A stretch of DNA of 64,000 bases, taken from the NCBI GenBank assembly GCA_032622095.1, contig CP136064.1, positions 249,643,827 to 249,707,826 of the forward strand. The letters are read 5' to 3'. Under the pieces are notes generated by a model. It had not been told where the DNA came from, did no database searches, and was given only the letters and a program-made list of their open reading frames with translations. Positions 1 to 64,000 of the stretch are shown one piece after another. Numbering within the stretch: the first letter of the stretch is position 1; each line of letters starts with the position of its first letter. The translations under genes were made by a program, and so were the position numbers. This stretch comes from Siphonodentalium dalli. Lineage: Eukaryota > Mollusca > Scaphopoda > Gadilida > Siphonodentaliidae.

Positions 1-42
1 CAAAGAAATAACCCAAGGACATTTGACTTACAACCAATTGAT

Positions 43-1025
43 AAGTGGCTATAAGTGTAGCTCAGGTTCAAGTTGGTTGTGTGTGAGTTTATGGTTTGCA
101 TGTATATGCGACACATACCCTAGCTCAAATGAGATAACCCTAGATCAACCCCTAACAACCCTCCAGTTTTAATTGACTTACAACCAATTGATAAATGTAG
201 ATCAAATTACAACCAATTGATAAGTGGCTATTAGCTATAATAATATAAGCTATAAGCTCAAATTGGTCATGTGCTAGTATCTCAAAAACACATACCCCCA
301 ATTTAAAGGTTGAAGTTCTAAAATTGAATGCAAAAAAGTGACGCTAAAAAGTGATGAGCTAAACACCATACTTTAGACGCTCAAAAAGTGAGGCACAACA
401 ACACCGTACTTTTGACGCCATGGAATTATCATTTCTGCTTCTAAGCCGTACCAGCAATCACGTGATATGCTACCCTAGTACTACCAGCCTCACATCAGCC
501 TCAGTTAATCGCCGAACTTTGGAATTTATGTACAAAAACTATATTTTGCCGCTTATGGATTACGGGGATGTAATTTGGGCTCACGCACCGTCCACCCTTC
601 TTGTACTGTTTGATCGGATACATTACGACGCCGCTCGAATTGTTGGTGGGTTAAATAAATCTGTTTCGAATGAAAAACTCCTCACTGAACTAGGATGGCC
701 TACACTTGACACCAGACGCGAACACCATAAATTTAATACTTGGCAGAAAATAATTCTTGGTAAAGCTTCCAATTACCTGAGTACACATTTGCCGACATTT
801 GCTAAAGATCAATCTACCTTCTCACATCGATATCCATTACTATTCTTACAGAAACGCACCAATACAGAACATTTTTAATCGACCTTTCTGCCTGAGATGG
901 TAATAACGTGGAATGCAGTGGTAATAAATGGTTCATCTGATCGCACCAAAATCGACATATTGAAATTAATGTATGACAAATTGCCTATCTCCCCACAAAA
1001 CCGCCGGTTTTTTAAACTTATATTT
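43..1025. repeat. First unit of a 983-bp tandem duplication
   Basis: The stretch from 43 recurs almost base for base 983 bases later (43-1025 matches 1026-2008 until the copies diverge near 2000). The unit begins in a non-coding block with repeated CAACCAATTGATAA motifs and then enters a LINE reverse-transcriptase fragment. Only a few substitutions separate the units, so the duplication is recent, or it reflects an assembly artefact. Confidence 0.85.
420..878 (+). pseudogene. LINE reverse transcriptase C-terminal fragment, copy 1
   Basis: This open stretch of 152 codons resembles the region just after the reverse-transcriptase domain of non-LTR retrotransposons. It has the family pattern LPLMDYGDVIWAHAP, then AARIVGG, then LLTELGWPTLDTRREHHK and a short helical region ending YLSTHLP. 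In intact LINEs this part follows the RT thumb. Here there is no upstream palm domain (no FADD motif) and no endonuclease, so it is a 5'-truncated dead copy. The apparent start codon is not meaningful. It is nearly identical to the fragment at 1403, differing at about two residues. Confidence 0.75.
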
Positions 1026-2008
1026 AAGTGGCTATAAGTGTAGCTCAGGTTCAAGTTGGTTGTGTGTGAGTTTATGGTTTGCATGTATATGCGACACATA
1101 CCCTAGCTCAAATGAGATAACCCTAGATCAACCCCTAACAACCCTCCAGTTTTAATTGACTTACAACCAATTGATAAATGTAGATCAAATTACAACCAAT
1201 TGATAAGTAGCTATTAGCTATAATAATATAAGCTATAAGCTCAAATTGGTTATGTGCTAGTATCTCAAAAACACATACCCCCAATTTAAAGGTTGAAGTT
1301 CTAAAAGTGAATGCAAAAAAGTGACGCTAAAAAGTGATGAGCTAAACACCATACTTTAGACGCTCAAAAAGTGAGGCACAACAACACCGTACTTTTGACG
1401 CCATGGAATTATCATTTCTGCTTCTAAGCCGTACCAGCAATCACGTGATATGCTACCCTAGTACTACCAGCCTCACATCAGCCTCAGTTAATCGCCGAAC
1501 TTTGGAATTTATGTACAAAAACTATATTTTGCCGCTTATGGATTACGGGGATGTAATTTGGGCTCACGCACCGACCACCCTTCTTGTACTGTTTTATCGG
1601 ATACATTACGACGCCGCTCGAATTGTTGGTGGGTTAAATAAATCTGTTTCGAATGAAAAACTCCTCACTGAACTAGGATGGCCTACACTTGACACCAGAC
1701 GCGAACACCATAAATTTAATACTTGGCAGAAAATAATTCTTGGTAAAGCTTCCAATTACCTGAGTACACATTTGCCGACATTTGCTAAAGATCAATCTAC
1801 CTTCTCACATCGATATCCATTACTATTCTTACAGAAACGCACCAATACAGAACATTTTTAATCGACCTTTCTGCCTGAGATGGTAATAAAGTGGAATGCA
1901 GTGGTAATAAATGGTTCATCTGATCGCACCAAAACCGACATATTGAAATTAATGTATGACAAATTGCCTATCTCCCCACAAAACCGCCGCCATACATCAA
2001 TTCAGGCT
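1026..2008. repeat. Second unit of the 983-bp tandem duplication
   Basis: This is the direct repeat of 43-1025. Unlike unit 1, it runs on past the point where unit 1 breaks off (after CCCCACAAAACCGCC) into further LINE 3' sequence, so the original element was the right-hand copy and unit 1 is a truncated duplicate of it. Confidence 0.85.
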
Positions 2009-2328
2009 CTCGCAAGTGGAACATCGTGCACACCAAGCTAAGGAATAACTGCAGCGATTTAAATTTTGATAAACTTGGAAACTATATTTCCATGACAGTC
2101 CTGTGTCAATGCGGGTTTTAAATTGAAGACACCTTGCATTTTTTCTTCCAGTGCCCATTATTTGAAGAAAGTCGCTTACTATTCCTCCAACGCCTTTGGC
2201 TAAATGGATTTTTCGTTGATAGGGTTGAAGATATCCTCTTTGGTCCAAGCAACCTATCCAATACTCTAAATGATAAATTGTTTAGCAATACGAAAACGTT
2301 CATTGCATCGCCAGGTAGATTCCATTGA
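1403..2328 (+). pseudogene. LINE reverse transcriptase C-terminal fragment, copy 2, with terminus
   Basis: The first 152 codons (1403-1861) repeat the fragment at 420. Beyond a stop and frame changes, the LINE C-terminus continues. Around 2090-2330 the sequence encodes CQCGF, then EDTLHFFFQCPLFEESRLLF, the Cys/His-rich tail (CxCG...DxxHFFxxCP) typical of jockey/CR1/I-like LINE ORF2 proteins. The reading frame is broken at several places (near 1861, 2040 and 2120). It is a decayed, 5'-truncated LINE copy with no catalytic domain. Confidence 0.75.
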
Positions 2329-2624
2329 CGGAAATTTTTCAAAATCCAAATAAGCCTATATCTTCATGTATTCGCCCATATTGCTATCAAAAGACTCGGC
2401 TCAGCTCGCCATAGGACCTACACCCCCTCCTTGATATAATCCACTCACTTTAGACCCCACCTTAAATCTCGACCCCCCTTTTAGGCACTACATTACAACT
2501 ATAAGCTAACGTTGAGTCCTACATAATTCCATATATAAATAGTATTATGCGTTTCAACATTGATAAGGGAGAGGAGCAATATTCTAAGTTGAATATAACT
2601 TGTGCTCCCATCCCTTTTGATTAA

Positions 2625-3118
2625 AGGTACGGTTGGCCTTGGCGGTGGGTATCCTGTGAAAATATTTCCGCCCATCAAAAACCGCCACAAACAGAAAGAA
2701 CATCAAAATGTAGACAGACTTTGTCCGTATACAAATAAGAAATATCGCATAAACAGTATGTTATTGTCATTTGTTTGACCATTGTTATGCAAACAAAAGC
2801 ATAAAAAGTAACTTTTCTGGTGTTTGTTTATATTATGACGGTAAACATAAAGAGCGTTCTTTGTTGCTGAATGCCTGATATGGAACTAATAAAGAGCGTT
2901 TATATCATTTGTGTGTGATTAGCCAGTTACACTGTGCTGTCTTCTGTAACACAATCAGGCTCTTGCTTATGTCAAATATAGTAAGTCTTTATGATAGCAT
3001 GCTGTTTACGCGATGGTCATGGTATATATGAACGAAACTGTATGCGTTTTAATGTTTGTCTATTTACGGTGTTTGGAACAAATGTGAATATTTTCGACAA
3101 CTAAGGCCAACCGTACCT
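2625..3118. mobile_element. TTAA element family F1, copy 1 (494 bp)
   Basis: This short non-autonomous DNA transposon is bounded by TTAA on both sides (2621-2624 and 3119-3122), with terminal inverted repeats AGGTACGGTTGGCCTT / AAGGCCAACCGTACCT. It has no coding capacity. Internally it carries two direct AAAGAGCGTT motifs either side of a CCTGATATGGAA core. TTAA duplication is a hallmark of piggyBac-type transposases, but the AGG terminus is not the usual CCC, so the superfamily is left open. Further copies lie at 9283, 9786, 13423, 27922 and 40249. Confidence 0.9.
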
Positions 3119-3122
3119 TTAA

Positions 3123-3565
3123 CTCATACCATATTTTCAGATTCCAATTGTCAATGTATAAAATGTATTATGTAAAGCGGGTTCAAATAAAATATGTTCA
3201 AAACAAACCAGCCTCGCCACACCTCGATGCACCTGACGGCGAACAGGATGCCACATTAGGGGACTCTAATCCACCACAGTGGGGCGATATACCTATTCTA
3301 CCCGTACCCACACGGGGGTCATATATAGATCATTCACAGTGAGCTATACCAATGGCAAGCAACTGGTGTACATATATCTATTCTGATCTATTGAACTATC
3401 AATTGTTACATTTAGTTTTTTTCAAAATTATTTCTCTCTCTGCCCACAAATTATGTTGTGTTATTCCATGTTGTGTTGACATCGTTAGCTGTATTGTCAC
3501 ATTGATAACATTGCTAGTTGCCCAAATACCAATATTTCTTAAATTGCCCATCACTTTTAATCATG
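3123..3565. other. Non-coding stretch, nothing recognised
   Basis: No gene or clear repeat is visible. Short open frames here lack protein-like composition. Confidence 0.5.
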
Positions 3566-4400
3566 ACTTCTAGATGGGAGCCATTGATAGTTTCCGAAAT
3601 CCGTTGATACTGAGTTCTACTCTTTGCATGGCTAATTCCTTCTGCACACCCTGCAGGCCACACCCCTCATACAATCGTCATCAAACTTCGTACGGATCTT
3701 CGGGGTGACAGCTGGATGCGATCGATAGATTATTTCCGAAATTCTTTGAAAAACATGGCCCTGAGTATATCGGCATGCACCTTGCAGATCGCATTTATTG
3801 GAGAAATGTTTTGAAAACTTACAAGCTTGTTTTTGGATCACCTCTAGTGGGATGTATCCCTCATCCGATCATTAACAAACTTCATGGGGATCTTCATGGT
3901 GAACTCTAGATGGGAGCCATCGCCTTTCCCCCGAAATTCGTTGAAAACATGGCTGCGAGCTGGCATCTTGGATTTTACTCTTTGCATGGCTAAATCCTTC
4001 GGTAAACCATGCAGGCCACACCCCTCACACACTCGTCATCAAACTTCAAACCGATCGTCGGGGTGACCTCTAGTTGGGAGCCCTCGATTATTTCCAAAAT
4101 TCGTTGAAAAACCTTACCGCCAGCAGCCATCTTGGATTTCATAATCCATCGTCACACCCTGCATGCAACCCGCATTTATCAGAGAAAAAATTTGAAATTT
4201 ACAGGCATGTTTAGGATAACCTCTAGATGAGAGCTTTCGAATTTGAACGATATTCGATAGAAAATATGGCAGCCGGCAGCCATCTTATAATTTATTCTTT
4301 GTGGGACTGAATCCTTTGGAACACCCTACAGACCACATTCCTCTTCAAATAATCAATTAAATTGTTCATCTGATCTGTTCAGAGTTCAGTCATGAACAAG
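3566..4400. repeat. Degenerate tandem repeat, period about 210 bp
   Basis: Three to four diverged units each contain, in order, GATGGGAGCC, TTTCCGAAATTCGTTGAAAA, ACTCTTTGCATGGCTAA, CCTGCAGGCCACACCCCTCA and CGTCATCAAACTTC. The open frames on either strand are by-products of the periodicity. Resembles dispersed minisatellite-like repeats; no function is inferred. Confidence 0.7.
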
Positions 4401-4509
4401 TTTAAACATATATGCTAATAAATGTGTTTCCTTGATTCCAAACCCCTTGTTATACGACAATAACATACACAATATAATTTAACAGCGCTGTGGGCTTTAA
4501 ATTATTTCG

Positions 4510-5090
4510 TGTTCAAGTTGTCCGCATGATAACTTGAGCAATATTCAACAGAAGTTCTTGATATTTATTACCCGATTTACATTTGAGAAAACGCAGTGCA
4601 AGTTTGAATTTGGTCACAGTCCGATGATTTTGACTGAGATTTGCCCATTTTTTATGACTTAGAAATCGCTGTTTTCGGGTTGTCCACATGGTAACTTGAG
4701 CAGTATTCAACGGAATTTCTTGATATTTGGTACGTGGTTCACATTTGAGAAGACGCTGGCCAAGTTCGCATTTGGTCACGATCGGATTATTTTGGACGGA
4801 GTTATGCCCCTTTTTCGACTTAGAAATCCCTGTCTTCGGGTTGCCCGCCTGGTAACTTGAGCAATAATTCAACTGAATATTTTGATATTAATATGTGGCT
4901 CTGATTGAGATGACGCAGTCTATGTTCGAATTTGGTCACGGTCTGATTGCTCCTTTTTAGACTTAGAAAATCGATATATTGGGTTTTCCAGATGGTAAAT
5001 CGAGCAATATTCAACTGAATTTCTTGATATTTGGTACATGCTTTACATTTTAGAAGACGCAGACCAAGTGTGATATTATTTGACTTCATA
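4510..5090. repeat. Minisatellite, period about 160 bp
   Basis: Units start near 4518, 4679, 4841 and 4984 with a TTGTCCRCATGGTAACTTGAG-like block, followed by TTCTTGATATTTGGTAC, GAATTTGGTCACGG and a GACTTAGAAAT segment. Diverged relatives of the same units occur inverted near 18100 and 18600 and directly near 44140-44530, so this is one dispersed family. The long open frames on the - strand come from the repeat and are not genes. Confidence 0.75.
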
Positions 5091-5885
5091 GAAATAATAA
5101 TTGTGTTCTCTTAATGATAAATTGAGCAATCTTCAAGATAATCAGTTGACACTTGGTGTGTGGCTCACCTTTTGTCGATTTATTGATTAGCGTTTAATGT
5201 CGCTTTCAGCAACTAAGGCCATGTCACGACATTGCCAGTTTTAGTGGTGGAGGAAATCGGCATAGTTACGGCTTATCTAACAGTGATTTTAATGGCTGAT
5301 AAACACGTCGACCATGTGCGGCGAACTACCGGCCATAGCGAGTAACTGGCAACTCCACCAGATAACGATTTAGAGTTACAAAGTCCGTGATGGAAATACG
5401 AGGCTCACCTTTCAGAACACATCGTCAATTTTCTCCAGAGTTTGACTTGTTCTTAAAAATGCCAACGTCCTAAAAAGCCTCATCGATTCTGTCTGCGACC
5501 TTTTTCTACTATACTATATGGTATAAAAAATTCCCCAACCTATGCTACCTTCAAGTATTAACCAGTTGTGGGTGGATCTATAGGATCAATAACTGATGAC
5601 GGTGTTTTCGACTGAGATAAAATAAACTACACGCAGTAACCAACCATTATCATTCTCTCACTTCCGTGCTTGATATATCGTGGTAATTCATCTTCGGCAA
5701 CTATTGGATGTTAACAGACATGACAAATTGGATCCAGCCGATGCAGAGTCTCTATGTTGGAGTACTCAAAAATAGTTTCCAATAACGTTGTTCAGCACAA
5801 TTGAAAGAGAAATTGGACGATGTTAGTTATATTGATTCCACTAATTGTCAGTTTTGAAAAATATTTTGATGTTGTATGCGCCCAC
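5091..5885. other. Non-coding stretch, nothing recognised
   Basis: Apart from a final decayed edge of the upstream minisatellite, no gene or clear repeat is visible. Confidence 0.45.
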
Positions 5886-7151
5886 ATGGAGCAACAATTC
5901 GGGTCCATGTGACTAACTTAGAGTTAGTCCCCCGTGTGGGCCCGAAGCAGAATAGGCCCACTGTGAGGGGTAAGAATCCACTAATGTGGCTCCCTGTTTG
6001 CCATGGTTGCATCCCGTGAGGTGTGTAGGAGTCCTGGGGGTACTAGGGCGGCCGTATCACACGAGGCATCGACCTGCGGATGGTTTATCTCATGGTCCTC
6101 TTTGGTTCTACATCTACACGGGTGGTTGAGTTGACCCGGCTCAATGCTTCGGCTAGTCACGCCTCTCCACAGTGTTTCATATTACATTTCTGCCATCTGT
6201 CCTAATATGTTTCTGGTGTCTATAGTTGAATCTTCTGTATTTCATATATGTTACTTTCGTGTCCTGTCTGTTTACATTTTGTCTTCATCACCTGTTAAAT
6301 TTTTTAATTTTGTACTGTTAGCACCACAGGGAGTTACAGAAGCTGCAGATTTACAAAACCAGTTGATGGACAAAAAGTTCCTTTGATTAGTTATCTTCTG
6401 ACATTCAATCGGTGCGAAAATACTCCGACATTGAAGGTTGGTATATGGAGATGGCTTTCAGTACATATGTTCCAAACCCCTTGCGATGTTTTAAATGTCA
6501 GGAGTATGGCAATGGCCAGGAGCATTGTACAAGTAAAGAAACCATATGTTCTATATCTGGTCATGATCATAAGGATTTTACGAATCTTAAGAAATGTTCA
6601 AACTGCCAAGGTTTACATGCAGCAATGGATTTATGACCCATTTATGAATTAAAGATTCAACGATGTACAACTGAGAAGCATCTATCATATAGAGATGTAC
6701 CAAAACGTCTGTTGTTGCCAGCACTCAGACACAGTCAAACCAAACTAATAAAGGCGCATGCGCGGTTCATCAAATATTATAAATACCCTATCACTGCAAA
6801 ATCCTATTTTAAAAGCTACTTTACACATTTCGATGTGGCTCCTTGGTAATTTCGTGTTATTTATTTGCTATTTATTATCTATTCTTGAACAACTTTTATA
6901 CGTTTTATAGTATGGTTGCACACTAGTCGGTTCTTGAATTTATATTCCTAACTCCAAGTTGAAACATTCCTCTTGGGTGCTTTTATTTGTGCATAGCTCA
7001 TCGTAGCATTTAAAAAATCTAATCTACTGTCTGAGTTATCTACAGTTGTTTCGCTGCGATTGTTTTTATCCCTGGTTCTGTTCTTGGTCGTGATATGGCC
7101 TGGTGGCTAATGGGACGTTAAACCCTCAATCAATCAATCAATCAATCAATA
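5886..7151 (+). mobile_element. Gutted LINE-like element with (CAAT)n tail
   Basis: A GC-richer leader (about 5890-6180) precedes a decayed ORF1 with zinc-knuckle remnants (6412-6636). The 3' end is a segment reading GGCCTGGTGGCTAATGGGA, then a short CAATCAATCAAT array (about 7128-7151), a common 3' tail of LINEs and their dependent SINEs. No endonuclease or reverse transcriptase lies between, so it is either an internally deleted LINE or a composite of two fragments. Confidence 0.55.
6412..6636 (+). pseudogene. LINE ORF1 (gag-like) zinc-knuckle remnant
   Basis: The translation has the layout of the nucleic-acid-binding end of non-LTR ORF1 proteins: a basic region, CFKCQEYGNGQEHC, ICSISGHDHKDFTNLKKC and SNCQGLHAA. 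Intact knuckles follow C-x2-C-x4-H-x4-C. Here the first knuckle has Asn in place of the His, and the second has lost two Cys (to Ser and Phe). With these ligand losses and no long frame around it, the protein would not fold normally. Confidence 0.65.
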
Positions 7152-9278
7152 GGGTTAGTCACAAGCATTATGAATCACTTGATTAACCCAAAAACCACAC
7201 CTTTCAGCGAGTCACTATGACAAACTCAGGCATTTTCATAGTGACTAAGTTACACAAAGAATAACTTTAAGCACTGTTTAAATTATGCTTAATATTCACT
7301 GTTAAATGTTCAATTTCCATTGCAACGCAATCGTATTAGATCTATAAGTGAACGGATGTGACTGGAACATATAATGACATATAACGTCAGAACTTCACTC
7401 CCACAGAAAAGCCTATATTATTTAGATAAAAGGTTCTTATTCGATAGACACAACATACATCTCGGAAAAACGAACAAGTTAAACAGACCTGTACGACAAA
7501 CTATTGTTACTATTGTTATACAGCTATTCCTCGCAAAAGTTAATTCTCAATAAATATGTTCAACTGTTCGTTTGCCCGGGTTCGCATATTGTTGTTTATC
7601 CACCGGGTGATGATCAAGCAAGTTTGTGCTGACAAAACACTCGCATGACAACGTGCCTATGGCTGACATCAGAATCGAGGATAGCCGTGTATTGCTCGAA
7701 TTTTGATTGTTGGAGCTTTAGCCTTCGGAGAAATGTCATAGGCTTCAATCAGAATGTAGCAGGGAATACAGTTTCATGTGTAAATAATGCCAAGACCAAT
7801 CAAAAGTCCCGACCTTTGCCAAACCAACATGTGACACATCGGAGTCTCGGCATACGTACATGAGCATACTCAATGTAGCCACGAATAAGTGGCTACTACT
7901 TTAAAAAAGGTAATTTCTGTGTGTGAACTACTTGGTCCGATGAAGAACCTGCGCAGTACACAAGCTGCAAGTTCGGATGCGATTTTCTTCAGTGCCTTCC
8001 AACAAATATGTGTTCGACTGATTGTGGATAACACGCGTATTGAAATAAACCTGTCTCGTCATTTCGATTGAGAAACAACATACTTGCGGGTATATTACTG
8101 GCGATGCCGGACTCCCCCTTTTTATATCATGTGCATACATCCACCTCAAGAATGGTTATTAGAACAAAATAGCAACTGCTTTCCCACATGGCAAATCAAT
8201 GTTAACCGTGCGCCATGTGCTGTGTGAATATCTGTTATTCATATTTCAGACTGGGTGATTGTGATGGACTGGTATATTATTGATTGAGACCATATTTATA
8301 AACATTGGATCAAGATGTTCAGACATTGGTTTGCAATATGCATTACGTTAACAACAATCAGCATGTAAACAATGTATTTTAGATGAGAATCGCTGGTCCT
8401 CATATTGGCGATTAAATAGTGGTGAATAATTTGTCATGACAGCTCAATAATGCTACCCCTCTACGTGTATATATATGAGTCTGGGTTTCAAGGATCACCA
8501 GCGTTTTAATAGATTGGTTTGATCATGCCTATTGCCCAATAGTCTGGAAAAGGTGGGGTTTTAAGAATAAAATTGAACAATTTACAATAAAAGTGTGTCA
8601 CATCAGTTTCATATATATTCGTTAATTAATATAATACAAATAATATTTAGTTTATTCATACTGAAGTTGGCAACACATGCCAAAGCCAGTATATGTGTGC
8701 ACAATGCACAGACAAATAACGTTGGGTGGTGGCTAAGATGCTCGTAAACATATTTTGTATTAATATATTATTTAAGATTATACCGGACTACGTGGATATA
8801 TTACTTTATACTACGATCAGGCGTTTTACTATATGTGAACATCGGTATGATACACAAGTGCTCTATTCGTCACTAACAGTGTATATAGGGGTATACTACC
8901 CGTATATAAGTCGCCCTTTCTTTTTCAATGAAATAGTATATACACATAGTACGAACTGCAGATAGTTTGATCTTTCGCGACCTTAATGCAGAGGTCACGT
9001 TAAAAAAAATAGTTCCAAAATCGCCAAGTTGAAGTTCAATCATAGCAATTGTTGGTGCGTTTACTCAGGTATTTTTCATTTTATGTTATAAAATATTCAT
9101 TTTGATCTATCCACTCATTGTCGGCAATTATAATCCAGTTGACACGACTTCACATGTGATTAAACTTCCTAGGCAATGCACGTGAAGTTACAGGTACGTA
9201 AGGGGTTCACAAGGTAGTAAACGAATAGGGCTCTCGTCACGTTTTATGGCATTACATGTGTTTATAAATGATCGTGGT
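7152..9278. other. Intergenic region, no gene recognised
   Basis: This 2.1-kb AT-rich stretch has only short open frames with unprotein-like composition. A short hairpin with TAGTCAC / GTGACTA ends lies near 7150-7260. I see no transposon ends that could be defined. Confidence 0.45.
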
Positions 9279-9282
9279 TTAA

Positions 9283-9781
9283 ATGTACGGTTGGCCTTGG
9301 CGGTGGGTATCCTGTGAAAATAGTTCCACCCATCAAAAACCGCCACAAACAGAAAGAACATCAAAATGTAGACAGACTTTGTCCGTGTACAAATAAGAAA
9401 TATCGCATAATCAGTATGTTATTGTCATTTGTTTGACCATTGTTATGTAAACAAAAGCATAAAAAGTTACTTTTCTGGTGTTTGTTTATATTATGATGGT
9501 AAACATAAAGAGCGTTCTTTGTTGCTGAATTCCTGATATGGAACTAATAAAGAGCGTTTATATCATTTTGTGTGTGATTAGCCAGTGACACTGTGCTGTC
9601 TTCTGTAACACAATCAGGCTCTTGCATGCTTATGTAAAATATAGTAAGTCTGTATGATAGCATGCTGTTTACGCGATGGTTATGTTATATATGAACGAAA
9701 CTGTATGCGTTTTAATGTTTGTCTGTTTACGGTGTTTGGAACAAATATGAATATTTTCGACAACTAAGGCCAACCGTGCCT
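9283..9781. mobile_element. TTAA element family F1, copy 2
   Basis: Same family and orientation as 2625-3118. The left TTAA is 9279-9282. The right TTAA (9782-9785) also serves as the left TTAA of the next copy. The left terminus has one change (ATGTACGG). Confidence 0.9.
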
Positions 9782-9785
9782 TTAA

Positions 9786-10278
9786 AGGTACGGTTGGCCT
9801 TGGCGGTGGGTATCCTGTGAAAATATTTCCACCCGTCAAAAACTACCACAAACAGAAAGAACAACAAATGTATACAGCCTTTGTCCGTATACAAATAAGA
9901 AATATCGCATAAACAGTATGTTATTGTCATATTTTTGACCATTATTATGTAAACAAAAGCATAAAAAGTTACTTTTCTGGTGTTTGTTTATATTATGATG
10001 GTAAACATAAAGAGCGTTCTTTGTGGGTGAATTCCTGATATGGAATGAATAAAGAGCGTTTATGCCATTTGTGTGTGATTAGCCAGCAGCTTTGTGTTGT
10101 CTTCTGTAACACAATCAGGCTCTTGCTTAGGTAAAATATAGTAAATCTTTATGATAACATGCTGTTTACGCGATGGTTATGGTATATATGAACGAAACTG
10201 TATGCGTTTTAAGTTTTTTCTGTTTACGGTGATTGGAACGAATATGAATATTTTCGACAACTAAGGCCTCACGTGCCT
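9786..10278. mobile_element. TTAA element family F1, copy 3, abutting copy 2
   Basis: Head-to-tail with copy 2, sharing TTAA at 9782-9785, and sharing its own right TTAA (10279-10282) with an F2 element. The right terminus is decayed (GGCCTCACGTGCCT). It differs from copy 2 by scattered substitutions, so it is not a fresh tandem duplication. Confidence 0.88.
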
Positions 10279-10282
10279 TTAA

Positions 10283-10714
10283 ACGGACATGGATCATTCG
10301 AACCTCCAAATTTGTTTCTGCTTAATTTGGAACGACGGATACGATAGGTCGATAAATAAACGAACTATTAATATTCCGGCTTCATATGCTATGAAAAACA
10401 CCTGCCAAAGTCACAGCCATTTTTCCAGCCGTTTTCAATTTTTCGCCAGAAGTCTGAGAAACGCTCTTTATTGCTACCATATCAGGGATAGACTACCACG
10501 GAACGCTCTTTTCTGTTCCATATCTTGCAAATGGCTGTTTGGTGTTTGGGACCCAAACATTGTATTCACAATTTCACACTTGTATTTTTCATCTTTTTGG
10601 GTTACATAATGCTCGTAGAAAGGTAGTTAAGATATGTATTGACCTATTTCGATACTGAGACCAATTCAAAAGCAAATACTATGTGTATTTTGAAGCGCAA
10701 ACCGCCATGTGGCT
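10283..10714. mobile_element. TTAA element family F2, copy 1 (432 bp)
   Basis: Bounded by TTAA at 10279-10282 and 10715-10718. The ends are ACGGACATGG and CCATGTGGCT, an imperfect inverted repeat sharing ACATGG. The interior holds AAACGCTCTTT, CCATATCAGG and AACGCTCTTT blocks that are also found inverted in family F1. No protein is encoded; a 106-codon open frame inside it is incidental. Other copies: 21351, 22844 (partial), 23287 and 26383. Confidence 0.85.
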
Positions 10715-11013
10715 TTAAACAAAATATACATATAGTATGTCTGAAAAAACTAATCCGTGAGATTTGCCAGTCTACCCCGCGAGTCTTGACAATCTCTCTC
10801 ATGTGTAAAGTTGTGTTTCAGACATACTATCCGTATGTTCTATATATGACCAACTTATAATGATATTTGTTTTCGCACAGGTACACAGCGAAATGTAACA
10901 TTACACCGTCATTATTGGACGTGATGACAACACCGAATACTTGTCGTTAATAGGATTGTTGCGTGTTGGCTAAAGATGCTTGTAAAGATATGTTGTATGA
11001 ATATATTAGTTAA

Positions 11014-11564
11014 CCCTTTCATTACGGGAGGTGCGCTGGCGAAACATTAAAGACAATGTGCCAATGCATTCTCTTATATATGCGAGTCGCCCATAGGTCG
11101 CCTCGCATATATAAGAGAATGCATTGGCCTAATTTTTTTTTATCAATTTTTCTTACATTCTTTAACAATTTTTATAATTTTCACTTACATTCTTTTACAA
11201 TTTTTATCATTTTTGATATAGTCCTACAATCTATAACAATTTTTAGAATTTTTTCTTATATTCAACAATTTTGTCATTTTTTATCTTTTTTTTCTTGCAA
11301 TCTTTATCAATTTTTATAATTGTTTCTTGCAATATTTAACAATTTTTATCATTTTGTGTCATTTCTTATATTCTTTAACAATTTTTTATTATTTTTAAAA
11401 ACTTTTCTTACATTTTTTAGCAATTATAAAATATAATATAAAATTTGTTAGGCCAATGCATTCTCTGATATATGCGAGGCGACATATGGTCGACTCGCAT
11501 ATATAAAAGAATGCATTGGCGCAGGGTTTTCGCAAAAATTCAGGAAGCTGCCGCCATTAAAGTG
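11014..11564. mobile_element. Hairpin-bearing piggyBac-like TTAA element, family F3, copy 1
   Basis: TTAA flanks lie at 11010-11013 and 11565-11568. The ends are CCCTTTCATTACGG and the complement of CACTTTAATGGCGG. A CCC-beginning terminus plus TTAA duplication is the piggyBac signature. Inside are two 67-bp palindromes (11061-11127 and 11453-11519) in opposite orientation, separated by about 325 bp of AT-rich sequence iterating ACAATTTTTAT and TTCTTACATT motifs. No coding capacity. Confidence 0.8.
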
Positions 11565-11946
11565 TTAAGATTATCCAGGAATACACGGATATGTTACTAT
11601 GAACAACTTATAATGGGTATTTGTTTTCGCACAGGTACACAGCAAAGTGTAACATTACACCGTCATGTTGGGACGTGATGACAACACCGGATACCAGTCG
11701 CTACAGGATAACTCACCAACTTCTCTATTTCATTGTCATACAACAGGCAAGTATATCAATTAGGGTAGTAGAAAATACAACAAAAAACTGTTCTACCCAT
11801 CACATATTCCTTCTGGTGATAGGTGAATATTAAAGACATTCTGGATTTAATTCAGTGAATAAAACCGTTAAGTTAGTATCCAATCACTATCTCCATTAGC
11901 AATCAACTGAGATTATCAAAATTTCCCCAACATATCGTCGCGTAAA

Positions 11947-12200
11947 CAAGCCTTGAAATAGGGTGTCTGTCATTTGCAGAATGAGGTCCACAAAGGGTGA
12001 ATTTAGTGATGCTACCCCCGCATAGCGGGCTAGCATCACCAAATTCATCCTCTGGGAACCTCATTCTGCTGAGGTGTAAGCAGAATGAGGTCCACAGAGA
12101 GTGAATTTGGTGATGCTAGCCCGCTATGCGGGATAGCATCACTAAATGCACCCTCTGGGGACCTCATTCTGCAAATGACAGACACCCTATTTCAAGGCTT
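11947..12200. mobile_element. Four-fold palindromic element with 9-bp target duplication
   Basis: The element is flanked by TCGCGTAAA at 11938-11946 and 12201-12209. The whole 254 bp is an inverted repeat with arms of about 121 bp around a short centre (near 12070-12079), beginning AAGCCTTGAAATAGGG. Each arm is itself a hairpin bounded by GCAGAATGAGGTCC and GGACCTCATTCTGC, with an inner CCCGCATAGCGGG. A 9-bp duplication with long inverted ends suggests a Mutator-like (MULE) non-autonomous element; that assignment is inference. It sits inside or at the edge of a copy of the palindromic repeat family P. Confidence 0.75.
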
Positions 12201-12545
12201 TCGCGTAAATACGCACATAATGGACCTATAATGTGATTATTTAATTCTGAAGTGAGCAGATAACGGAGTCATAGCCGTCATTTCGTTTTATGGCGCGGGC
12301 CACAGTAAAAACACATGTTATAGAGCGTACATCTGAAAAGTCGTGAGTTCGCTTATTTGTGTAATTGTCCGCACATAATCTCCTTAGAATCGCCTTATTA
12401 TGAGTCGATAATTTGACTAAACTGATCTCATTTTCAGCACAATATCGACTAAAAATTAGGCGATTCTAAGCAGATTATCTACCGAAAACAAGTTCTTTAT
12501 AAGCAGTTAATGTGCGATTTATCGGGAGAACAGGCTGAAATTCCA
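12201..12545. repeat. Interspersed palindromic repeat family P, copy 1
   Basis: The layout is: ACGCACATAATCGACCTATA; then TTTCGTTTTATGGCGCGGGC; then CTGAAAAGTCGTGAGTT; then a hairpin with arms CTTAGAATCGCC and GGCGATTCTAAG enclosing ATCGACT / AGTCGAT; then TGTGCG and GGGAGAACAGGCTG. Relatives lie at 15040, 15755, 18180, 18850 and 44695. There is no coding potential and I could not define a target duplication. Confidence 0.7.
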
Positions 12546-13418
12546 CCACATCGACGTACCATTTCAGAGAACATAACGTTTCAATTACGACCAAATGTAA
12601 ATATTTACTAGTACGAATTATTGGGCACAAATATTGCAGCTATGATTCCGGCAAAAATGGTCACTACATGTCATTCATTTATAACAATTACGCTTTTCTG
12701 CCTGTTTTGATATAGCATTGATGAAAATAACTTATGTTTGGCATAATTCTTTGTTATTCCGTTCAGACCACATCACCGGAGTGTTTAACATCCCTTTAAA
12801 TCTAGTAAGTGCACACATGTGTCCCGTTTCAGGAATCAACATATGACACAAGAATCCATATCGGGGTGGGTGGGATTAATTCTCCTGTGTTGTTCCAAAT
12901 GGCCGAGCCATAATGCAACATATCCTCGCACAAATATGCACATAATCAACATATAACATGAAATAGGTGACGTTGAGTCGTTGGGTAGAAACCATAGATA
13001 CAAAATCGTAAATGTTTTGGGTGCAACGGAAGAAACTGGGACAGGGCGATGCAGAATTCGTGCTGAACGAAGAAAAAATGACGCTTGAATTTGTCTGCGG
13101 CAGAATTTCATCTATTATTAAGTCCATGCATGTGCCAACGTTTCAAAAAAGAACACGCCAGTGAATGATGTTCATGCCGGGAGGTCATTATTTACCGACA
13201 CGATTGACTCCAATATGGATATAGATTGCTGCGATTCGGTTAAAGTGATATCTGCGACATTGGACCAGATAACAGTACTTGCCTCTTACCAGAAACAATA
13301 CACCATTTAAACGACGCAGATAGGTTTCCAGACTGGATGTCTTTTCTTCGACAATTAGCATCGGGGACATTCCCGATAAATAATGTCTCTTTTCAGCTAT
13401 TTCTAGATGTACGATTTC
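12546..13418. other. Non-coding stretch, nothing firm
   Basis: A short block near 12920-12970 (ATATCCTCGCACAAATATGCACATAATC) resembles an edge of repeat family P. Open frames on the - strand at 12836-13127 overlap this block and have no recognisable domain. Confidence 0.4.
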
Positions 13419-13422
13419 TTAA

Positions 13423-13916
13423 AGGCACGGTTGGCCTTAGTTGTCGAAAATATTCATATTTGTTCCAAACACCGTAAACAGACAAACATTAAAACGCATA
13501 CAGTTTCGTTCATATATACCATGACCATCGCGTAAACAGCATGCTATCATAAAGACTTATTATATTTTACATAAGCAAGAGCCTGATTGTGTTACAGAAG
13601 ACAGCACAGTGTCATTGGCTAATCACACACAAATGATATAAACGCTCTTTATCAGTTCCATATCAGGAAATCAGCAACAAAGAACGCTCTTTATGTTTAC
13701 CATCATAATATAAACAAACACCAGAAAAGTAACATTTTATGCTTTTGTTTACATAACAATGGTCAAACAAATGACAATAACATACTGTTTATGCGATATT
13801 TCTTATTTGTATACGGACAAAGTCTGTATACATTTTGATGTTCTTTCTGTTTGTGGCGGTTTTTGATGGGTGGAAATATTTTCACAGGATAATCACCGCC
13901 AAGGCCAACCGTACCT
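13423..13916. mobile_element. TTAA element family F1, copy 4 (inverted)
   Basis: Opposite orientation to copies 1-3. TTAA at 13419-13422 and 13917-13920; ends AGGCACGGTTGGCCTT and AAGGCCAACCGTACCT. Confidence 0.9.
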
Positions 13917-13928
13917 TTAAATCAGAGG

Positions 13929-14300
13929 GTGCAACAAGCATGCCGTTCTGGCAACATACTATTTCAATCCGAATTCATTCGGTTTATGGGCGGGCCGAAA
14001 TGTGCAGGGTTCCAGGACTGGGAAAGTGCTGATACAAAAGATGACCGAATTAATTTTGTGTGCCCCAGTTTAAAAACACTTAGGACAGAATTAAATTATT
14101 CAGAGAGTGAATGCAACAAACCCGGAATCATTGGTCAAAATATAGAACATTTCAAAAGTGCAGCCACAAACGATGTCTCGCGCGTATAAAATTTGTTTGG
14201 ACGGGAAAAAGATTGCAATGGGCTTTGGGACACAGCTTCGAGAGGTTTATTTATTCGGGCACAACTTTGGCGGGCGTACTGATTGCAGCCGGTGTGGTGA
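13929..14300 (+). pseudogene. Frameshifted fragment of an uncharacterised protein
   Basis: An open frame runs from about 13929 to 14189 with protein-like content (GGPKCAGFQDWESADTKDD, then INFVCPSLKTLRTELNYSES, then NKPGIIGQNIEHFKSAATND). It meets a stop at 14187. Shifting the frame by one base there, the reading continues coherently as YKICLDGKKIAMGFGTQLRE and VYLFGHNFGG until a stop near 14300. This pattern (a DGKKIAMGFG segment followed by a D/E-x-x-LFGHE-like motif) reminds me of a repetitive, uncharacterised protein family seen in mollusc and cnidarian genomes, perhaps transposon-borne. I cannot name it. One indel makes it non-functional. It starts right beside an F1 element. Confidence 0.4.
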
Positions 14301-15039
14301 AGGTGTTTACTGAATTAAGTTCATCGCCGAACTCCATCCCATCAGGTCGACGGATAAATCAAGTAAGAACACCGAGTACTCCAGGCTCAACATCGCGCCA
14401 CCGATTGCAGGATAAATTCTGAAGGGAAAAAATTAAAAAGATTTAGAGGCAACCTTTATAATGATATGAATTCAAAAGCCATAGACATCCAAAAGGACCA
14501 TAATCTCATCGCGCTATTCAATATACATTGGTGGCCATTTATGTTACCCGTTCTGTGCTGTAATTGTATGTCATAACTGGCAAATTAGGCTGAGCAGCCT
14601 GATAAAACAACCGTCGATCGAATAGAAACTGCGTCTTTAGAAGGACGATAGAATCGATCTAGAACATGAAAATCACAAATGAGTCGGAACATTTTTCACT
14701 ATTTTTGACGGTTCATTTAGATTATTATTCTGCTGCGGGAATCTTGAGAGATGGTTTCATTATACTCTGCCACCATTCTGGTATACGCCCTGATCATTTC
14801 CGACTGGATTTACAGGCGAATAGACCAAATTTGCAGCGTTGAATGATACATTGATTTTACATAGGAAATGCACACGATCGAGTTGTATGGTCTACATGTG
14901 TGGATATATGCACGTAACACAACATCGATTGCATAAATATTATTACTGAAGGGCTATAAACCTTTCATACATCAGTAATTATAGTTTAAAACTTAACTTT
15001 GTGTCATCTTTTTGTGAAAATGGCGCCAAACGGGCGATA
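14301..15039. other. Non-coding stretch, nothing recognised
   Basis: No gene or definable repeat. The + frame that remains open to 14422 is the out-of-phase continuation of the frameshifted fragment. Confidence 0.4.
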
Positions 15040-15370
15040 GAATCGATCCTGGTGAAACAGTTTCCCCCCAGTGAGATAATGGAGTCATGTCCGTTATTTC
15101 GTTTTATGGCGCGGGCCACATTGAAAGCACATGTTAAAAGCATACGCCTGAAAAGTCGTGAGTTGTCTAATTTGTGTTATTATCCGCACATACTCTGCTT
15201 AGAATATCCTCATTATAATTCGATAATGTGACTAAAATGCTATTTTTCAGCTGAATATCGACTCAAAATGAGGCGATTATCTGCAGATGGTATCTACCTA
15301 AATCAAGTTCTATGTTTCATTATACGCAGATAATGTGCGCATTTTGGGAGAACAGGCTGCCAATGTCAAC
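15040..15370. repeat. Palindromic repeat family P, copy 2
   Basis: Contains TTTCGTTTTATGGCGCGGGC, CTGAAAAGTCGTGAGTT, the hairpin arms (AGAATATCCTCATTATAATT / AATGAGGCGATTATCT) and GGGAGAACAGGCTG in the same order as copy 1. Confidence 0.7.
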
Positions 15371-15754
15371 TGAGGATTGAAATCTATAAGGTGTTCATCT
15401 TTCTCGTAATAAGTAATTTGATGAATCGTGGTAACACTGACATCGATGTCGTTTATTAACAAACAGGATTTCTTGATTTAATGAGGTCGTAATTTGTGGA
15501 TCTTCGTGCTCACCATTTTAATAGCATTTATTCTACTGAGTTGTATAGCTCCAGTTCATAATTAGCGGTGACACTCTAACTTAAGTTTATGCAAGCTATA
15601 CTCGTTGCATATAAATGTTTTTTGGATGATTTTATTCCAACTACATTGTAACACGGAACATAAATCGATAACATGTGTGTGCATGGGAAAACATCACTGC
15701 GATTAAAATGTGTTATGAACATTTAAAGATGTAATGAGGGTTCTAGACATTTTA

Positions 15755-15990
15755 TAGTCACATTATCGACTCATAATTAGGCGATTATAATCAGATTATT
15801 TGCGGACAATGACACACAAATAACTCACGAATTTTCAGGTGTACGCTCTGTAACACGTGCTTTCATTGTGGTCCGCGCCATATAACGAAATAACGGATAT
15901 AAGTCCATTATCTGCTTATTTAAGAATCAAATAATCACATTATGTACCATTTCGGTTATAGGTCGATTATATGCGTATTTGTACGAGGAG
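15755..15990. repeat. Palindromic repeat family P, copy 3 (partial, inverted)
   Basis: The complement-strand order GACTCATAATTAGGCGAT, TCACGAATTTTCAGGTGTAC, GTGGTCCGCGCCATA and GGTCGATTATATGCGTATTT matches the left part of copy 1 in inverse. Confidence 0.65.
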
Positions 15991-16524
15991 ATGTTGAGTT
16001 GAGATGTGTTTATCGGTGGCACTTCTTGTTCCAAACGTTAATTTAGAAACTTAAACATATGTTTTGAGCCCGTCTTTAACACTGTCTATACTAAATGGAT
16101 TCTCCCATGCAGTTATAAAAGTAAATATTGGAATAGTCTATCTGGAGGGATGATAAGATGATCAAAGCAGAAGACATATATATATAAAAGTGCAGAAGGA
16201 GTCATATTAATTGAGGGAAATGTTTAGATAATTTCAACAGAATATATTATCTGAATATTTCCTGTGTGATAACTACTCATCAATTATGCTTTAGTATAGA
16301 AAATATGAGATGACATAGTATATATTTTAAGGATTCAAACAATAATTCTTGTCAATATCACTATGACATTATTGTGTAAGGGGGGTTGGTGACGTACAGT
16401 GCACTGATCGGTATTTCGGTGGTAGCGCACTCTGAAAAGTGTTCTACCAAGAATAATACTCGATCGGGCCGCCCGAGGTACCACAATTATATACCATTCT
16501 GTATCGAAATCAAACCCATGGTCG
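15991..16524. other. Non-coding stretch, nothing recognised
   Basis: AT-rich; no gene or clear repeat. Confidence 0.4.
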
Positions 16525-16528
16525 TTAA

Positions 16529-16892
16529 AGGTGCTCAATCCGATTCGATGGGCCCCATATCATCAGATTCCAACAACAATAAATGTTTTGAAATGCCGCT
16601 TCAGTTATCAGAATCGATTAATTGCCCAAAAATAATGCTAACCAGTCAATTATAGTATAAAATTGCCCAAAACCTGTTATTTATCAACATTTTGTGCAAC
16701 GAAATTTTGCTTGTTTGTCAAAAGTGACTTGCTCTTAGAGTTATCCATCTTCATCCGCAATTTGGTCAGAGAAGTCTTCTCGGCGACTTTTACTTGGCCA
16801 CTAAATATTCCAAGTGGTGAAAAATAATAGACTTAAAAAATCGATATCTGATCACTAGTAATTGAGGGGCGCCCTTATGGGACTGAGTACCT
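16529..16892. mobile_element. TTAA element family F5, copy 1 (364 bp)
   Basis: TTAA at 16525-16528 and 16893-16896; ends AGGTGCTCAATCCGAT and GGGACTGAGTACCT. No coding capacity. Relatives: 28803-29283, 48568-48988 and 55781-56196. Confidence 0.82.
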
Positions 16893-17741
16893 TTAAGAGA
16901 TATATTATTTATTTTTTAAACAATTAAAATCACCACGACGTGACGTCATATGTGCAGTTCGCAGCAGGGAACTGAATTGTTTGGCATTAAATCGGCGCAT
17001 CTCAAATAAACGCAATAGGTTCAGCCTAATGTTTGTCAGTTTTTGCGTTATTTGTTTATCCCCCCAATCCATGTTATAGGTCCATCGGTCATACGGCGTG
17101 ATGTGACATCGGAAGCACAGTGTATTAAAATTAATGATATCGCAGAGAAAATGAGAAAAAAACATATCAAGATACATCAAACTACGGGATAGTTAATGAT
17201 GATTATATGGAAACAAATATGTTCAATGGCTAGGCATCGTAAGTCACCATGGGATACCCAGCTGTCGGAGCTCGCGCCAACTCTTCGTCAATGTGAGGAA
17301 CTATGGCAAGGGCTCGATATTTTCCAACTACGTTGTGTCGCCACCGGTCACTTCCCAAAGGAGATCTCTTCGCGAACAGTGATGGCTATTCCGGGAATCA
17401 CTCCTACCTGTTGTTTGATGTCTAAAGTTAGACGTTGAACTTCCGCTGCATTGGCGCTGAGAACAATGGTCTCATCGTGGTTGTGCAAGTGAGAGCATAA
17501 ATCGACACAGGAATGACTCTCCCGCATAATGAGAAACAATAGTTTATATCTGTCGTGGCTCATATATTGATTCCTCAATTTGACGATAACCCGCGCGTTC
17601 TCAAGGGTGAACCCAAATATATAAAGAGATTCTGTTGAAGATTATTCAAGTCATCATTTTACACACAAAAATATTATATGAACACTCATACATTCATCGA
17701 TATCATCCCAGCACGAGTGCCACCATGGCACCACCCCTATA

Positions 17742-17773
<32 letters not shown>
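17742..17773. repeat. (CA)n microsatellite
   Basis: An uninterrupted run of CA dinucleotides of about 30 bp. Confidence 0.95.
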
Positions 17774-17776
<3 letters not shown>

Positions 17777-17867
17777 TGAGCCCCGCCGTCAGACTAACCA
17801 CACATCGTCACCCAGGACCATATCAGCTGTCATCCGGTATGGAGATAAAGTCAACAAAGACCTTTAA

Positions 17868-18045
17868 CCCTTCCAAGACTGGAGCTTCCTGAAATTGTGC
17901 GAAATCCCCGTGCCAATGCATTCTCTTATATATGGGAGTTTCCCATAGGGAGACGCATATATAAGAGAATTCATTGGCCTAACAATATTTACCTTGATCG
18001 CGTTGCTAGTGTATGCTCTTATATATGCGATGATCCTTATGGAAA
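17868..18045. mobile_element. Partial F3-related hairpin element
   Basis: Starts at TTAA (17864-17867) with CCCTTCCAAGACTGGAGC, then a degenerate 67-bp-type hairpin (17913-17977), then CTAACAATATTTACCTTGAT and a half hairpin near 18010. The right terminus is not recognisable. The same layout, better kept, is at 25079-25450. Confidence 0.6.
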
Positions 18046-18179
18046 ATCACTGACACAGTATATTTAATGCTGAAACAGCCCAGCTCCCATAAAAAATGGT
18101 TAACTTTGTCAAAACTCATTGCTACATGACCAAATTCAAACTTGGCCCGTGTTTTCCGAACTGGAAACCCAGCCTATTC

Positions 18180-18520
18180 TCCCATAAACCCGCACATTAT
18201 CTGCGTATATAATGTAACTTATTTTATGTAGATAATGTGCTTAGAATCGCCTCAATTTGAGTCGATAATATGCTGAAAATGAGAGCCTTTTAGTCACATT
18301 ATCGACTCATAATGAGTCGCTTCAAAGCAGATTATGTGCGGAAAATGATTCAAATATGCCAACCCACGACTTTTCAGGCGTACGATCTTTAACATGTGTT
18401 TTCACTGTGGCCCATGCCACAAAACGAAATAATATGATGCATTATCTGCTTATTTCATAATCAAATAGTCACATTATTTACATATTTCTGATTATAGGTC
18501 GATTATGTCAGTATTTGCGC
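18180..18520. repeat. Palindromic repeat family P, copy 4
   Basis: Inverted orientation; hairpin TTAGAATCGCCTCAATTTGA / TCATAATGAGTCGC with GACTTTTCAGGCGTACGATC and TGGCCCATGCCAC blocks following. Confidence 0.65.
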
Positions 18521-18849
18521 GAGGATATGTCACTAAACCATTTATCAGATATCAAGAAATTGTGTTAGACATTGTTCCTAGTTTTCATCTGGACAACCCA
18601 AAATTAAATTATATCCGTGTAAAAAAGGGGATAACAACGCAAATGTCATCGGTCCGTGACCATATTCGAATTTGACCTGCGTTTTCTCAAATGTGAACCA
18701 CATACAAAATATCAATAAATTATGTTGAATATAGCTTCCGCACTTAAACACTCGAATATGGAACAATTATCTTACAAGCTCGCGGGACACCCCGACTTCC
18801 GGCAAAGGAAATGTTATATGCTGGAGTCCCACAAGTAAGCACAACATAA

Positions 18850-19220
18850 CCTCGCGGAAATACGCACATAATCGACCTATAATGTGAAATAGGTACCCAA
18901 TGTGATTACTCGCTTCTGAAATATGCAGATAATGGGCTCTTCCCAGTTATTTTGTTTTTATAGCCCGGGCCATAGTGAAAACACCTATCAAAGAGCGTAC
19001 ACATGAAAAGTCTTGAGTTGGCTCATTAGCGTGCCTATTTATTGTGCGCCTATAATCTGCTTAGAATTGCCTCATTGTGAGTGGATAATGTGACTAAAAT
19101 GTTCGTTCTCATTGTCAGCGCATGTATTATCGACTCAAACTGAGGCAATTCTAAGCAGATTATCTACCTAATATAAGTTCTATTATAACCAGGTAATGTG
19201 CAGGCTGATAAGCAAGGCGT
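18850..19220. repeat. Palindromic repeat family P, copy 5
   Basis: Same orientation as copy 1: AATACGCACATAATCGACCT, TAGCCCGGGCCATAGTGAAA, then the hairpin AGAATTGCCTCATTGTGAGT / CAAACTGAGGCAATTCT and a GCAGGCTG end. Confidence 0.7.
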
Positions 19221-19560
19221 ATTTATTAGTTCCTATCTTTGAATATCAAATTATTCACATTCATCCAGAGAGCGTCTCAGATTGTCCAGTGCAAGGTATC
19301 ATAATGCTTTAAAATTCATAAAATAAAAGTCAATTATGAATATAGGTTCGGTGTGACGGAATTTTCTTAGCACCCATTTTCGACATACCTTTTATTTATT
19401 ATTTGAGTTCCAGGTCATAACTTTAGTTATGATTATCCTATCAAATTTGGTATGTTATGTACTAATATAAATAAACATGTTCAGTCAATTTGGGTGCAGT
19501 CCCCCAATGGCTTATTTCCAAGTTCTGTGAATTAATCTTCGGATGGACTATAGAAATGAC
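19221..19560. other. Non-coding stretch, nothing recognised
   Basis: No gene or definable repeat. Confidence 0.4.
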
Positions 19561-20560
19561 CTCCATCCGTCCGGCTAGCCGTTCGTGTGTCCGTCACACA
19601 TTACGGGTACCTTAATAGTGTAATCAACTCCCCTCACACTTTCGAAAGCGGAGAATTGAAACTATAGGGTATGTTTACCCATATATTGCTAAAGTGCAAC
19701 GTGTGTATCGACGACAGAAAACAAATTCACATGCAGTTATTCCACTTTCTTGACTCGGGAACATTGTTGAACATTCTAATTTCCAATGTTTGAATACTTT
19801 TGGTTTTGTTTAAATATTGCTAATGTACAACATGTATATAGACGACGGAAACATCATTTTACCGAGGTATTCCCCTTTATTGACTTTGTTTGGACACCTT
19901 CATTGTGTGAACAACTCCTCCCACAATTTCGAATTTAGATATTGAAACTTTAGGATATTGTTACCCATATATATAAAGTACTAGGTAAAAGAAGTGGTAT
20001 ATTAAGCGCGCTATTTTTGGGCCCAATATCGCAATAATATTGTGGAACGCTTCTAAGCGCGCCGCTGGCGATAGTATTGCAATATTTTGCGCTTAATATC
20101 GCAATATTTCGAGCTTATATATTGCGATATCGCGCGTTAAATTTGTGACATTTAAATAAAGTATTGCTTCTTCTATATTGTTTATTGCATAGAGACAATG
20201 TTTTAAATTTGTATATAATTATAGTTGTAAATGCTATATGTATACTATATGTACACTATATGCACAGTATTTATCTAATATAATTATAACACTATCGGGT
20301 TTGTATGAGATTTTTCGCGCTGAATATCGCAATATTTTGCGCTCAATATCGCAAGAATAAGCGCAACAGATTATTGGTATTGCATATAATCGCGCCTTTT
20401 TAGAAATTAAGCGCGCTCAATATCGCAATAAAGGCGCGCCTCAATATACCACTTCTTCTGACTGATACTGTATAATATTGCTAATGTGCAGCACTGCAGC
20501 TTGTATATGGACAACAACAAACAAAAAATTCACCAAGCTATTCCCCGTTCTTGAATTTCG
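19561..20560. repeat. Diverged tandem repeat interrupted by an inserted element
   Basis: Three units share TACCCATATAT, ATTGCTAATGTGCAACRTGT, GACGACRGAAA and TTCCCCTTTCTTGA blocks, at roughly 19665-19760, 19810-19890 and 19970 plus 20465-20560. The third is split by the 19985-20460 element. The CATCCGTCCGGCTAGCCGTT leader near 19565 resembles the CCGTCCGTCC leader of the repeat at 43970. Confidence 0.6.
19985..20460. mobile_element. Inverted-repeat element with iterated TATCGCAATA motifs
   Basis: The ends are AGAAGTGGTATATTAAGCGC and the complement of AGAAGTGGTATATTGAGGCG. The interior repeats ATATCGCAATA (in both orientations) and GCGCGC motifs at least seven times, concentrated next to both ends, with a plain AT-rich middle. 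It interrupts a tandem repeat. No open frame. The superfamily is not assigned, and a target duplication (perhaps TACT) is uncertain. Confidence 0.65.
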
Positions 20561-20675
20561 AATGATTTTTACCCAATTTAAATTGTTTTGTTCTTAAAAC
20601 CTCCTAAGAATACCATATCGGAGGACGTGTGGTCGGAGACCATTTATTATTCTAAAGTTGCGATCATCTTTACAG

Positions 20676-20835
20676 AGCGGCTGTGTGCGGGAGGCTGAGA
20701 GTTGGGATCCAAAACTCAACATGGGTGCGGTCCAGACACAGCTCTGTAAACACATTCTCAAAGAAGCCACAGATTTCGTGGATGACTCGCGTCATTATGT
20801 TTCCCCACATAATCGGGACCTGTTCCTGGAACAAA
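20676..20835 (+). CDS. C16orf89: C16orf89-like (UPF0764) protein, internal exon A
   Basis: An acceptor (CATCTTTACAG, ending 20675) and a donor (CAAA|GTGAGT) bound 160 nt encoding 53 codons plus one base. The peptide begins SGCVREAE, has a central C-x3-L-x2-A region (LCKHILKEATDFV) and ends HNRDLFLEQ. I recognise this as the segment of the UPF0764/C16orf89 family just before its conserved F/LCGMxGF motif, where human and fish members read roughly RDIFMEN. It ends in phase 1, matching exon B at 23944. The family is a secreted or luminal protein of unknown biochemical function, expressed in thyroid in vertebrates. The 5' exons, with any signal peptide, were not found upstream. The last 31 nt plus donor are tandemly duplicated. 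Confidence 0.7.
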
Positions 20836-20896
20836 GTGAGTTGATTGTTACCACATAATCGGGACCTGTTCCTGGAACAAAGTGAGTTGGTTGTAA
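20805..20896 (+). repeat. 46-bp tandem duplication covering an exon end and its splice donor
   Basis: Bases 20805-20850 recur at 20851-20896 with one or two changes (CCACATAATCGGGACCTGTT, then CCTGGAACAAAGTGAGTTG). Both copies hold the exon's last codons and an intact GTGAGT donor (20836 and 20882). Use of the second donor would add 46 nt, shift the frame and meet an early stop near 20856. Confidence 0.85.
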
Positions 20897-21350
20897 CAAA
20901 ACGCGCAGAATTTATTCATTTTATATATATCAGGCTCATTGTATGGACTAATGACGCGTGTGATTTATAATATACTAATGTAAGTACTCATGAGAACGCC
21001 CAATGGAATTTTGCTCATTTTCCAAAACATGATGTACACCACAGAATCAACTGTCGACAACAATTTACCTCATTTTATATTTAATTTAAAGTCGTAATGG
21101 CTTATTCATAAATACACACCAGTATCGCGTAAAGTCATGTGGCAGGGTTCATTGTCGTAGTGGTTTTTGTTTGTTTTTTGTTTGTTTTTTTTTATACATA
21201 AAATCATATTATTAAATGCACATGCACGTGTTTATCATTTTTGTAAGTTCAATTGTTTTTTCCTCATCGACCAAACAACCATGTAATTTATTCGGCCCCG
21301 TATATTATTAAGATCGATGTGTGACCAATGATAACTTTCATCGCAGTTAA

Positions 21351-21767
21351 ACGGACATGACTCATTCGAGCTTCCAAATTGTGTCTACTTAATTTGGAAG
21401 GAGGTATAAGATAGGTTGACAAATACTTGAAATATATTCTCTGAAAAATACTTGCCATAGTTACAGCCATTTTCCAGATGTTTTCAATATTTCACATAAA
21501 AGTGAAAGAAACGCTCTTTATGTATACCATATCAGAACCAGACTAACATGGACCGCTCTTTTCTGTTCCATGCACATCGCTGTTGTTTGTTTGGAACCCA
21601 AACACCGTGTTCAAAGTTGCATTTTTCATGACTTCAATGCGTCTTTCTGGGACATATAATGGCCGCATAAAGGTAGATCAAATATCTATCGACCTATTTC
21701 GATACAGGGAAAAATTCAAAGGCGAATATTATTGGGTGTATATTGGAGCGCAAACCGCCATGTGGCT
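21351..21767. mobile_element. TTAA element family F2, copy 2, within the gene intron
   Basis: TTAA at 21347-21350 and 21768-21771; ends ACGGACATGA and CCATGTGGCT. Lies in the intron between the two C16orf89-like exons. Confidence 0.85.
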
Positions 21768-22118
21768 TTAAATTTCGTCCTTGCCACAAGGCTTGTGATA
21801 AAAGAAATTCCTGTCGGTAAATATCAGAAGAAAATACTTTCAAATTGAACCAGACGACAATTATTTCCGGTAACATTTCAATCTCGCGTAGACCGAGATT
21901 GATGTGGATTTCTGTATAAAACGTCACGACGACGACCCATCAGCTTCACGCTGTGCTTATTTCATGATCAAATAAGTCGAATATGAACCCATGTGAATAT
22001 CACGTTAACCTATTTGTACGAGAATATGTGGTGTCACGATAATACCGACCGTCTTGGATATCCTCGGAAATTTGAGATCTATAGACTTATGTTTTCCTCA
22101 TTCCGCTTTCGATATTAA

Positions 22119-22510
22119 CTCTTTCAGTGCCAGGGGCCGATCTCATCGGCCCTAATTTACGGCCTGTAGAGTGCCAGGGCCGATAAAATCGGCCCTAAAA
22201 AAAAATAAAAAAAAATGTTGTTTTTTTTTTATTTTTATTTTTTTTTTGGGTTGAATTTTTTTTAGGGTATGCTTAAGCATGCTATAGCGAATTTAAAAAC
22301 AAACTCGATAAAACCTTAGGGGCATGTTATAACTCAAAATTATCACCAAGTATTCATAGTAATAATTTTGATGCCCATGAAAAACGTAAGATTCCCTGGC
22401 ACTAAACATAAAAAATAAGTCTGCCGCTGTGCATTCTCTTATATATGCGAGGCGACCTATGGTACAGGGTATATGAGTTGATACAAAAATCTGACCTGGC
22501 ACTGAAAGGG
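22119..22510. mobile_element. piggyBac-like TTAA element related to F3 (392 bp)
   Basis: TTAA at 22115-22118 and 22511-22514. The terminal inverted repeats are CTCTTTCAGTGCCAGG and CCTGGCACTGAAAGGG. Near the left end GCCGATnnnATCGGCCCT occurs twice. A half copy of the 67-bp hairpin (TGCATTCTCTTATATATGCG) is at about 22430-22470. T-rich in the middle; no coding capacity. Intronic. Confidence 0.85.
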
Positions 22511-22843
22511 TTAAACACGACAGAGTTCTCTGCTATATTTTTTACCACAACATGGTTATTGAAAAATTAAACATTCATTCCTTCAAAATTGGAAATGCGC
22601 TAATTTGACTCACGAACAATTTGTTGAAATTTACACCCCAGTAATATGTTATTGCTTCCAGCTCATTAGCCACGTAATACCGAATATCTGTATATCTCTT
22701 TCTCCCCTCCATCTTTCTTTTTTCTTGATATTTATCTTTTTATTTTTCCTGCAGCCTTCTGTGATATATAATTCATCCCATGGGAATAGTTTCTCCTTCT
22801 TTCACTTCACACTGCATCCTGCAATAGTTAATTGATTCCTTAA

Positions 22844-23010
22844 TCGGACATGGCTCATTCGAGATTCCAAATCTGTCTACGTAGTTTGGAAGGAGGTATA
22901 TATAAGATAGGTTGACACATACACGAAACCTTGATATACCGGCATCATATGCTCTGAAAAATACTAACCCATAGACACAACCATTATTTAGCTGTTTTCA
23001 ATCTTTCTTA
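22844..23010. mobile_element. TTAA element family F2, left fragment
   Basis: Starts at TTAA (22840-22843) with TCGGACATGGCTCATTCGAG and follows F2 for about 170 bp before diverging; the right end is lost. Confidence 0.65.
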
Positions 23011-23286
23011 CAGAAAAGGAATAGTTTACGAGCTGTGTAAATTCACAATAAACATTTGAAAATCAGTACTTGTTAAAAACTCATGTTTATAACCTAAAAG
23101 GACGATAGTTAACGATTGTGTCCCGCTTTTTAACACAAAACACACCTCAACCATTTAATAGATGCTTGTAAAATGCTAATCCATTTCACACGTTAGTTCA
23201 GTGACAAATATCTAGCTCATCCATTGCATGCGTTCCATATAGCATATATCCAAACGCCTGAAGCGACGGCTTGGATATTGCATAAA

Positions 23287-23672
23287 AGGCAATTGGCGGT
23301 TTGCGATCCAAAATACACCTAATAATATTCGCTTTTTAATTTTCCAGGCATCGAAATAGGACGATAAATGCTTGAACTACCTTTCTATGAGCATTATATA
23401 TATTTCCCAGAAAGACGCACTGAAGTCATAAAAATACAACTTTGAACACGATGTTTGTGTCCCATACAAAAAGCATCCATTAGCACGGCATTGAACAGAC
23501 ACGATCGTTCCTGGTATAATAGATATAAAGAGCGATTGCGTCATTACTTTATACGAAAAATTGAAAATGGCTGTGACCATGGAACATAATTTGTTCAGAC
23601 CATGTGAATCTGCTATATCAATATTTTATCAATAGTAGGCATAATTTAGAAGCTCGAATAATCCATGTCAGT
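23287..23672. mobile_element. TTAA element family F2, inverted, decayed
   Basis: Begins TTGGCGGTTTGCGATCCAAA and ends TCCATGTCAGT next to TTAA (23673-23676). The left terminus is degenerate. Intronic. Confidence 0.7.
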
Positions 23673-23943
23673 TTAATGACGTATACAGCTTCCTGGTTCT
23701 GTTTATTATATATCTCAATCTCGCATCATCCTAACGTGCGTCGTCTACATGTATCTTGGCCCTCTTTCTTACTTCATTTCGTGGTCTATACCGCGTTCCT
23801 TGTTTCATCATTTCAAATTGTATATCAGTGGAGTACTGAATATTGCTATATCGAAAGCTCCATCCACCTTTCTCCCTCTTCCCTGCATCTCTTTCTGTCT
23901 AGCTTGTCTTTCTGGTTGAACATACACAGTGTTACCGTTCCAG

Positions 23944-24088
23944 CGCTGCTGTGCGGTATGATTGGCTTCGAGGGCTTCATGAATCCAAAGTGGATGAAGA
24001 TGGTTGTTGGATGGCAAACACACGGAGGGTGTTTCGGTGATAGCGACCTCACAATGCAGCTCATACTCAACCAGTCGTTCGAAGAAGA
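23944..24088 (+). CDS. C16orf89: C16orf89-like (UPF0764) protein, internal exon B
   Basis: Acceptor ACCGTTCCAG (ending 23943) and donor GAAGA|GTGAGT enclose 145 nt. Joined to exon A in phase 1, the peptide runs T-LLCGMIGFEGFMNPKWMKM, then VVGWQTHGGCFGDSDL and a Gln/Glu-rich end. CGMxGFxxF, then W, then WQxxxGCFG is the most conserved core of the C16orf89 family (human members read close to CGMGGFSDF, then SWQ and GCFG). It ends in phase 2. The next family block (a GCSSHxTAVA-like segment) was not found downstream to about 31 kb. The gene may continue beyond long introns, or be broken by the foldback insertion 18 bp past this exon. Confidence 0.75.
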
Positions 24089-24106
24089 GTGAGTGATCTT
24101 TTACAT

Positions 24107-24966
24107 TACAGTAATGCCCTAAGTAATCGACTCCTTAACCGCAGCAGAATTATGGGTAACTTTTCTGGCTCTCACAGAGCTTTCCGATGAATGGCAACAG
24201 GCCATATTTCCGACTAAATCCTGAAAAGTTACCCATAATGCTGCTGTGGTTAAGGAGTCGATTACTTAGGCTGAATTGGTCATTGTTGTATGGTTTCGAG
24301 CAAAAAGACACACAGGATCTCTCAAACGTTCAAAAAGACACACAGGATGTCACAAACGTGCAAAAAGACACCCGGATCTTAAAGTCTCACCAAACAACGG
24401 GAATTTAGATTAGTCGTCTGCAATTTATTAATATTATTATAATTATTATTTGTTCACATACAAATATGTTATTGTGCCACTGTAAGAACTTTACGTTAAA
24501 TATTTCATGTATAAGACAAAAGTATAGGATGTTTTGCGAGACATCATTGTGTGTTTCTGTGTTAATCTATACACAGCTGGCCTTTGTTTTGCCTACCAGC
24601 ATGCAGCCAACACACGTGGTCGCTGTGACTTCATTGTTTGTATACAAAATTCTCGCCTATTTATTAATGCGGAACTGCGCTGTCAGTCAGACTCAAAGCG
24701 GACGGTATATATGCCCATTTAAATTCCGTTGAACTTGATATTTCACCCCGATCACAACAAAATAATTATTATAATAATATTAATAAATAGCAGACGACTA
24801 ATCTAAATTCCCTTTGTTTGGTGAGACTTTGATATCCTGTGTGTATTTTTGCACGTTTGGGACATCCTGTGTGTGTTTTTGCACGTTTGGGAGATCCTGC
24901 ATGGTGTCGTTTTGCTCGAAATCATGCGACAATGACCAATTCAGCATTACTTAGGGCATTACTGTA
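24107..24966. mobile_element. Foldback element with iterated arms (860 bp)
   Basis: The outer arms are TACAGTAATGCCCTAAGTAA and its complement. The left part has a nested hairpin (24118-24165 against 24221-24268, with TTATGGGTAACTTTTC and GAAAAGTTACCCATAA). The left arm then carries three direct units of about 29 bp containing CAAAAAGACACACAGGAT, mirrored in the right arm (24833-24925, ATCCTGTGTGTxTTTTTGCA). An AT-rich TTATTATAATT block follows on each side of a central 300-bp region (about 24450-24755). Long arms made of short direct repeats are the architecture of foldback (FB) elements. No transposase. It lies immediately after exon B. Confidence 0.75.
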
Positions 24967-25078
24967 TGTGTGTATATATACGCGTAGAACAATAACAGCC
25001 ATACAGGGTCCATGTTGTCATGGTAATATTGCTCTAGAGATGAGTATAGTGTATGTGTGTCGAATATCTAGACTGTTA

Positions 25079-25450
25079 TCCCTTCCATGGTTGCAGCTTT
25101 CTGAAATTTTGCGAACAACCTGTTTCAATGCATTCTATTATGCACGCGAGTCTCCCATAGGGAGCATCGCATGTATAAGATAATGCATTGGTCTAACAAT
25201 ATTTATACCTTGACATTGCAAGCCAGCGCATTCTCTTATATATACCTGTCGCCCATAGGGAGCCTCGCATATATAAGAGAATACATTGGCTTATATATAA
25301 CAAGAACATACATTTCCCTAACAATATTTACCTTGACCTTGTTGGCCAGTGTATCCTCTTATATATATATGCCAGTATAACATAGGGGGCGTCGCATATA
25401 TGATAATACGTTGCGTGACCTAACAATATTTACCTTGACCTTGTTAGGCG
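25079..25450. mobile_element. F3-related array of three hairpins
   Basis: Begins CCCTTCCATGGTTGCAGC and then holds three degenerate 67-bp-type palindromes (25126-25191, 25223-25289 and about 25347-25415), each followed by CTAACAATATTTACCTTGAC. The single-hairpin relative is at 17868. Neither TTAA end is intact. Confidence 0.65.
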
Positions 25451-26378
25451 TGATTTCAATTAAATAAATTACAATAACGTTTTCCGCAAAGTTACAATCT
25501 CTTACATGACGAATAATATTACCGATCCTATATGAAATTGTAAAAATATAGCGAGCCGGAAACTCGGAAAGGTACCGAAACGACAGACCATGGCATGTCC
25601 ATGCTGTGTTCAGACGATGGCATGAAAATTACAACGCCATCAGCATTCGCATATCCTACATAGCATAAGGAACATGCGTGTATGGTATCTTCTCTGGCTA
25701 TTTGCTATGTATACGTTCCGTTACACGTCTGACACAAACACTCTGAACTGACCAATCGCGTACGTCTACGTACGTAGTCACAAAGTTCATCTTACTTTCA
25801 TTACAAGTTTTAACAATGCGAAAATACTTCAGTTGATATATTCATCTCCAATGGAGTCTGCATTTACAAAAAAGAAGTGCAACGCAATTCACGCAATATG
25901 AATCATGCACTGAACTAAATGGTTTCCCATAGGCGACAGTGTTAACGTTTCCGCCAAATTCACTGAATTGAAACCTGCATGCCACACCAGTGATGTTTAC
26001 CCAGCTAGATTGACACCAGTTGATCACGAAAATGCAAGAAAAATCATAGGTCATGTGTTTACTTTTAAAAATAAATCCCCAAGTGTACGACAGGGCTATC
26101 CCACAGCCAAATTTGATCTGGAAAAATCCAGAACTACAGCAGCTAGTTAAATAAATTTCCCGCTCACAAAAAATCCATTCCCCCATTCATTCACCAGTTT
26201 AAATTATTTAGATATTATGTACAAATCAAATAAACGCGATGTCATCCTTTAATAACGTGTCGCATGTATCAGGTGAAGGTCATTTTTCAGTTACCTTCAC
26301 CTTTCACGGTGTACTCGCTCCCCGACTCTAGAACACATTTAGCTCCCTGATTCCTATATCACACGTATGAGTAATCAT
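25451..26378. other. Non-coding stretch, nothing firm
   Basis: A 114-codon frame on the - strand (25842-26186) has no recognisable domain or splice context, so I do not call it. Confidence 0.4.
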
Positions 26379-26382
26379 TTAA

Positions 26383-26798
26383 AGCCACATGGCGGTTTGC
26401 GCTCCAAAATACGAATAATATTATTCGCTTTTGAATTTTTTCCGGTATCGAAATATGTCGATAAATATCTTAACTACCTTTCTGCGAACATTCTGTAACC
26501 CAAAAAGACGCATTGAAGTAAAAATGCAACTATGCATGAACAAGGTGTTTGGGTCCCAAGCAAAAAACAGCCATTTGCGTTCCGTGTTATTCTATTCCTG
26601 ATATGGTAGCAATAAAGAGAGTTTGTCTTACTTCGGGCGTAAAATTTAAAACGGCTGGAAAATGGCTGTGACTTTGGCAAATATTTTTAAAAGCATATGA
26701 AGCCGTCATATCAATAGTTTGTGTATTTGTCGACGTATCGTATCCGTCCCTCCAAATTACGCAGACAAAATTTTTATGTTCGAATGAGCCATGTCCGT
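26383..26798. mobile_element. TTAA element family F2, copy 5 (inverted)
   Basis: TTAA at 26379-26382 and 26799-26802; ends AGCCACATGGCGG and CCATGTCCGT. Confidence 0.85.
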
Positions 26799-26802
26799 TT
26801 AA

Positions 26803-27917
26803 ACCTCCATATTAACGAGAAGGTGCCGATACCTTGCTAATATTTCATGATACTCATTTGCTCTTCTTTTAGGAAGACATGTCGGTTATACTGGATCAAC
26901 GAGCAATCAATACATCCAATAGTTTATATGACTCGGCATAACGTGACAAATAATATAATAGTACCTTTTGGTGGATATGCAAAATATGTAGCCACACTGC
27001 CGCGTGATATCAATTACATATTATACTCGTGTTAATATGTTACCGATATCCACGTGCGCGCTGCACGCGGTACATTGGAACCTTCACAAACATGCGATGT
27101 CCGCAGTCCTGATAATGTATATGTAAATATGTAATTAGTGAGGTAAATTATCAACGACTGCTGATTAATTCATTGCCTGGCGTATTACAAACACACATAT
27201 ACCAGAGATGTGGTAGCTATGGGATATCTCGATCAATGTCTTCGACTATCGGTAATGAGATCACTTCAGCGCTCGCTGAACAGAAGATCATATAACAGAA
27301 TGATTCGGCATGGGATTTGACAAAACGTAATTACTAATGTTTACGTTTTCTGAGCTCAAATTGGAAACTAGGAACAAGATGTTCACGATTTCACACATTT
27401 TGGCTTTCATGTCTAATGCAAGCTAGCTTTAGAAATATCTGTACCAGTTTTTACTTCCACTCATATACGCCAAACGATAACATCTCACACAGAGTTTGTG
27501 TGTTTTCATTACCATAGCAATACTTATTAAAGATACAGCATTCAATTTGACTACATCTTAGTCACGTTTTAGAGACATATTATGGACTTGTTTGGGTGCG
27601 TGAAACTGATACGTTAGTGTTCAGGCGCCACGCTAACTGCAGGAATGTAACATTCTACAAACATCGCCGAAAATCTCATGCAAGTCGACCGTCTTAACTA
27701 CGTTCAATTGTAAATGTTTACTTCCCGATTCGGGACGCAACTATTGGCGATAAACTAACGAAAACGATTTCGCCATCGAGAGTCACTGCATTTAATGTAT
27801 GTATAAGAATGACAGTGTGTGTCGTCAATTTGGATATAACATTTGTTAAAATAACTACTTTGAACAAGATTATCTCCATTTCTATAGGATCACCCTACCG
27901 GAGTGTTTCACGTCAGT
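26803..27917. other. Intergenic region, no gene recognised
   Basis: An acceptor-like CTCTTCTTTTAG at 26862-26873 opens a short frame, but its peptide does not match the expected continuation of the C16orf89-like gene. Confidence 0.4.
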
Positions 27918-27921
27918 TTAA

Positions 27922-28432
27922 AGATACGGGTGGCGGTGGGTATGCTGTTAAAATATTCAGTTCCGTCAAAAGCCGCCATAACAGAAATAATAGTAAAATG
28001 TAGACAGACTTTGTTCTTACACCAATCAGAAATATGGCATAAACAGTATGTTATTGTCAATTGTTTTCCCTTTGTTGTGTAAACAAAAGCAAAAAAACGG
28101 TACGTTACCTGGCTTTTGTTAGAGCCGGATATGGTAAACATAAAGAGCGTTATTTGTTACTGTTTTCCTGATATGGAAATAATAAAGAGCGTTTATATCA
28201 TTTGTGTGTGATTAACCAATAGAATTGCGCTGTGTTATGTAAACAGAAGCACAACTTCTGTAACACGAGCAGGCTCTTGTTTACGTACACCCTCGTACGT
28301 CTTGACGACAATATACTATATATACGCACTGATTATGTTTGGCATATGAACAAAACTATATATTTTTTAATATTCCTTCTGTTGATGACGATTTGAGCAA
28401 ATATGAATATTTATGCAACGAACGCCACCAAG
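27922..28432. mobile_element. TTAA element family F1, copy 5 (old)
   Basis: TTAA at 27918-27921, then AGATACGGGTGGCGGTGGGT, with the internal AAAGAGCGTT pair around 28142-28195. The right terminus is decayed (ACGAACGCCACCAAGATGCA). Confidence 0.75.
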
Positions 28433-28802
28433 ATGCATCTCTTCATGCAAACAGAATTTACAGAGTTGAAAATTACCCACAAGCCAACGTAATTCGTAAT
28501 ATAGACGCGACGAAGACTTGCATGATTATCTCAAATAAGACGCGAAAAGGCTTCATGTCATTAATAATGTTCAATATTGCCGGTATTGGGCAACACATGC
28601 ATTGATAAGCTATCATTATGATAGGTGACTTTTTTATTCTTCATGAACGTACCAATATTAAAAAGAAGTTCTTCAATTCAAAGTCGATAAACCCCCTATG
28701 AATGTCATGAATCGGTTCATCGACTCAACTTCATTTACTTTGGATATAAAATGCGTACAAATAATGTAGATCCATTGTTTCTGATCGGACAAGACATCTT
28801 AA

Positions 28803-29283
28803 AGGAACTCAATCCGATCAGATGGTTCCCATATCATCAAGTTACAACAACAACATTTCGTCAAAATACGCTTTTGTTATCAAAATCGATTAATTACAGC
28901 AAAATAATGCTAACCGCTGTAAATAAACTATTGTACAAAATTTCCCAAAACGAGTTATTTATCAACATGTTGTTCAACGAAATATGGCCTTATTAATATC
29001 ACTTGCCTATCACGAAATTTGGCCGTATTACCACCTGATTTTAGAGTTATTCATCTTCATCCGCAATTTTGTCTGAGACAATCGGTTTGACGACACGTTT
29101 CTGGGCCACAACTACATGTAATTACACATTTCGAGAAATAACAAATTTCAAAAATCAATATCGATATCACTCTGAGCTTCGGTGGCAGGGTTCCTCGACT
29201 CGAATGAAATGATATTGTTTCACCCCCTCCCCCCGAAACCAAAGAAACAGTCATTTGGGAACGTTAATTCGGATTATGCATCT
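28803..29283. mobile_element. TTAA element family F5, copy 2 (481 bp)
   Basis: TTAA at 28799-28802 and 29284-29287; ends AGGAACTCAATCCGATCAGA and TCGGATTATGCATCT. It contains the TTCCTCGACTCGAATGAAAT block shared with the copies at 48568 and 55781. Confidence 0.8.
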
Positions 29284-29287
29284 TTAA

Positions 29288-30492
29288 TAGCTTTCTTACA
29301 TATATGATTTTTTATATCAATTTCACGTTCTTTTCCCTTTGGAGATATCTGGGCGCTTATTTACTATGGATATTGCTGACCAGAAGTAATGTTCAACCTT
29401 TGATTGCCTCAATTTTGCTCGAGGAATTCTATATGTATAAAACGAAAGTCAAACCTTGAAAATACGGTCATGTTCAGTCTGTTAGACCAAACCATCTTTC
29501 CAAACGCATTGGGAGGTTCGCAGTGTGTGTAGTTAAATTTATCAGATGCAGAAAACAAAATCTGGCGAATGCGATAAAAGAGGCAAAGTGTGATTCTATC
29601 TCTATATTCATTCGTCCGGAATCATTGTTAGAAAACTAATTCTTGTTGCTGTTGTGACCAATGATTATTAAATATCGAAATAGTTATAACTTGGGCAAAT
29701 GATAAAAGTACTGTTAAATTGTGCATTTACTGAATATTTGTATTGCCACATTTTGTTTACAATGTAATAACCATAAATAATAATTGTTTGTGAACACAGG
29801 CAAAAATATGTAACAGGACCTAGACCTACCGACAGAATATCACAAGTGTATTTACAACTGCATATAAAATTTTATTTATTATCCGCATCAAATTTCAAAT
29901 TCGTGTTAAAATGGCTCCTGGATAAAATTTTGAGGAGGTACATTTCTACTACTTAGAAGCCAATGGAGCTCCACCAATAGATGAAGAATATGTGCTCTTC
30001 ACACTTTCATCCAAAGATAAAAATAAAAAAATCTCACTGTCACGTGACTTCAATAAAATTATTGAAACTAAAAATTGAAGTTATTATTTAATAAATGACT
30101 TTATTACATGATCCTACCCTTATTACATTCAATAAACCCATTCTATAAATTGTGATATTAAACGTTCGTTTTAATAACAGGAAATGTGCCAAGTAACCTT
30201 TGACTTCCGGTTTGTCGTCTGTTAACATTTGATAAGCTACGTCTCAAAATACTATGGCTTCCAATATTTTTCCAACAAACTATCATCAATGAAGAGTTTG
30301 AAAAGTTATACCATTAAATATACGCCATTAAATGCTCCAAAGAGTCTTTATTTATCTGGGACTATTTCTTTACGCGGGCAAACAACGAATAATTACGTGA
30401 AACGCCTTATAGAAGCCGATGTTAGTTTCGGGTCCTATTTGTTGATTTAAGTATGTTTTGTCGATGTTTTGGATCATGCAATAAATAGAATT
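29288..30492. other. Intergenic region, no gene recognised
   Basis: AT-rich with no long frame and no clear transposon ends. Confidence 0.45.
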
Positions 30493-30570
30493 TACAACTT
30501 GTCCCCAGTTTATAGCGGACATTACAAAACTCGTTTTGTAAATTCCGCTATAAACTGGGGACAAGTTGTA
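30493..30570. repeat. Nested hairpin, 26-bp perfect stem
   Basis: TACAACTTGTCCCCAGTTTA, then TAGCGG, pairs with its exact complement at 30545-30570. The loop itself holds a second hairpin (TTACAAAA / TTTTGTAA). Confidence 0.85.
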
Positions 30571-31338
30571 GATCCTCTATAGATAAGATGGTTGTGTAGT
30601 ACAAGTTCCAAATATTTCAGCCCGGCCGAGAAACCGACATCACGGAAGCTGCTGAGAGAACAAACAATGAAAGGTGAGTAACAATAGACTTCGGTACACA
30701 ATAAAAAGTGCCAGAAAATATTGTTTAGTTTAGAAGTTGGATGTAAGTGATATATAACGCTTAAAGGTAGATCCGTGAACACAATTAAGACGAATAATCA
30801 ATTAAACATGTATATACCCCATAGCATCAGTCGAATGCATGAGACGTTAATTCAAAATTTTAAAACAAATAAAAAGTGGGAAAAAAGTAAACAAACAACA
30901 ACAAAAACAGGACAAAAACAATACTCTGTCGACTCAGAGATTACTAGTACTGCTTTTTCCGTGATCCGTAAGTGTCGAGCGCTAATCGAGACCAGGGAGA
31001 TTCGTGTGCTTAGCTGTGTATCATTGCGATGTAGACTACAGTGTTCGTGACCCAGCTGCAATACATGTGCCTATTTGGTCCTACATCTTGGTAATATCAT
31101 TACCGAAGAACCCCCGTTATCAAATACTTAGATGTAAAAGTCGCAGTATACCCGTGCTGTTGTTGGTATGGACTGTGGGTCTGGATGTCATGGTGTATCA
31201 TTACTGAAGTGTATATATCATAATGATATTCGCCACACGTGTGCACCGCGGTGTGCCTAGTTGTGCCCGGTCTCTGACTCAGCAGGTTCCAATTATGCTG
31301 ACCAAAACACAGATGCGCTTATGCAATAACTTAGATGA
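30571..31338. other. 5' flank of the tropomyosin gene, nothing else recognised
   Basis: No gene or repeat seen; short open frames only. Confidence 0.4.
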
Positions 31339-31347
31339 TATATAAGG
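31339..31347 (+). promoter_or_regulatory. Candidate TATA box upstream of tropomyosin
   Basis: TATATAAGG lies 114 bp before the ATG. Transcription starting about 30 bp downstream would give a short 5' leader of roughly 90 nt. The placement is plausible; function is inferred. Confidence 0.4.
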
Positions 31348-31460
31348 CTAGAATGTTGGACCTCTCGTCACAACACATTCCATTCCTATATTGGTTTGCT
31401 CATACGCCATTCTATCTTGAAGGAATTATAACATTGTTAGCGCAATACCAACCTTTGACC

Positions 31461-32315
31461 ATGGATGCTATCAAAAAGAAGATGATGTCGATGAAAATGG
31501 ACAGAGAAGCTGCCATAGAGCAAGCTGAGCAGCTGGAAGAGTCGCTGAGAGAAACTAAGGAAGCTATGTCGAAACTCGAGGAAGATCACAGTATGCTGCA
31601 GAAAAAATACACAATTCTTGAGACGGATCATGACAATACGAACGAGTCATTGCAAGAAGCGAACACCAAACTAGAAGAGTCGGAGAAAAGGGTGTCGGAA
31701 TGTGAAGGCGATATCGGTGGACTTAGTCGAAAAATTCAACTTCTGGAAGACGATCTAGAAAGGTCACAGGAGAGGTTGATTTCAACCACTGAGCAGTTCG
31801 AAGAATCTTCTAAAGCCGCAGACAAAAGCGAACGGGAGAGAAAAGTTCTAGATAATGCAAATCAGACATTGGAAGAGAAGTTTGGACTTCTTGAAAAAGA
31901 GCTGGAACAGACTAAATGGATCTCAGATGATTCTGACAGAAAATACGACGAAGCTGCGCGAAAACTCACCACAACGGAATTGGATCTGGAGCGTGCTGAG
32001 ACCAGGTTAGAAGCAGCTGAACACAAGCTTAATGAATTAGAAGAACAACTGAAAATCGTCGGCAATAACATGAAGTCTCTTGAAATCAGCGAACACGAGG
32101 CTTCACAACGAGAGGAAACATTCGGCGAGACGATTCAAGACTTGTCAAACAGACTGAAGACAACAGAAAACCGAGCGTCGGAAGCGGAACGAACCGTTTC
32201 AAAACTGGAGAAGGAAATCGACCGGTTGGAAGAAGAACTTCTCAACGATAAGAACAAATACAAAGCCATCACCGAAGAATTGGACCAAACCTTTGCTGAA
32301 ATGGCTGGATATTGA
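31461..32315 (+). CDS. TPM: Tropomyosin, intronless (probable retrogene)
   Basis: The frame encodes exactly 284 residues, the canonical length of long tropomyosins, starting MDAIKKKM and ending [10 protein letters not shown]. It is a continuous two-stranded coiled coil with heptads throughout and no proline. Diagnostic family blocks are kept: [15 protein letters not shown] (about residues 90-105), [14 protein letters not shown], and [19 protein letters not shown] in the C-terminal half. Tropomyosin lies head to tail along actin filaments and controls myosin access. A longer frame opens 42 codons upstream, but this ATG (context GACCATGG) gives the family's own N-terminus. Animal tropomyosin genes normally have many introns; this one has none, which points to a retroposed copy. 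The reading frame is intact despite many substitutions, mainly in the N-terminal half, suggesting selection. I see no poly(A) tract or target duplication, so the insertion is old. It is not near other genes. Confidence 0.92.
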
Positions 32316-33678
32316 GTTGTGTCGTGAACAGAATGGACGATTTGGATGTGTTGTGATAAAAATGCCATTTTCGTATGCATGTATGTGGCCTGCATGGGAC
32401 TTTGACAATGGCGGTAATATACATACACTGTACAAGGTTTCAAAATGGACAATGAATGTTAAACAATCGGTGGCTATTACTGAAAGACGTGGATACCACG
32501 AGTGACAAGTGGCAATAGTGAGCTAGGTGTAAGGAACTCGATCACATGATGCATTCTAACTCTAAGGACAACCACAGTGGACGCTTATGTGTGTGTGCTC
32601 GTGTGTAGGTACAATCGTATAACGACGTCATTCCCATTCGCAGAACACCAAACGGAGCCATCTTTGAACGTAACATTCTGAATATAAAATCATTTATCAG
32701 GTTTACAGTATTCAAAATTTGTGCCATTTATTGACGTTAACGCTTCATAAACTTGGAGGACTTGATATGTGTACTCGACAACTACTGGCTACACTATTCT
32801 TCTCGTCAACGACCAAGAAAGTTTACAAAAGTAAGTCCTCGAAATATATATGGTTATATCTCCAGCAATGTGGGTTAGTTTGTAATGGGATTTGCAAAGA
32901 TGGTGTTTCTTTTTCTTAATATTTAGATCTTAAATCAACACCATTTGAGCGATAATACGCTCATTTTCATAATTTTCCTTAATGATCGCCAACATAGATG
33001 GAAAGTGGAGTTTTTAACCAAAAAAATGCCAATAGCAACAAAATTACAGTTCAATCAGTGTTTTAATGTCATATTCGTCATCTGGTCGTAAGTCGTAAGT
33101 CGGATCTCTTCAAGTCTATCTTACATTGGAATGGGGCCAGAATTGAAACTTAACATATATTGGTTATATGCGTTGATTATATATGATATATGCGTTTATT
33201 ATATATGATAATTGATTGGCTATTTTTTTTTATATTATAAAGCGACGTTCAAGTGTTGAATTATATAATAAATCATTTCATGCAGTCAGCAAATCCAACC
33301 AGCAGAATATGGCATATGTATATCAGCAGATCTTTGCACAATTTCATTACGCATAATCCTATACAGCATTGGGGATATAAGTCTAATATATGAGGGGACG
33401 AACATATATATGTATATATATATTTTATAAACCAAGTTTGCTCGCAAAATACCCACCCTTTATAGATATCCTTATCCCATTGATTTTAATGATAATGCCA
33501 TATATCAACATTCGAAATAGGCTTTTACCAGGTACTGAATTTTATGACTTCACAAAAAAGCAACAAAGAGCGTTTATTCGTGTGCCTCCATGTAGCGATA
33601 CATATCAGAGAGCATTACGCAAATACGTAAGTGTATGCCGTTGTATTCATTTTATGTGGGGTTTTTTTATTTCATTAA
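32316..33678. other. Non-coding stretch, nothing recognised
   Basis: Contains the tropomyosin 3' region. The nearest AATAAA is near 33268, far from the stop. One AAAGAGCGTTTAT motif (about 33568-33580) recalls the internal motif of families F1/F2. Confidence 0.4.
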
Positions 33679-34093
33679 GTGTACGTTCATATGCTGGCAA
33701 GTTTGCACGGTATGTTTTTGCGGGCATTTCGTCATAGCAAACCACATTGGTGCCAGAATATGAACGGAAATATGCACATAACATGCATCCGTACCAAAGC
33801 GAAAGACATGAGAAATAAAATTTATGTAGTTGCACTTGTAACGGTGCTACTGGAATGTGCCTTCAAATATATGTATGATTTATTCTTGCTAGATAATTGC
33901 ATGATATTTACAGGCAAATTCCGGCAGCATCGCTACTAGTGGAACTACATAGATTTTACTTCGCACGTAGTTAGCTGTGACACAAGTGCACTTTATATGC
34001 TTATTTCCGTTCATATTCTGGCACCATATCCTTTTCTACGACAAAATGCCTGCAACCCATACCGTGCAAACTTGCCAGTGTATGAACGTACCC
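33679..34093. mobile_element. PIF/Harbinger-like palindromic element, copy 1 (415 bp)
   Basis: Flanked by TAA (33676-33678 and 34094-34096). The ends are GTGTACGTTCATATGCTGG and the complement of GGGTACGTTCATACACTGG. The arms extend about 190 bp through TGGTGCCAGAATATGAACGG and AGTTGCACTTGTAAC blocks. A three-base TWA duplication with G-rich ends fits PIF/Harbinger. No protein encoded. A second copy lies at 45873. Confidence 0.75.
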
Positions 34094-34096
34094 TAA

Positions 34097-35688
34097 GCCG
34101 TTGTTTTAAACATAATACGATTCGAGAGTATTTTTCGTGTTTTGAGCCACACACTGATGATGAAATATTAGGTAACTTATTGACGATTCGTGTAATATGA
34201 AGCGGCTGATCGCCTCATTAGAGTTCAGATAAAAAGAAGATACTGGTCAATATTAAACATTTCAAACATATTGTAAAAACATTCTTTTGTCAACAAGAAT
34301 CATTAAATATATGGAGATATTTAGATGGAGAACGTCTCACTTCAAGCATCGATAGACTATACCATTCCAGATAAGTGGCGGGAAAGATTCGTCGAGTAGT
34401 AGCTTGAATTTAATTCCATGCACATCGCCGACAAAATAAACTAATGATGAATATTGCACGGACTTTGCTTTGAAAAATTGCATAGCGGAAACAGAGTTAT
34501 AGTGTATCTATGATTGAAGCGCGAAGCTGAGATTCACCAATATATATTTCGCAATTATATAGACATGCACTTCAGTTCTTTAGATTTGCTCCATCAGATG
34601 GAAAATATAGTCATCGTTGTGTATTTTCTTGTACATAGTGTTTTAATATAATTTATTATGTTTATTATAAATAAAAACATCTTTAACTTTAATAACTTTG
34701 GCTCAACGCATACCCATATTGTAAAAAAAGACAATTGGCAGTTAGCCACGGGTCTATCATATTCATCCGGTAGGCACGGATTATTTACTTGGCCAAGTTA
34801 GCCACCCAATTGCACGGCCAGGGCCCTATACTATGGACCATAATAATTGTAATCACAAGGTTATTGGGAGGTACACAGGAGGCGTCAAGTGCAATAGACC
34901 ACTGTATTGTAATAGTGTAGATTATACCCGTGTGCTCGTGGGCGCATTACCGATGTGTGATTGGGTTTGATTAGAATAGAATTCACACTGCGGCAATCAA
35001 GCGGTTGTCTCGTGTAAAACAACCTAAAGTCTGTATTGGAGTATTGACCAATTATGACATTCGTGCATGGACATTGTTAGAGGGTCTCCTTTGGGGGCAC
35101 ACAACTTGGAGTTTAAACCTGCACCTGAGACCCTCTAGCTACATCTCTTGTACATATTATCAATATAATACTCAGCGATTCTGAATGACAACCCAACTAG
35201 AAATTGAAATACATCGTTGTTGGAACAGACGATAACCATTAACGATATATAACACAATGCACGAATGGTTGCGGTGTACTCACTGAGCGATTATTTAAAG
35301 GATACCGATTACCACTAATCAAATTGAACACGGATCACCCATGCACTAGCGATAACATATCAATGAGTGTCTCCGAGGAATCATTTTTTTTCATTGGTCA
35401 ATCAAGTCACATGTGGAAAACCTATTATTTTATTGGTCACCATGCATGTGAACGCGGCATTACGAGAAGTCGCCTATACACTGTTAGAATAAGAGTGGAG
35501 GTATATAGTAATCGACACCTTTTGTGTGCCCCACAGAAGCGTGTGATTACAATAATTGTGTTCTATAGTATATGGCCCAGGAGAATCGTGTTATCGCCAG
35601 ACCTTTTCGTATACGGATGGCATGCATGGATTTGCTTAGAGGGTCCCCATATGGTGGGTGTCCACCTGGAAATTTGCAACTGAAGCTC
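34097..35688. other. Non-coding stretch, nothing firm
   Basis: Two related blocks (about 35085-35145 and 35630-35690) each have TTAGAGGGTCYCC followed by a CACCTGRA-type segment, a diverged repeat. The long + frame at 35324-35683 has no recognisable domain. Confidence 0.4.
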
Positions 35689-35689
35689 C

Positions 35690-35721
35690 ACCCCCCCCCC
35701 CCCACCCCCCCCCCCCCCCCA
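35690..35721. repeat. Poly-C tract
   Basis: About 30 consecutive C residues interrupted by one A. The exact length is prone to sequencing error. Confidence 0.9.
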
Positions 35722-35828
35722 GGGCCCAGACCAAACTCCCAGGATCGCAGAATTCATTTGGGTTGGAACTATCCAACTGGCACCTCAAGTTTCCAACTCT
35801 TGGAAATATCTAACCTGACACCCCTTAA

Positions 35829-36210
35829 CCCTTTACCCAACAAACCGGCCAAAACCGGCCAAATAAAGCTTCAACAGCCTAAAATATCTTCGGTCTGTCT
35901 CAATAGAACCATACAAATATGGATATCATTGGAACCGGCTCATTGACCACATTGTGATGGTTACAGTTATGCCCTGCGCCAATGCATTCTCTTATATATG
36001 CGAGTCGACCATAGGTCGCCTCGCATATATAAGAGAATGCATTGGCCTAAAAAAAATCTTTTTTTACCATTTTTTCTTACATTCTTAAACAATTTTATAA
36101 TTTTTAATGTGTTAAGCCAATGCATTCTCTTATATATGCGAGGCGACCTATGGTCGACTCGCATATATAAGAGAATGCATTGGCACAGGGCCGTTCTGTT
36201 GGGTAAAGGG
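35829..36210. mobile_element. Hairpin-bearing piggyBac-like TTAA element, family F3, best copy (382 bp)
   Basis: TTAA at 35825-35828 and 36211-36214, with perfect 14-bp terminal inverted repeats CCCTTTACCCAACA. Two 67-bp palindromes (35979-36045 and 36117-36183) are arranged as inverse complements of each other around a 71-bp AT-rich spacer, making a palindrome of palindromes. Each has about 32-bp arms (CCAATGCATTCTCTTATATA, then TGCGAG) with one fixed T/G asymmetry (GAGTCGACC against GGTCGCCTC) that sets orientation. No coding capacity. Confidence 0.88.
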
Positions 36211-36582
36211 TTAATGTTGTACAATTTCCAACTGATGGCCATTTCAGACCAAACTGTTGACAAAAAAAGTAGAAAACTATGCTAGTGATGATCTAAAAAC
36301 AACAAATCCCCCGATAATTACTAGTTGGAAAATCGAACAATGACAATAATTTCAACATATATGTGGTGTAAAAATTCCAACTAATTTTGTGTCAGGCATA
36401 AAATGTCCAACTTTTGAAAATGTTTACCACCAAAGTTTTGGGGGGGGGGGGGCTCGACAGCACCCTGTCGCTACGTCCCTGGCGGATTGTAATAGTCAAT
36501 ACTTATCCATGAACGAAAAGTCCTACCGTCCGTGGCTGGCGTGAGGAGTTTGAACTTCTTGGTCTAAAGGTGGCTGAATTAA

Positions 36583-37364
36583 AGGGAGACTGTACCCAAA
36601 ATCAAGCCATTTATGGGGCTAACTCCTACTTTATTGAACATAAATTATGCAACAGATGAACGCATTTGAGTCAAGGTGAGTGAAACATACACCCATGTAC
36701 TCTATGAACGATGTAAAACAACATGAGAATAATAATGAAAATGAATATATGGCTGCATCCTTAAAGGCCCACTCAATTTTCGACCCCCCCCCCCCTCCAG
36801 ATCACATATATAAAACATATGCCATATTATATACCATTTCAAAGAGGAAGCTTCAAAGCATTGTATTATCAACTTATCCGGTGTAATAAGCTGTGAACAT
36901 GTTGTTTTTGTTGAGTTACCGACTTGTTTTGTCCTTAAGTTTCATATGTTTTGTTGTGAAAAGTGTATTATTTTCAATGGCGGGGAATAACTCTATACCT
37001 TAACGATAGAGTTATTCCCCTTCCATTGAAAATATATATTTTAGTTTGAATTATGTTGCACTCTGGGAGCCATACCGGGGGGGGGATCTTTCTCAGGCTG
37101 TTATTTCAGCTGTTTTTTATTTCTATATGGGCATCTTTTGAGACACAGACGTTTCAAATGGTGACCGATTATAGTATTTTAATCATATTTTATGACATAG
37201 ATTGTTATTAAAACCGTATATCGAGGCACTATAAAGAAAAATCGGTGACTCGAAAAGTATGTGGGCCTTTAAACTCATTTTCGTTTTGATTATCAACATT
37301 GTCCGTTGATTACAGTAGGAGATGGCCCCATACATTGCTGGATTTAGGTACTACTAGTCTCCCT
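36583..37364. mobile_element. TTAA element family F6, copy 1, hosting a nested F4 element
   Basis: TTAA at 36579-36582 and 37365-37368; ends AGGGAGACTGTACCC and TACTAGTCTCCCT. Its interior matches the foldback at 46892 (CCATTTATGGGGCTAACTCC, GCTGGATTTAGGTAC) and is split by the F4 insertion at 36765-37268. Confidence 0.8.
36765..37268. mobile_element. TTAA element family F4, nested (504 bp)
   Basis: TTAA at 36761-36764 and 37269-37272; ends AGGCCCACTCAATTTTCGA and TCGAAAAGTATGTGGGCCT. In the middle is a hairpin GGGGAATAACTCTAT / ATAGAGTTATTCCCC (about 36980-37021). A right-hand fragment of the same family is at 52431-52813. Confidence 0.85.
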
Positions 37365-37368
37365 TTAA

Positions 37369-38499
37369 TGGAACACACGGTCTTCTCGGTGGGTTCATGC
37401 TTAAATTCGTGAACATCCGAAAAACAACTATCATCACCAAATACAAGTAAAACTTAGATCAACTTGTTCTTATTTTCAATATGAATAGCTCTCCAATAAT
37501 CAGATTTCGCATGGCAATCCATTGTAGATGTATGTATAATCAACACTGTTAGAGCTACATTACAAGTCAAAGTCCAGTAAAATGCCTAAGTCTAATCAGA
37601 ACGTGGCGGTAAGCTATGGAAGAGGTTGAAGCATTGAAAAATATTCTGAAAGCCATATTTACACTAAGATATGTCAATGAGCTGAACGATCAGCGATGTT
37701 TGTTTACAAATCACAGAGTAATGTTTACAAAGCGGTGGTTTCAACATGCGTAATATTAGTACATATCCACATATTAATTAATAGTTTACCGTAATTGATG
37801 TACGACCTATGGTTATTTACAACATCTTGGCTTCAAAAAATAATGACAAAACAACAAGCGTCTATATATTGAGCATGATGAAAACCTAATGTAATTTCTT
37901 TTTTTGGTTCGCTTAGAATCTTTAGATAGGTTTGTCTAAATTTTATTTTTCTATTTCGAACATGATAATGCAATATTGGATCGTAACTGATTATTATTTC
38001 CATTGTATTTACTTTATGTATACTTGTAATTACAGTAAGTTCTCTGGTAAGTTCCAATTTTAGGAACAAACCCTGGAAATTTCTTATTTACTTACTTAGA
38101 ATTATTTACAGTGAAATTAAGAACAATCTTTCTGGATTTACAGACTTTAATAATTTTTCACATCTAACCGCGAAGAAAGGCTTATGTCCCTTAATTAATT
38201 CTTCATCCTAGTATTGTTAAAAATGAGTTCCCACTTCCTGGACAAAACTTCCTACAGAAACAGAATGATTTGTGTTTTATGACACGTTTCCATTAGTGTC
38301 CCCGGAAGACGCGGAGAGAGTCATGTGGTATTAACGATCTCCATTGTCCCACACACACAGGATTCTCGGTTTGAGAAGGCGGTTAATTAATATGGTCAAG
38401 GTAGATCGTGCCACAAATATCTACTATGGCTACGCCCGAAGGGATCATATTGAATGAATGCTTTAATTGTCAACGCTGCAAATTAATGCAGAACATGGA
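37369..38499. other. Non-coding stretch, nothing recognised
   Basis: AT-rich; no gene or definable repeat. Confidence 0.45.
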
Positions 38500-39358
38500 T
38501 ATATAAGGATTAACTGTCATGTGGACTGTTTTTATGGAGATGTAACGGTGAGGTAAGTGGACATAACTTGTGTAAAACCCGAAGGTCGGCGCCCACGTGG
38601 CTAGTTGCAGTTATTTCTCGGTGAATGCGTAACGCCTCATAACACCAAGCTAATAACACCATCGATACGTCATTAGGTTTGGAAAGACGAACGCGTAATG
38701 CTTTGGCCGCATTTTGACTCGCGCAGGATTGACTTAATACATCATCGGGTTTCAACATGAAGAGAAATTGTTCCTATTAACTTTTGCCAAGGGTGCTATT
38801 GTGTATTTTGGGCTGATCTTGTCACGATACACTTTTCGATTTAAATATATTTACAAAAGCGGCTTTTTCGCTAACTTGTGTAAAACCCGAAGGGTTTTAC
38901 ATACAAGTTATGTCCACTTACCTCACCGTTACATCTCCATAAAAATAGTCCACATGACAGTTAATCCTTATATTTATATACATTTAGCGAAAAAGCCGCT
39001 TTTGTAAATATATTTAAATCGAAAAGCGTATCGTGACAAGATCAGCCCAAAATACACAATAGCACCCTTGGCAAAAGTTAATAGGAACAATTTCTCTTCA
39101 TGTTGAAACCCGATGATGTATTAAGTCAATCCTGCGCGAGTCAAAATGCGGTCAAAGCATTACGCGTTCGTCTTTCCAAACCTAATGACGTATCGATGGT
39201 GTTATTAGCTTGGTGTTATGAGGCGTTACGCATTCACCGAGAAATAACTGCAACTAGCCACGTGGGCGCGGACCTTCGGGTTTTACACAAGTTATGTCCA
39301 CTTACCTCACCGTTACATCTCCATAAAAACAGTCCACATGACAGTTAATCCTTATATA
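38500..39358. mobile_element. Long inverted-repeat (foldback) element with 375-bp arms
   Basis: The left arm 38500-38874 and right arm 38984-39358 are near-perfect inverse complements. The 109-bp centre holds a third, inverted copy of the outermost 75 bp (GTTATGTCCACTTACCTCAC, then ATCTCCATAA) and a small TAAAACCC / GGGTTTTA hairpin. Each arm contains the same 82-codon frame reading outward (38510-38758 on - and 39100-39348 on +), and each terminal block includes a GAG|GTAAGT donor-like site, so the arm may be captured exon-intron sequence. The arm peptide is not recognised. Confidence 0.75.
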
Positions 39359-39362
39359 TAAA

Positions 39363-39660
39363 ATGGGGTCATCATCCTCACCATCATCAACATCCTCATC
39401 GTCATCGTCGTCGACGTCATCATTATCATCGTCATCAGCATCATCATCGTCATCACCATCATCATTGTCATCGTCATCATCAACACCATCATCATCAACA
39501 CCATCTTCATCACCATCCTCATCATCATCATCTTCATCAACATCATCGTCATCATGAATACAATCGTCATCTTCATCTTCATCGTCATCATCCGTATCGT
39601 CGCTATCGTCAACATTTTTGTCACCGTCTTTATACATCTTCGTCATCATCCATCGTCATC
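39363..39660. repeat. ATC/TCA-type microsatellite
   Basis: About 300 bp of imperfect CAT/CGT trinucleotides. It translates as poly-Ser on one strand and poly-Asp on the other, which is an artefact of the repeat. Confidence 0.95.
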
Positions 39661-39765
39661 ATTATCCATCGGTCAAATCGTGGGAACTGTTTAATGTTCT
39701 GACCTGTTCTGACGGGGGAACTTTATAGTACCTTGAATCAAACAATATATTTCTTTGTTTATACT

Positions 39766-39947
39766 TGTTCCTTGCTAATATATTTCACAGTACGTGGTGG
39801 TCCCAGCTCGAGATTGCGTGAAGCTTGTGATTTTTATGATTCGATATCGCAATAAACATAGAATTATTTAAAATCGTCCAAGCAATGTCACATAAATCTC
39901 GAGCTGGGACCCACACATATACTGTGAAATACGTTAATAAGGAACAG
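39766..39947. repeat. Short inverted-repeat element (182 bp)
   Basis: Outer arms TGTTCCTTGCTAATATATTT / AAATACGTTAATAAGGAACA, then TCACAGTA, then inner arms GTCCCAGCTCGAGAT / ATCTCGAGCTGGGAC. Likely a tiny non-autonomous element; superfamily unknown. Confidence 0.65.
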
Positions 39948-40248
39948 TTATTAATTAGATATTATATTTTTTTCCAGAATAGCATGTTATCGAACTAGGC
40001 TAATATCGCCCTTAAACCGAGTAATATCGATTTGCGACATCTCCAATCCAAGTAATGTGGATTTACGACATGCCGAAAATCTAAACTTCGCTGCTATAAA
40101 ATAACGATCTAATTAATAAATAGGATATTACTCGGTTGGTTTGCTATGATTGGACTCATATCAGCTTTCGACCGTCGGTTACCTCAGGCTGATATCGGGC
40201 CTAATATCAAACAATCGAAGTAATGTCCTCTAAGTAATATCCTCTTAA

Positions 40249-40738
40249 AGGCACGGTTGGACTTGGTTGTCGAAAATATTCATATTTGTTCCCAACACCG
40301 TAAACAGACAAACATTAAAACGCATACAGTTTCGTTCAGATATACCATGACCATCGCGTAAACAGCATGCTATCATAAAGACTTACTATATTTTACATAA
40401 GCAAGAGCCTGTGTTACAGAAGACAGCACAGTGTCACTGGCTAATCACACACAAATTATATAAACGCTCTTTATTCGTTCCATATCAGGAATTCAGCAAC
40501 AAAGAACGCTCTTTATGTTTACCATCATAATATAAACAAACACCAGAAAAGTTACTTTTTATGCTTGTGTTTACATACCAATGGTCAAACAAATGACAAT
40601 AACATACTGTTTATGCGATATTTATTATTTGTATACGGACAAAGTCTGTCTACATTTTGATGTTCTTTCTGTTTGTGGCGGTTTTTGATGGGTGGAAATA
40701 TTTTCACAGGATACCCACCGCCAAGGCCAACCGTACCT
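40249..40738. mobile_element. TTAA element family F1, copy 6 (inverted)
   Basis: TTAA at 40245-40248 and 40739-40742; ends AGGCACGGTTGGACTT and AAGGCCAACCGTACCT. Confidence 0.9.
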
Positions 40739-40854
40739 TTAACTAAGAAATATTTCACCTGCACTGTTTTTTTTAATGTTATAAACTTCTCTGTCAGAAC
40801 ATCAATAAGTTCCCAGGTTATAAACTGGTTGAGTATGATCTCTAGGGGCGTTAA

Positions 40855-41214
40855 CCCTTTACCCATCAGAACGGCCCTGTGCCAATGCATCCTCTTATAT
40901 ATGCGAGTCGACCATAGGTCGCCTCGCATATATAAGAGAATGCATTGGCTTAACATATATTAAAAATGATAAAATTGTCAAAGAATGTAGAAAAATATTA
41001 TTAAAATTGTTAAAAAATATAAGAAAAAATTATAAAATTGTTAAAGAATGTAAGAAAAAATGGTAAAAAGTGTTAAAAAATGATTTTTTTTAGGCCAATG
41101 CATTCTCTTATATATGCGAGGCGACCTATGGTCGACTCGCATATATAAGAGAATGCATTGGCACAGGGCATAACTGTAACCATCACAATGTGGTCAATCA
41201 ACCGGTTCCAATGA
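40855..41214. mobile_element. F3 element missing one terminus, flanked by a 38-bp host duplication
   Basis: Begins after TTAA (40851-40854) with CCCTTTACCCATCAGAACGG. Palindromes lie at 40882-40948 and 41095-41161, inversely oriented. Compared with 35829-36210 it is inverted and stops at CCGGTTCCAATGA, lacking about 100 bp and the far terminus. The 38 bp at 40819-40856 (TATAAACTGGTTGAGTATGA and on through the TTAA) recur at 41215-41252 with one mismatch. Confidence 0.8.
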
Positions 41215-41252
41215 TATAAACTGGTTGAGTATGATCTCTACGGGCGTTAACC

Positions 41253-43099
41253 AGAGCATAGATGCATCATACGTGAACTACACTTCTGGGCCAAATGTTT
41301 CTTATTTTTGTGTATGCATATGTTTGTCCCTATTATATGACACATTTTAGGAATAGCTGAATCGACGAAAAACGACTTGTAATTTGTAAATGATTTGAAA
41401 AATAAAAAGAGTGATCAGTCCGTTTAGAACTGGCATTCATCGATGGAATCATATTGAAAGGCAATATTGATATACCATTCAAAAAGGTTTTTTTGTTAAG
41501 AATCATATTTTTCATGAATCAGATACTATATATTATAGCTATACTTTTGCTCGATGAAGACCAGCCAATCACGTTTTATCACATAATCAGCGGCTAAATC
41601 CGGCCTCATATTTTTTTAGTAAGACACACGTGTATTATCGGCTCGTTCAGTGACGTAAGTGCTTAGTGCAATGATATCGATGTCACTTCCAGAACTTTAT
41701 TTTATGTCAATTAGAATATAATTATGATATTAAATTTGTGTTGGGTTATTTAGTGTGGACTGTGAGAAAACGAGGGTGATAAAAGTGTAGTTGGACAATT
41801 TTGTCAACACGAAAAGACTCATTTAAAATGGAACTAGATATTTTCTTGAAGGTGTCTTTACTTCCTCTTTGGTTGTAATACGGGAATCAATATTAATTAA
41901 CTCGTGTCGATGAAAAAAAGTAGATCAAATAGTACCAATATGGGCTTATTTCGTATTGAAATAAGCACTATTCGGGCTTATTTTGAACGCCGAGTTTTAC
42001 ACCCATATAGAGCGCATTTCTTCCTCAAACGCCCTCTATATGGGCCTAAACGCGACATTCAAGATAAACCCGTATTATCCTTATTTCCACGAGAACAGGC
42101 TGTGGTCACACGTGTCTTGTTTTATGTTTAATCCGTCGACTTGTAATATTGGTTGTTACAGATGCTAAATCCACGCAGAACAACCGCCAGCACAAGCTTT
42201 ATGGCAACTTGGACTAGCGGACAATGTTATGGTGAAACATTTTTGGCGGTAATATTGTTTGTTTATTTTCAGATGGATGCCTCTCCCATATGTCTGGACT
42301 AGGAATAGGAGTGCTCAGCACGTATCTGCGATTCCTTGTGATGTACATGTGAATAAAAGCATATCACCAAGTCACTCTCAATAGTTGATACACATGTGGG
42401 TACTGTGACCTAGCTTGTTCAAATGTCCTGTTGGAGTAACTGAATATGATGGTATACAGGTACTAGTCGGGTGATGGTCGTGTACTATACATTTAGTCGA
42501 GGTTTCCAATCAATTTCGACCCCACTAACAATATGAAAGATCTTGTCGAAAACGATAGATTTATATGCATTATAGTTTTGTCGCCAATTTTCACCTAGTC
42601 TATTAATAAAATTCATTCCATCGATTTTGTTTTTATATTCAATTAGAATTTATCTGAAAGTCACAAAAGTGAACATTTACGGGGTTAAATTTCAGATCTT
42701 AAGATGCCCTGTCCTATTTTACACCACCATAAAACCACCATCTGTACGTTTTATCCAGAAAACAATAAGATCCAACCCATTAATTAGAACATTAAGATGA
42801 GGTTTTGGTGACCAGACATCGACTTTCAAAAGTGGAAGTTTCAATACGTTTTGAATTTCTGTCAGCATGCAACACTGAGTTCCAATGATCGCCTCTTTTA
42901 AGAGCGTCCAGGCTTCCGTGACCCAAAATCGGTAGGTAAGAAAGAACGTTCTAAATAATAACGTTTGTGGTCGTTTTAGACGTATAACTGAGGGTAAATT
43001 TGTGGATTTTCGCGATGCCTGTATCATACAAATGATGGTGATAACAAGTTATACATGTATCTTTCCATATTATTTAGCATGGTAAGCGGGGCATTGGCT
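41253..43099. other. Intergenic region, no gene recognised
   Basis: A 102-codon frame on the - strand (42719-43027) and a 75-codon frame at 41904-42131 have no recognisable domain. A small CATATAGAG / CTATATG hairpin lies near 42003-42040. Confidence 0.4.
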
Positions 43100-43299
43100 T
43101 AGATTTTGAATTTATCTGGTGTCAAGTCGGACTGGGGATCTTTAACATTATGAGTCGCTTTAAACCAGGTAACTGAACGATGTCGTTCTTGTCGATCATT
43201 TGATCAAGATAGGTTTAGGAATATATAGGTTATTAGGCCAGATCACTGAGGTGCAAGGGGAATTATGCAAAAACATGTATTTGGTATGATTCTGATTCT

Positions 43300-43420
43300 A
43301 GGGGGAGGGTGCAAATGGAATTATGCAAAAAACATGTATTTGGTCTGATTCTGATTCAAGGGGGGGGGGGTGCAGTTGGAATTTCCCAAGGTGGACACCC
43401 CCCCCCCCGAACAGAGAGAC
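43300..43420. repeat. Duplicated GGAATTATGCAAAAA block with poly-G and poly-C tracts
   Basis: GGAATTATGCAAAAACATGT and the following TTTGGTMTGATTCTGATTC occur twice about 58 bp apart (near 43259 and 43317), followed by a G12 run and a C10 run. Confidence 0.7.
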
Positions 43421-43691
43421 CCTCCCCCACTCGGCGCTCTGCACCTCGGCAACTGTCTTTGGCAGATGGGCCGGTATTATATTCATTTCCCGGGCCGGTG
43501 TTTTGGCCCAGTCCGCCTCTGTGTTTGGGAAGTTCCCAGGTTCACAAAAATGTAATTTTGTTACCCAAGTCCACTGAAACTGGTATTTTCATACCCAGGT
43601 TTGGCGCATGTGTATATTCGATTCGAGATTATATAGATTCGACTGCATGGTCCTACATAACGTTCAGGCTTTGTATATACTCCGAAAAATA

Positions 43692-43825
43692 AATGGCCAA
43701 AGCCACAGCATTTCACCAGCCGTTTCCAATATTTCTCACATAAGTCAGATAAACGCTCTTTATCTTTACCATATCAGGAACACGTCAACAAAGAGGGCTC
43801 TTTATTGTTCCGTGATGAAGATTTT
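43692..43825. mobile_element. Internal fragment of a TTAA element (F2-like)
   Basis: AAAGCCACAGC, CAGCCGTTTCCAATATTTCT, AAACGCTCTTTAT, CCATATCAGGAA and GCTCTTTATTGTTCC match the interior of F2 in order, without termini. Confidence 0.65.
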
Positions 43826-43964
43826 GTACAGTCGATTACCTGAATAAGTCTTTGATGGGCTGTATGTGCATGACATTATGAATTCCAACATATCCTCGGA
43901 CAAAAATAGGTTCATAATCGACATACATTGTATAGTATTCACATACTTTAGTTCATATTGGATA

Positions 43965-44640
43965 ATTATACCCCCGCAACGAAGTTATGGGGGGGGGGGG
44001 TATACTGGAATCAGCTCGACCGTCCGTCCGTCCGTGGACACAAATTTGTCCGGAGTTTTTCTCAGTCATTTTTTGATCAATTTCCGTGAAAATTGGCACA
44101 GACATCAACCACTATGGGAATCTGTGCACCTGCGATTATGCGGTCTGTCGGACTTTTTTTTGGTAGAGTTATCCCCTTTTTCGACTTAGAAATTTTTCGC
44201 AACATGTATAATTTTGTCCGATCTTTTATTCCTACATTTTTAGGTCAATTTTTTTAAAACTTGGCATAGACATTTAGTACCAAGGGAACCTGTGATTATG
44301 ACGTCTGTCCGACATTTTTTGGTGGAGTTATCCCCTTTTTTTACTTAGAAATTCTTTTGCGACATGCATAATTTTGTCCGAGTTTTTATTCCTACATTTT
44401 TAGGTCAATATTTTTTAATCTTGGCACTGATATTTAGCACCATGGGAACCTGTGCACCTGCGATTATGATGTCTGTCCGACTTTTTTGTGTGGAGTTATT
44501 CCCCTTTTTCGACTTAGAACTTTTATTCCTACAGTTTTCGGTCAATATGTTTAAGATTAGGGTTGTGCACCTACAATGGGAACTGTTATTTTATTATTTA
44601 ACTAAATGTTTACTGACATGTGAAACATCTTAGTATTTTA
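43965..44640. repeat. Dispersed CCCCCGCAACGAAGT repeat with tandem 180-bp units
   Basis: The leader ACCCCCGCAACGAAGTTATG, poly-G, GTATACTGGAATCAG and CCGTCCGTCCGTCC is followed by three diverged units containing GAGTTATCCCCTTTTTCGAC, AATTTTGTCCGA, TTTTTAGGTCAAT and CTTGGCA. I know this leader as a common repeat in mollusc genomes. The units are related to the minisatellite at 4510. Confidence 0.7.
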
Positions 44641-44694
44641 AAAACACGGGGGTATCCTTAGTCCCATTGGGACAGTCACACCTCTATATAGTTT

Positions 44695-44860
44695 GATTCT
44701 GAAATAAGTCCATATATAGTGTACTTATATCCGTTATTCCATTTTATGGCGCGGGGCACAGTGAAAACATATTTTAAACACTCTTAGTTTCAGTTCATTA
44801 TCGACTCAAAACGAGGCGATTCTATGCCGATTATGAACCTAAAACAGATCATATTATATG
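44695..44860. repeat. Palindromic repeat family P, copy 6 (partial)
   Basis: CGTTATTCCATTTTATGGCG, CACAGTGAAAACATATTTTA and CGACTCAAAACGAGGCGATT match family P; the first hairpin arm is deleted. Confidence 0.6.
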
Positions 44861-44864
44861 TCCA

Positions 44865-45629
44865 TATAAACACCTCAAAAAAAGAAAGTCCCCCCTAATA
44901 TACTCGGTAATATTTTATGAGATATTGGATGGATTTTGACGAAACTTTACGCAAATGTGTAGTGGTATCTAATACACAACCTGTGTGAGACATCACCCTG
45001 TGAGTTATGGTATGGCCGACTGAGCATGAATTGAATGGAAGAGGGGTGCTTTTAAAAAGTTGACGTAGAGTTGACAGTCACTCCATTGTTCCATTGTTCA
45101 CACAAGTTGTTACTGGCTGCAAATGTGGTCTAAAAGTGACACTGAGTCCACGATAACATGCGTGTCATCTTCGGGACAGAATGTTTCTGGTTAATGCCCA
45201 GGCCATTCAGTCTAACCACATTCCTTTGGAATGACCCCTTGAAGTTTTATGCTGCGAGCAACACAGAGTTATTGAAATCAGTCTTCTTGAAGCCATTTTC
45301 AGTAAACCATGTTTCCCACCATGTTGGCCATTGATGTACCAACAGATAAGGATGTCCAAAGCATGTGCGAGAAGTGGGGACCAAGGCAGAGCTGAATGTC
45401 TGTGATCACTCTGCCTGTGTTTTTGCAACTTTTGAAAAGTGCCCCTCTTCCATTCAGTGTGTGCTCACTCAGCCATATATATCTCACCCCACAGCACAGT
45501 AAATAGCACACTTGATGTCTGTGGTACCACAAATCATTTGAGGAATGTTTCATAAAAATCCATCCAATATCTCATAAAATATTACCGAATATATTAGGGG
45601 GGACTTTCTTTTTTTTGGAGGTATTTATA
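44865..45629. mobile_element. Tc1/mariner-like non-autonomous element with 200-bp inverted ends
   Basis: The ends read TATAAACACCTCAAAAAAAG and the complement of TATAAATACCTCCAAAAAAA, then GAAAGTCCCCCCTAATATA and GATATTGGATGGATTTT on both sides. The arms stay alignable to about 45065 and from about 45423 (GAATGGAAGAGGGGTGCTTTT). The A-run followed by AGTCCCCC is a mariner-type end, and TA targets are present but ambiguous in an AT-rich context. The interior has no transposase. Inserted in unit 1; unit 3 lacks it at the matching place (about 61395). Confidence 0.65.
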
Positions 45630-45872
45630 TATATGTTATAGTCATATGCACAGAGTTTATGATCTGAAAAGATTTTCCGAAAGAAATTGTCACCTCGAAT
45701 GAAAACAAGAGTGCCTTATTCATGCCGGCTGTATATATATAAACAAAAGAGCGATTACTTTTGCCGATAGCGTAAAAATAAAATGTGATTGGCTTATTGC
45801 CTTTTAAAAAGAAATTTGATGGAGTTAACTCTTTCTATACTAACAACTCATTTGATGGATAGTTATCCCTTA

Positions 45873-46283
45873 GTACGTTCATACACTGGCAAGATTGCAC
45901 GGTATGGTGTGCAGGCATTTTGTCGTAGAAAACGATATGGTGCCATAATATGAACGGAAACAAGCATATAAAGCGCATCTGTGCCACAGCCAACTATATG
46001 CGAAGTAAAATCTCTGTAGTTCCACTAGTAACGATGCTACCGGAATTTGCCTGTAAATATCATGCAATTATCTCGCAAGAATAAATCCTTCAGGTGTTTG
46101 AAGGCAAATTCCAATAGCACTGTTACAAGTGGAACTAGATAAATGTTAGTTCTCATGTCTTTCGTTTTGGTAAAGATGCATGTTATTTGCACGATTCCGT
46201 TCATATTCTGGCACCATGTGGTTTTCTATGACGAAATGGCCACAAAACATACCGTGCAAACTTGCCAGCGTATGAACGCACCC
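45873..46283. mobile_element. PIF/Harbinger-like palindromic element, copy 2 (411 bp)
   Basis: TTA duplicated at 45870-45872 and 46284-46286. The ends are GTACGTTCATACACTGGCAA and TTGCCAGCGTATGAACGCAC. Unit 2 of the nanos array keeps the uninterrupted site (TATCCCTTAGGAAATG near 52885-52900), so this element arrived after that duplication. Confidence 0.8.
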
Positions 46284-46891
46284 TTAGGAAATGTTAATAT
46301 ATAATAACTTACATATAATAACTTATTATTTGAACATTTCTCTCCAATAAATAGCACTCTGTCTGCACTTTTATAATCTTTCGTCTGATTATTTTTCCGA
46401 TCACCCCTCCAAATAAATAACAGACCGTTCCAATGTATAATTTTATTACTGAATGGGAGAATCCATTCAGCATAGAAAGGGTTACTAAATGCTTATCAGT
46501 TATTCGACTGTTCCGACATTGTGTATATGTGTATAATGTACATATCTATCAGCCTACTCTTACGCAGGAATACTACAAAATCGAAAAACAAAATTGAAAT
46601 CGGCGAGGGTGTGGCTTTTAAGCCATTCTTCTCAATGCATATATAATTATGTGTCAAGGAAGATGCATATGAGTACTAAAAACGTAAGATGGTATAATGA
46701 GAATAAAATAATTTATTGAAATCATTTTTGACAAGTTATTTCACTGCATAAACAATTGGGAAACATTACAAATAGTTTTTATACATTAAACATATTAACG
46801 CGAATGTTATTCGTGCCAGTGCAATGAACATGGAAATGCACGTTTTCTGCCACAATTTACGTAACACTGTAAATATCACAAGAATGCTTAA

Positions 46892-47176
46892 AGGTGGATT
46901 GTACACTAAATCCGGACATTTATAGGACCATCTCCTTTTATACTTAACATAATATATGCAACAAATGCATGAATTTGAGCCATGGATTAGTGCAAAATAC
47001 ACTCATATGCTCTATGAACGACGCAAAGAACATGGTAATTATAATGAAAATTAATTTATGACTCGTTTTATTTTGCACTAATCCATGGCTCAAATTCATT
47101 CATTTGTTGCATATATCCTGTTGAATATAAAAGGAGATGGTCCCATAAATCGACGGGTTTAGTGTACAGTACCCCT
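46892..47176. mobile_element. TTAA element family F6, palindromic copy in unit 1
   Basis: TTAA at 46888-46891 and 47177-47180. Arms of about 115 bp (AGGTGGATTGTACACTAAAT, GGACCATCTCCTTTTATA, TTTGAGCCATGGATTAGTGC) make nearly the whole 285 bp a foldback. It lies about 100 bp beyond the nanos 1 stop codon, so it may be part of the 3' UTR. The same insertion is found after nanos 2 and 3. Confidence 0.85.
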
Positions 47177-47281
47177 TTAAATCACAAGACTTCTTAAATA
47201 AACATTCTAGAGTTCTAGTATTGTCCATCACAGTTTACCTCCAACAACTACCTCTATCTTGTGTTGTCCGTCAAAGAAATT

Positions 47282-47929
47282 CTATCTCCATCCAGGAAGC
47301 TTTTTGTTCATTGGGCAGTATTTTATCGTGTGTGCTTCGTCACCGAATTTTCCGCAAATTGGACACGTATAGCGCCTTAAGACTGGACACGTGACACGTC
47401 CATCACAGTCTTTGAGAATATGGCTGAGGAAAACTGACTCATTTTCGCCGTTGTTCCGACAGAAAACACATAACGCTCGTCTTTTGATTTTGTTCCGCCT
47501 CAGGATATAGTTCGCAAGTTCAGCGTTAGACTTGCAGACATCCGAGGTTTCTTGATGTTCAGGTCTCAGCGAGCGTCCTCGTGACTGGTATGAATCGACA
47601 TCGTCGAAGTTGGTCTCAGTTCCGTTTACCTTGAATTCGTCGAAGGCATCGTATCGTATCATGTCTAAATAGTCCCAAGCTGCGAGCTCTACACGAATGG
47701 CTACATAATCAGACTCATCCTCTTCCCATCGTGTTGCGTTGAGATAATCCAAATATGACGGAGTGGTGTAATCATAGAACTCATCACCAGGAACATAGGA
47801 ACCGAATGGTGACAATAATGTCAGCATGTCCTGCGCCGTCCACTCTTCTTGTGGGAATTGATCCTCGATTCTTTCGTCTTCGAGTGAGAAACAACCATAA
47901 ATAGTGTTCATTTCTTGCAAGGAGCCCAT
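47282..47929 (-). CDS. nanos: Nanos-like RNA-binding protein, copy 1 (C-terminally truncated)
   Basis: A single uninterrupted frame of 215 residues from MGSLQEMN. The N-terminal two thirds are acidic and low in known domains. Residues 154-205 form the nanos (CCHC)2 zinc finger with exact spacing: C154, C157, H170, C181, then C189, C192, H200, C205, including [32 protein letters not shown] and AHTIKYCP. Nanos proteins act with Pumilio and the CCR4-NOT deadenylase to silence mRNAs in germ cells and progenitors. Residues 84-90 (AWDYLDM) resemble a NOT1-interacting motif, which is inference. Codon 216 is TAG where copies 2 and 3 have CAG. The frame stays open for 17 more matching codons beyond it, so one base change removes the last 18 residues and leaves the finger whole. 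Start context GTCATGG. An intronless structure is usual for animal nanos. Confidence 0.93.
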
Positions 47930-48567
47930 GACTGAAATTTACGGTCGAACCACGTACACTTACTATTATAAGTTAACAGGTATATGTTGTTCAGATTTCG
48001 TGTTGTGACCAATGCTTCCGTGTGCCCAGTTATAAAGAAGATGGAGATTATGGGTGTTGTTGCAGTGATCAGTACAGGCTGCTAATCGGATGTACCGATC
48101 ACAGATACCGAACTGCGGACTAAACAAACTTAACAGTTAATTAAATGGGCAGGTGTGGTGGAAAACACGACCTACCCGTGTGGGAGTTAATCCATCCCTT
48201 GGTTTATTAATAATTACCATCATCTCTCATTATGATTGCTTAAGGCAAACGGGCGTTGGGTATTATCCATCAAAGATCCGTATACCTCTTTACAGAAGGC
48301 AATACGACATCGACAGAAGGCAATACGAGGACACCATGCAGGTGTTTGTGAAAAGATATAGATATGTACAGATTTGGTGCGACAAATATACATTACGTAT
48401 GTATAACGCGTTTTGTGGGGAAAAAACATGTCGGATTTTTAAATGACTCTAAATGGAACTTTGTAACCCATTTATTTTACAAGGATAGTGAAGACATTTT
48501 CATTCTTCTATAGCTCTAGTAAGAAAATGTCACTTTGTGACAAACAAAAAAGATGTCGGATTTTTAA

Positions 48568-48988
48568 AGGTACTCAATCCGATCAGACCCTCATAAATTA
48601 CTATCTCTTTGGCTTCGGGGGTAAAAAATATTTGATTCGAGTCGAGGAACCTACCCATCAACGCTCAGAGTGATCATATATAATTTTTTGAAGTTTTGTT
48701 ATTTCTATTGTTTGTGGCACAGAAACACGCCGTCAAAAGGATGGTTTCGGTCAAAATTGCGTTATTATAACCACTTGATTTTAGAGTTATCCATCTTCGT
48801 CCGTTTGAATAAGTGTTTGTGCATGGGGAAATTATTAGTACACATCTCGAGAAATAACAAACTTCAAAAATCAATATGTGATCACTCTGAGCTTTGACGG
48901 GTGGGTTCCTCGACTCGAATCAAATATTATTTACCCCTGAAGCCAAAGAAATAGTAATTTGGAGGGTGCTTAACCGGATTGAGTACCT
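48568..48988. mobile_element. TTAA element family F5, copy in unit 1
   Basis: TTAA at 48564-48567 and 48989-48992; ends AGGTACTCAATCCGATCAGA and CCGGATTGAGTACCT. It lies upstream of nanos 1. The matching insertion upstream of nanos 2 shows that it predates the duplication. Confidence 0.88.
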
Positions 48989-48992
48989 TTAA

Positions 48993-49534
48993 GCGAATTC
49001 CAAATACGACGCATTTGTAACCGGGTTACTGGAGTTAACACGCGAGAAAACTTTGAGAAAACGTTCGTAAACATAGTAACCGGTTACAAATGCGTCGTAT
49101 CTTTTTTCTGTACAAAAATCTGCTATATATGAACAGATATGGGCGAAAAAATATACATAGACGTGCCGAGAATACCAAATTTTCACAAACATTCCGAGCG
49201 CATGTAAATATGATTTCAGTTTGAATTTTTCTTTTTAGCAGGTATTATTTGTAGAATATCATACAAAATCTGGTGTACATATATTTGTTTGGTATTTTAC
49301 TATATTGATACCAGCACATGTGGAAAAAAGTTCTTGTGAACATTTTAACTTTACTTATGCCCCACACAAGAAGCTTACATAACAATTATAATTCATTAAA
49401 TATGGTATATATCTTCTCAGAAAGTTTTGTATAAATTCCGGGGTATACAATAATAATACTATGAATTGAGGACATCTTTCCGGTTTCTATCAATTATAAA
49501 AAAAATTATTTATAATTTCTTATCATATCCACAG
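48993..49534. other. Unit spacer with ACGACGCATTTGTAACCGG inverted repeat
   Basis: ATACGACGCATTTGTAACCG (about 49005) and its complement (about 49079) form a hairpin. The same hairpin is at 56221-56330 in unit 2. Otherwise non-coding. Confidence 0.6.
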
Positions 49535-50554
49535 GACAGTTTTAGAGGCGATGTTTGAGAGCAGAAATTCGCCCGAAAACTTTGTATCGTACAAAGAAGG
49601 AGAACTCTATCTTATTAGAACCCTCAATCTCTGTAAATTATTTCAGCCGCTCGTGGACATTCTGTACTTCCTTTTATCACACGATCCAGCGATTTAATGT
49701 GAAAGGAATGGGAATTGTTTGCCCAACATATGATCTGTTACAAAATTATTTGCCTTATGTTAGAAATTGGCTGGGATACCCTAGACAGCAGACGATATAC
49801 TCATGATACTAAACGACTGTTGGTTCTACATAACATCGTAAACAAGAAAGCTGCAAATTATCTGGTCTCTCTGCTACAACCCGTTTTGCCGATATAACTG
49901 ATTATGACCTCAGAAATGCAAATGATTTTACCCCTCTCCGCCGCGACACTAAACGAAAGGACTCATCTGTTTCCCCAAATGTCTCGCAGAATGGAATGCT
50001 CTAGAACCCTATTGCAGAAACTCTCGTCCAGAGGATTTTAAAAAACAGCTAAAGTTCGCAAATCCTAAACTGAAACCACCGAAATATTTCTCATTTGGAA
50101 AACGGCATTCTAATGTTATACAATGTCATCTCCGGTGTCGATGCAGTGACTTGCGGGATCACAAAGTGGTTAACCATTTGATAGACTCTAAAGTTCTAAA
50201 CTGTGTAGTTGTGGTCTCGGCGATGAGACTGTTGACCACTATTTCTTTGAATTCACGCTATATATATATGCTAGAGAAAGACTTATAGGCTATACAATAG
50301 TGATGTGAAAACCATATCAGTCAAGACACTTTTGTTCGGCAACCCATATATAAGTGATGATATGAATACTATAATCTTTAATTACGTGCATCGGTTCATT
50401 AAAGAAACAAAACGTTTCGATCTCGACGTCTGAGATGTGTAGAGCTGACATAAGAACGCAAAAGCGAATTAACCATAATTGTTGATATTTCGCCCTTGAT
50501 GTTAAATATTTATCGAACCCAGTAAAGCTGTCGACACCATGTAATACCCATAGC

Positions 50555-50626
<72 letters not shown>

Positions 50627-50955
50627 TCTCTCTCTCTATCTCTTTCTCTCTCTCTCTCCATCCTTCCTACCGTTTGCTTAATTTCAGTATCTCTATCGCG
50701 TTTTGTTGTATCACTCTTCCTTCTCTCATACATAACATGTGAAACAATCCATCAATTCTACTGTTAGTTGTCATTACTTGTACATAGCTATATTGTTATA
50801 ACATATTTCCTTGCTCTTGTGAGCGTTTAATTTGTAAATATTCAGTGTTTTGACAATGGGGAGAGGATGTTACTGTAAGTGAAGCACTTGTCATCCCATC
50901 GCTTTTGCCTGTTTGTATTTTAATACTATGCATTGAGCAAATAAAATACGTTTAA
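49535..50955 (+). pseudogene. LINE-A remnant in unit 1 (RT C-terminus and 3' UTR)
   Basis: Broken frames encode the post-RT region of a non-LTR element: LNLCKLFQPLVDILYFLLS, then LEIGWDTLDSRRYTHDTKRL, then KKAANYLVSLLQPVLP, and finally the Cys/His tail CRCSDLRDHKVVNHLIDS. A (TC)n tract and a 3' UTR ending in GAGCAAATAAAATACG (about 50935-50950) follow. No RT palm. Several stops and frameshifts. Confidence 0.7.
50558..50660. repeat. (TC)n microsatellite in unit 1
   Basis: About 100 bp of nearly pure TC dinucleotides. The Arg/Glu-repeat frame on the - strand is an artefact. Confidence 0.95.
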
Positions 50956-50979
50956 ACAAAATCGGCATCAGGGAGTAAT

Positions 50980-52250
50980 GGTTTCAAAATCGAATTCCTG
51001 TTGGAGCCGAGTCTCAGCTGCATGGTGTGCCCAAGGGATCCATACTCGGCCCTCTTCTTTTTTATCTACATTTATGATATTGTACACAATGCTACGTGCA
51101 TATTATAAGGCTTTTTGCCGATGATACCTCTTTATTTCTATACATTGAAGACCCAGCAATTGCAACAACAACGATATTAGTCTGATTTTCGAATGGTCTC
51201 AAAAATGGATAGTGAAATTTAATCTCATGAAAACAGAATAACTTCTAGTATCATGGAAAAATAACCTATTCGTAACCTAACCTAACAACCCTCCCCTTCA
51301 GATGTCGGGCAAGGATATTGTAGATGTCGAAAAAAGATGGCATCACTGATATTGAAAATTGAGCCGCAAATCGAATGTATATACTGAGAAAGTATATATT
51401 CATACTGGACAGGAGAACCATTGAGCGTATATAATTGTCATATATCCTTCCATTGTTGTAATATGCCTCCTCGATATGGGGTATAATTGCTCAGTTGAAG
51501 ATTCAACCTTTCTGGAAGATAATCAATACGAGGCTGCTAGATTAGTCACGGGAGAAACTAGAAGCTGCAGAAAAGAATCTCTATTACGAGAAACCGGTTG
51601 GGACACACTATCTAACAGGAGAGAAAACTCTAAACTTGAGCAATTTTTAATATGAATAAGAGAACCCCGCCCCTTACTTATATACTTTCGTTCCTATTGA
51701 ATCTGGAAGTTTATCCAATTATAATTTCAGACAGAAATGTCTCGGGACTCGCAGAGTTTACGCGACAAGATACGAAAATTCATTTATGCCAGCTATATAT
51801 ACCGCCAAATCATCGAACAACCTCTCACCAGAGGCGAAAGAATGTGAATCAGTCTCTGACTTTAAGAATTTTCTTTTAACCGATCGTGTTATCATACCGT
51901 CATATTATCATATAGCGTACCGAAGACCAAGTCAAATCTATCCATTGTCGTCTGCGAACGAACTGCAGTAAATTGAAATATGACCTGTTGTGCAATCATT
52001 TGAATAACAGTTCATTTTGCGACTGGATAATTATAAATGGTCGAGCACTTCTTACTCCACTGTCCAATATTCGAGCGTGAAAGGGTCCATCCATTGTTTA
52101 GCTAATCTATAACTGCGAACTGGGATGTCAAAATATTACTGTATGGGTCAATAGATATATCTTATACCAAAAATGCCGACATATTCATCGCCGTACAAAA
52201 GTTCATGGACGACACCAATCGATAAAACTGACAACGAGTCAACGATATTC
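50980..52250 (+). pseudogene. LINE-B remnant in unit 1 (RT palm fragment to C-terminus)
   Basis: Frames broken by indels encode HGVPKGSILGPLLF, then FIYIYDIVHN, then RLFADDTSLFLY (the catalytic FADD box of reverse transcriptase), then AARLVTGETRSCRKESLLRE and TGWDTLSNRRENSKL. This order is the RT palm and thumb of a CR1/jockey-like LINE. A segment present in unit 2 (VETHNHLGLTFNRDG, near 59256-59300) is deleted here. Non-functional. Confidence 0.75.
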
Positions 52251-52430
52251 ATGACTGATTATTCTTTCGCATCTTATTGTGTTTATAACTATTTCTAAAT
52301 ACGATTCTCACAAACATTTACCACACCAGGAATGCACTCCAGATTTGGAAATGGTTTATTACGTCATATTGGGAATGCCGCGTAGTTGTAGAAATGAAAT
52401 ATATTGGATACTTCTAGAGACGTACATCCG

Positions 52431-52813
52431 TTGTATTATCAACTTATCCGTGTAATAAATTGAGGACATGTTGTTTTTATTGAGTTGGCGAACGCGTTTT
52501 GTCATCAAGATTGAAGTAAAAATCAGTATTATTTTCAATGCAGGGGGAATAACTCTATATATTAAAGATAGAGTTCCCCCCCCCTTGCATTAAAAAGTTT
52601 GAATTATGTTGCACTCTGGGTGCCAGAGGGGAGAAATCATTCTAGAATTTCAGCAGTTATGTATTTCTCTGTGGGCATCTTCTGAGACACAAATGTTTCA
52701 AATAGTGATGAATTATAGTATTTTAATCATATTTTATTGTATAGATCGTTATTAAAACCGTATATCAAGTCACTATAAAAAAATAATCGGCGACTCGAAA
52801 ATTAAGTGGGCCT
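52431..52813. mobile_element. TTAA element family F4, left-truncated
   Basis: Matches 36862-37268 from TTGTATTATCAACTTATCCG to AAGTGGGCCT with TTAA at 52814-52817. It contains the GGGGGAATAACTCTAT hairpin. It starts abruptly at the edge of the LINE-B segment, where unit 2 has different sequence, so it may mark a duplication breakpoint. Confidence 0.75.
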
Positions 52814-53599
52814 TTAAAATAGCGACCATTGCTATACTTTTTCCAATATCGTAACATTAAAATGTGGTCGGCCGAAAGCTTTTATCCCTTAGGAAATGTT
52901 CAGACAATATGTTTTAGATATAACAACTTATTATCTGAACATTTCCCTCAAATGAATAGCACTCTTTCTGCACTTTTGTTATCTTTCGTCCGATTATTTT
53001 CACCGAACACCCCTCCAAATGAATAATAGACCGTTCCAATGTATACTTTTATAACTGAATGGGATAATCCATTCAGTATAGAATGGGTTACTAAATGTTT
53101 ATCAGTTACGGGGCTATTCAGAGTATGTGCAGCATGGATATGAGTTGATCTTATACCGGTTGGAGATATTACCCATGCATTATACTTCATCTATAACACA
53201 CATATATATGTGTGTTATATTAATACGGACTATATGCATGCAGTGTGACTCCGACACGCTTAGCAACGTTGACGTATTTATAATGTTGTATGTTTATAAT
53301 AGAACAAATTCCTGTGGTTAAATGTTGGCATATGACACAAATGTATCTTCTAACGTACTGTCTTCCCAGTCGATATAATAGAATTTGATACGCGAACTAT
53401 ATATATATTCTTTCTTCGACTCGAATTTAAAACCGTATTGCGCACTAACTGCTATTCCAGGTTCACTAACATGTATTTATGCCGAACGGCAATTTATGTA
53501 AACAACATGCGAAAACGCAGAGTTTCACTCAGAAAACAACCTCAAAATGGTGCCCCAAAAAATTCATAAATAAATATGGTCGGTATAAGATAAATACAA

Positions 53600-53740
53600 C
53601 AATAGCATAGTGTGTTGAGTTGGACGTTATCTCAGCTCGTTGAAAGTGGAATATTTCGCTCGGCAGAACCTCGCGATGTATTCCATTTTCAACTCATTGA
53701 GATATCGTCCATCTCAAAACACACTATATATGCTATTATC
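53600..53740. repeat. Hairpin repeat in unit 2
   Basis: GGACGTTATCTCAGCTCGTTG with GTGGAATATTTCGCTCGGCA pairs imperfectly with CGATGTATTCCATTTTCAAC and GAGATATCGTCCATCTC. The same hairpin is at 62207-62350 in unit 3 and is missing in unit 1. Confidence 0.75.
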
Positions 53741-54087
53741 GTATGTATATCTATCATCCTACTCTTACACAGGAATACAACAAAATCGAAAATTCTTTTT
53801 TAAATCGACGAGGGTATGGCTTTAAGCCATTCTTCTCAATTAATATAATTATTTTTCAAGGAAGACATGAGTACTAAAAACTTAAGATGCTGTAGAGAAA
53901 ATAAAATAATTTATTTAAATAATTTTGACAAGTTATTTCACTGCATAAACAATTGGGAAACATTACAAATAGTTTTTATACATTAAACATATTAACGCGA
54001 ATTTTATTCATATCAATGTAATGAACATGTAGATGCACGTTTTCTGCCACAATGTTTCGTAACATGTTAAATCACAAGAATGCTTAA

Positions 54088-54385
54088 AGGACTGTCCACT
54101 AAATCCGACCATTTATGAGACCATCTCCTTTTATACTCAACGGAATATATGCAACATATATGCAATTCTGGCAATTTGAGCCATGGATATATACACTCGT
54201 TTGCTCTATGAATGATGAATGATGACTCCTGTCATACATTAATTTTCATTATAATCACCATTTGATTGTATTGAGTGTATTTTGCACTAATCCATGGCTC
54301 AAATTCATTCATTTGTTGCATATATTCTGTTGAGTATAATAGCAGATGGTCCCATAAATGGCAGGATTTAGTGTATAGTACCTCT
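54088..54385. mobile_element. TTAA element family F6, palindromic copy in unit 2
   Basis: TTAA at 54084-54087; the right site has decayed to TTGA. Orthologous to 46892-47176, just past the nanos 2 stop. Confidence 0.8.
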
Positions 54386-54416
54386 TTGATTACTTATAGA
54401 GTTCCAGTATTGTCCA

Positions 54417-55118
54417 TCACAGTTTACCTCCAACAGCTACCTGTATCTCGTGTTGTCCGTCAAAGAAATTCTGTCTCCAACCAGGAATCTTTTTGTTCAT
54501 TGGGCAGTATTTTATCGTGTGTGCATCGTCGCCGAATTTGCCGCAAATTGGGCACGTGTAGCGCCTTAATACTGGACACGTGACACGTCCATCACAGTCT
54601 TTGAGAATATGGCTGTGGAAAACTGACTCATTTTCGCCGTTGTTCCGACAGAAAACACACAACGCTCGTCTTTGTGTTTTGTTCCGCTTCAGGAAATAGT
54701 TCGCAAGTTCAGTGTTCGACTCACAGACATCCGATGTTTCTTGATGTTCAGGTCTCAGCGATCGTCCTCGTGATTGGTATGAATCCACGTCGTCGAAGTT
54801 GGTCTCAATTCCGTTGATCTTGAATTCGTCGAAGGCATCGTATCGTATCATATCTAAATAGTCCCAAGCTGTGAGCTCTACTCGAATGGCTACATAATCA
54901 GACTCATCTTCTTCCCATCTTGTTGCGTTGAGATAATCCAAATATGACGGAGCGGTGTAATCATAGAACTCATCACCAGGAACATAGGAACCGAATGGTG
55001 ACAATAATGTCAGCATGTCCTGCGCCGTCCACTCTTCTTGTGGGAATTGATCCTCGATTCTTTCGTCTTCGAGTGAGACACAACAATAAATAGTGTTGAT
55101 TTCTTGCAAGGAGCCCAT
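54417..55118 (-). CDS. nanos: Nanos-like RNA-binding protein, copy 2 (full length)
   Basis: This 233-residue intronless frame has the same layout as copy 1 and the complete C-terminal tail (ending VAVGGKL). The (CCHC)2 finger has C154, C157, H170, C181, C189, C192, H200 and C205, with all ligands present. Differences from copies 1 and 3 include I7, C12-V14 (YCCVSL against YGCFSL) and KINGIE against KVNGTE. They are scattered and conservative in the finger (GDDAH against GDEAH), which suggests constraint on the finger after duplication. F6 lies just downstream and F5 about 660 bp upstream, as in unit 1. Expected role: germline mRNA repression with Pumilio. Which copy is expressed cannot be read from sequence. 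Confidence 0.94.
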
Positions 55119-55780
55119 GACTGAAATTTACGGTCGAACCACGTACAATTACTATTATAAGTTAACAGGTATATGTTGTTCAGATTCGTGTTGTGACCAA
55201 TGCTTCCGTGTGCCCAGTTATAAAGAAGATGGAGATTATGGATGTTGTTGCAGTGATCAGTACAGCCTGCTAATCGGATGTACCGATCACAGATACCGAA
55301 CTGCGGACTGAATAAACTTAACAGTTAATTCAATGGGCAGGTGTGGTGGAAAAAACGACCTACCCATGTGGGAGTTAATCCAACCCTTTGTTTATTAATA
55401 ATTACCATCATCTCTCATTATGATTGCTTAAGGCAAACGGGCGCTGGGGATTATCCATCAAAGAGTCTTTTTGGTGATCCGTATACCTCTTTACAGAAGG
55501 CAAACGACATCGACAGAAAGCAATACGAGGACACCATGCAGGTGTTTGTGAAAAGATATAGATATGTCCAGATTTGGTGCGACAAATATCCATTACGTAT
55601 GTGTAACGCATTTTGTGACCAAAAGAAAACATGTCGGATTTTAAACGACTCTAAATGGAACTTTGTAACCCATTTATTTTACAAGTATAGTGAAAACATT
55701 TTCATTCTTCTATATTTCGAGTTATTCTCAAGTAAGAAAATGTCACTTTGTGACAAACAAAAAAGATGTCGGATTTTTAA

Positions 55781-56196
55781 AGGTACTCAATCCGATCAGA
55801 CCCTCATAAATTCCTATCTCTTTGGCTTCGTGGGTAAAACATATTTGAGTCGAGTCGAGGAACCTACCCATTAACGCTCAGAGTGATCAGATAAAAACAA
55901 TTTAAGTTTTGTTTTTTCTATTGTTTGTGGCCCAGAAACACGCCGTCAAAATGATGGTCTCGGTCAAAATTGCGTTATTATTACCACTTGATTTTACAGT
56001 TATTCATATTCGTCCATTTGAATAAGTGTTTCTGGGGCAATTATTAGTACATATCTCAAGAAATAACAAACTTCAAAAATCAATATCTGACCACTCTGAT
56101 ATTTGAAGGGTGGGTTCCTCGACTCGAATCAAATATTTTTTACCCCTGAAGCCAAAGAAATAGTAATTTAGGGGTGCTTAATCGGATTGAATACCT
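55781..56196. mobile_element. TTAA element family F5, copy in unit 2
   Basis: TTAA at 55777-55780 and 56197-56200; ends AGGTACTCAATCCGATCAGA and TCGGATTGAATACCT. Orthologous to 48568-48988. Confidence 0.88.
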
Positions 56197-56819
56197 TTAA
56201 ACGAATTCCAAATATAAGAAATACGACGCATTTGTAACCGGGTTACTGGAGTTAACACGCGAGCAAACTTTGAGAAAACGTTCGTAAACATAGTAACCAT
56301 AGTAACCGGTTACAAATGCGTCGTATCTTTTTTCTATACAAAAATCTGCTATATATGAACAGATATGGTCGGGGAAAAAAATAAACAGGATTTATTTTTG
56401 ATAATACAACACGGTGTATACATATAAAATATACATAGACGTGCCGAGAATACAAAATTTTCACAAACATTCCGAGCGCATGTAAATATGATTTCAGTTT
56501 GAATTTTTACTTTTTAGCAGGTATTATTTGTAGCTATCATACAAAATGCCACTATCTGGTGTACATATATTTGTTTGGTATTTTACTATATTGATAACAG
56601 CACTGGTGGGAAAAAGTTCTTGTTAACATTTTAACCATTCTTGTGCCCCACACAAGAATTTAAGCTTATACATAACAATTATAATTCATTAAATATTGTA
56701 TATCTCTTCCCAGAAAGTTTTGTATAAATTCCGGGGTATACAATAATAATACTATGAATTGAGGACATCTTTCCGGTTTCTATCAATTATAAAAATTATA
56801 ATTTCTTATCACATCCACA

Positions 56820-57546
56820 GGACAGTTTTAGAGGCGATGTTTGAGAACAGAAATTCGCGCGAAAACTTTGTATCGTACAAAGAAGGAGAACTCTATCTTA
56901 TTAGAACCCTCAATCTCTGTCAATTATTTCAGCCGCTCGTGGACATTCTGTACTTCCTTTTATCACCCGATCCAGCGATTTATGGTGAAAGGAATGGGAA
57001 TTGTTTGCCCAACATATGATCTGCTACAAAATTATTTGCCTTATGTTAGAAATTGGCTGGGATACCCTAGACAGCAGACGATATATTAAACGACTATCGG
57101 TTCTACATACCATCGTAAACAAGAAAGCTGCAAATTATATGGTCTCTCTGCTACAACCCGTTTTGCCGATACAACTGATTATGACCTCAGAAATGCAACT
57201 GATTTTACCCCTCTCCGCCGCGACACTAAACGAATGGACTCTTTTTTCCCAAATGTTTCGCAGAATGGAATGCTTTAGAACCCTATTGCATAAACTCTCG
57301 TCTAGAGGATTTAAAAAAAAAGATAAAGTTCGCAAATCCTAAACTGAAACCACCGAAATATTTCTCATTTGGAAAGCGGCGTTCTAATGTTATACAATGT
57401 CAGCCCCGGTGTCGATGCAGTGACTTGCGGGAACACAAAGTAGTTAACCATTTGATAGACTCTAAACTGTGTAGTTGTGGTCTCGGCGATGAGACTGTTG
57501 ACCACTATTTCTTTGAATGCACGCTATATGCTAGAGAAAAACTTAT
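56820..57546 (+). pseudogene. LINE-A remnant in unit 2, part before the hAT insertion
   Basis: Orthologous to 49535-50310. The same post-RT blocks are present, and the tail is better kept than in unit 1: CRCSDLREHKVVNHLIDS, CSCGLGDETVDHYFFEC and TLYAREKLIGY, the CxCG-x-ET-x-DHYFFxC zinc-like end of LINE ORF2 proteins. Stops and shifts remain. It is cut by the hAT element at the next base. Confidence 0.72.
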
Positions 57547-57554
57547 AGGCTATG

Positions 57555-58168
57555 CAGGGGTGACGCCAGTGGGGGAACGGGGGGGGGGGGCTACAGCCCC
57601 CTTGTCGGGGAGCTCTAGCCCCCTCGGCGGGGAGGACTTGTCGGGGATTTTATATAAGTAAGTCGGTTGTGTGTATAAGATGAAGTAATCATGTACAGAC
57701 TGTCAGTGTGGGAAAGTGTCAGAGAGAGAGAACATACAGCGGAATATATCCCACCCAAAATATTCATGGCACATGTTCCCATTAAATCCGGGGGTATTCC
57801 CCTGTATTGTTACACCATCAGCGTTTTAGTGGTAATGAAAATCTATTGAAACATGTGTGCTTTATCATTGAGTACCTACAGTATGGTCACATGTTATATA
57901 GCTATATCCCCGACAGTGAAACACCATGCTGGCACTTGCAACTAATGAAATTAGAAATTAGAACTGACACAGAAGACAAGTGGCCTCCCAAGAATATAGG
58001 AATTTGCACAACAATTCATGGGTTTTAATCTTCGAGTTATCTCATCTGCTAATTATGGCTGATGTATTGCTTGCACACACACTATGTGCGCTCATTTCAC
58101 ATACCAACAGGCAATATGGTGTAATGTAGTGTAGCCCCCCTGTCGGGGATTTTCTGGTGCCACCCCTG
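57555..58168. mobile_element. hAT-superfamily non-autonomous element (614 bp)
   Basis: An exact 8-bp target duplication AGGCTATG (57547-57554 and 58169-58176) and terminal inverted repeats CAGGGGTGACGCCAG / CAGGGGTGGCACCAG are the classic hAT signature. GC-rich subterminal CCCCCTTGTCGGGG blocks occur near both ends. No transposase. Unit 1 keeps the empty site (ATAGGCTATACAATAGTG near 50284-50302), so insertion followed the unit 1/2 duplication. Confidence 0.92.
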
Positions 58169-58875
<707 letters not shown>

Positions 58876-58889
58876 CAAAATTATTTGGA

Positions 58890-60200
58890 CAATCGGCATC
58901 AGCGAGTAATCGTTTCAAACTCGAATTTCTGTTGGAGCCGAGTCTCAGCTGCATGGTGTGAGCAAGGGATCCATACTCGGCCCTCTTCTTTGTTTTTATC
59001 TGCATTGATGATATTGTACACAATGTTACGTGCATTATAAGGCTTTTTGCCGATGATACCTCTTTATTTCTATACATTCAAGACCCAACAATTTCAACAA
59101 CAACGATATTAATCTGATTTTCGAATGGTCTCAAAAATGAATAGTGAAATTTAATCTCATGAAAACAGAATAACTTCTAGTATCATGGAAAAATAACCTA
59201 ATCGTAACCTATCATAACAAACCTCCCCTTCAGATGTCGGGAAAGGATATTGTAGATGTCGAAACTCACAACCATTTAGGTCTTACTTTTAACAGGGACG
59301 GTACGTGGAAAGAACACATCATGATATTGAAAATCGAGCCGCAAATCGAATGTATATACTGAGAAAGTATAAATTCGTACTGGACAGGAGAACCATTGCG
59401 CGTATATAATTGTCATATATCCTTCCTGTGTTGTAATATGCCTCCTCGATATGGGGTATAATTTCAGTTGAAGATTCAACCTTTCTGGAAGATAATCAAT
59501 ACGAGGCTGCTAGATTAGTCACGGGAGAAACTAGAAGCTGCAGAAAAGAATCTCTATTACGAGAAACCGGTTGGGACACACTATCTAACAGGAGAGAAAA
59601 CACTAACCTTGAGCAATTTTTAAAATGAATAAGAGAACCACGCCCCTTACTTATATACTCTCGTTCCTATTGAATCTGGAAGTCTATCAAATTATAATTT
59701 CAGACAAAAATGCCTCGGAACTCGCCGAGTTTACGCGACAAGATACGAAAATTCATTTCTTCCAGCTTTATACCGTCAAATCATGGAACAACCTCTCACT
59801 AGAAGCGAAAGAATGTGAATCAGTCTCTGACTTTAAGAATTTTCTTTTAACCGATCGCATTATCATACCGTCATATTATTATACAGCGTACCGAAGACCA
59901 AGTCAAATCTACCCATTGTCGCCTGCGAACGAACTGCAGTAAATTGAAATATGACCTGTTTTGCAATCATTTGAATAACAGTTCATTTTGCGACTGTATA
60001 ATTAGAAACGGCCAAGAACTTCTTAATCCACTGTCCAATATTCGAGCGTGAAAGGGTCCATCCATTGTTTAGCTAATCTATAACTCCGAACTTGGAAGTC
60101 AAAATATTACTGTATGGGTCAATAGATATATCTTATACCAAAAATGCCGACATATTCATCGCCGTACAATATTTCATGGACGACACCAATCGATTTAACT
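58890..60200 (+). pseudogene. LINE-B remnant in unit 2
   Basis: Orthologous to 50980-52250, with RT palm motifs (GSILGPLLF; RLFADDTSLFLY), VETHNHLGLTFNRDG and TWKEH that unit 1 has lost, then the AARLVTGETR and TGWDTLSNRRE thumb region. Disrupted by stops and indels. Confidence 0.75.
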
Positions 60201-60202
60201 GA

Positions 60203-60812
60203 CATAATATGGTTATGAACTGTGAACTATCAGTCTTTAAAAAGCCGAAGAAAATTTTACAATATTTACGTCTCCGGACATCTCTTGTATAATCAGTTAC
60301 TGCATGCTTTGATGGGATTCCCTCCATTTGATTGGACAGTGGCGAAGCACGCGCGGGATTTCATTGGTTTATGGCATCATCATCATCATCATATTTATTG
60401 TCTAACATCTATATATAAGACATTCTAGACAAATTACAAATAATTATATACAAATAATATATATAGTTACGTGTGCATCATCACGCATAATATAACCATA
60501 ATACATTTAATTACAGGTCGACATTATATGTTATATACGGATACAAAGCCTACGCCCTACATTAGCTATAGTTATTTAATGCCGAATGAGTTGGTTGTGA
60601 ATGGGATGGATCCCCCGCATATGCATACACTGTTCTACATTTCTGAAAATAAAATAACATATCACTTCACAGATCAGAGGTAAATGACGTGTTGACAAGT
60701 TTCCCACGCATTGTCAAACTCAACTATTGTTCGAAAACTGAATACAAGCGATATATCCATAACTCATTTTACTCATCCAAATATAGAAGACATCATCTTC
60801 GAGTGTTTATCA
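60203..60812. other. 610-bp segment present in unit 2, absent in unit 1
   Basis: Unit 1 jumps from AATCGATAAAACTGAC to AACGAGTCAACGATATTC. In unit 2 about 610 bp lie between the same flanks. No transposon termini, so it is an indel of unknown direction. Contains a short (CAT)n run. Confidence 0.65.
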
Positions 60813-60999
60813 GTCAACGATATTCGTGATTGATTATTCTTTCGCATCGTATTGTATTTATAACTATCTCTAAATGCAACGATTCTCACAAACATTCACC
60901 ACACCAGGAATGCACTGCAGATTTGGAAATGTTTTATTACGTCATATTGGGAATGCCGCGTCGTTGTAGAAATGAGATATAATAGATACTTCTTGAGAT

Positions 61000-61489
61000 A
61001 TACATCCGTTAGGATTATCGTCGGCTTGTCAAGGAGACTGATGAATCATAAGCCTAAACCGTCGCCCAAAAGCGAAAACCTAAAATATTGTTAAAATGAG
61101 GATTTTGCATTGTCAGTACAAGGGAGATAATTCAACTTGTGATATGACAATTCGGTCAATACAGACATATATATATGCTCCGACCATTTCAGTATCTTGC
61201 AACCAAGCATTCGTGTTTTACTTATCAATGACCATGGGGCAACAGAAAGTTGGAGTAGAGTAACCCCTTAAAATTGTGAAAATGGTCAGAAATCTTGTAT
61301 TGCTACCTTAACATCGTGAGTCGCTTTAAACCAGGTTATTAAACGATGTCGTTCTTGTCGATTCTGTGATAAAGATAGGTTCATAGATATATGTTATACT
61401 CATATACGGAGTTTATGATATGAAAGAAAGAAAGAAATTATCCCCTCGAATGAAAAAAAGAGTCCCTTGTTACATTAAAAAAGCGACCT
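61000..61489. other. Junction region between units 2 and 3
   Basis: From about 61310 it matches the outer left flank of unit 1 (43145-43220 and then 45636-45720), with the 2.4-kb insertions of unit 1 absent. Non-coding. Confidence 0.65.
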
Positions 61490-62206
61490 TAGGAAATGTC
61501 GAGACAATATGTTTTAGCTTTAACAACTTATTATCTGAACATTTCCATCCAATGAATAGCACTCTTTCTGCACTTTTGTTATCTTTAGTCAGATTATTTT
61601 CCCCGAACACCCCTCCAAATGAATAATAGACCGTTCCAATGTATACTTTTATTACTGAATGAGATAATCCATTCAGTATAGAATGGGTTACTAAATGTTT
61701 ATCAGTTACGGGGCTGTTCGTAGTATGTGCAGAATGGATATGAGTTGATCTTATACCGGTTGGAGATATTGCCCATGCATTATACTTCATCTATAATACA
61801 CATATATATGTGTGTTATATTAATACCATGAACGGACTATATGCAGTGTGACCCCGACACGCTTAGCAACGTTGACGTATTTATAATGTTGTATGTTTAT
61901 AATAGAACAAATTCCTGTGGTTAAATGTTGGCATATGACACAAATGTATTTTTATATCGAACTGTCTTCCCAGTCGATATTATAGAAATTGATACGCGAA
62001 CTATATATATATTCTTTCTTCGACTCGAACTTAAAACCGTATTGCGTACTAACTGCTGTTCCAGGTTTACTAACACGTATTTATGCGCAACGGCAATTTG
62101 TGTAAACAACATGCGAAAACGCAGAGTTTCACTCAGAAAAAAACCCCTCAAAATGGTGCCCGAAAAATTCATAAATAAATATGGTCGGTACAAGATAAAT
62201 ACAATA

Positions 62207-62350
62207 ATAGCATAGTGTGTTTGAGTTGGACGTTATCTCAGCTCGTTGAAAGTGGAATATTTCGCTCGGCAGAACCTCGCGACGTATTCCATTTTCAACT
62301 CATTGAGATATCGTCCATCTCAAAACACACTATATATGCTATTATCGTAT
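62207..62350. repeat. Hairpin repeat in unit 3
   Basis: Orthologous to 53600-53740. Confidence 0.75.
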
Positions 62351-62670
62351 GTATATCTATCATCCTACTCTTACACAGGAATACAACAAAATCGAAAATT
62401 CTTTTACAAAATCGACGAGGGTGTGGCTTTAAGCCATTCTTCTCAATTAATATAATTATGTTTCAAGGAAGACATGAGTACTAAAAACTTAAGATGCTGT
62501 TGTGAAAATAAAATAATTTATTTAAATAATTTTGACAAGTTATTTCACTGCATAAACAATTGGGAAACATTACAAATAGTTTGTATACATTAACAATATT
62601 AACGTGAATGTTAAATGAACATGTAGATGCACGTTTTCGGCCACAATGTTTCGTAACATGTTAAATCACA

Positions 62671-62953
62671 AGGACTGTCCACTAAATCCGACCATTTATG
62701 AGACCATCTCCTTTTATACTCAACAGAATATATGCAACATATATGCAATTTGAGCCATGGATATATACACTCGTTTGCTCTATATATGAATGATGAATGA
62801 TGACTCCTGTCATAAATTCATTTCATTATAATTAACATTTTGATTGTATTGAGTGTATCTTGCACTAATCCATGGCTCAAATTCATTCATTTGTTGCATA
62901 TATTCTGTTGAATATATTCTGTTAAATGGCAGGATTTAGTGTACAGTAACCCT
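62671..62953. mobile_element. TTAA element family F6, palindromic copy in unit 3
   Basis: Orthologous to 54088-54385. The left TTAA and a few bases are deleted and the right site is TTAT. Confidence 0.75.
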
Positions 62954-62987
62954 TTATATTCGCATTCTAGAGTTCCAGTATTGTCCA

Positions 62988-63689
62988 TCACAATTTACCT
63001 CCAACAGCTACCTGTTTCTCGTGTTGTCCGTTGAAGAAATTCTGTCTCAAACAAGGAAGCTTTTTGTTCATTGGGCAGTATTTTATCGTGTGTGCTTCGT
63101 CACCGAATTTGCCGCAAATTGGACACGTATAGCGCCTTAATATTGGACACGTGACACGTCCATCACAGTCTTTGAGAATATGGCTGTGGAAAACTGACTC
63201 ATTTTCGCCGTTGTTCCGACAGAAAACACACAACGCACGCCTTTGGGTTTTGTTCCGCTTCAGGAAATAGTTCACAAGTTCGGCATTCGACTCACAGACA
63301 TCCGATGTTTCTTGTTGTCCAGGTCTCAGCGAGCGTCCTCGTGACTTGTATGAATCCACATCGTCGAAGTTGGTCTCAGTTCCGTTGACCTTGAATTCGT
63401 CGAAGGCATCGTATCGTATCATGTCTAAATAGTCCCAAGCTGTGAGCTCTACCCGAATGGATACATAATCAGTCTCATCTTCTTCCCATCTTGATGCGAT
63501 GAGATAATCCAAATATGACGGAGCGGTGTAATCATAGAACTCATCACCAGGAACATAGGAACCGAATGGTGACAATAATGTCAGCATGTCCTGCGCCGTC
63601 CATTCTTCTTGTGGGAATTGATCCTCGATTCTTTCGTCTTCGAGTGAAAAACAACCATAAATAGTGTTCATTTCTTGCAAGGAGCCCAT
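62988..63689 (-). CDS. nanos: Nanos-like RNA-binding protein, copy 3 (full length)
   Basis: A 233-residue intronless frame from MGSLQEMN. All eight zinc ligands of the nanos finger are kept at the same positions as in copies 1 and 2, with a complete tail ending VAVGGKL. The frame is open for 65 more codons upstream (to 63884) only in this copy. That extension has no counterpart upstream of the other two genes, which contain stops there, so the shared ATG at 63689 is chosen. Distinctive changes include [16 protein letters not shown] (residues 62-77) and [15 protein letters not shown]. The downstream F6 element and upstream flank match units 1 and 2. Confidence 0.93.
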
Positions 63690-64000
63690 GACTGAATTTA
63701 CGTTCGAACCACGTACAATTACAATTAAGTTAGTAGGTATATGTTGTTCAGATTCCGTGTTGTGACCAATGCTTCCATGTGCCCAGTTATAAAGAAGATG
63801 GAGATTATGGATGTTGTTGCAGTGATCATTACAGGTTGCTAATCGGATGTACCGATCACGGATACCGACCTGGGGACTAAACAAACAAAGCAGTTAATTC
63901 AATAGGCAGGTGTGGTGGCAATCACGACCCACCGATGTGGAGTTAATCCATCCATTTGTTTGGTAATAATTACCATCGTCTCTCATTAATATTGCAGAAC

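What the first reader, a model, noticed from the sequence alone, without database searches (positions are those of the whole stretch)
43100..64000. Tandem triplication of an intact nanos gene
Three diverged but intact nanos frames stand head to tail in about 17 kb, each with all eight zinc ligands in exact nanos spacing. Animals usually have one to three dispersed nanos genes; a local array of three would be unusual. The third unit is cut by the window, so more copies may follow. Divergence outside the finger with conservation inside it suggests that more than one copy is under selection.
Basis: partly seen in the sequence, partly recalled or inferred. Interest (0 to 1): 0.85.

Follow-up and report, generated by a model that had tools for sequence, protein, structure and literature searches.

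The report
Genome-wide explosion of nanos genes
The three nanos genes side by side in this window are real, and they are the edge of something larger: this animal's genome holds roughly 250 or more nanos-type genes, most in long tandem arrays, although the partner proteins checked look single-copy.

Summary
Three nanos ORFs stand head to tail on the minus strand at 47285-47929, 54420-55118 and 62991-63689, with identical zinc-ligand spacing. The duplicated blocks are 85-92% identical. Copy 1 stops 18 codons early, after the finger. Three more members lie 0.2-0.8 Mb away on the other strand. All 15 pairs of the six have dN/dS 0.19-0.39.

The window is the small end of a much larger expansion. 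In the 2.23-Gb, 9-contig genome I count at least 249 nanos-type places in eight subfamilies on six contigs. Two arrays dominate: 55 units of 2.5 kb, and at least 150 units of 3.0 kb over 546 kb. Not1, PUF and Piwi domains hit only one, one and four loci, against a general assembly artefact. Separated lineages show purifying selection (pN/pS mostly 0.2-0.4). Within the arrays it is not detectable. The CNOT1-binding motif is near-canonical in some subfamilies and degenerate in the window's. Expression, read depth, species and function are untested.

The parts
47285..47929 (-). nanos W1, 215 codons, stop TAG 18 codons early, finger complete
54420..55118 (-). nanos W2, 233 codons, intact
62991..63689 (-). 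nanos W3, 233 codons from the ATG homologous to W1 and W2, intact (frame open upstream to 63884)
46281..52440 (.). repeat unit 1 (holds W1); limits are the outermost matches to unit 2, with unmatched stretches inside
   Evidence: self-comparison
52886..61019 (.). repeat unit 2 (holds W2); limits are the outermost matches to units 1 and 3
   Evidence: self-comparison
61487..64000 (.). repeat unit 3 (holds W3), cut by the window end
   Evidence: the genome goes on in L027
46888..47180 (.). inverted repeat (112-nt arms) about 100 bp downstream of W1's stop; a related one (69-nt arms) at 54091-54379 after W2; matching arms after W3 (62674-62742, 62850-62916) are listed only against the other copies

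Best explanation
The three genes belong to one of at least eight nanos subfamilies that multiplied in this genome. SHOWN: at least 249 places; head-to-tail clusters and two arrays of 55 and at least 150 units; some clusters in opposite orientation; subfamily members on different chromosomes; mostly open frames; between-lineage purifying selection; a conserved upstream block in one subfamily. INFERRED: clusters and arrays grew by DNA-level duplication and unequal exchange, while gene-sized pieces of about 0.85-1.4 kb moved between chromosomes by a route not settled (DNA- or RNA-mediated). INFERRED too: the proteins still work as Nanos-type RNA-binding repressors, binding target mRNAs through the C2HC pair, probably with the one Pumilio-type protein found, and calling in CCR4-NOT through the N-terminal motif in subfamilies that keep it (K, A, F). 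Those with a degenerate motif (W, C, D, B, E) may act more weakly, by another route, or by competing. The arrays would give high germline or maternal dosage.
For: PF05741: 150 of 150 scored (of 349 candidates) over the cut-off, on six contigs. Window family of six. Array B at least 150 copies over C1:129.370-129.916 Mb, 7 of 150 with a stop in residues 1-128. Array A 55 units, 2 with a stop. pN/pS between lineages: W 0.32, D 0.27-0.40 in 20 of 21 pairs, E 0.33, A vs C1:97 0.23, K 0.29. About 190 bp upstream of the ATG are 76-81% identical (gaps aside) between D clades whose pS is about 0.5; alignment scores 105-112 against at most 28 in 20 shuffles each. Sampled copies with all eight ligands and no inner stop: W 6 of 6, D 7 of 7, E 3 of 3, K 4 of 4, F 1 of 1, B 35 of 38; A array 22 of 24 (L087 lacks the ligand pattern, one row has a 1-base deletion) and C array on C4 14 of 16 (L042 lost a ligand, L007 is frameshifted). 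Partners not amplified.
Against: No expression data. Within arrays selection is not detectable: B 37 copies, 16 synonymous vs 41 nonsynonymous or stop variants, ratio 0.74, p 0.19 (with the dropped divergent row L059, 26 vs 84, ratio 0.93, p 0.42); A 24 copies, 4 vs 9, p 0.27; C 14 copies, 6 vs 18, p 0.42, the two broken C copies L007 and L042 having been left out. Pairwise pN/pS is 1.10 in the C array and 2.7 in the C6 pair, on few changes. Many array units may therefore be dispensable. The upstream block of D is not shared by other subfamilies: 9 of 9 between-subfamily comparisons do not exceed shuffles. Array length depends on the assembly, and an N run borders array A (L009).
Confidence: 0.6

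Rival explanations
1. Macrosatellite: nanos was trapped in tandem repeats that grow by unequal exchange. The array frames look intact because units are young and homogenised, not because they are needed.
For: Within-array variant ratios are compatible with neutrality. B spacers are 97-100% identical in the 40 best places scored of 895 candidates.
Against: Dispersed and sister lineages of A, D, E, K and W, with pS from 0.03 to about 0.5, keep open frames and pN/pS near 0.3. That argues for the lineages, not for each array unit.
Confidence: 0.23
2. A mobile element or reverse transcription moves gene-sized nanos pieces between chromosomes.
For: Between chromosomes homology is short and ends abruptly: C4 vs C6 (L016, L026) from -486 to +326 at 91% identity. 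In D, L003, L004 and L024 begin to match at the same point, about 251-275 bp before the ATG, with unrelated sequence before it, and L003 vs L004 (91% identical) ends at the stop codon. All frames are intronless.
Against: No transposase, terminal repeats, target-site duplications or poly-A ends were searched for specifically; none is plain at the four pairs of ends printed. Open frames of 150 aa or more in the fetched loci were listed, not run against Pfam. Tandem units share long spacers, which needs DNA-level copying.
Confidence: 0.12
3. Assembly artefact or uncollapsed haplotypes.
For: Long near-identical arrays are hard to assemble; an N run borders array A.
Against: Window copies differ by 8-15% with indels and sit on one contig. 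Not1 hits one locus, PUF one (150 of 221 candidates scored), Piwi four. Subfamilies lie on six contigs.
Confidence: 0.06

Closest known systems
Nanos family (PF05741; PDB 3alr, 5kl1, 5kl8)
   Same: Same C2HC pair, 87-88 Pfam bits; 3 of 3 PDB hits of copy W1 at E <= 0.001 are Nanos
   Different: At least 249 places rather than a few paralogs (e.g. four nanos genes in a grouper, PMC5412271, title and abstract start in the listing); N-terminal motif degenerate in most copies
Human NANOS1-3 CNOT1-interacting motif (PMC4003280, passages read)
   Same: Of F1-W4-D6-Y7-L10, A (FSLFGDYLGL) and F (FQAMRDYFGL) keep four and K (YSPWDDYFGF) three, by eye
   Different: W ([10 protein letters not shown]), C and D keep only Y7; E keeps at most Y7; B has no recognisable motif
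Amplified germline gene arrays such as Stellate, or Drosophila sperm nuclear basic protein expansions (recalled, and the listing only)
   Same: Long tandem arrays of a reproductive gene with near-identical units
   Different: The amplified gene is a translational repressor of germ-cell fate; sex linkage and drive are untested here

Membership tests
Nanos | Two C2HC zinc fingers in nanos spacing | tested here: met
   8 ligands in all three copies; PF05741 over cut-off
Nanos | Nearest solved proteins are Nanos | tested here: met
   3 of 3 PDB hits are Nanos, E 2e-19 to 4e-19 (copy W1 only)
Nanos | N-terminal CNOT1-interacting motif (not required for membership: PMC4003280 says it was not detected in insect, flatworm, annelid or rotifer Nanos) | tested here: not met
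   Window copies keep 1 of 5 near-invariant residues, judged by eye on alignment A1
Nanos | Germline expression and function; Pumilio-dependent repression | not testable with these tools
   No RNA or protein data; one PUF locus was found
Amplified (ampliconic) germline array | Many near-identical tandem units with open frames | tested here: met
   Arrays A and B
Amplified (ampliconic) germline array | Sex linkage, germline expression or drive | not testable with these tools
   No sex, expression or cross data

The most novel reading that the evidence does not exclude
An intragenomic arms race run on nanos. Subfamilies that kept the RNA-binding finger but lost the CNOT1-binding motif (B with at least 150 copies, W, C, D) would be dominant-negative or selfish nanos that compete with the motif-bearing ones (K, A, F) for target mRNAs and for the single Pumilio-type and Not1 genes' products. 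Copy number on each side would escalate because it biases germ-cell fate or gamete transmission.
Probability: 0.13. Interest if true: 0.96.

Novelty: new variant of a known kind. Interest (0 to 1): 0.84.

Why it matters
Nanos is a conserved regulator of germ-cell fate and, as recalled, is kept in a few copies in the animals studied. An animal with some 250 nanos-type genes, while its Not1 and PUF genes look single, would be an unplanned experiment in germline dosage, paralogue division of labour and perhaps genetic conflict. It gives sharply testable predictions on expression, on motif-bearing versus motif-less copies and on copy-number variation between individuals. My searches of open papers for nanos duplication, paralogs, expansion, copies or tandem arrays (seen as listings) showed no comparable case; most subscription papers are outside that library.

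Tried and rejected
Rfam scan of 11 loci at gathering thresholds: no match. An AlphaFold2 model of W3 from 16 rows was poor (mean pLDDT 50, finger about 65-83) and was not used. Chiton origin: guessed from chromosome number (A. crinita has nine haploid chromosomes, PMC12005716 passages) and a recalled resemblance of the window's tropomyosin. The molluscan haemocyanin domain PF14830 was not found, but that search had no positive control and ignores introns, so the taxon stays open. Chaetoderma (17 chromosomes, PMC10810820 passages) does not fit. The DNA search with the B spacer scored only 40 of 895 candidates, all in array B, so it does not show whether the spacer occurs elsewhere. TATA-like words occur 42-120 bp upstream of the ATG in 16 of 22 genes scanned; no chance control was run, so this is only suggestive. 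Tree support between subfamilies is modest (SH-aLRT 82-90 at several inner joins) and long branches meet, so I rely on subfamily identity and not on the branching order. The odds of the mobile or RNA-mediated rival went from 0.07 to 0.12, of the macrosatellite rival from 0.25 to 0.23 and of the best explanation from 0.62 to 0.60.

Rows dropped before counts: L059 (divergent B copy, 77 mismatches) from the second B count, both counts given; L001 and L002 (same copies as in L016 and L017), L007 (frameshift) and L042 (ligand lost) from the C array; two of 18 C4 copies were not fetched.

Full report
OBSERVATION. The window has three minus-strand nanos ORFs, at 47285-47929, 54420-55118 and 62991-63689. 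Each matches PF05741 at 87-88 bits against a cut-off of 27, and the eight zinc ligands fall at identical residues. The nearest solved proteins are Nanos, 3 of 3 hits at E <= 0.001 (copy W1). Unit comparison gives long direct repeats at 85-92% identity, so this is a head-to-tail triplication. W1 has TAG in place of CAG and lacks the last 18 codons, not the finger.

FAMILY OF THE WINDOW. The own-genome search placed the window at C4:249643827-249707826 of a 2.227-Gb, 9-contig assembly. A W3 query found six close members (89-100% identity, itself included): the three here on the minus strand, and C4:249.902, 249.911 and 250.465 Mb on the plus strand. L027, which reaches 9.2 kb past the window, holds the start of W3 and no other intact finger. 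One of the far copies (L020) stops just after the last zinc ligand. Among the six, dN/dS over the ORF is 0.19-0.39 in 15 of 15 pairs. In the finger it is 0.05-0.25 in 14 of 15; the last pair has no synonymous change there. dS of 0.08-0.19 is close to the divergence of the whole repeat blocks, 8-15%.

GENOME SCALE. PF05741 gave 349 first-look candidates, of which the 150 scored all passed the cut-off. Putting the lists together: W 6; C 18 on C4:127.87-128.15 Mb (one matched only in part) and 2 on C6; D 7 on C4 and C3; E 4 on C5, three and one placed by location with a short frame; F 1 on C2; K 4 on C5; A 55 units at C1:103.256-103.395 Mb plus 2 at C1:97.11 Mb (of its 63 rows 56 are from the array, one unit being split in two, and 5 are fragments or the F gene); B at least 150 at C1:129.370-129.916 Mb (capped at 150 of 281 candidates). 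That is 249. Three further short finger matches (C4:124.834, C2:141.673, C2:141.687) are not counted. At a spacing near 3.0 kb the 546 kb of B would hold about 180 units (inference). Stops: 7 of 150 B copies within residues 1-128 and 2 of 55 A units.

SAMPLED COPIES. All eight ligands and no inner stop: W 6 of 6, D 7 of 7, E 3 of 3, K 4 of 4, F 1 of 1, and B 35 of 38 (failing: L059, L062, L064). In array A 22 of 24: L087 lacks the ligand pattern and one row has a 1-base deletion; in array C 14 of the 16 fetched of 18: L042 has lost a ligand and L007 is frameshifted. So most, not all, copies are intact.

CONTROLS. Not1 (PF04054): 4 exon matches, one locus. PUF (PF00806): 6 matches, one locus, 150 of 221 candidates scored. 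Piwi (PF02171): 16 matches, four loci. The assembly is thus not generally multiplied, and the two protein partners looked at are not amplified with nanos.

SELECTION. Between separated lineages pN/pS is 0.32 (W, 15 pairs), 0.29 (D, 21 pairs; 20 of them 0.27-0.40, one young pair 0.09), 0.33 (E, 3 pairs), 0.23 (array A vs C1:97), 0.29 (K, 6 pairs) and 0.35 (C with C6, 120 pairs). Within arrays it is not distinguishable from neutrality: B 37 copies ratio 0.74, p 0.19, or 0.93, p 0.42, with the odd copy L059; A 24 copies ratio 0.58, p 0.27; C 14 copies ratio 0.83, p 0.42. Pairwise figures are 0.20 for A, 0.63 for B (13 copies), 1.10 for C, and 2.7 for the C6 pair on few changes. So the lineages have been constrained, while individual array units may be dispensable. 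In subfamily D about 190 bp upstream of the ATG are 76-81% identical between clades with pS about 0.5, far above shuffled controls, as expected for a kept promoter or leader; no upstream block is shared between subfamilies, 0 of 9 comparisons.

HOW IT SPREAD. Tandem units share long spacers, so clusters and arrays grew at DNA level; plus- and minus-strand clusters of W point to inversion. Between chromosomes less is shared. C4 and C6 copies match from -486 to +326 at 91% identity and then stop. In D, three lineages (L003, L004, L024) begin to match at the same point, 251-275 bp before the ATG, and L003 and L004, 91% identical, stop matching at the stop codon. This looks like movement of gene-sized pieces, DNA- or RNA-mediated; the route is open. 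Of open frames of 150 aa or more in three array samples (L010, L013, L015), none recurs with the unit besides nanos; one lies in an insert of a single A unit. Rfam finds nothing in 11 loci.

HOW IT MAY WORK. The eight ligands are invariant in a 16-row alignment over eight subfamilies. The CNOT1-interacting motif described in PMC4003280 (passages read: F1, W4, D6, Y7, L10) keeps four of five residues in A and F and three in K; only Y7 is left in W, C and D; E keeps at most Y7, and in B no motif is recognisable (by eye). All but K share a middle motif of the type [DE]F..NG.....D, whose role is unknown. I infer that the proteins bind RNA as Nanos does, that some still call in CCR4-NOT, and that the window's group may use another contact or compete. 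None of this is tested.

LIMITS. No reads, RNA, sex or species data; the taxon is not identified. The literature statement covers, seen as listings only.

Noticed in passing
31335-32315 (+): A single open frame holding a full-length tropomyosin (285 residues searched from 31458, PDB tropomyosins at E about 1e-61); intronless here, so perhaps a retrocopy.
   Followed up: partly
42-1006 and 1025-1989: A 965-bp direct repeat, 99% identical, each copy with a 152-aa frame that looks like the end of a reverse-transcriptase-type element by eye.
   Followed up: no
2621-3122, 9278-10283, 13419-13921, 27917-28427, 40243-40748: A roughly 500-bp interspersed repeat in both orientations, 72-98% identical, also in L021 and L027.
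   Followed up: no
46888-47180, 54091-54379; arms at 62674-62742 and 62850-62916: An inverted repeat lies just downstream of the nanos stops of W1 and W2, with matching arms after W3; either a MITE-like insertion older than the triplication or a 3' UTR hairpin.
   Followed up: no
G000:C1:97.110-97.120 Mb: Two intact A-type nanos genes alternate with three N-terminal fragments at a period near 4.65 kb, as in a decaying small array.
   Followed up: no
L024:398-1540 (-): An open frame of 381 aa that looks like a membrane receptor by eye next to the D-type nanos on C3.
   Followed up: no
alignment A1, all rows but the two of K: A conserved middle motif, [DE]F..NG.....D, upstream of the finger with no known role.
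   Followed up: no
upstream ends of L003, L004 and L024 copies: Three D-type nanos lineages on two chromosomes begin to match at the same point 251-275 bp before the ATG, a possible transcript start or element end.
   Followed up: partly
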